Counted from the first letter of the stretch, positions 1 to 28,912 are shown. The stretch is 28,912 nucleotides of DNA from a virus (IMGVR_UViG_3300018083_000100:1-28912), one strand, 5' to 3'. The notes: generated by a model from the sequence alone, not told the origin. Made by a program: numbers and translations.

Positions 1-211
1 CCGGCAGGCTGTTGTCGGGCAGCACCGGCACAATCGGATGGCCCAGGCTCGGAGGCGGCCAGATGCCAGGAGGAGGTGGCGGCAGGCTGTTGTCAATGCC
101 AGGCTGCTGACCTGGCAGGGAGTTGTCGATCGATCCACCCTGCCCGCCAGGCAGGCTGTTGTCAGGCTGACCGCCTTCGACGATGTTCAGGTAACCCCGG
201 ACGTAAGGCAT
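1..211 (-). CDS. Proline-rich DNSLP-repeat protein, 3' end cut by window edge
   Basis: The frame starts with ATG at 211-209 and stays open to base 1 (70 residues visible). The stop lies outside the window. An AGGAGA Shine-Dalgarno at 223-218 sits 6 nt before the ATG and overlaps the TAG stop of the sheath gene, so the two are probably translationally coupled. After a short N-terminus (MPYVRGYLNIVEGGQ) the protein is mostly Pro/Gly with four copies of the pentapeptide DNSLP at residues of about 16, 29, 39 and 66, separated by Gly/Gln/Pro linkers such as PPPPPGIW. I see no signal peptide or membrane segment. Short proline-rich proteins of this style occur in structural regions of phages of GC-rich hosts, but no function is known to me. 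Position right after the sheath suggests a virion-associated or linker role, which is inference only. Confidence 0.75.
   Translation of the reverse strand, partial: MPYVRGYLNIVEGGQPDNSLPGGQGGSIDNSLPGQQPGIDNSLPPPPPGIWPPPSLGHPIVPVLPDNSLP
3..166 (-). repeat. Coding repeat encoding DNSLP pentapeptides
   Basis: Four in-frame copies of a short unit read GACAACAGCCTGCC or close variants on the minus strand (on the plus strand ggcaggctgttgtc), at about 3-17, 81-95, 111-126 and 151-166. Three copies are identical at DNA level over the core and one carries synonymous or near-synonymous changes (GACAACTCCCTGCC). The spacing is irregular and the copies are coding, so this is a protein repeat and not a regulatory iteron array. 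Confidence 0.7.
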
Positions 212-221
212 ATGCAGTCTC

Positions 222-2093
222 CTAACGATTGACGTTGACGATGACGTTCGCGAAGTGCACAGCTCCTGCCAGCTTAATGCCGGCCTGGATGGTGGGGGCG
301 ATGCGGGCTTCGCGGATAGCCTGCGGCTGGCTCTCCACCAGAGGCGCCCAGACATAGAACCCCTTGGGCAGCATCTGTCCATACTTGATCTGGCCAAAGC
401 CCGGGGCGTTCCATTGCCCGGGGGCGATCATACCGTTGACTACACCCTGCTGAATGGAGTTCTCCACCGTTGCCACCAGGATATGGATGCCCTGGTTGGT
501 CTGGGGGATTTTCGAAGGCGCCGTGTAGAGCACGTTGAACAGATCAGTCTGGATACGGTTAGCCAGCCAGTCCGTGGCATGCCGCTCGTCGAAGAACATA
601 CCTGAGCACATCACACCCTGCTGGATGATCGCCACGTCGTTGCTGTAGTAGACGAACACATTGGCCCGCTTGAAGTTGAGCGAGGCTGCCTGCGTCTCCG
701 TCAGGATTTCACCCGACACCCCAGGCTCCTGCTTGAACTTCAGCGTGATGACTGTATCCGAAGCCTCGAAGTCGGTGGTGAAGGCGCGACCATACATGCT
801 GGCCGAGGCATAGGCGCTCGAGGAGGAGAACTGCCCGAAGGTGCGGGTATAGCCCAGTGCCTTCATCTGGCTGAAGATGTCGTTGGCCACCGTGATGTCG
901 AGCGCCTGGGTGTTCTGCGAGGTGAAGCCGAAGATGGAGACCGGGTCACAACCTTCGATGAACTCCGCCACCTCGACATAGTCAGCGTCCGTCAAAGCTG
1001 TGGTGACGGCGAACTGCAGGCCATACCACTCAGGGCGTGCGCGCAGTGCCACAGCGCACTGCACAGCGGTCTCGGCAGCGATGCCATTGACCGGTATCGA
1101 GGCACCGGTTGCCTGGGTGAGCCTGAGAGGTCCCGAGACATCCGAGCCTGAGCCGGCAGAGCTGGCATAGGTGATGGTCGACGCGGCACCCGAGGAGATG
1201 GACTGCACGTTGAAGCGCGTGCCATCGAACCAGACCGAGCCACCAGACAGCGCGTTGCTCAGGATCGTGGCAGCACCGTTCAGGTTGGTGATGCCGGTGA
1301 AGTCCATGCCCGCCGAGCCGTTCACCGGCGGCTGCGAGCCAGAGGCGGAGGTCAGCTTGATGGTGGCGCTGATATCCGTGCCAGAGGCAGGTGCCGAGGC
1401 GTAGGTGATCGTCGAGGCGGCACCTGTCGTTGAGCTGCGGATAACGAAGGCGCCCAGCGTGTTATTCCAGGAAGCTGAGCCATTGGCCCCTATAGCGGTG
1501 TTGATCAGCTCTCCCGCACTAGTCAGCTTGGCCGTTGTATCCGCACCTGTCATAGTCGAGAAGTTGACAGGCCCCACCTGGCGCAGGGTGCCGTTGATGG
1601 TCATAGCGAACTGACCAGTGGTAATGCCTGTCAGCGTGGTGACCAGGGCGTCCTGGGCAGTTGGTGTGAAGTTGCCACCGGTCAGGCTGGCCGAGGTTGC
1701 CTGCAGAGTGCGCAGCACACCGTCGATCGTGATGGCCATCGAGCCGTTGGTTACCAGCTTCAACTGGTTGAGCAGAGTGATCTGCTGAGCACTCGTCATG
1801 ATGCCACCATGCAGGATGGCGTTCGAGCCGTTCTGGGCGAACCGGCCCAGGTAGAGGATGGCCGGCTTAGGTGACTGCGAGAAGAACAGCGAGGCTGCGT
1901 GATACTCAGGCGCGGAGGTGCCGAAGTCAGTGGCGATCGCTGTCAGCCCGGCATACATGCGCACGCGCTCGTTGACATCGATCACCGGGGAAGGCCCGGC
2001 GATGCACAGCGCCCCGAAGTTCCGCAGCGGGGTCGCCACTGGTGACATGTTGATCTGGACGTTCACCACATCCGAAACGGATAGGCCAGGCAT
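222..2093 (-). CDS. Contractile tail sheath protein, DUF3383-type
   Basis: This 623-aa protein matches the DUF3383 tail-sheath family as I remember it. The N-terminus has the typical VVNVQIN, TPLRNFGAL and VIDVNERVRMY stretches followed by DFGTSAPEY and LFFSQ (residues 9-73). The C-terminal half (about 345-623) carries the conserved core with RARPEWYG, a DADY/VEVAEFIE helix and the FKRANVFVYYSND region. The sheath polymerises around the tail tube and contracts at infection, which marks the phage as a myovirus. Between residues about 110 and 340 lies an inserted Ser/Thr/Gly-rich beta region with an internal duplication (GAASTITYAS at about 224 and 302). ATG at 2093 is supported by AGGAGA at 2107-2102, 8 nt upstream. 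The stop overlaps the ribosome site of the next gene. Confidence 0.9.
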   Translation of the reverse strand: MPGLSVSDVVNVQINMSPVATPLRNFGALCIAGPSPVIDVNERVRMYAGLTAIATDFGTSAPEYHAASLFFSQSPKPAILYLGRFAQNGSNAILHGGIMTSAQQITLLNQLKLVTNGSMAITIDGVLRTLQATSASLTGGNFTPTAQDALVTTLTGITTGQFAMTINGTLRQVGPVNFSTMTGADTTAKLTSAGELINTAIGANGSASWNNTLGAFVIRSSTTGAASTITYASAPASGTDISATIKLTSASGSQPPVNGSAGMDFTGITNLNGAATILSNALSGGSVWFDGTRFNVQSISSGAASTITYASSAGSGSDVSGPLRLTQATGASIPVNGIAAETAVQCAVALRARPEWYGLQFAVTTALTDADYVEVAEFIEGCDPVSIFGFTSQNTQALDITVANDIFSQMKALGYTRTFGQFSSSSAYASASMYGRAFTTDFEASDTVITLKFKQEPGVSGEILTETQAASLNFKRANVFVYYSNDVAIIQQGVMCSGMFFDERHATDWLANRIQTDLFNVLYTAPSKIPQTNQGIHILVATVENSIQQGVVNGMIAPGQWNAPGFGQIKYGQMLPKGFYVWAPLVESQPQAIREARIAPTIQAGIKLAGAVHFANVIVNVNR

Positions 2094-2119
2094 AGCAGTG
2101 TTCTCCTAGAATGTGTGGG

Positions 2120-3187
2120 TCAGGCGAAGATCATGACGCGAGCTTCGACGTTCCCGGTTGTGCCATAGCTGGCAAGAGTGTGGGCGTCCTGCACCTTGGC
2201 GAGGGTGCCGAGGATAGGTGTGGAAGCAGTCGCCGCGATGATCTGGCTCGCCTGGACCAGGGACAGCACAGCCTCGAGAGTAAGCCTGCCCTGCGCTGCC
2301 AGGGTCTGGCCATCCTGGGTGCGGGACAGAGCACCCCCGACCCCCAGTGTCCCGCCTGCTGCCAGGGTCTGGGGCGCCTGGGTAAGCGCCAGGGAGCCGC
2401 CGACGACAGGTATGACCGAGCCTGCCGCCACCAGGGTCTGAGCCGCCTGGGTGCGTGCCAGGGAGCCAGTGATAACCGGCAGCACCGTAGCTGCCCCTGA
2501 GAGGCTCTGGGGGGCCTGGCTAAGGCCCAGGCTGCCAGACACCACCGGAGTAACCGTGCCCGTCCCGGCGAGGTTCTGGGGGGCCTGGAGAGCCACCAGG
2601 GAGCCGCTGATACCTCCCAGCATCCCGCTGGCCGTCAGGGTATCCGCCGCCTCGGTCGCGGCCAGGGTGCCCCTGACCGCTACGCTGCCCGCGGCCAGGA
2701 GGGTCTGGGGCGCCTGGGTCAGGGCAAGGCTGCCACCTATCCCAGGGACCACCTGGCCGCTGGCAGAGATGGTATCTGCCGCCTCGGCAACCGAGAGAGC
2801 GCCACCGACACCTGGCCCTCCCGTCGCTGAGAGCGCCTGAGACGTCTGGAGCGTGGTGAGGGTCGCCCCGATGACTATCCCGCCAGAGCTGACCAGCGTG
2901 TCGGTGACTTCAGTGACGGCGAGCGTGCCGTCGATGCGTGCATCACCTGCAGCGGCAAGTGCATGCGCTGCCTGGGTGATAGCCAGATCACCGTAGACCC
3001 CAAGCAACGGCACCGTGCCAGTAGCAGCGAGGGTCTGCGTGTCCTGGGTAATGGCCAGGTCAGCGGTAATCGGCGCAGCGGATGAAGTCGTATCATTGAG
3101 GATAACACCGCGCAGAACGTAGGTCCGCGCAGCTTCCTCAGTGACGACCTGCGGCGGATAGCCGCGGACGAAGAATTGCCTAGGCAA
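2120..3187 (-). CDS. Virion-region protein made of fourteen 21-24-aa repeats
   Basis: After a unique N-terminus of about 40 residues (containing RGYPPQVVTEEAARTYVLRG) the protein consists almost wholly of 14 degenerate repeats with the consensus G-(S/T)-L-A-x-T-Q-A-x-Q-T-L-x-A-x-G, each 21-24 residues. It ends in a short tail (VEARVMIFA). Small hydrophobic residues recur with beta-strand periodicity, suggesting a repetitive beta fold such as a fibre shaft or adhesin. This is inference. The frame is open up to a TTG at 3229, but the stretch before 3187 lies inside the end of the upstream gene, so I place the start at TTG 3187, which overlaps that gene's TAG by 8 nt (355 aa). TTG 3229 has a weak GAGG 10 nt upstream and GTG 3226 is another option, so the start is uncertain. 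Repeats of this style are known in phage and bacterial surface proteins without an assigned function. Confidence 0.75.
   Translation of the reverse strand: MPRQFFVRGYPPQVVTEEAARTYVLRGVILNDTTSSAAPITADLAITQDTQTLAATGTVPLLGVYGDLAITQAAHALAAAGDARIDGTLAVTEVTDTLVSSGGIVIGATLTTLQTSQALSATGGPGVGGALSVAEAADTISASGQVVPGIGGSLALTQAPQTLLAAGSVAVRGTLAATEAADTLTASGMLGGISGSLVALQAPQNLAGTGTVTPVVSGSLGLSQAPQSLSGAATVLPVITGSLARTQAAQTLVAAGSVIPVVGGSLALTQAPQTLAAGGTLGVGGALSRTQDGQTLAAQGRLTLEAVLSLVQASQIIAATASTPILGTLAKVQDAHTLASYGTTGNVEARVMIFA
2160..3061 (-). repeat. Fourteen tandem coding repeats of about 66 bp
   Basis: The segment encodes fourteen back-to-back copies of the LAxTQAxQTLxAxG unit. On the plus strand the phrases ccagggtctggg, gcctgggt and gccagggagcc recur many times. 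Several adjacent units (for example around 2340-2720) are close at DNA level while the outer ones are more diverged. This is typical of repeat expansion from the middle. It is internal to the gene ending at 2120. Confidence 0.75.
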
Positions 3188-4700
3188 GCTCAGGGTCCAG
3201 CCAGACGTTGGCGAAACCGCTGCCACCAAGACCGGCCAGCCTCGGTGTGATGTAGACCGGACCCTTTTGCTGTGGAGTGAAGGTGATCGAGAGCGCGAAC
3301 CGCATCATGCAGCGGAATGTGCAGTTGCCGTCCACAATGTTGTTGGTGCCATCGAGTGCCGTCGCATAGCCGGCGGGTTCGCCTGTCGTCTGCGACAGCT
3401 CAGAAGCTGAGTCTATCTTGATGAAGAGGCGGCCGTCATTAGAGTCCACGCGCACGATCTCGTTCTGGGCGTATGTGCTGTTCTGCGCGCGCGTGCGCTG
3501 GGCATCCCACGCGGAGCCGTCTGCCGTTATGACAGTGCCCGCTGTGCTGTTGTTGGCCTTGGTGTTGTTGTCGATTTCCATGAGATTGGTGCTGGCTTCG
3601 CTGTGATAGGATACCTCCAGCCATATCTGGTCGTTGTTCGGCAGCGCAGTCACATTGGCAATTCCATAGACCGTCACTGTGACCGGCGAGCCGGTGGTGT
3701 CGATCCACTTGACGAACTGAAGACCCTGATATGGGCGAATGAACAGCGCCTGCAATGTCAGCAGGTATGCACGTGAGAACGAGCGCGTGCCGTCGCTGGC
3801 TCCGGTCCGGCGAAATGCGGTGTAATCGGCGACCTCGGACCCCTCCAGAGCGTAGCGCTCGTTGCGCGGCAGCGTGGCCTGCCCGCAGCCGATCAGCAGC
3901 ACCTCACCCGACGGGCTGGTGATCGTCTGGGTGATCGTCGCGGCCCCCGGCTTGCAGCCATACATGGCAAACCGGTATTGGTGATTGCTGCCGGTAAAGT
4001 AAGTCCTTCCCGAAACCATCGTGGAAAAATCGATGGCCTCCATCGTGCATACAAACGGCTGCGAATAGTTCGCGAACAGGATGAGTGGCGTTATATTAGC
4101 AAACGGGACCGGTGTATTCCTCCACTCAATCTGCCCCTGAGATATGGCGGCGGTCTGCGCGGCATTGCCAAAATACATCTGCGTGTTGTTCAGCACGATC
4201 CGGCAACCGAGGCCGTTGCCGGTCTGACCAATTGCCAGCCTGTTCGATCCAGAGGCGCCGGTATTCGCTACACCTACCACGCACCGGTCGTAGACCTGAT
4301 AAGCGCCCTGGGCGTTTGCCGCTCCGATAGTAAGACCGCCGATGCCACTACTCACACCCCAACCGGGCAGTAACGTCACCCCGTAGCAGTAAAACGAGCC
4401 TGCGACGGTCATGCCAACATTGGTGCCGATCACCCGTATGACCGCGCCGGCCTGCCAGGCGGTTGTTGGATGCGGCGAACCGCGCGTGACACACAGGACA
4501 ATACTCGGATTGGCGGGGAAGGATGGGAACGTGATCGTCATAGCCGTCGCCTGGTTCTCGACGTGGTCGGGCGGCATATAGAACGTGTCGCCGGCACTCG
4601 ACGCCGTCGCGGCGGCAGCCAAAGTCTGATACGCCGTCGCCCACGACAGCCCGTTACCACCTGCGGCGGCGGTGCTGTCTACATACCACGGCCCTGCCAT
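3180..4700 (-). CDS. Beta-helix-like phage structural protein or adhesin
   Basis: The 506-aa product begins MAGPWYVDSTAAAGGNG-LSWATAYQTLAAAA. This opening (W-Y-V-D, then G-G-N-G-x-S-W-A-T-A) is frequent at the N-terminus of right-handed beta-helix proteins of phages and bacteria. The body is rich in Asn/Gly/Thr/Val without a recognisable catalytic motif, and the C-terminus (GPVYITPRLAGLGGSGFANVWLD) looks like a beta-sandwich cap found on other phage surface proteins. No signal peptide is seen, as expected for a virion part. The ATG at 4700 shares its A with the TGA of the upstream gene (TGATG), so translation is coupled. The position before the repeat protein and the sheath suggests a tail-associated surface protein. 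A role in binding or cutting polysaccharide is possible but unsupported by active-site residues I can see. Confidence 0.75.
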   Translation of the reverse strand: MAGPWYVDSTAAAGGNGLSWATAYQTLAAAATASSAGDTFYMPPDHVENQATAMTITFPSFPANPSIVLCVTRGSPHPTTAWQAGAVIRVIGTNVGMTVAGSFYCYGVTLLPGWGVSSGIGGLTIGAANAQGAYQVYDRCVVGVANTGASGSNRLAIGQTGNGLGCRIVLNNTQMYFGNAAQTAAISQGQIEWRNTPVPFANITPLILFANYSQPFVCTMEAIDFSTMVSGRTYFTGSNHQYRFAMYGCKPGAATITQTITSPSGEVLLIGCGQATLPRNERYALEGSEVADYTAFRRTGASDGTRSFSRAYLLTLQALFIRPYQGLQFVKWIDTTGSPVTVTVYGIANVTALPNNDQIWLEVSYHSEASTNLMEIDNNTKANNSTAGTVITADGSAWDAQRTRAQNSTYAQNEIVRVDSNDGRLFIKIDSASELSQTTGEPAGYATALDGTNNIVDGNCTFRCMMRFALSITFTPQQKGPVYITPRLAGLGGSGFANVWLDPELA

Positions 4701-5083
4701 CAGGCGTTTCCGGCAGTGACCGAGAAGCTGGTGACGGTCACGGTCTGTCCAGTGGCGATGCTCTGGTTGTTGAGCACGAGGTCCGTTGTGGTATTCCCCT
4801 GCACGTGGCAGACACTCGAGCCATCATACATGCGGAAGCTCTGCGCTGTGCCGGTGCCCGAGGCTGCCACCGACCAGATACCTGCAATTGTCGTCACACC
4901 TCCTGTGCTGGTGAGGAAGGTTGCCGGCAACACGATGGTCGCCAGCAGGCCGGTCGGGTCAGCCGCTGCGCAGTTGGCCGGCTCAGCGCCGGAGAATATC
5001 TTGAGCGTGCCGCTGCCGCCGACAGAGGTCTGTATCTGGCTGACCTGGTTGTTGCGCAATGCGACGCCGTATTGAAAAGCCAT
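4700..5083 (-). CDS. Small phage structural protein, unknown function
   Basis: This 127-aa protein (MAFQYGVALRNNQVSQIQTS, then GTLKIFSGAEPANC and LLATIVLPATF) resembles a recurrent phage family with the pattern LRN(A/N)-x-(L/V), LKI(F/Y)(S/T)G-x-x-PAN and (G)LLATIxL. I know of no proven role for it. It is Thr/Ser/Val-rich and probably all-beta. An excellent Shine-Dalgarno (AGGAGG, about 5090-5095) lies 6 nt before ATG 5083. The stop codon of the gene before it directly abuts the start (TAAATG). Placement among small structural genes upstream of the sheath suggests a tail or decoration component. Confidence 0.75.
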   Translation of the reverse strand: MAFQYGVALRNNQVSQIQTSVGGSGTLKIFSGAEPANCAAADPTGLLATIVLPATFLTSTGGVTTIAGIWSVAASGTGTAQSFRMYDGSSVCHVQGNTTTDLVLNNQSIATGQTVTVTSFSVTAGNA

Positions 5084-5617
5084 TTATTCCCTCCTGGCGA
5101 GTATGGTGATGCCCACGTCCTGCAAGGTCGGGTCCTGCGTCAGCGGGGTGACAAGTTGCAGCACGTCTCCCGTCGCCAGGCGTCCACCTGGTCCAGCCAA
5201 TGTGCAGCTGTTGCGCGAGCCTGCCGCCACAGTGATCGTGCCAAGGGGCACAACCCCAGAGCTGGGCGACAGGTGATTGAGCGTGAAGGTCTGATCCGAC
5301 GTTGCCGGGACTGCAGCGAAAAACACCGCACCCGCCAGGTTGAGCAGCACGGTCAGAGGAAAGCCCATCGGGGCATTCACCTGCGCCTGCGACGCCATTT
5401 TGCCCAGGAAGGCGAAGGAGACCGGCACCATCTGAAGCTCTATGGGAAGCTGTGGAATGGTCACCGGCACGCTGGCCCAGTCGGCCACCTCCACCACGGT
5501 TATGGCAGACACAGGTGCATCTACATCGACCACCACAGCCTTGGGAGGGGCGACAATGACATCGACGACCAGCTCAGCGGCCTCAACTGTCACTACCTCG
5601 ACGATAGTTTCACTCAT
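5084..5617 (-). CDS. Phage structural protein, unknown function (beta-sandwich-like)
   Basis: The 177-aa product has a Val-rich N-terminal half (residues 1-60, many V/A/D/E, possibly extended) followed by a globular beta-rich part with VPVSFAFLGKMASQAQVN, a DQTFTLN strand and the ending (R)LATGDVLQLVTPLTQDPTLQDVGITI. This second part matches a recurring phage domain in which a fluctuating signal-like strand pair is followed by GTITxAAG and a QDxTLxDIxIT strand. I recall it from tail-fibre and receptor-binding neighbourhoods without a proven function. ATG at 5617 overlaps the TGA of the upstream gene by 4 nt (ATGA), indicating coupled translation. Confidence 0.75.
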   Translation of the reverse strand: MSETIVEVVTVEAAELVVDVIVAPPKAVVVDVDAPVSAITVVEVADWASVPVTIPQLPIELQMVPVSFAFLGKMASQAQVNAPMGFPLTVLLNLAGAVFFAAVPATSDQTFTLNHLSPSSGVVPLGTITVAAGSRNSCTLAGPGGRLATGDVLQLVTPLTQDPTLQDVGITILARRE

Positions 5618-5988
5618 GCGACACGCAGGGCGGTGCGGGCGGCTGCCGGGGTCACGCTGTCGGTCACGTCAGGTGTCACCGTCACAGCACCTGCCAGCAC
5701 AGTTGCCACCTCGCTCGTTGGGTAGGTCAGCTGGAGGTCCCACACCCCTACCAGGGGAAGCAGAGCGCTGGAGGCAGCATCGAGTGACATAGAGATAGTG
5801 TTGGGCAGGGATACCCCGCAGACCATGGGCACTATCTTGGCACCACCTGGCTTGTCCCTTATCTCCGCCTTGGCGATGACCCCGGTGAGGTCCGCCGGTG
5901 TCAGCTTGGTGCTATCCGCCCAGAGCACGAAGGCCCAGCGGTAGCTGTCGCCGCGGTAGAGCGTGAGAGGATAGCTGCCAGGGGTCAT
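5614..5988 (-). CDS. Small phage structural protein, BppU-N-like fold suspected
   Basis: The 124-aa protein starts MTPGSYPLTLYRGDSYRWAF and continues with a DLTG(V)IAKAEIRDKPGG segment and a WDLQLTYP strand near residue 85. The pattern (I/L)YRGDxYxWxF, then P-x-DLTGxxAxAxIR, then GxWDLQLT recurs in short phage proteins. It resembles the N-terminal domain of baseplate upper proteins such as BppU, which anchors receptor-binding proteins. The resemblance is by eye and the specific role is inferred. Start ATG 5988 overlaps the upstream TGA (ATGA), and the stop overlaps the next ATG the same way, so the gene is locked into a coupled translation chain. Confidence 0.75.
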   Translation of the reverse strand: MTPGSYPLTLYRGDSYRWAFVLWADSTKLTPADLTGVIAKAEIRDKPGGAKIVPMVCGVSLPNTISMSLDAASSALLPLVGVWDLQLTYPTSEVATVLAGAVTVTPDVTDSVTPAAARTALRVA

Positions 5989-6596
5989 GGTCTCACCGTC
6001 ACCAGAGTATCAGGCTCGCCCGGCTCGTGGATCACCACATCGGCGCCATCGATATTGAGCACCGGGTAAACCCGGTTGAGCTGGCCGCGCATCTCGAGCC
6101 GGATGTCGATGCGGTCGATCCACTGCTGGTTGACCAGCTCAGGTGCACGTGCCAGATCATGCACCTCGCGCATGTTAAGCCCGAGGATGTGCAGCGGCTC
6201 CCAGTTCTGCTGCACATACATAGCGTCGCGGAAGGCCCCTGCCAGGTCCTCCGCCTCCGGGCCGTAGAAGGTCACCACGATGGTGACCGACACATGGCGT
6301 TGCATCCTGTCTACACCTGGCCCCGGCGCCCCTACGAGCTGCGCTGAGCCATCGTGGATTATCACCGGGTAGTCGTCAGCCTCGAGATGCGTGGTGCCTA
6401 TAGCGGCCCAGGAAACCTCGGCAGGGGGCTGTGCCGGAGGAGATATCTGCCAGCGTGGACGCACCAGGGTGCCAGGCAGGCCTGTCAGGTTCACCACAGC
6501 CTGCTGCAGGGCAAGCGTCACGTCGCGCCCAGTCGGCGGGTGCGGCGGGACCTCGAGGATATACCCGCCGGTTGCTGAGGTGTTGGACCCGCTCAC
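5985..6596 (-). CDS. Neck/tail terminator protein, gp12-like
   Basis: From GTG 6596 the gene encodes 203 aa. Segments ALQQAVVNLTGLPGTLVRPRWQ (split here: ALQQAVVNLTG at about 29, LPGTLVRPRWQ at about 40), QLVG..VDRMQRHVSVTIVVTFYGPEAEDLA, the ILGLNMREVHDLARAPELVN region with QQWIDRIDI, and the C-terminal RVYPVLNIDGA are the hallmarks I associate with the LIC_12616 / phage neck terminator gp12-like family. That family caps the tail tube where it joins the head. The frame is open farther upstream, to 6713, but that extension overlaps a real membrane-protein gene in another frame. The GTG overlaps that gene's TGA as GTGA, so 6596 is the preferred start. Translation probably depends on coupling, because no clear ribosome site is visible. 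Confidence 0.85.
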   Translation of the reverse strand: MSGSNTSATGGYILEVPPHPPTGRDVTLALQQAVVNLTGLPGTLVRPRWQISPPAQPPAEVSWAAIGTTHLEADDYPVIIHDGSAQLVGAPGPGVDRMQRHVSVTIVVTFYGPEAEDLAGAFRDAMYVQQNWEPLHILGLNMREVHDLARAPELVNQQWIDRIDIRLEMRGQLNRVYPVLNIDGADVVIHEPGEPDTLVTVRP

Positions 6597-6769
6597 TGAA
6601 TGATAAACCCGAAGACCCGCCAGCCCAGCAGGAAGAACAGGACAAAGCCGATCAGCCAGCCACCCCTGTTCCAGTAGGGCTGGCCTTGCGGAGTGAAGGT
6701 GCCGAATGCCCAAAAGATGATCCAGATGAGCATTATCAGCCAGAAGACGAACCCGATACTCATAGTCAT
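6593..6769 (-). CDS. Small two-helix membrane protein (58 aa)
   Basis: This short frame reads MTMSIGFVFWLIMLIWIIFW, then AFGTFTPQGQPYWNRGGWLI and GFVLFFLLGWRVFGFIIQ. It has two hydrophobic helices (about residues 4-22 and 38-57) around a polar loop with PQGQPYWNRGG. Membrane insertion is likely. Both ends are tied into neighbours: its ATG 6769 overlaps the upstream TGA (ATGA) and its TGA overlaps the downstream GTG (GTGA). A GGAAAG sequence lies a few nt before the start. This tight fit is strong support that it is real. The role is unknown. Small two-helix peptides among late genes may be holin-like or may affect the host envelope, but a lysis role is not supported by any neighbouring endolysin in the window. 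Confidence 0.85.
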   Translation of the reverse strand: MTMSIGFVFWLIMLIWIIFWAFGTFTPQGQPYWNRGGWLIGFVLFFLLGWRVFGFIIQ

Positions 6770-7026
6770 GTCTTTCCAGCCGTGATCCAGAAGATCATTT
6801 CACGCATCTTGCTGTCAGCCATCATGCGGTTATGCTCCTTCAGGTTGGCAGCCCTGATGAAGTCATCGCAGTGCGCAAGCAGGGCGGCGATGTCGTCCCG
6901 GGTGATGGGCATGGTCCTGGCCGCACCTACCTTGCGCTCGGCATACTCTTTCTGCTCCTCCAGGCTGGCAGCCTCAGTGGCCTGGGTCTGTTCGCCTCCG
7001 CTAACTCCAGATGGTCTGTCGTTCAT
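6766..7026 (-). CDS. Small soluble protein, unknown function
   Basis: This 86-aa protein has a polar, probably disordered N-terminus (MNDRPSGVSGGEQTQATEAA), then a charged helical segment (EEQKEYAERKVG) and a helical C-terminal half (ITRDDIAALLAHCDDFIRAANLKEHNRMM). I do not recognise the family. AGGAG lies 6 nt before ATG 7026 and overlaps the TAG stop of the upstream gene. The stop overlaps the start of the small membrane protein by 4 nt. It sits inside the neck cluster between the head-completion-like gene and the terminator, so a morphogenesis or chaperone role is possible. Confidence 0.75.
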   Translation of the reverse strand: MNDRPSGVSGGEQTQATEAASLEEQKEYAERKVGAARTMPITRDDIAALLAHCDDFIRAANLKEHNRMMADSKMREMIFWITAGKT

Positions 7027-7035
7027 TGTGCACTC

Positions 7036-7425
7036 CTATGGAGGACCAGCCGGCGGGCTGATCGTCTTGATTTCCATGACACCTTCATAGTGCCCAGCGA
7101 GGCCGGCAAAGTTGCCGAACCTGCCGATGCTCGTAACGACGAACTCGCAGCCACGCCAGAGCACGATATCAGCCTTGTTGACGTCCGTGGCCGTGGCCAG
7201 GGGAAAGGTGGTGATGACCTCGTAGCTGCCTCCTGTGCGCGCCAGGTCAGGCGTCACCACCAGACTGTCACCACCCAGTGCCTGGACAGAAGCATATACA
7301 TGAAACTCCTGGGTGTCGTAGCTGACCATCCCCTCGTCGTCGATCACCTCAGTGTTGCGCACTATGGTCACCGGGTCGACGAAGTCAGGATCGTGCAGCA
7401 GCTCGGCTACCGAGATATTCGCCAC
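7036..7425 (-). CDS. Head-completion/neck-like protein
   Basis: The 129-aa product begins (V)ANISVAELLHDPDFVDPVTIVR and continues with a compact beta-rich body: EFHVYASVQALGGDSLVV, a TGGSYEVITTFPL strand pair, then DIVLWRGCEFVVTSIGRFGNF and HYEGVMEI at the end. The layout (short N-terminal helix, a hairpin with D-P-V-T, then a small barrel ending W-x-G-x-x-F-x-V) is like head-closure or head-tail adaptor proteins of tailed phages. The family is not certain. Start codon is GTG 7425, one base after the upstream TGA, with only a weak GGGG upstream, so coupling probably drives initiation. Confidence 0.7.
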   Translation of the reverse strand: MANISVAELLHDPDFVDPVTIVRNTEVIDDEGMVSYDTQEFHVYASVQALGGDSLVVTPDLARTGGSYEVITTFPLATATDVNKADIVLWRGCEFVVTSIGRFGNFAGLAGHYEGVMEIKTISPPAGPP

Positions 7426-7426
7426 G

Positions 7427-7606
7427 TCAGACGCGCCCCATCAGGAACATGATGAGCAGCACTATAAGGATGACGCCGACAATGCCGATGCCACCGCTGT
7501 AATAGCCACCATAGGGGTGACCACCCCAATTCCCCCGGTAGCCATACCACCCACCCCCCAGGGTAAGGATGAGCAGCACGATGATGATGACCCAGATAAG
7601 GTTCAT
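7427..7606 (-). CDS. Small membrane protein, DUF3309-like
   Basis: From ATG 7606 the gene encodes 59 aa: a hydrophobic helix (NLIWVIIIVLLILTLGGG), a Tyr/Gly/Trp-rich loop (WYGYRGNWGGHPYGGYYSGG) and a second helix (IGIVGVILIVLLIMFLMGR). This two-helix, GGG-loop layout is that of DUF3309-type peptides, common in alpha- and betaproteobacteria and their phages, with unknown function. AAGG at 7620-7617 is about 10 nt before the ATG and overlaps the upstream TAA. An in-frame TTG at 7615 is possible but sits too close to that site. It is the second small membrane peptide within the neck cluster. Confidence 0.85.
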   Translation of the reverse strand: MNLIWVIIIVLLILTLGGGWYGYRGNWGGHPYGGYYSGGIGIVGVILIVLLIMFLMGRV

Positions 7607-7618
7607 AGGGAACAAGCC

Positions 7619-8734
7619 TTATACCGACCAGACATCACCAGGGATGATCCCAAGCACAGTTGTGCTGGTGACTTCTTTCATGTAGATAGGTATGGCAGCA
7701 CTGAACACAGCCGACGACACCTTTGGCATCCAGGCAAAGAAGTCCTTGGTGACGTCAGCATGATACTCCGCCAGGGTCATCGTAGGCGCCGGCGGAGGAG
7801 GTGTCACTGTCCCGCTGATGACGAACTGCATCTTGGCTGTATCCACAAATGGTCGCGAGGCAAGCTGGATGGTGCCGCTCTCTGCCAAAGGTCCGCTATC
7901 GATACCGACCGCGAACTCCTTGTTGTTCGTGTAGGGCAGGCTCGAGGTGGACTTGTTCAGCACACCCTTGCTGCTTGCCATATCGTTGACGATGGTATTG
8001 CCGGCGATACTGACCTGGCGCCCCAGGTTGGATGCCCCCTCCTCGCCATAAGCGATGATGAAGACATTCTCGCTGTTGGCACCCTGCTGGATGGTATTGC
8101 CGGTGATCTGGGCATTGCCGGCATTGGGCAGGTCGACGTTATAGCTCCCAGAGCCGCCGTTGTTCTGGATGCGATTGCCCGTGATGAAGTTGCTGTCAGC
8201 CCGGCTCTTCACCTCGTGACCGACGATGGCGTCGTGCACATAGCTGTTCTTGAGGGTGAAGCTGGCCAGCTTGTTGACGTAGATGTTGTGGCTGTAACCA
8301 TTGCTGCCGTTGTGATCGAACTCGGAATGATCAATTGAGATGTTTCCCAGAGCCTGGGGGTTAGCCAGCAGACCTTCCTGATTGTCATGGAAGTAGACGT
8401 CCTTGAGGTTGAGGTTGCCTCCTTCATAGCGCACAGCAGCGCCATTCTGGTCACCTACCCTGACACCCCAGACCTCGAAGCCTGAGATGTTGATGGTCAT
8501 CGTGGTGCCACTGACACCCGTGATCAGCATCGCCTTCTGGTTGGGCGGCTGCACAGTCGCCTGCATACGCACCATGCCACCCACTGCGACCAAGGAAAGC
8601 GGCTTGTTGACGTAGACCCAGTCGTTGACGTAAAGCCCGGCATTGACGGCAACGGTATCGCCTGCGGCCGCGGCTTTGACCGCAGCTGCGATGGTCGTGA
8701 ACTGCATGCCTACGCCTACGGTAAGAACTGTCAT
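7619..8734 (-). CDS. Right-handed beta-helix protein, possible depolymerase or adhesin
   Basis: The 371-aa protein opens with a typical beta-helix N-cap (FTTIAAAVKAAAAGDTVAVN, then GLYVNDWVYVNKPLSLVAVGG). It continues with coils bearing the Asn/Gly/Ile periodicity of pectate-lyase-like folds (DVYFHDNQEGLLAN; HSEFDHNGSNGYSHNIYVN; NSYVHDAIVGHEVKSRA; FITGNRIQNNGG; ITGNTIQQGAN; IAGNTIVNDMA). After a PPPPAP linker near residue 315 is a distinct C-terminal domain of about 50 aa. No signal peptide is visible. Similar beta-helix proteins are, as I recall, encoded in alphaproteobacterial chromosomes, so the core may be host-derived. Enzyme activity on polysaccharide is plausible but no catalytic triad can be assigned by eye. 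ATG 8734 overlaps the upstream TGA (ATGA). Confidence 0.85.
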   Translation of the reverse strand: MTVLTVGVGMQFTTIAAAVKAAAAGDTVAVNAGLYVNDWVYVNKPLSLVAVGGMVRMQATVQPPNQKAMLITGVSGTTMTINISGFEVWGVRVGDQNGAAVRYEGGNLNLKDVYFHDNQEGLLANPQALGNISIDHSEFDHNGSNGYSHNIYVNKLASFTLKNSYVHDAIVGHEVKSRADSNFITGNRIQNNGGSGSYNVDLPNAGNAQITGNTIQQGANSENVFIIAYGEEGASNLGRQVSIAGNTIVNDMASSKGVLNKSTSSLPYTNNKEFAVGIDSGPLAESGTIQLASRPFVDTAKMQFVISGTVTPPPPAPTMTLAEYHADVTKDFFAWMPKVSSAVFSAAIPIYMKEVTSTTVLGIIPGDVWSV

Positions 8735-9363
8735 GAGGTAACAACCTTCGTGATGATCTTGCCGTAGTCTTTCTGATATCCCCAGGAAGTGCCAGTGCTG
8801 GGCCGCTTAGCTTCGCGGATGACATAGGTGATGGCGTTACGCATCTGCAGGGTATCCAGCAAGGGCTGGATATTCAGGCCGCCTCCAGGCGTCCTCTGCT
8901 GCGCCCAGGCTGACAGGGACTGGCCGGACTGCTGCAGCTTCTTGATCTGGCGGCGCCCTGCCTGGGTCTTCCTCAGGCGGTTGCGGATAGTCACCGGGCT
9001 GAGCGGGGCGAAGGGAGGGTTGGGGTTGGTGATCGCCTTCACCACGCTGTTGCGCGCTATCATACCAACCCGGTTCAAAGTCACGCTAGCATCGCCACCC
9101 TTCAGGACCTCCTTCGCCCCCTTCTCCATCTCAGCGGCGATGTCCTCGCGCGCATTCTTCACCCCAGGACGCAGGAAGGGGCGTGCAGGGATGTTCTGCG
9201 CCGGGCTGCCGAATTCATGGATATAGGCGATCGTGGCGTTGTTCATCTTGCCATCACGCCCGGTCGTCTCGGCAGGGATGCCCACAAGCACGTCTAGCTT
9301 TGTCAGGGCATCGACCTGCTTGAGAAGTTTGGCGACGTTGTCAGCCGTCTTGATGACGTTCAC
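8731..9363 (-). CDS. HK97-gp10-like neck/head-completion protein
   Basis: This 210-aa product carries IAYIHEFGSPAQNIPARPFL at residues 45-64, followed by RPGVKNAREDIAAEMEKGAKEVL. The (H)EFG-x6-IPARPFLRPG signature is typical of HK97 gp10-like / phage virion morphogenesis proteins, which act at the head-tail joint or as tail completion factors. The central part is basic and helical (VTIRNRLRKTQAGRRQ-IKKLQ), and the C-terminus keeps a short beta stretch (AITYVIREAKRPSTG). Start is GTG 9363, overlapping the TGA of the Cys4 protein gene as GTGA. It belongs to the neck set with the DUF4054 protein, the head-completion-like protein and the terminator, although the giant fibre gene separates it from the DUF4054 gene. 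Confidence 0.85.
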   Translation of the reverse strand: MNVIKTADNVAKLLKQVDALTKLDVLVGIPAETTGRDGKMNNATIAYIHEFGSPAQNIPARPFLRPGVKNAREDIAAEMEKGAKEVLKGGDASVTLNRVGMIARNSVVKAITNPNPPFAPLSPVTIRNRLRKTQAGRRQIKKLQQSGQSLSAWAQQRTPGGGLNIQPLLDTLQMRNAITYVIREAKRPSTGTSWGYQKDYGKIITKVVTS

Positions 9364-9638
9364 TCTTCGACGATCTTCCGCATCACTGGCGCCTGGCCTG
9401 CCACCTGGGTGACCTCCCAGCTCTGCGAGCAGGTGGCGCAGGCGAAGGTGGAGATATGCGTATTCGGATCGCTGTTGGTTATCATGCCTGAGCCATCATA
9501 GACCGGCTCCCAGGTCAAGATAGGCTCCTGGATGCGCGCCCCACGCGTCACCCGGCACAGCGAGTAGTCAGGCTGGTTCGGGCAGTCAGGGTTGGCATTG
9601 GGTGCCGGAGGTGCCGGCCCGCCTTCACTTCCGCTCAT
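9360..9638 (-). CDS. Small Cys4 protein, possible zinc-binding
   Basis: From ATG 9638 the gene encodes 92 aa. The N-terminus is a Pro/Gly-rich tail (MSGSEGGPAPPAPNANPD). Cysteines at residues 19, 28, 67 and 70 form C-x8-C ... C-x2-C (CPNQPDYSLC and CATC), compatible with a zinc-ribbon-like site, and the fold between them is beta-like. The exact family is unknown to me. The frame is open to 9701, but GAGGAG at 9650-9645, 6 nt before ATG 9638 and overlapping the fibre stop, fixes the start. As it is translated directly after the fibre, it may be an accessory or assembly factor for it, which is inference from position only. Confidence 0.8.
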   Translation of the reverse strand: MSGSEGGPAPPAPNANPDCPNQPDYSLCRVTRGARIQEPILTWEPVYDGSGMITNSDPNTHISTFACATCSQSWEVTQVAGQAPVMRKIVEE

Positions 9639-9644
9639 GATCTT

Positions 9645-9650
9645 CTCCTC
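9645..9650 (-). promoter_or_regulatory. Ribosome binding site deciding the start of the Cys4 gene
   Basis: GAGGAG on the minus strand, followed by AAGATC and ATG 9638. It overlaps the TGA stop of the fibre gene (9651-9649). It excludes the upstream in-frame start candidate at 9701, which lies inside the fibre chaperone coding region. Confidence 0.8.
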
Positions 9651-12600
9651 AGTGCAGGGTTCTTGTCTCCAGAGCAGCGACGCGCTCTGACAAAGCCGCA
9701 TTCATCGTTACCAGCTCCTTGATGGCATTGACCAGGGCAAGCGGCAAGGCGGTCATATCGAGGATGCGCAGGTCATTAACTTCGATGTTGTCCAGCTTAG
9801 CAGTGATCGAAGAGACCATCTCCGGCATTGGTATCTCAGCTTCCTGGGCAACCAGGCCAATGTATTCCTTGCCGACGACTTCGCGGTGCCTCTCCTTCTC
9901 CACATCGCCATCACGCGACCAGTTGTTTTTGTAACGGAACCATACCGGACGCAGCGCCAGGATGGCTTCCAGCCCTGTCTTGTAGTCAGCCAGCACGTCC
10001 TTGATCCGCGCATCGCTACCATCTGCCCAGGCGCCGCCACCTGGCTTGTAGGCTGCTGATGGCACAATAAACTGTGAGCCATTACCATAGCAGAGTGAGT
10101 TGGCGCCGTTGTTGCAGGCAAATGAACAATCCCACGCGACAGTCCCGAAACTGGAAGCACTGATGAAGGCATGCGTAACAGTTGGCCCGCCACTGCTATT
10201 GCATTGCCCAAACTGAACGCCGCCGGCGCCGGCAACCCACATGCCACCGCAATACGCTGAGCTTGAGTTATAACTAGCGAATGCACCACCCGGAGCCTGG
10301 ATAACAATGTGTGAGTTAGTTGCTGTGAGGCCGGCGATATTGACCAGGCCGTTGAAGTTCACCGTGCCTTGCATACTGATCGGCGCGCCAGTGAGCACGA
10401 GGCCATTCGTGGCCTGGAGGTAAAAAGTAGAGTTGGAGTTGTTGTAAAAGATATACGCGGTGCCTGCCGGGTTGACACGGATGATGCCGTTCTGCGACCA
10501 GATTTCTCCTCCCATAGATAGTGTGTTGGCAATCGTGACGGTGCCATTCGCCCGGTTAATGTGGAGTGGATTGCCCACGTAGTTGCCTGAGTTATCATAT
10601 CGATGGATGGCGAAATGCGAGCCATCATTGCCGGCAGCCTCGGCAGTGCCGTCCCCCATCTGCAAATTCCAGCGAAGACTGGCGCCAGAACCAGTATAGC
10701 CGAGGATTTGGTTGCCCTGCCCACTGCCGCCCTTCCGCAGCTCAAGGCTCGCGTAGCCACCACCCCATCCATTGATGGAGAAATTACCAGTAAGGGAAAG
10801 CTGAGAAGTCCCAGCCTCCAGCACCAACTGCAGGGCGCCCCCGGAAGCGTAGCCGAAATAGCCTTGCCGCACTGCAGCCTGGTTGAAGAACGAGACATAG
10901 CCAGTCTGCGTCGCGTTGCCTTGATTGAGCTGAACGTTTCCAACCGCGGAACCCACGATAAGCGCGCCGCTCATCGTGTCGCCAGTCTTGGCAACGTAGC
11001 CACCACCTACGGCGAGTGCGAACTTGTTGTCGCAATACTGCTTGGTTGCAGCGTGCAGGGCAGCTGTGGGGTCCCTGACCAGGGTGATGTCGGTAGAGGC
11101 TCCCATCGCCAGACCGGTGGCGGTTAGTGTCCCTAGCACAGTGGCGCCCGTCAGGAACTGGATGGTGGTGCCGCCTGTTACGATGTTCAGCGTGTTGCTG
11201 GTGACTGACAGACCATAGCTCGTGCTGTAGAGCATCAGGTGACGGGTCAGCGTGTTAGGTAGAGCTGATGCGACGCTGCCAAGGCTCAGTCCGGCATTGA
11301 TAGTAACCTGTCCGGTAGAACGCGTAATGCGGACCAGAGGGTTGGCTATAGCAGTGCTGGTATCATCAAAGTTGAAGATATCGAGGTCACTGCCGACATT
11401 GCCTGTGCTCTCCGCTGTGGCGTTGGCACGTATTTCCCAGCGACGTGACCCGGCAGTAGTGAACACCAGGCCCCTTGCTGTTGCCGCCACTCCGTTGATA
11501 GCTATGCCGGCTCTGGTGAAGCGCGCAATCTGCAACTGAGAGGCGTCTGTGCTTGAGTCGTTAGCACCTCCATTGTTCATCCAGACGTCGAGATATTCCC
11601 CACCCCAGGCACCGGCTGAATAGCCTGAGCGCAGAGATGCAGTGAGACGTGCACCGTAATCCGTCCCGCTGGCGAAGGTGCCGCCGAACCGCAGCTTACT
11701 TTCCAGAGAATTGGCATTGCCAACAGGCCGGATGAATATCTGTGCTGTGGTCGCTGTAGCCGTGTAGCTTGTCAGCAGAGGACCTGTCAGTGTGCCACCT
11801 GTCAGGGGTAGATAAGCACCAACACCCGTGCTGACTTTCGTGTCTACATACTGCTTGGTCGCTGCCTCGAGGTTGGCACTGGGGTCCGCTGAAAGAGTGA
11901 CCTTGCCATTGAAAGTGAAGTCGCGATAAGCAATGCAGCTCGAGACATCCAATTGCAGCAAGTGGGTCGGCGCCGTCGTGCTGTCTACTATGGATGGCAT
12001 ATCGGCAAACATCATCTTGCCGGCACTATTGATAATGGCGACCCAGTTGCCGCCTGAGTTGTCAGCAATGCCGATAGCAGGGTTAGTGCTGTTGCCGGTG
12101 ACCAGGAGCTGCTTGCCGTAGTTAAAGGAACCCCAGGAGCCAGTTGCTCCATTGACCGTCGTGCCAACGACGGAATTGAGATAAAGCGACTGGTTGGCGC
12201 CTGTAGCAAGCACGAGCCTGGTGGGCGCTGTCCAGGTCAGGTTGACCGTCACCCCTATGCCGACGAAGCCAGGTGCTGCTGTCAGGGCAATCGGGTTGGC
12301 AGGCACGTTGCCATTGCGCGCCGTTGCCGTATTCATGATAACTGTGGTGGCAACCCCACCTGTCACCGCTGTGGCTGTATATGTATTTCCATAGGCATCA
12401 TACAACCGCTCGTTGAGCACCAGGCCAGAGCCGCCAGCAACCGGCGTGTTGGAGGTCATCGAGGCCGTCGTGACCACCGAGGCTATGTCGATGATCTGAT
12501 CCGTGCTGGAGCGCCAGATGCGGATGTTCTGGATTTGCGAGACCGCGTTGTCGCGGCTGTTGCGCACTGCCAGGTCACCCAGGATTTGCTGGTCGCCTGT

Positions 12601-15600
12601 GCGGGTGTTCCAGTAAGCGCCAAACAGCCCGGATGGAATTGTCTGCCCGCCCACGCTGTTCTGTAGCCCGATGCCGAACCACGAGCTGATTGCCAGGTTG
12701 TTGGCACCAAGCCCCCAGCTATCCACACCCGTGAAATATATCGCGTAGGAACCGCCGGAGAGGAAAAGGCGGTTGCTCGCCGACATGATAAGGTTGCCGG
12801 TCATCGTGCCACCGCTGATCGGCACATACAGGCCGACCTTGGTGTCGACATACTGCTTGGTCACAGCCTGCAGGTTAGCCGTCGGATCACGCACCAGCGT
12901 GATATCCGTCGCTGCCGCCATCACTATGCCGGTGCTGTTGACTGTGGCGATGTCAACGCCGTTGACCAGGAACCAGTGCGCCGCCAGGTTCGGCACGTTG
13001 TAGTTGGTGCGGAAGGCCATGACGTTGAAGCCATAGCCGCCAGTGTGCAGCGAGAGGTGCCTCGTCAGGTCAGTGTTCGAGGCTGCGACAGCAGCACCGA
13101 AGTTTATGCCTCCCACCATAGAGCCGCCGGTCAGAGGCAGGCGCGTAGTATCAGAAGGATGCACGTGGTCGCCCCGCGACCAGGTCACATTTGAACCAGC
13201 ATAGGCCGTGCCATTCATCGCGGGCAGAGCGGCAGAAGCTGGCAGGACATCCGTGACGTCGGTGAGGATCATGACCACATCACCGGTGCGCGTGTTGAAG
13301 CGCGTCACACCTCCACCGGTCTTTGTATCCACATACTGCTTGGTGGCCGCGCCCAGGCCGGTAGTAGGGTCCGCCACCAGGAGCATCGTGCCGAGATTAT
13401 CGACAGTCGCCCCGTTGAGGTAGATCGAACCCGTGCTGAACACGCGCAGCTCAGCCGGACCCGCGATGCGCGAGGAGATGCCGACGTCGGAAGCAGCACC
13501 TGCCAGACCCTGGATGAGCACGCCATAGTTGGCGTCGGAGTTGATCGACCCCGTGGTTGCCAGCACCGCCTGGAAGTTGACCTTACGCGCCGAGGACATC
13601 GTCAAATCGCCGGACATCGTATCGCCGGCCTTGAGAACGCGCGCAGTGTCCGCCGCGTCGACATACTGCTTGGTGGCGGCGTGCAGGACGGCTGTCGGGT
13701 CCTGCGCCAGCGTCAGGGTCTTACCGGCTGCCAGAGTGGTGTTCTGCCCCAAAGTGATAGATGACCCGCTAAGCGTGAGAGGCTGATAGGAACCCACACC
13801 GGTGTTATCGACGCCCTCGATGGTGAACCCGCCGGCACTGGCGACGAAGCGCGCCCCCTTGGTCACTCCATTGACCAGCAGGCCAAGTGCGCTGTCGGCG
13901 ACTGATATCTTCAGGTTGCCCGTCATCGTATCGCCAGCCTTGGCGACACGCGTTGTGTCTGACGGATGCACGTGATCGCCGCGTGTCCAGGCCCCTGAGG
14001 CGCCAGCTGATGCCGTGCCATTCATAGCGGGCACAGTCGCGTAGGACGGCAAGACCCCGATCACGTCGGCGTTCAGCAGCACTACGTCACCAGTGCGGTT
14101 ATTGAAGCGTGTGACGCCTCCAGCTACTTTTGTATCGACATACTGCTTGGTGACAGCATGCAGAGCGGCAGTCGGGTCGGATACCAGGGTGGTGACACCT
14201 GCCGTGTCGACCTGGACCCCATTGATGATGACGAGACCAGTGCTGCTGATCTTGATCTGTGCGGTGGCTCCGCCGACCCGCGAGATGATACCAACGTCGG
14301 CGACTGCTCCAGCTAGGCCTTGTAGCAGCATGCCGTAATTCGCATCGCTGTCGATGATGCCTGTCGTGGTAGAGACTGCCTGCAGGTTGATGGCACTTGA
14401 CGCTGTCATCGTCAGCGGCCCAGTCATCGTGCCGCCAACTGTTGGCAGGTAGCCACTGCCGCCGACCCGGGCATCGACATACTGCTTGGTCGCTGCGTGC
14501 ATGACAGCAGTTGGATCACGCGCCAGGGTAATATCGGTGGTCGCTGCCATCGTCAGACCAGTTGACGCGATGGTCACCGTGTCGATAGCGTTGATGACGA
14601 AGACGTGGGAGTTGCTTGCTGCCACTACGTAATTCTGGCGAAAGCCCGTTATGCTGATACCGTTAGACGTGCCGTAGAGCGCCAGGTGTTGCGTCACATC
14701 GGTGGCACTTGCAGCACCCCTGCTGCCGAAGCTCAGCCCGCCGGTCATCGCCGCACCAGAGGAGAGCATCACCGAAGTCCAGGCGTTGTAGACGCCTGTC
14801 GAGGTCATCCAGCGATAGGACATCCCGGCGTTGTGCATAGCAAGCTGGGTGGTCAGGCCTGACGTGGAACTCCAGAGGTTGAGGACAGAGGCCGTGGTGA
14901 TACCAGGCGGGAAGTTCAGCCCAGCCGTCTGGTTGAAGATACTGTGGAAACCCTGGTAGCTGGTGAAAGGTCCAGCCGCACCTGAGCCGCTGATGGTGTT
15001 CAGATCGAAGGCGCTATCCGTGGCAATGCGCGTGAAGCTGGGCTGCACCTTGTCGACATACTGCTTAGTCGCTGCATGCATAGCAGAGGTCGGGTCAGCT
15101 GCCAGGACGAGGTTGCCTGACAGTATCCACAGACCGCTGCTGGCGACCTGGGCGATATCCGTGGTGCCGACCACAAAGACGTGGTTGCTGGCCACGTAGT
15201 TCTGCCGGCCACCCGTGATGCTGAAACCGTAGACGCCACCATAGAGATTGATATGGCGCGTCAGGTCGGTTGTGCTGGCAGCAACAGCACTGCCGAAGCT
15301 CAGGCCTCCGCTCAGCGTCCCGCCGGTCAGTGCGAGCCTGGAGGTGTCCGAGGGGTGGATATGATCGCCCCTGGACCAGGCGGTGCTCGAGCCAGGTGCC
15401 ACAGCGCCGTTCATAACCGGGTTGGTCGCCGACGACGGCAGCACCGCTATCACATCAGCGTTGTTAAGGGTTACCGGACCAGTCCGCAGGTTGAAGGAGA
15501 CGACGCCTGCCGCGAACTTGGTATCCACATACTGCTTCGTCGCTGCGTGCATCAGAGCTGTCGGGTCGCCCAGCAGAGTGATCGTGCCGGTGTTGATGGT

Positions 15601-18600
15601 AAGCCCGGTATTGTCAATCTTCAGGATGTCGACGGCGTTGACCAGGAACCAGTGCACACCGTTGAGACCAATCACATAGTTTATGCGGTTGGAGGTGACA
15701 CCGATGCCATAGGTCGTGCCGTAGAGCGAGATGTGGCGGGTAATATCCGTGTTGCCGGCCACAACTGAGGAACCGAAGCCCAGACCCCCGCTGAGCGTGC
15801 CGCCGGTCAGATGCAGGTCAAGCGCGTCCCTGGTATCGACATACTGCTTGGTGGCGGCCCCCAGGACCCCGCTGGGGTCAGCCGAGAGGACGAGCAGGCC
15901 AGACATAGTCCCCCCTGCCAGGGGCAGGTAGGAGCCTGTCACCAGGGTCCTCACCGAGTCGACGTATTGCTTGGTGGCAGCATGCAGAAGCGCGGTCGGG
16001 TCAGCCGGCAGGGTCAGAGGTCCGGCGAGGCTGAGCGCTCCGGTTGGCAATAGGGTCATCAGCACAGTCTGTGTGCCAGGTCCCGTTACCTGATACCAAC
16101 GGAAGCTCTGCACAGCCGCTGCGTAGGAATTGATGAAGTCAGCCTCGGCCTGGCCAGCGCTATGGTTGAACCCGAGGTGCATACCGAAGACTGAGGTCAG
16201 CACCATGTTGTTCATGTTGCCGGCGATAGTCACTGGCACGATGGCTGAAGCGGGATTGGCCATCAGGTTGCCGGTCATCGTCCCGCCAGCCTTGAGCAGG
16301 TAGTTACCCTGCGCTGTCGTCACGGCGTCGACATACTGCTTGGTGGCAGCCTCGAGGGCTGTGCTCGGATCACCCTTGAGGATCACTGAACCGGTGAAGG
16401 TCCCGCCCAGGGTGGTGACGATCCTCCACCAGGGAGACCAGGTGCCGCCGAACTGGCTGCGATACCAGAGCGAGGCATCCGTCGTGGCGTTGGCAGGCGG
16501 CCCCATCAGGAGCTGACCTGACCAGCCCGTGGTTGTGCCATAGCCGGTCAGCAGATAACCGGACTGCGCATAGATACCAACTGGCCAGTTGGCGGCTGCC
16601 GTCTGGTTGGTGAACTGGTAGCTGCCGATGTAGCCGGCAGGAACGGTGTTGAGGTCGAAGGCGCCGGCGCCCACAAGAGTGACCGACTCAGCCCTTGACC
16701 AGGCCAGCGCTCTGCGGCCATAAGTCGAGGTGTCGTTGGGCGCGTCGGATGCGATAGGCGTGCGGCCATCAACATACTGCTTGGTGGTGGCCTGCAGAGC
16801 GGAGGAGGGGTCACGGGCCAGGATGATATCCGTGGTGCCCAGCATGGTAAGGCCGGTGGCGCCGATGCTGGCGACGTCAACTGCCGCTATGCGGAACCGG
16901 TGCGCTGCCCCACTCGATGCGTTGTAGTTCAACCGGCCTGAGGTAACACCAAAACCATAACCGTTGGTGTGCAGGGTAATGTGCTTTGAGAGGTCTGAGG
17001 CGCTGGCGCCAACCAGGATGCCGAAGGAGATGCCACCCGTCATCGTCCCGCCAGCGAGCGGCAGGAAGGGCCTGGCATCGACATACTGCCGCGTTGCCGC
17101 CATCAGGTTCGAGGTAGGATCGCTCTGCAGCACCAGGCTGCCGGTCATCGTCCCGCCGGCAAGGTTCAGCTTGTTTGTATTGAGCCAATTCAGCGTAGCC
17201 TGCACGTTGGTCGTGCCCTGGATCGGCGGAGTGACCTCAACAGCGTCTGCCGTGAAATAGACAAGACCGGTCGGCAGAAAAATCCACATATCGCCGTCAG
17301 AAATGAACCAGTCGCCTCGCACATACTGCGGAGTGCCAAGAGGCAGGGGCGGAATGTTTGAGCCGGTCGCTGGCGGTATCCCTCCTACTGTCACGATTAT
17401 ATAGCCGCCCTTGGGGACGGAAGTCGGCGGCGGCATAGGGCTGTTGGGAATGTTTATAGTATATTTGTATTGCACTACATCGTTTGCGACATCCAACTGG
17501 CCATAGAACACGAGGTTGCCAGACACCACCGCCGAGATTTGGCTTTGCAGGTTCTGGTCTGCCGCATCCACGTAGAATTTGGCGGTCGCCATTTCATCGA
17601 CGGTGGGTGTCACATGCGGCAGGTAAAGCTGCCCGGTCAGCGCCTGCGACGGCCCCGCTGTGATCGGTAAGAAGGGACCTCCGGATGACGCGATGATGCC
17701 GTCGACATACTGCTTGGTGGCAGCATGCATATTTGCCGTCGGTTGCTTGCCCAGAACGACCGTGGTCAGCCCCACCATGTTCAGGCCGGTCGTGTTGAAG
17801 TAGGCGATATCAGTGCCGCTGGTGCCAGCATTGAACCAGGTGGCGGAGGTATCCGGCGCCACAATGTTCAGGCGCGCCGTGGTGATCGAGAAACCGAAGA
17901 CTGTGCCGTAGAGTGCCAGGTGGCGGGTTAGCACAGTTGGGCCGGCTACCACCGCCGAGCCGAAGGAGATGCCGCCTGTCATAGCACCACCCGCCAGGGG
18001 CAGCATCAGGTCGGCATACTGCTTGGGCACCGCCATCAAGGCGCCAGTAGGGTTGCGGCTCAGCGTGATATCCGTGCTGGCCGCCATGACCAGGCCAGTG
18101 TTGTTGATGGTAGCGACGTCTGTCGATACCATAAAGACGTGCGTGCCACCGACAGGCGCGAGGTAATTCACCCGGTTGGCGGTGACCCCGATGCCCATGC
18201 CTGAGTAGAGAGTGATGTGCTTGGAGACATCGCCTGGCACAGTGCCCAGGGCGTTGGCGAAGATGATGCCACCTGTCATCGTCCCGCCTGCCAGAGGGAG
18301 GAAAGCACCTATCTTCGTATCTACATATTGCTTGGTGGCGGCACCCAGAGCAGCCGAGGGGTCAGCCGCCAGGATCAGTGGTCCTGTGAGAGTTCCTCCT
18401 GCCAGGTTGAGTTTCAGCGCCAGGGCGTTGTCAGCATACTGCCGCGTGACAGCATGCATGATAGCACTGGGGTCTTTGGCCAGGGTGATGTCGACAGCAC
18501 CAGTCATGATGATGCTGCCGGTCATCGTCCCGCCGGTCAGGTTTAGCTTGAGCGCCAGGCCGGCATCCATCTGCTGCTTGGTCGTGGCGTGCAGCGCTGA

Positions 18601-21600
18601 GCTGGCATCGCGGTTCAGGATGATATCGGTCGAAGCCGCCATGGTCAGGCCGGTCGAGCCGATATTCAGCTTGTCAACACCGTTGTATATGAACCAGTGC
18701 GCGCTGGCACCACCTGGCACGTTGTAGTTGAGGCGTGAGGTGGTGACGCTGAAGCCATGCCCGGTGTTGTGCAGCGTGATATGCTTGGAAAGGTCAACAG
18801 TCGTCGCACCCACCAGGGCGCCGAAGGAGATGCCGCCTGTCATGATGCCGCCTGCCAGAGGCAGGAAGCCGCCCGCTACAATCTTGTTGTCGACATACTG
18901 CTTGGTGGCGGCGTGCAGGTTGGCTGTGGGGTCAGATGGAAGGGTGATGGCCCCGGTGAAGGAAGCCGAACCAATGACCTGCAGGCGGTCGACCAGGTTG
19001 TCCAGCGCCGGGTCGCTGCTTCCCAGCATCCAGTTGCCGGAGCCATTGATAAGGCCCGCTGGGCTGCGCGTTGTGCTTCCCTTAGGCGTAAGGGCGAACA
19101 GTATGAAAGTGCCATGCTTGCCGGCTGCCCAGGTCTCGTTGGCGCGCAGCATGATCGCTGCCTGGTCGTCGCTCCAAGCTGTGCCGTCATGACCACGTCC
19201 GACCAGGCGCAACAAGGTCTGACTGTTCAGCACCGCCACCTGGCTCGCCATAGAGCCTTGCGCTGCCACACCTACCAGGGAAGGCTCAGCGCCTCCTGCA
19301 GAGACAATCCAGTGCCCGGCAAGGGTGCCAGCACCTGTCCATACAATCGTCTGACGCACCTGGTCACCGGCAACCGCGCCTGTCCAGGCGAAGCCGGTAG
19401 AGTTGATCGTCAGCGGTCCGGTCAGGTTACCGCCTGCCAGGGGGAGGTAAGCGCCGGCCTTGCTGTCAACATACTGTTTAGTGGCAGCCTCGAGGTTACC
19501 TGCCGGGTCCGCCTTGAGGAACAGAGAGCCTTGCATCGTCAGGTTGCCACTGGCAATCTGCATGACCAGTGTGCTGCCCTGGGCGAACTGGTGCACACCA
19601 GCCCAGTTGTAGTTCAGGACATTGCCGGTCGAGACGCCGAAGCCACCCAGGCCGGCATACATCTCGATGCCGCCAACAACCGCGGCTGTGGTGGAGTTAA
19701 TAGACCCGAGCTTCAAAGTTCCACCTGCCAGCGGCAGGATGTCACCGAGGTTGTTGAACCTGATCCAGGTCGACGTGGCGATGCCGTTAAGGTCAGTGCC
19801 GCCGATGCCAAGCGTGCTGGCAGCCGAAGCGAAGATACCGAAGCCCGCAGCGTTCACCGTATCCCAGAAGCCGTGGGTGCGGTTCATCACACCGGCGGAC
19901 CAGTTAATGGTGAAAGGCGAGTTGCTCTGCACGCGCCCTGTCAGCACACCACCTGCCAGAGGGAGATAGACGCCCACTGTGGTGGCAACGGCGTTGTCGA
20001 CGTAGAGCTTGGTTGCAGCGTGCGCATTGGCGGTCGGCGTAGTGCCGAGGAACAGAGGACCGCTGACCGTGCCGCCTGCGAGTGGGAGATAGAGCGCGAT
20101 GGCAGCGTTCAGCTGCTGCAATGGTATAGCGTGCAGCGCTCCGCTCGCGTTACGGAACAGCGTTAGGTCACCCGTCAGGATGCCACCTGCCAGCGGGAGG
20201 TAAAGCCCCAGGCCAGCATTGAGCTGTTGCAGCGTTACTGCGTGGAGAGGGTTGAACCCGTTGCGGAACAAGGTCAAGTCGCCTAGCATCGTGCCACCTG
20301 CCAGAGCCAGGTAGCTGCCGGTGATAGTCGCGGCCTTGTTGTCTACATACTGCTTGGTGGCGGCGTAGAGCGGAGCGCTTGGGTCGCGGGCCAGAGCCAG
20401 ATCAGTGTTCGGCTGCATGTTAAGGCCGAACGACGTGATCGTGACGATGTCCACAGCAGCTGCCATGAACACGTGGCTGAAGTTGACCGGCAGGTTGTAG
20501 TTGAGCCGGTTGGCTGTGATGCCGAAGCCGACGTTGGAAGACGCGTGCAGCGAGATGTGGCGTGTGATGTCCGTGGTTGTAAGGACCACAGAGGAGCCGA
20601 AGCCCAGTCCTCCTGTCAGCGCCCCACCTGTCAGAGGCAGGTAGCCTGCGATGACGAAGCTCTTGACGGCATCAACATACTGCTTGGTAGCAGCACCAAG
20701 GTTGGCACCTGGGTCAGCGTTGAGTATCAGCGGACCTGTCATGGTCCCGCCAGACTTCAGCAGGTAGTTGCCCTGGGCACTGGCGACTGCGTCAACGTAG
20801 ACCTTGGTGGCAGCGTGGAGGTCAAGGGTGGGAGCACGCGCCAGCAGGATATCGAACCCGGCGCTCATCGTCAGCTGGCCGGTGAGAACGCCACCAGTCA
20901 GGTTGAGCTTCAGGGCGTCAGCTGTATCTACATAGGTCTTGGTGGTGGCGTGCAGCGGTAAGCTGGGAGGACCAAAGAGCGTCAAGGCTCCCGACATCGT
21001 GCCACCTGCCAGAGGCAGATAGCTCCCAGTGATGGCGATGGTCTTGTCGTCGACATACTTCTTGGTAGCAGCATGCAGGTCAGACGTCGGGCCGTGGTCA
21101 AGCTGCAGGTCGAACCCGCTGCCCATCGTCACCCCAACCGAGGTGATCCGCATGATGTCGGCAGTGCCGGACATGAACCAGTGCGTGGCATTGGGAGGCG
21201 CGTTGTAGTTGAGCCGGTTGGCCGTGATACCGAAGCCGTAGCCTGAATTGTGCAAGGAGATGTGACGCGACAAATCCGTCGTGGTGAGGACCACAGACTG
21301 CCCGAACCCCAGGCCGCCTGTCAGGATGCCACCGCTTAGCGGGAGGTAATCCCCGGTCTTCGACTCCACCCACTGCTTGGTCGCTGCGTGCAGGGGCGCT
21401 GTAGGGTCAGCGTAGAGTGTGATCCAGACCCCAGTGCCGACCTGGATATTCGAGGCCCCTATGGTCAGGCGGTCCTGCGTGCCTGTTATGAAGACATGCG
21501 CACCGGCAACGTTGGCGTTGTAGTTGAACCGGTTGGAGGTGATGCCGAAGCCATAGCCCGAAGTGTGCAGGGTAATATGGCGGGACATATCGGTGACGGC

Positions 21601-22392
21601 AGCGGCAAAGACACCACCGAAGCCCAGGCCGCCTGTCAGCGAGCCGCCTGATATGGGCAGGTAGCCACCTGAGACGATGGGTGCGTAGGTTGCATCGGTA
21701 TAGGCTTTGTTGACGGCATGCTGCGCCGCACTGATCGTGTAGGTCAGCAGCAGCGAAGTGGCGACCGTGATGGCACCAGTCGAGCGCTTGATCGCCAGAG
21801 GAGCAGGACTAAGGATAGCGCCCAGGTCGCTGAACCGGTTGAGCAGGAAGTCCGTGCCGTTGTTGAACCCGCTCTCGTTCTGTGTCCCGCCGAACTCCAT
21901 ACCCCAGCGCGGCAGGCCATAGCGCTGGCTTTCGAAGTAACCGGCAGCAGAGGTGGCCTGCGTGGTGTTCCACTTTACCCCAGGCCAGCCGGCACCTGTT
22001 GCCAGGATCGTCAGGTTGTTGACGTCGACATCAGTGCGGATCGTCAGACCACCCACCAGGGTGCCACCGGTGATCGGCAGAACCTCGAGCCAGTCCTGAA
22101 CCGTGCCCTGGCGACCATAGACTTTTGCATCTGCAGGCGCTTCAGGGAATGAGGCGCCCCCGGTATCGCCGCTGTCTATCAGCAGCTTGCGCCCAGTGGG
22201 GTCCATGCTGGTGGGGACGCCCACCCATATCTTCGCCGGCGTTGCCAGCTCCAGGCCCAGCTCACCCACCAGCAAGGTATTGGCTGGAGGCGGGCTGTTG
22301 GGGTTGACGGTGTAGAGATGCTGCACCGTATCCCACCGCGGGCCGGCGAGCGGTTTAGGTCTTCCAGGCGGGAAAGACGATCCGTCCATCAT
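9649..22392 (-). CDS. Giant repeat fibre with S74-type C-terminal chaperone
   Basis: From ATG 22392 the gene encodes 4,247 aa. The N-terminus has GELGLELATPAKIWVG (about residue 45), a head domain typical of phage fibres. The body holds about 32 linkers of the form DPTAxLHAATKQYVD, most preceded or followed by LPLAGGTMTG. Between them are inserted: about 12 copies of a roughly 75-aa beta module (TDLSRHISLH..GYGFGITANRLNY), three copies of a RTGDVVL..TRGDHVHPSDTTR module, two pyocin-knob-like modules (about 16420-16720 and 14755-15045) and one unique Pro-rich domain (about 17175-17560). The last 122 residues start GSDARIKD and contain YIGLVAQEAE, the intramolecular chaperone / S74 peptidase that trimerises and cuts itself off. 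The frame is open to GTG 22446, but that extension overlaps the DUF4054 gene. Paired ATGs at 22392/22389 follow its TAA. No ideal ribosome site is visible. Confidence 0.9.
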   Translation of the reverse strand: MMDGSSFPPGRPKPLAGPRWDTVQHLYTVNPNSPPPANTLLVGELGLELATPAKIWVGVPTSMDPTGRKLLIDSGDTGGASFPEAPADAKVYGRQGTVQDWLEVLPITGGTLVGGLTIRTDVDVNNLTILATGAGWPGVKWNTTQATSAAGYFESQRYGLPRWGMEFGGTQNESGFNNGTDFLLNRFSDLGAILSPAPLAIKRSTGAITVATSLLLTYTISAAQHAVNKAYTDATYAPIVSGGYLPISGGSLTGGLGFGGVFAAAVTDMSRHITLHTSGYGFGITSNRFNYNANVAGAHVFITGTQDRLTIGASNIQVGTGVWITLYADPTAPLHAATKQWVESKTGDYLPLSGGILTGGLGFGQSVVLTTTDLSRHISLHNSGYGFGITANRLNYNAPPNATHWFMSGTADIMRITSVGVTMGSGFDLQLDHGPTSDLHAATKKYVDDKTIAITGSYLPLAGGTMSGALTLFGPPSLPLHATTKTYVDTADALKLNLTGGVLTGQLTMSAGFDILLARAPTLDLHAATKVYVDAVASAQGNYLLKSGGTMTGPLILNADPGANLGAATKQYVDAVKSFVIAGYLPLTGGALTGGLGFGSSVVLTTTDITRHISLHASSNVGFGITANRLNYNLPVNFSHVFMAAAVDIVTITSFGLNMQPNTDLALARDPSAPLYAATKQYVDNKAATITGSYLALAGGTMLGDLTLFRNGFNPLHAVTLQQLNAGLGLYLPLAGGILTGDLTLFRNASGALHAIPLQQLNAAIALYLPLAGGTVSGPLFLGTTPTANAHAATKLYVDNAVATTVGVYLPLAGGVLTGRVQSNSPFTINWSAGVMNRTHGFWDTVNAAGFGIFASAASTLGIGGTDLNGIATSTWIRFNNLGDILPLAGGTLKLGSINSTTAAVVGGIEMYAGLGGFGVSTGNVLNYNWAGVHQFAQGSTLVMQIASGNLTMQGSLFLKADPAGNLEAATKQYVDSKAGAYLPLAGGNLTGPLTINSTGFAWTGAVAGDQVRQTIVWTGAGTLAGHWIVSAGGAEPSLVGVAAQGSMASQVAVLNSQTLLRLVGRGHDGTAWSDDQAAIMLRANETWAAGKHGTFILFALTPKGSTTRSPAGLINGSGNWMLGSSDPALDNLVDRLQVIGSASFTGAITLPSDPTANLHAATKQYVDNKIVAGGFLPLAGGIMTGGISFGALVGATTVDLSKHITLHNTGHGFSVTTSRLNYNVPGGASAHWFIYNGVDKLNIGSTGLTMAASTDIILNRDASSALHATTKQQMDAGLALKLNLTGGTMTGSIIMTGAVDITLAKDPSAIMHAVTRQYADNALALKLNLAGGTLTGPLILAADPSAALGAATKQYVDTKIGAFLPLAGGTMTGGIIFANALGTVPGDVSKHITLYSGMGIGVTANRVNYLAPVGGTHVFMVSTDVATINNTGLVMAASTDITLSRNPTGALMAVPKQYADLMLPLAGGAMTGGISFGSAVVAGPTVLTRHLALYGTVFGFSITTARLNIVAPDTSATWFNAGTSGTDIAYFNTTGLNMVGLTTVVLGKQPTANMHAATKQYVDGIIASSGGPFLPITAGPSQALTGQLYLPHVTPTVDEMATAKFYVDAADQNLQSQISAVVSGNLVFYGQLDVANDVVQYKYTINIPNSPMPPPTSVPKGGYIIVTVGGIPPATGSNIPPLPLGTPQYVRGDWFISDGDMWIFLPTGLVYFTADAVEVTPPIQGTTNVQATLNWLNTNKLNLAGGTMTGSLVLQSDPTSNLMAATRQYVDARPFLPLAGGTMTGGISFGILVGASASDLSKHITLHTNGYGFGVTSGRLNYNASSGAAHRFRIAAVDVASIGATGLTMLGTTDIILARDPSSALQATTKQYVDGRTPIASDAPNDTSTYGRRALAWSRAESVTLVGAGAFDLNTVPAGYIGSYQFTNQTAAANWPVGIYAQSGYLLTGYGTTTGWSGQLLMGPPANATTDASLWYRSQFGGTWSPWWRIVTTLGGTFTGSVILKGDPSTALEAATKQYVDAVTTAQGNYLLKAGGTMTGNLMANPASAIVPVTIAGNMNNMVLTSVFGMHLGFNHSAGQAEADFINSYAAAVQSFRWYQVTGPGTQTVLMTLLPTGALSLAGPLTLPADPTALLHAATKQYVDSVRTLVTGSYLPLAGGTMSGLLVLSADPSGVLGAATKQYVDTRDALDLHLTGGTLSGGLGFGSSVVAGNTDITRHISLYGTTYGIGVTSNRINYVIGLNGVHWFLVNAVDILKIDNTGLTINTGTITLLGDPTALMHAATKQYVDTKFAAGVVSFNLRTGPVTLNNADVIAVLPSSATNPVMNGAVAPGSSTAWSRGDHIHPSDTSRLALTGGTLSGGLSFGSAVAASTTDLTRHINLYGGVYGFSITGGRQNYVASNHVFVVGTTDIAQVASSGLWILSGNLVLAADPTSAMHAATKQYVDKVQPSFTRIATDSAFDLNTISGSGAAGPFTSYQGFHSIFNQTAGLNFPPGITTASVLNLWSSTSGLTTQLAMHNAGMSYRWMTSTGVYNAWTSVMLSSGAAMTGGLSFGSRGAASATDVTQHLALYGTSNGISITGFRQNYVVAASNSHVFVINAIDTVTIASTGLTMAATTDITLARDPTAVMHAATKQYVDARVGGSGYLPTVGGTMTGPLTMTASSAINLQAVSTTTGIIDSDANYGMLLQGLAGAVADVGIISRVGGATAQIKISSTGLVIINGVQVDTAGVTTLVSDPTAALHAVTKQYVDTKVAGGVTRFNNRTGDVVLLNADVIGVLPSYATVPAMNGTASAGASGAWTRGDHVHPSDTTRVAKAGDTMTGNLKISVADSALGLLVNGVTKGARFVASAGGFTIEGVDNTGVGSYQPLTLSGSSITLGQNTTLAAGKTLTLAQDPTAVLHAATKQYVDAADTARVLKAGDTMSGDLTMSSARKVNFQAVLATTGSINSDANYGVLIQGLAGAASDVGISSRIAGPAELRVFSTGSIYLNGATVDNLGTMLLVADPTTGLGAATKQYVDTKTGGGVTRFNTRTGDVVMILTDVTDVLPASAALPAMNGTAYAGSNVTWSRGDHVHPSDTTRLPLTGGSMVGGINFGAAVAASNTDLTRHLSLHTGGYGFNVMAFRTNYNVPNLAAHWFLVNGVDIATVNSTGIVMAAATDITLVRDPTANLQAVTKQYVDTKVGLYVPISGGTMTGNLIMSASNRLFLSGGSYAIYFTGVDSWGLGANNLAISSWFGIGLQNSVGGQTIPSGLFGAYWNTRTGDQQILGDLAVRNSRDNAVSQIQNIRIWRSSTDQIIDIASVVTTASMTSNTPVAGGSGLVLNERLYDAYGNTYTATAVTGGVATTVIMNTATARNGNVPANPIALTAAPGFVGIGVTVNLTWTAPTRLVLATGANQSLYLNSVVGTTVNGATGSWGSFNYGKQLLVTGNSTNPAIGIADNSGGNWVAIINSAGKMMFADMPSIVDSTTAPTHLLQLDVSSCIAYRDFTFNGKVTLSADPSANLEAATKQYVDTKVSTGVGAYLPLTGGTLTGPLLTSYTATATTAQIFIRPVGNANSLESKLRFGGTFASGTDYGARLTASLRSGYSAGAWGGEYLDVWMNNGGANDSSTDASQLQIARFTRAGIAINGVAATARGLVFTTAGSRRWEIRANATAESTGNVGSDLDIFNFDDTSTAIANPLVRITRSTGQVTINAGLSLGSVASALPNTLTRHLMLYSTSYGLSVTSNTLNIVTGGTTIQFLTGATVLGTLTATGLAMGASTDITLVRDPTAALHAATKQYCDNKFALAVGGGYVAKTGDTMSGALIVGSAVGNVQLNQGNATQTGYVSFFNQAAVRQGYFGYASGGALQLVLEAGTSQLSLTGNFSINGWGGGYASLELRKGGSGQGNQILGYTGSGASLRWNLQMGDGTAEAAGNDGSHFAIHRYDNSGNYVGNPLHINRANGTVTIANTLSMGGEIWSQNGIIRVNPAGTAYIFYNNSNSTFYLQATNGLVLTGAPISMQGTVNFNGLVNIAGLTATNSHIVIQAPGGAFASYNSSSAYCGGMWVAGAGGVQFGQCNSSGGPTVTHAFISASSFGTVAWDCSFACNNGANSLCYGNGSQFIVPSAAYKPGGGAWADGSDARIKDVLADYKTGLEAILALRPVWFRYKNNWSRDGDVEKERHREVVGKEYIGLVAQEAEIPMPEMVSSITAKLDNIEVNDLRILDMTALPLALVNAIKELVTMNAALSERVAALETRTLH
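9652..10017 (-). other. S74-type intramolecular chaperone domain of the fibre
   Basis: The last 122 codons begin with Ser-Asp-Ala-Arg-Ile-Lys-Asp, the usual S-D-x-R-x-K(-x) signature of the endosialidase-type chaperone whose Ser starts the self-cleavage site. They continue with LALRPVWFRYKNN, HREVVGKEYIGLVAQEAE and a C-terminal coiled-coil-like helix (ELVTMNAALSERVAALETR). These domains assemble trimeric beta fibres and are released by autoproteolysis. The exact bond cut here is inferred by analogy. Confidence 0.85.
11030..21720 (-). repeat. About 32 AATKQYVD linker repeats and interleaved beta modules
   Basis: Within the fibre gene the phrase encoding ATKQYVD recurs with very little DNA change. 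The 12-mer atactgcttggt (plus strand) appears identically at least a dozen times, for example near 11850, 12850, 13660, 14480, 16335, 16775, 17710, 18895, 20350 and 20690. Spacing between copies ranges from about 100 to over 600 bp depending on which module lies between. The repeats are coding and in frame. They are not CRISPR-like, because the spacing is irregular and the spacers are homologous to one another. Confidence 0.85.
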
Positions 22393-22396
22393 TGGC

Positions 22397-22891
22397 TTAT
22401 CGTAAATATCCTGTGTAGCCCGGGATGTAGCCGCCGCTGGTGACACGCGGGTCGGTCAGCGAGAGTATCTCCACCCCGCCGATGCCGATCATGCGTGCCC
22501 ACCACAGGAACTCCTGGCCGTAGCGCGTGTAGTTCCAGGGTCCACCGCCCTCCATCGAGGTGCTCGAGAGGTCATAGCTCACCGACACCTTGGAGACTGA
22601 CTTGCTCGAGACCAGGCCGGAGGAGCCACCAGGTGCGCCCCCTGCTGCTCCGCTGCCTGCCGAACCATAAGCCATCGACAGGCTGTGCGCGGTATACAGC
22701 TCCACACCCCTTTGTATATACGACCCCCAGCGGACAGGTCTGAGCATGATGCTGCCGAGGTCGATATACATCTGCACGTTCACGTCCGGGTAGTCCCGCG
22801 TGCTGCTGAACTCCGGGAAGTGCAGACGGAAGGTGGGCGGATCAGTGATGGTCGAGGTCGGGATGACAGGAGGCGAGAGAGTAGCACTCAT
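22397..22891 (-). CDS. Head-tail connector, DUF4054-type
   Basis: The 164-aa protein has the DUF4054 pattern as I know it: FRLHFPEFSSTRDYPDVNVQ at residues 21-40, a YIDLGSIML helix, RWG...RGVELYTAHSLSMA, a Gly/Ala-rich loop (AGSGAAGGAPGG), then SSKSVSKVSVSYDLSS and RYGQEFLWWARM. This family is a head-tail adaptor binding at the portal. It is normally followed by other neck genes. Here the giant fibre gene comes next. ATG 22891 overlaps the upstream TGA (ATGA). The C-terminus (VTSGGYIPGYTGYLR) is kept because it reads well and its overlap with a possible fibre extension is resolved in its favour. Confidence 0.9.
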   Translation of the reverse strand: MSATLSPPVIPTSTITDPPTFRLHFPEFSSTRDYPDVNVQMYIDLGSIMLRPVRWGSYIQRGVELYTAHSLSMAYGSAGSGAAGGAPGGSSGLVSSKSVSKVSVSYDLSSTSMEGGGPWNYTRYGQEFLWWARMIGIGGVEILSLTDPRVTSGGYIPGYTGYLR

Positions 22892-23271
22892 GACTGCTTG
22901 ACCGGCGCTGGACCTTTCGGCACAGAGCGCTGGGCCGATGCCGGAGGAGCAGCCGCCCTTGGCTGGGTTCCTACGTCACCCGGATGCGGCATCAGACCAG
23001 GTGCTGCCTCCGCTGCTATCTCTGCCGCTGCATACTCCGCCATCCCTGGGGTCGGTGGCGCCTCCTCGTAGTCGTCCAGGTGCAGCTTCGTATACCAGTG
23101 CTCAGCCACCTCAGGACTGACCTCGTGCACGCCTGGCACGAAGACGATCTTGTCAGGCAGCACGATAGGCGCCACAGGATTACCTTGCGCGTCAATGGTA
23201 GGCGGCGCGCCAGGTATAGGCCGTGGGTCAAGCTGCAGCATAAACGGTTTCACCACGGTGATCGTGGGCAT
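22888..23271 (-). CDS. STY1053-like phage-associated protein
   Basis: The 127-aa product begins TITVVKPFMLQLD and has VFVPGVHEVSPEVAEHWYTKLHL in the middle. The V-x-KPF start and (G)xHEVSxEVAEHWY motif match a small family annotated STY1053-like, commonly next to capsid and connector genes, with unknown function. After about residue 70 a Pro/Ala/Gly-rich, likely disordered tail follows, with APPASAQRSVPKGPAPVKQS at the end. GGAGGA lies 5 nt before ATG 23271. It is the first gene after the spacer that follows the capsid gene. Confidence 0.8.
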   Translation of the reverse strand: MPTITVVKPFMLQLDPRPIPGAPPTIDAQGNPVAPIVLPDKIVFVPGVHEVSPEVAEHWYTKLHLDDYEEAPPTPGMAEYAAAEIAAEAAPGLMPHPGDVGTQPRAAAPPASAQRSVPKGPAPVKQS

Positions 23272-23276
23272 CTGGG

Positions 23277-23282
23277 TCCTCC
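23277..23282 (-). promoter_or_regulatory. Strong ribosome binding site after the capsid spacer
   Basis: GGAGGA on the minus strand, 5 nt before ATG 23271. It restarts translation after the non-coding spacer, where no coupling from the capsid gene is possible. Confidence 0.75.
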
Positions 23283-23302
23283 GTTAGAGGTAGGCAAAGG
23301 GT

Positions 23303-23341
23303 AGCCTCACGAGCGCATTGCTGCGAATAATCTGTAAGGCT
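23303..23341 (-). other. Nested hairpin in the spacer downstream of the capsid gene
   Basis: The spacer 23272-23366 (95 nt) has no gene. Read on the minus strand it contains an 8-bp outer stem, AGCCTTAC (23341-23334) with GTGAGGCT (23310-23303), including one G-U pair. It encloses a perfect 4-bp inner hairpin CGCA-GCAA-TGCG (23325-23314) with a GNRA tetraloop. No U-tract follows, so a classical intrinsic terminator is not supported. It may be an mRNA-stabilising or partly attenuating element between the abundant capsid message and the lower-level neck genes. That is inference. A short direct repeat AGGCTC also occurs beside it (near 23338-23343 and 23356-23361). Confidence 0.5.
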
Positions 23342-23366
23342 CAGGCTAAAATACCAGGCTCAAATA

Positions 23367-24344
23367 TCAGATGCCGTCACGGTAGCCGATCGTCTCCGGG
23401 TAAGGCGACTCAACCTGACCCATGCGCGACCAGTAGGTGGTGATGTTGTAGAGTGAGCGCCACTCCAGCGGGGTCTTCTGCAGCGGGGTCATCGGGAAAC
23501 GCACCTTGTCGTATTCCTTCGTGTAGGCGACCATACGCTGGGTATTGCCGGCTCCCCGGTTCTTCAGCCACTTAGACGCCTGGATATTCAGCGGCTTGCT
23601 GCCATGCGTCGTTGTCAGGTTGTTCTCCTGCAGGAAGCGCAGGACAGACACGTTGCCGGCTGTCGATACTTTTGACGCTACCAGCATCGCCATCTGGGTC
23701 GGTGGCAGGCGTAGTTCGGAAGGCACGACAGCGAAGCCGCTCGCTTCCCACACACTCGCCAGAAGCTCGTTGATCTGGGCAAGGATGAGGTCAGGGTTGG
23801 CCGTTGTCCAGGCGCCACCAGTGACGTTGCCGACATTGGTAACCTGGGCTAGGTTGAACAGCCCTGTCGTGTTGACGCTCGTGGTCGGGTCGCCGATGTA
23901 GACGAGCTGGTCGGTGTCCATCTGGTTCTTCAGGCGAAGAGCCATGAACTTCTGTTCGTCGATAGGCCGGCCCAACTGGATAGCCGATGCCAGCTCAGGC
24001 ATCGAATAGGCCAGCTCCTGGCCCCAGATACGCAGGGGAAGGGCCGTCTTGCCAATGTCCAGCGAGACGCTGGGGATGGCATTGGCGACCTTGCTGATCC
24101 AGGACACGCCCTGAGTCTGGAAGCCGCCGGCTGCACCGAACGTCGAGTTGGTGTAGGAGGACCACTCGTCGCCAGTGGTGATGTCAGAACGCAGGTCAAT
24201 ATCGCGGGACCAGGTAATCGACACCAAAGGCTCGTGGATGCTCGGGTCGAGCCGCTCAAGCTCCCCGATCAAAAAGGACCCCGCGCTGTCGCGCGTGATA
24301 CCATCGAAGGTCTGCAGACCTCCGCCATACATTCCGTCAGGCAC
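23367..24344 (-). CDS. Major capsid protein, DUF2184-type
   Basis: The 325-aa protein fits the DUF2184 (encapsulin/HK97-like fold) major capsid family. It has FLIGELERLDPSIHEPLVSI at residues 24-43, SRDIDLRSDI, the GWSSYTNSTFG-like segment near 60-70, KTALPLRIWGQELAYSMPEL near 97-116, and in the second half LRLPPTQMAML and a (VAYTKEYDKVRFPM) P-domain-like strand near 265-280. Size is usual for the family. Start is GTG 24344, supported by AAGGAGGA (24360-24353). An ATG at 24332 would be 23 nt from that site and is less likely. No propeptide is obvious. It forms the icosahedral shell together with the cement protein encoded just before it. Confidence 0.9.
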   Translation of the reverse strand: MPDGMYGGGLQTFDGITRDSAGSFLIGELERLDPSIHEPLVSITWSRDIDLRSDITTGDEWSSYTNSTFGAAGGFQTQGVSWISKVANAIPSVSLDIGKTALPLRIWGQELAYSMPELASAIQLGRPIDEQKFMALRLKNQMDTDQLVYIGDPTTSVNTTGLFNLAQVTNVGNVTGGAWTTANPDLILAQINELLASVWEASGFAVVPSELRLPPTQMAMLVASKVSTAGNVSVLRFLQENNLTTTHGSKPLNIQASKWLKNRGAGNTQRMVAYTKEYDKVRFPMTPLQKTPLEWRSLYNITTYWSRMGQVESPYPETIGYRDGI

Positions 24345-24352
24345 TGGGTCTG

Positions 24353-24360
24353 TCCTCCTT
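24353..24360 (-). promoter_or_regulatory. Very strong ribosome binding site of the capsid gene
   Basis: AAGGAGGA on the minus strand overlaps the TAA stop of the cement protein gene and lies 8 nt before GTG 24344. The site is the best match to the anti-Shine-Dalgarno in the head region, in keeping with high capsid expression despite the GTG start. Confidence 0.75.
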
Positions 24361-24880
24361 ATCCGACAGCGAGAGAGACTTCGACGACGTCACCTGTGAC
24401 GCCGCTAGACATGAACACGAGGCCTGGCAGAGCAACACAAGTGCCGGCACCTGGAGCCACGGCAGTAACATTGCCCTGCACCTGGTTGCCTGCTGTAGCG
24501 CCTGTCCAGATATTCGCAGCTGCGTTCTTCACAGCCGCAGAGGCCCCGCCCAGCTTGACCAGCATATATCCACGGCGCATAACGTCACAAGCTCCTGAGG
24601 TCGGCGGAGCAGTGAGAGTGCCGAGCTGGTCATTCAGCGAACCAACCGGGCTGCCGAACCCCTGGGTGGGATAGGGCCGCACGAGCAGTCCGTAGAAGCC
24701 AGTGGTATCAGAGGTCGTCGCCTGGCGGATAGAGCCAGTCGCTGCGTCCATCACCACCATCGTGCCGTAGGTAAGCGGAGGTGTGGTCACGCTAATCGGC
24801 TGGCCTTCAACCGTGGCGTGCTCCCAGCGGTTCAATGAACCGGGGAAGCCTGCCGGCATCGTCGTCAGATAGGCTACCAT
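24359..24880 (-). CDS. Capsid cement/decoration protein, Gp24-like
   Basis: The 173-aa protein begins VAYLTTMPAGFPGSLNRWEH and has GFYGLLVRPYPTQGFGSPVG near residue 61, then GACDVMRRGYMLVKLGG near residue 97. The MPAG(I/F)PG start, the YG(F/L)LVRPYPTQ strand and the RGYM-VKL strand are what I associate with structural cement protein Gp24 of phages with DUF2184 capsids, where it stabilises the shell. AAAGGAGA lies 6 nt before ATG 24880. It is next to the capsid gene, as usual for the family. Confidence 0.85.
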   Translation of the reverse strand: MVAYLTTMPAGFPGSLNRWEHATVEGQPISVTTPPLTYGTMVVMDAATGSIRQATTSDTTGFYGLLVRPYPTQGFGSPVGSLNDQLGTLTAPPTSGACDVMRRGYMLVKLGGASAAVKNAAANIWTGATAGNQVQGNVTAVAPGAGTCVALPGLVFMSSGVTGDVVEVSLAVG

Positions 24881-24904
24881 TCGTCGTCTCCTTTCATTCT
24901 GGAC

Positions 24905-25873
24905 TTAGCTGGCGCGCCGCCCAACACCGCCATTTGCCGCCCAGAATTCGGCATTGCGCTTGTTGAGGTTCTCAATCTTCGAACGCAGCGAGTCGTTGGT
25001 GGACCGGCGGTTCGTGCCGAACTGCGGGCTTGGCATGTTGGCCGAGTTGTTCATCGCCCGCATGCGGTCGGAAGCGTCGATGAAGATGATCCGCACTGCG
25101 TCACAGCTCATAGTCTTGAGCGAGTCCGCAGTGTGGCGTCCCACCGCCACCTGGCCACGCTCAGAGGAGAGCGCTGTCGTCAGAGCCTGCCGGCGCAGCC
25201 CGCAGATGCGTGCACCTGCGTCCTTCATCCGGTTTGCCCCTGCCGCACCATCGAGCACACCGATCTTGATGCCAGGAGCAAGGATTTCGGCCCGTGCCTT
25301 GGTATCGCGGACAAGCGTATTCATGGCCTGGTTGACCCGTGCCGTGTAGGTCGAGTCGCCCATCATAGAGGGTCCGGTCTTCAGAGCCGGGTCGGCCTCC
25401 ATCAGGTCAGGCTCGGCAGAGCCTGGGTCGGTGCCGGTCATTGCACCTTCACCGATGGTGGGGTCACCATTGGCGTCCTTGGTGTCGTCCTTGTCGTCAT
25501 CGTCCTTCTTGTCGTCGTCGTCATCGTCCTTCTTGGGCGGGAACTCGTCCTTGGCCCGGGACGTCATCATGTCAGTCAGCTTCGCCATGCCGTCGCGAAG
25601 TTCCTTGAGGGCGTCTTCAGTCTTCTTCTTGAAGTCGTCCTTGTCGTCGTCGTCATCCTTGTCCTCATCACGCGTGCCGGCCTTGTCGCCGGGTCCAGCG
25701 TTATGGTGGTTGTGGATGACGATAGCCTGCTTGCCTTCGTCGCCGTCAGGCTCGCCCTCGCCAGGGTCGTCCTTCTTGGCGGCTTCGGCATCAGCCACGA
25801 TCGCTGCCAGGGAGGCCTTGTCCCTGGCAAAGAATGCGTCGTGGATGTAGTCGCGCATCGAGCGTTTGCTCAC
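24905..25873 (-). CDS. Acidic capsid-assembly/scaffold-like protein
   Basis: From GTG 25873 the product has 322 aa. It opens with a helical segment (MRDYIHDAFFARDKASLAAI), followed by Asp/Lys-rich low-complexity stretches (about residues 70-83 and 111-132) around a helix KKKTEDALKELRDGMAKLTDMM. The C-terminal half is more ordered (AEILAPGIKIGVLDG, ARICGLRRQALTTALSSE, SCDAVRIIFIDASD). Position before cement and capsid genes and its acidity suggest a scaffold-type role. No prohead protease catalytic motif is visible, so any protease must be elsewhere, for example beyond 28912. AGGAGG at 25885-25880 is 6 nt before the GTG. The frame is open up to 25927, but that extension has no such site. Confidence 0.75.
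   Translation of the reverse strand: MSKRSMRDYIHDAFFARDKASLAAIVADAEAAKKDDPGEGEPDGDEGKQAIVIHNHHNAGPGDKAGTRDEDKDDDDDKDDFKKKTEDALKELRDGMAKLTDMMTSRAKDEFPPKKDDDDDDKKDDDDKDDTKDANGDPTIGEGAMTGTDPGSAEPDLMEADPALKTGPSMMGDSTYTARVNQAMNTLVRDTKARAEILAPGIKIGVLDGAAGANRMKDAGARICGLRRQALTTALSSERGQVAVGRHTADSLKTMSCDAVRIIFIDASDRMRAMNNSANMPSPQFGTNRRSTNDSLRSKIENLNKRNAEFWAANGGVGRRAS
25483..25535 (-). repeat. Trinucleotide GAC/AAG tract coding Asp/Lys
   Basis: A nearly pure run of GAC, GAT and AAG codons on the minus strand (plus-strand gtcgtccttgtcgtcatcg) encodes an Asp/Lys low-complexity segment of the scaffold-like protein. A second, shorter tract lies at about 25635-25670. Such tracts are prone to slippage in whole triplets, keeping the frame. 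Confidence 0.7.
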
Positions 25874-25879
25874 TGCGGA

Positions 25880-25885
25880 CCTCCT
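25880..25885 (-). promoter_or_regulatory. Ribosome binding site deciding the scaffold start
   Basis: AGGAGG on the minus strand, 6 nt before GTG 25873. It favours that start over GTG 25927, which would add 18 residues including a CGCQQC cluster. The 40-nt region 25874-25913 also holds a 9-bp direct repeat, AACAGTGCG. Confidence 0.75.
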
Positions 25886-25913
25886 CTCCTCGCACTGTTG
25901 ACACCCGCACTGT

Positions 25914-26156
25914 TTAGACAATTTCACCCTCGGACAGCGGGTCTAGCCCGAGCGCATGGTAGAAGTCATTGTCGCTCTCGAAGGGGATGCCCAGCTCAAC
26001 GGCATCGTCAAGTAGCTTCATGGCTTCTTTGGTGTGTTCCTCGTTGAGACCTATCAAGGTCGGCAGGTCGCCAAAAGCGTTCAAGTATGCGGACTTTGAC
26101 CTTTCCATAGACTCGTGTGTAGCCCGCATCGCTGCCCACTCTGGTTTGTCTTCCAT
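25914..26156 (-). CDS. Small acidic helical protein, unknown function
   Basis: The 80-aa product starts MEDKPEWAAMRATHESMERS and contains KSAYLNAFGDLPTLIGLNEE and the acidic C-terminus FYHALGLDPLSEGEIV. It looks like a real soluble helical protein, and its codon use (GAC, CTG, GGC, ATC) resembles that of the operon. GGGAAG precedes ATG 26156 by about 7 nt. An in-frame TAG five codons upstream closes the frame. The first 149 nt overlap the end of the large upstream frame, whose codons there include several AGA, AGG and CGA and read like a shadow. Either two genes overlap or the two frames belong together through a +1 shift. I do not recognise the family. Confidence 0.7.
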   Translation of the reverse strand: MEDKPEWAAMRATHESMERSKSAYLNAFGDLPTLIGLNEEHTKEAMKLLDDAVELGIPFESDNDFYHALGLDPLSEGEIV

Positions 26157-28912
26157 CTCCAGTCTTCCCTAGCTTGGCGGCGTTCTCGTCCCGCATAGCG
26201 CCCTTCTGGTATAGAATTTCGTCGAAGGTCTTGCAGCATTTGGGCGCTATGGCATGGTATATCGCTTTGTGGATACTGCCGTGCTTGCTGTTGACCATGG
26301 CGACGTAGTTGGCAAACATCTCCGCTGTGGCGAACTCCGGGGTGTCCTTGTAGTAGCTGGTTGGATGGCCGCGCATGATTTTGTTCTTTGTCAGGGAACC
26401 AACGAAGTCCTCGAAGAGACCGCTGTCGCCATGCTCGCCACCCTGCGGCATAGATGACTTGATCCACTTGTGGTCACCGCCCAGGACATTCAGAACGGAC
26501 TGGGCACGCCGCAGGTCACCTGCCGAATAGTCCAGCAGCACAGCATAGTTGATACCATGGGTCTTACAGCCTTCCTGCACCTTAGCAGGGTCACGTTCAA
26601 GGTCGAACACCCTTGCGAAGTCGTGCTTGCCTACCTTCTTGATGAGGGTCGCTGCCTCCACAATGCGGTCACTCTCGGCGCGCAGGGAGGACTGGCTGCG
26701 ACCCCAGCGGGTCTGCGAGTCCGGGTGTGGATCATATTGCCAGTCGATGGCGTGGCCGAACTCGTGGCGCCAGACGTTCTTCATGGTCCCTGGCGAATAG
26801 TTCATATTGATGATGCGCTCACCAGGCTTGAAGTGCGAAATCGCACCCTGGTTGTAATAGACGTCGTTGAGCTTCTCGGAATGCGCCAGAGCTGCCAGGG
26901 TGGCGTCGTCAGCGTGGTTCCATGAAACACCGTGCTCAGCCCGCTCCGCTGTGCGCCAGTCCTGCCGCTTGGCCATAACGCTGTGGATTGTATGCACAAC
27001 CTTGCCGGGCACGGGCACAGGCGGTCTTGGCGATGGAGGCGCCGGCTTGGGTGCAGGCTCCGGCTTGGGGTCAGGCTTAGCCTTCTCGCCCTCTGAGCCA
27101 CGCGGCTTGCGCACGGCCTTGCCCAGGGTGCCAGGCTTGAGCTCGTGCGCCTCCTCCATATGCTGGATGAGCCGGTTAGCGTAGGACGCCGGTGTGGCAT
27201 CGGTCTGCTTGGCGGCGATGTCCTTGAGCTTGGCGGCAATCTCCTCGACGTCGTGCCCCTCATGCAGGGCCTTGGTCACCATCTCGCCCATCGCCTTGCC
27301 AATCCATGACTTGGCAATGCGTTCCGAGGTAGGCTTGGGCACCATCTTGGCGAAGGTCCTGGTGCGGTCGGTAGAGGCGTAGGCGTGCGCAAGGGTGGGC
27401 GAACTGGTGGAGCTACCCTTAGAGCCGCCCCCTTTCGGGGAGCCGCCAGCAGCCTTCGGGGAGGCTTTAGAGCCTGCTTCTGAAGGCGTGGCCCCACCTC
27501 CACCGCCTCCACCAGAGGTGAACTGCCCGCCGCCTTTCCCGGAGGGAACGCGTGGGTGCTCACCCTCCACCCAGCCAGCATCCCGGTAATCGATGTCCTC
27601 GTCCCAGGAATAGTCAACGTCCTTGGTCACTTCATCAAAGTTCTCGAGCGCGTCGGCCAGGTGTTCGATGTATTGCTGGAGCAGGGCGACGTCCTCATCG
27701 CTCAGCTCGTCGTCAGCGTCTTTGGTCTTCTTCTTGCGCCCGAACACCGCCTTGCCTGACGCCACCATCGACTTGAGCGCGTGCTCAGCCAGGACGTGCT
27801 GGACAACCTCGTGGCCCAGATGCTGCGCCAGGGCAGCAGCACCATGGGAGAACGCCCCACCTGTTGGGTCACCCGCCAGCAGGGCACCACCTGACAATGC
27901 GATGCGCGTGCCGAAGTTGCGCAGGCCGCGGAACTGCTCGGAGGAGGGCTTGCGGCCACTCGCCATGGCGACGATAGCGCCGACGGCGTGCCTGGCGTTG
28001 TGCCCCTCCTCCTTGAGCTTGGACTTCATCACCCCAGGCGCTGACTTGGCCAGGGCGCGCATATGGTGCGAGACCTTGCGGCGGTGCTCCTCGGGTATCT
28101 GGCCGAGCTTCTCCTTGACGATGTGGCGTTCCTCTTCGCCAAACTCCTTGACGGTCTTTACAGCTTTGGCAGCACCACGCGAGACCAGGCCGTGCTCGCC
28201 CTTACTGGTAGGGAAGCGGCCCTCGCGGCCACCCCCACCACCTGAGGTGAACTCACCACTTTCGTTGCGTGGGTGCTCGCTCTCAACGAAGCCGCTGTCC
28301 ATGACTTTGTCTATCTCAAATGGATCGAAGCCCAGCATGGCAATGACGTCAGGGTCGGCCTCAGTGACGTCGTCACCATCGTCATCGTCAGGCTCGTCAT
28401 CGCTGACCTCAGGCAGGACCTCACCCACTGTGCCCCAGTGAGCCTCGGGCAGGTCGTAGTCGTCGACATACTCCGCTGCAGCGTCAGCCGTCAGCACGCC
28501 GGCATGCTGGCGCCAGTTGGCGAACACCACAGGGGAGATATACGAGGCGAGTGCTATGGCAGGGGTGTTGCCCAGCTTGGCGGAGACGGCAGTCGCTACG
28601 TGCTTGACAGCGCGCTTGTATTCTTTCTCATTGGTAGGCTCAGGGGTTTTGCGGATCATCTCCAGCGCGGTCTGGGTGCCAAGGTGCGTGCGGAAGTCCT
28701 TGGTCTTGAAGCTGCCTAGTGTATGCACATGGGCCAGCACCTGCTTCTCGCTGACCTGGAACAGCTGGCCGGTCTCGCCTGCTGCCTCCTTGCGCTTGAG
28801 CAGCATGGCAGCGATGGAGGGGTCGGATACCTGCATCTCGATGGTCTGGCCGTGCTTCTTGCCAGGCACGAACTGCAGCTTGACCCCGCCGTTGCCATCA
28901 GGCAGGACGTGA
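26008..28912 (-). CDS. Multidomain virion protein: TopIB C-terminal core, linkers, metallopeptidase (5' partial)
   Basis: The frame enters at the window edge (968 residues visible) and its start lies outside. Residues are counted from the GTG at 28869. Residues 1-120 match the C-terminal catalytic part of bacterial/poxvirus-type topoisomerase IB: VPGKKHG hairpin, FKTKDFRTHLGT (Arg 60), KLGNTPAIALASYISP with the presumed nucleophile Tyr 110. Residues 155-175 are Asp-rich. EHPR joints occur at 198 and 437, each followed by FTSGGGG. Between them is a basic helical domain (about 225-380). A Pro/Lys linker (about 590-620) leads to a metallopeptidase-like domain with RHEFGHAIDW (His 702, Glu 703, His 706) and a possible third ligand Glu 850 in FATAEMFANY. 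After about residue 905 the frame looks like a shadow of the next gene. By position it is probably a virion or ejected protein. Confidence 0.75.
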   Translation of the reverse strand, partial: HVLPDGNGGVKLQFVPGKKHGQTIEMQVSDPSIAAMLLKRKEAAGETGQLFQVSEKQVLAHVHTLGSFKTKDFRTHLGTQTALEMIRKTPEPTNEKEYKRAVKHVATAVSAKLGNTPAIALASYISPVVFANWRQHAGVLTADAAAEYVDDYDLPEAHWGTVGEVLPEVSDDEPDDDDGDDVTEADPDVIAMLGFDPFEIDKVMDSGFVESEHPRNESGEFTSGGGGGREGRFPTSKGEHGLVSRGAAKAVKTVKEFGEEERHIVKEKLGQIPEEHRRKVSHHMRALAKSAPGVMKSKLKEEGHNARHAVGAIVAMASGRKPSSEQFRGLRNFGTRIALSGGALLAGDPTGGAFSHGAAALAQHLGHEVVQHVLAEHALKSMVASGKAVFGRKKKTKDADDELSDEDVALLQQYIEHLADALENFDEVTKDVDYSWDEDIDYRDAGWVEGEHPRVPSGKGGGQFTSGGGGGGGATPSEAGSKASPKAAGGSPKGGGSKGSSTSSPTLAHAYASTDRTRTFAKMVPKPTSERIAKSWIGKAMGEMVTKALHEGHDVEEIAAKLKDIAAKQTDATPASYANRLIQHMEEAHELKPGTLGKAVRKPRGSEGEKAKPDPKPEPAPKPAPPSPRPPVPVPGKVVHTIHSVMAKRQDWRTAERAEHGVSWNHADDATLAALAHSEKLNDVYYNQGAISHFKPGERIINMNYSPGTMKNVWRHEFGHAIDWQYDPHPDSQTRWGRSQSSLRAESDRIVEAATLIKKVGKHDFARVFDLERDPAKVQEGCKTHGINYAVLLDYSAGDLRRAQSVLNVLGGDHKWIKSSMPQGGEHGDSGLFEDFVGSLTKNKIMRGHPTSYYKDTPEFATAEMFANYVAMVNSKHGSIHKAIYHAIAPKCCKTFDEILYQKGAMRDENAAKLGKTGDGRQTRVGSDAGYTRVYGKVKVRILERFWRPADLDRSQRGTHQRSHEAT
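26190..26900 (-). other. Zinc-metallopeptidase-like domain (HExxH)
   Basis: The HEFGH motif is encoded at 26766-26752, preceded by a strand (IINMNYSPGTM) and a helix start (KNVWR). About 145 residues later, TPEFATAEMFANYVAMV offers a Glu that could be the third zinc ligand, as in zincin-type proteases where a downstream E-x-F-A helix supplies it. The fold assignment rests on the motif and its flanks only. Confidence 0.65.
28475..28912 (-). other. Type IB topoisomerase catalytic segment
   Basis: This part of the large frame holds the Lys-bearing hairpin (VPGKKHG), the KDFRT motif with the catalytic Arg, LGNTPA and the A-S-Tyr-I-S-P motif with Tyr encoded at 28542-28540. Order and spacing match the C-terminal half of bacterial TopIB. 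The N-terminal part of such a domain, including the first catalytic Arg, would lie beyond 28912. Whether the enzyme is complete cannot be seen. Confidence 0.8.

Follow-up and report, generated by a model that had tools for sequence, protein, structure and literature searches.

A type IB topoisomerase fused to a phage head-maturation protease as a putative exchangeable cargo of the head

Why the catalytic end of a type IB topoisomerase (TopIB) should share a reading frame with a HExxH domain, directly beside capsid genes, is the question raised by a 28,912-nucleotide stretch of viral DNA (IMGVR_UViG_3300018083_000100:1-28912), referred to here as the window. An earlier note, made from this sequence alone, had read the frame as a TopIB fused to a virion protein with a metallopeptidase domain and had suggested a packaged or ejected effector. 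The three C-terminal TopIB motifs that it named (KDFRT, LGNTPA and ASYISP) are all present in this part of the frame, which stays open over 967 codons and reaches the end of the window, the 5' end of the gene lying outside.

26008-28911, minus strand: fusion protein, last 967 codons (open frame; continuation in the contig L002, below)
28498-28911, minus strand: C-terminal part of the TopIB catalytic domain (motifs and alignment of relatives, profile match)
28849-28863, minus strand: Lys of TopIB, in GKK
28687-28701, minus strand: Arg of TopIB, in KDFRT
28558-28575, minus strand: Asn of TopIB, in LGNTPA
28531-28548, minus strand: catalytic Tyr of TopIB, in ASYISP

A GTG at 28869 was rejected as the start codon, since the frame runs past the end of the window and this codon is internal; the catalytic Tyr is residue 110 only if numbered from it. 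The source record is a viral contig exactly as long as the window. The missing 5' part was supplied by IMGVR_UViG_3300021082_000327 (L002), a contig whose 5,712-base overlap with the window contains a single mismatch. The full gene (L002:4777-8901) spans 1,375 codons from stop to stop in a single frame with no internal stop, contains the full TopIB, and has no break between the TopIB and metallopeptidase parts. A GTG at residue 59 of this frame is one plausible start codon, and a DUF1073-type portal is encoded upstream of the gene. Within the protein, a recurring motif named the HPR tag (xES/D-HPR-x-G-x-F plus a Gly-rich stretch) stands before each of the TopIB, a basic helical domain and the HExxH domain, with an acidic linker after the TopIB and Gly-/Pro-rich stretches between the third tag and the HExxH domain. 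The domains follow one another in the L002 protein as listed first, and those downstream of the TopIB are located in the window as listed after them.

Residues 72-233 of the L002 protein: DUF2213 head-maturation protease (Pfam PF09979, E 1.7e-43)
Residue 247: first HPR tag
Residues 291-527: TopIB, bacterial-type N-terminal domain and catalytic core (E 1.9e-7 and 1.5e-16)
Residue 621: second HPR tag
Residues 653-788: basic helical domain
Residue 860: third HPR tag
Residues 1041-1340, approximately: HExxH domain
28297-28497, minus strand: acidic linker (from sequence; DEPDDDDGDD at 28369-28398)
28228-28287, minus strand: HPR tag preceding the helical domain, VESEHPRNESGEFTSGGGGG
27772-28179, minus strand: basic helical cargo domain (own HMM and alignment; common to other HPR-tagged head-module proteins)
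27493-27570, minus strand: HPR tag preceding the HExxH domain, VEGEHPRVPSGKGGGQFTSGGGGGGG
26122-26994, minus strand: putative zincin-like metallopeptidase domain (motifs; weak PHROG match)
26752-26766, minus strand: HEFGH of the HExxH domain
26305-26328, minus strand: TAEMFANY, in which we infer a candidate third ligand residue

The truncated frame in the window matched the Pfam TopIB profile below threshold (E 2.4e-4, 21.0 bits; cut-off 23.7). The full frame matched Topoisom_I (PF01028) with 60.9 bits against the same cut-off, and Top1B_N_bact also above its cut-off. The five catalytic residues of a TopIB (R, K, R, N and Y) are all in place, the first Arg lying upstream in a GMR motif, and they are kept in 79/79, 79/80, 80/80, 80/80 and 80/80 of the relatives covering each position. 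A profile built from 20 relatives matched the TopIB of Deinococcus (2f4q, E 3e-42) and that of the poxvirus variola (E 7e-19), while the AlphaFold (AF2) model of the domain reached a pLDDT of 90.6 and had variola 3igc (TM 0.80) and D. radiodurans 3m4a/2f4q as its top PDB folds in Foldseek. The IPPxW motif of the small N-terminal TopIB domain is absent in four relatives (L013, L033, L034 and L045). Judged by sequence and model, the fusion protein holds a complete TopIB, which is very likely to be catalytically active. The earlier note's call of a TopIB in a fusion was thus borne out on the full-length frame, including the first catalytic Arg that its partial view had left upstream.

The N-terminal domain lay outside the window and beyond the view of the earlier note. 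As predicted from its profile matches, it is a DUF2213 head-maturation protease, the match to the PHROG profile of this function (phrog_530) having an E value of 5e-42. At the other end of the protein, the claim of a metallopeptidase domain stood in part: HEFGH and TAEMFANY (as EMFANY) are both kept in a 38%-identical homologous domain in L006, and there is one weak match to the peptidase phrog_4415 (E 2.5e-4), but the fold model of the domain was unusable (pLDDT 33, AF2). The domain had no Pfam match, its hhalign alignment to an ATLF-like region was confined to 14 residues around the motif, and a search for metallopeptidase-domain relatives returned the same virus only. We regard it as a putative, and probable, zincin-like metallopeptidase. 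The basic helical domain received no assignment from Pfam/PHROG profile comparison or alignment; its own HMM matched at least 8 other contigs.

Downstream of the fusion frame, the window continues into the head module.

25914-26156, minus strand: small ORF of 80 aa, putative coding (shares about 150 bp with the fusion frame at its 3' end; no Pfam match or other assignment)
24905-25927, minus strand: separated scaffold-like second half of an ancestral DUF2213 protein (phrog_1961 positions 178-416)
24359-24880, minus strand: capsid cement protein (PF22758, E 1.3e-17)
23367-24344, minus strand: major capsid protein (MCP; PF09950, E 2e-71)

Further along, positions 9649-22446 (minus strand) hold a frame of 4,265 aa that takes up 44% of the contig. 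It consists of repeated LPLAGGTMTG...DPTxxLHAATKQYVD modules, closed by an S74 chaperone-of-endosialidase domain, and appears to encode a giant repeat tail-fibre-like protein.

The position of the fusion became clearer when its DUF2213 domain and the separate ORF downstream were compared with phrog_1961, a profile of 417 positions in which the protease forms the first part and a scaffold-like region the second. This profile is split at 177/178: the DUF2213 domain of L002 covers positions 6-176, and the window ORF at 24905-25927 covers the remainder up to 416. Both halves are joined in one ORF in L088, L026, L027, L028 and L034, and in L088, with an MCP identity of 84%, they form a single 547-codon frame without cargo, that is, an empty site. 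Other relatives carry different contents at the same slot: ADP-ribosyltransferase in L089; TopIB plus ADP-ribosyltransferase in L005/L090; TopIB, helical, NUDIX and ADP-ribosyltransferase in L003/L091; and helical plus DUF7178 in L092, L094 and L097. Close relatives with an empty site or other cargo share 80-84% MCP identity, and TopIB was found nowhere in the records of L088, L089, L092, L094 and L097, which are fragmentary. TopIB is therefore an accessory that can be exchanged at this slot. From its sequence, the fusion is a multidomain head-module protein with exchangeable enzymatic domains, as polyvalent proteins are, and it can be viewed as a head-assembly polyprotein in which a cargo cassette (TopIB, helical and HExxH domains) would have been inserted between the protease and scaffold halves.

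To see how widely the association extends, relatives of the TopIB were collected; a first scan gave 81 and a broader one at least 149 viral contigs, of which 92 were distinct after removal of duplicates. One of the relatives derives from a bog metagenome. A head-module gene was present in the same ORF or in the fetched flanks of 80 of the 92, and no recognised head gene was found at the other 12 loci. In 42/92 the TopIB was fused to a portal, a MuF protein (8) or DUF2213 (4), the portal fusions (30) involving four Pfam families (DUF1073-type 27, and lambda-type, HK97-type and Mu-type 1 each); the rest carried other cargo (6) or had no recognised partner (44). Where the TopIB stands alone, its gene is placed between those for portal and capsid, as in the order TerL-portal-TopIB of L012. 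Chance proximity to head genes was rejected, as the fusions are in frame with several anchor families. The earlier note's packaged or ejected effector is thus strongly supported at the sequence level by the full-length frame, the catalytic residues, the synteny and about 90 relatives, although that reading had missed the DUF2213 domain, the tagged slot and the other head partners.

Several single loci are recorded here for their architecture. A 281,566-bp contig (L032/L143) has two TopIB frames within about 6 kb, adjoining an NAD-dependent DNA ligase. Neither an HPR tag nor a recognised head gene accompanies them; the context is replication-like and the phage jumbo-sized. In L046:3256-6408, an intein splicing domain match lies ahead of the MuF match of a MuF-TopIB fusion. 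Next to the TopIB gene at L062:692-1957 comes a 2H phosphoesterase joined to a prohead protease of the S78 type, another enzyme-protease fusion. The MuF protein at L035:200-3892, which bears GNAT and anthrax-lethal-factor-like zincin domains, has a TopIB gene directly after it.

In a quick tree with SH-aLRT support only, 75 phage TopIBs formed one clade on a long branch (1.45, SH-aLRT 99), apart from 23 bacterial enzymes; two distant long-branch phage TopIBs were not reliably placed. Counting well-supported branches alone, portal fusion changed at least 7 times on the tree, and the anchors have therefore been switched repeatedly. With the whole fusion and the TopIB as queries, none of 50,697 cultured-phage records contained this clade. 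A scan of genome contigs gave 5 loci, four of which (L082-L085) resemble this phage group; the fifth, L086, was rejected as a clade member, being an ordinary bacterial TopIB.

These data bear on two other explanations of the enzyme. It could be an ordinary replication enzyme placed in a late operon, with the fusions due to read-through or annotation coincidence, as the stand-alone TopIBs of large phages (Motura and PaBG, from BFVD) and the ligase neighbour in L032 might suggest. Against this stand the continuous frames that link it to portal, MuF or protease in 42/92 relatives, the several anchor families, the common HPR tag and the separate clade, and we consider it highly improbable. It could also be an aid to structural assembly, the copies at portal C termini swivelling DNA that is overtwisted in packaging or ejection and thus working inside the capsid, not in the host. 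The C-terminal regions of portals generally point into the capsid, the C-terminal fusions reach portals of four families (30/92), and type IB topoisomerases relax DNA without ATP, all of which would suit such a role. However, many copies are stand-alone or attached to MuF or protease, an ADP-ribosyltransferase takes the same portal position in the phage Orisa03, and the patchy occurrence of TopIB among relatives of 80-84% MCP identity, whose records lack it, argues against an essential role in packaging in the lineage of the window, where packaging seems independent of the enzyme. A role of this kind is rather unlikely.

The HPR tag offers a possible means by which such enzymes reach the head. 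Its strict form was counted 99 times among 1.08 million residues of stop-to-stop locus frames, mainly in frames of TopIB, portal, DUF2213 and further cargo, compared to 0 in shuffles. An HPR-like tag lies just 5' of the TopIB in 59 of 84 5'-complete TopIB ORFs, usually between the TopIB and its fusion partner and usually 40-65 residues ahead of IPPxW; about 30% of TopIB ORFs have no recognisable tag, and neither the scaffold nor the cement protein nor the MCP of the carrier phages contains it. In four stand-alone TopIBs (L009, L026, L072 and L078), the tag lies close to the N terminus, which is more than a mere inter-domain linker would require. A short query with one copy of the tag gave no matches; a three-copy query reached Pseudomonas Orisa/Orimi (E 0.03), Xanthomonas and Gordonia phages, with weak E-values. 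In cultured Pseudomonas phage Orisa03 (L202:2270-4381), a portal of the DUF1073 type continues into the tag and then an ADP-ribosyltransferase, and in cultured Xanthomonas phage PhiXhv-5 (L203:2302-4398) into the tag and an unassigned C-terminal tail. In L047 and L070, where the tag is missing, a short motif, GMKWGVHK (DUF7211), stands before the cargo domains and may play the same role. By analogy, we infer that the HPR tag is a candidate cleavage or targeting site.

The explanation that we favour, as the probable one on this comparative evidence, is that the TopIB belongs with the polyvalent proteins, as an exchangeable cargo enzyme packaged in the head that would relax DNA during or after genome delivery. 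Its fusion partner or the HPR tag would bring the cargo into the prohead, and prohead proteolysis at the tag or close to it would set it free; it would then stay with the packaged DNA and enter the host along with it. Its most likely task there would be to relieve the phage genome of torsional stress while it is being delivered and first transcribed, much as poxviruses use their packaged TopIB for early transcription; since type IB relaxation needs neither ATP nor divalent metal, the enzyme could work in the capsid or just out of it. The two parts of this explanation differ in strength: the TopIB is likely to be present in the virion, and the chances that phage DNA, at or after delivery, is its main substrate are about even. 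Points against the explanation are the TopIB ORFs and the head proteins in which the tag is missing, the 12 loci with no recognised head gene and the ligase neighbour in L032/L143. Alternatively, the injected enzyme might be directed at the host, relaxing its chromosome or disturbing supercoiling-dependent transcription or a topology-sensing defence. It does share its slot or neighbourhood with ADP-ribosyltransferase, NUDIX, zeta toxin, GNAT, inorganic pyrophosphatase and zincin domains; yet type IB relaxation is housekeeping-like and its toxicity not obvious, so that a host-directed effector seems improbable.

Returning to the packaged cargo enzyme, a broader proposal can be put forward tentatively and with some doubt: that there is a dedicated family of head-borne TopIBs, recruited onto portals, MuF proteins and proteases as a virion DNA swivel managing torsion at portal passage or cell entry, and that the HPR tag is a general, apparently undescribed capsid-cargo tag for loading and releasing interchangeable enzymes. 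If true, the tag and the exchangeable slot would give a sequence handle for cargo enzymes in phage heads, including those of cultured Pseudomonas and Xanthomonas phages.

A known class is that of the polyvalent proteins encoded by phages and conjugative elements, which includes effectors fused to portal or MuF (Iyer et al., 2017, PMC5512222). The fusion resembles them as a multidomain head-module protein; effectors on portal or MuF and zincins are common to that class, whose members are predicted to be packaged and injected, whereas a DUF2213 protease serves as the anchor here and the HPR tag is repeated. TopIB is not among the domains in the main text of that paper, where the single 'topoisomerase' belongs to a reference title, and no description of a phage TopIB fused to or associated with portal, capsid or prohead protease was found in open-licence PMC papers. 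As far as found, the class is known and TopIB on head proteins is new. The internal proteins of T4 are carried in the head by short capsid-targeting sequences, cut by the prohead protease and then ejected (PMC9026906). They and Alt are head-borne proteins with a short tag, but this is a functional analogy only, cleavage at the HPR tag being proposed; they include no TopIB and their tag differs. The large phages PaBG, Motura and BS162P1 also encode a TopIB fold, which is stand-alone, as far as seen without head-protein fusion, and distant (BS162P1, 31% identity). The TopIB of Deinococcus radiodurans (2f4q) shares the N-terminal and catalytic domains and the catalytic residues, including the Asn of LGNTPA, but is a stand-alone cellular enzyme of a separate clade. 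The poxvirus enzymes of vaccinia and variola are packaged in the virion, as predicted here, and match in fold (3igc), although they belong to unrelated viruses, stand alone without a capsid-protein fusion and share about 20% identity. For the packaged vaccinia TopIB, early transcription is the main field of action (PMC12188299). Should the phage enzyme indeed be part of the particle, DNA torsion in genome delivery becomes open to experiment, and phages would join poxviruses as carriers of a ready-made topoisomerase.
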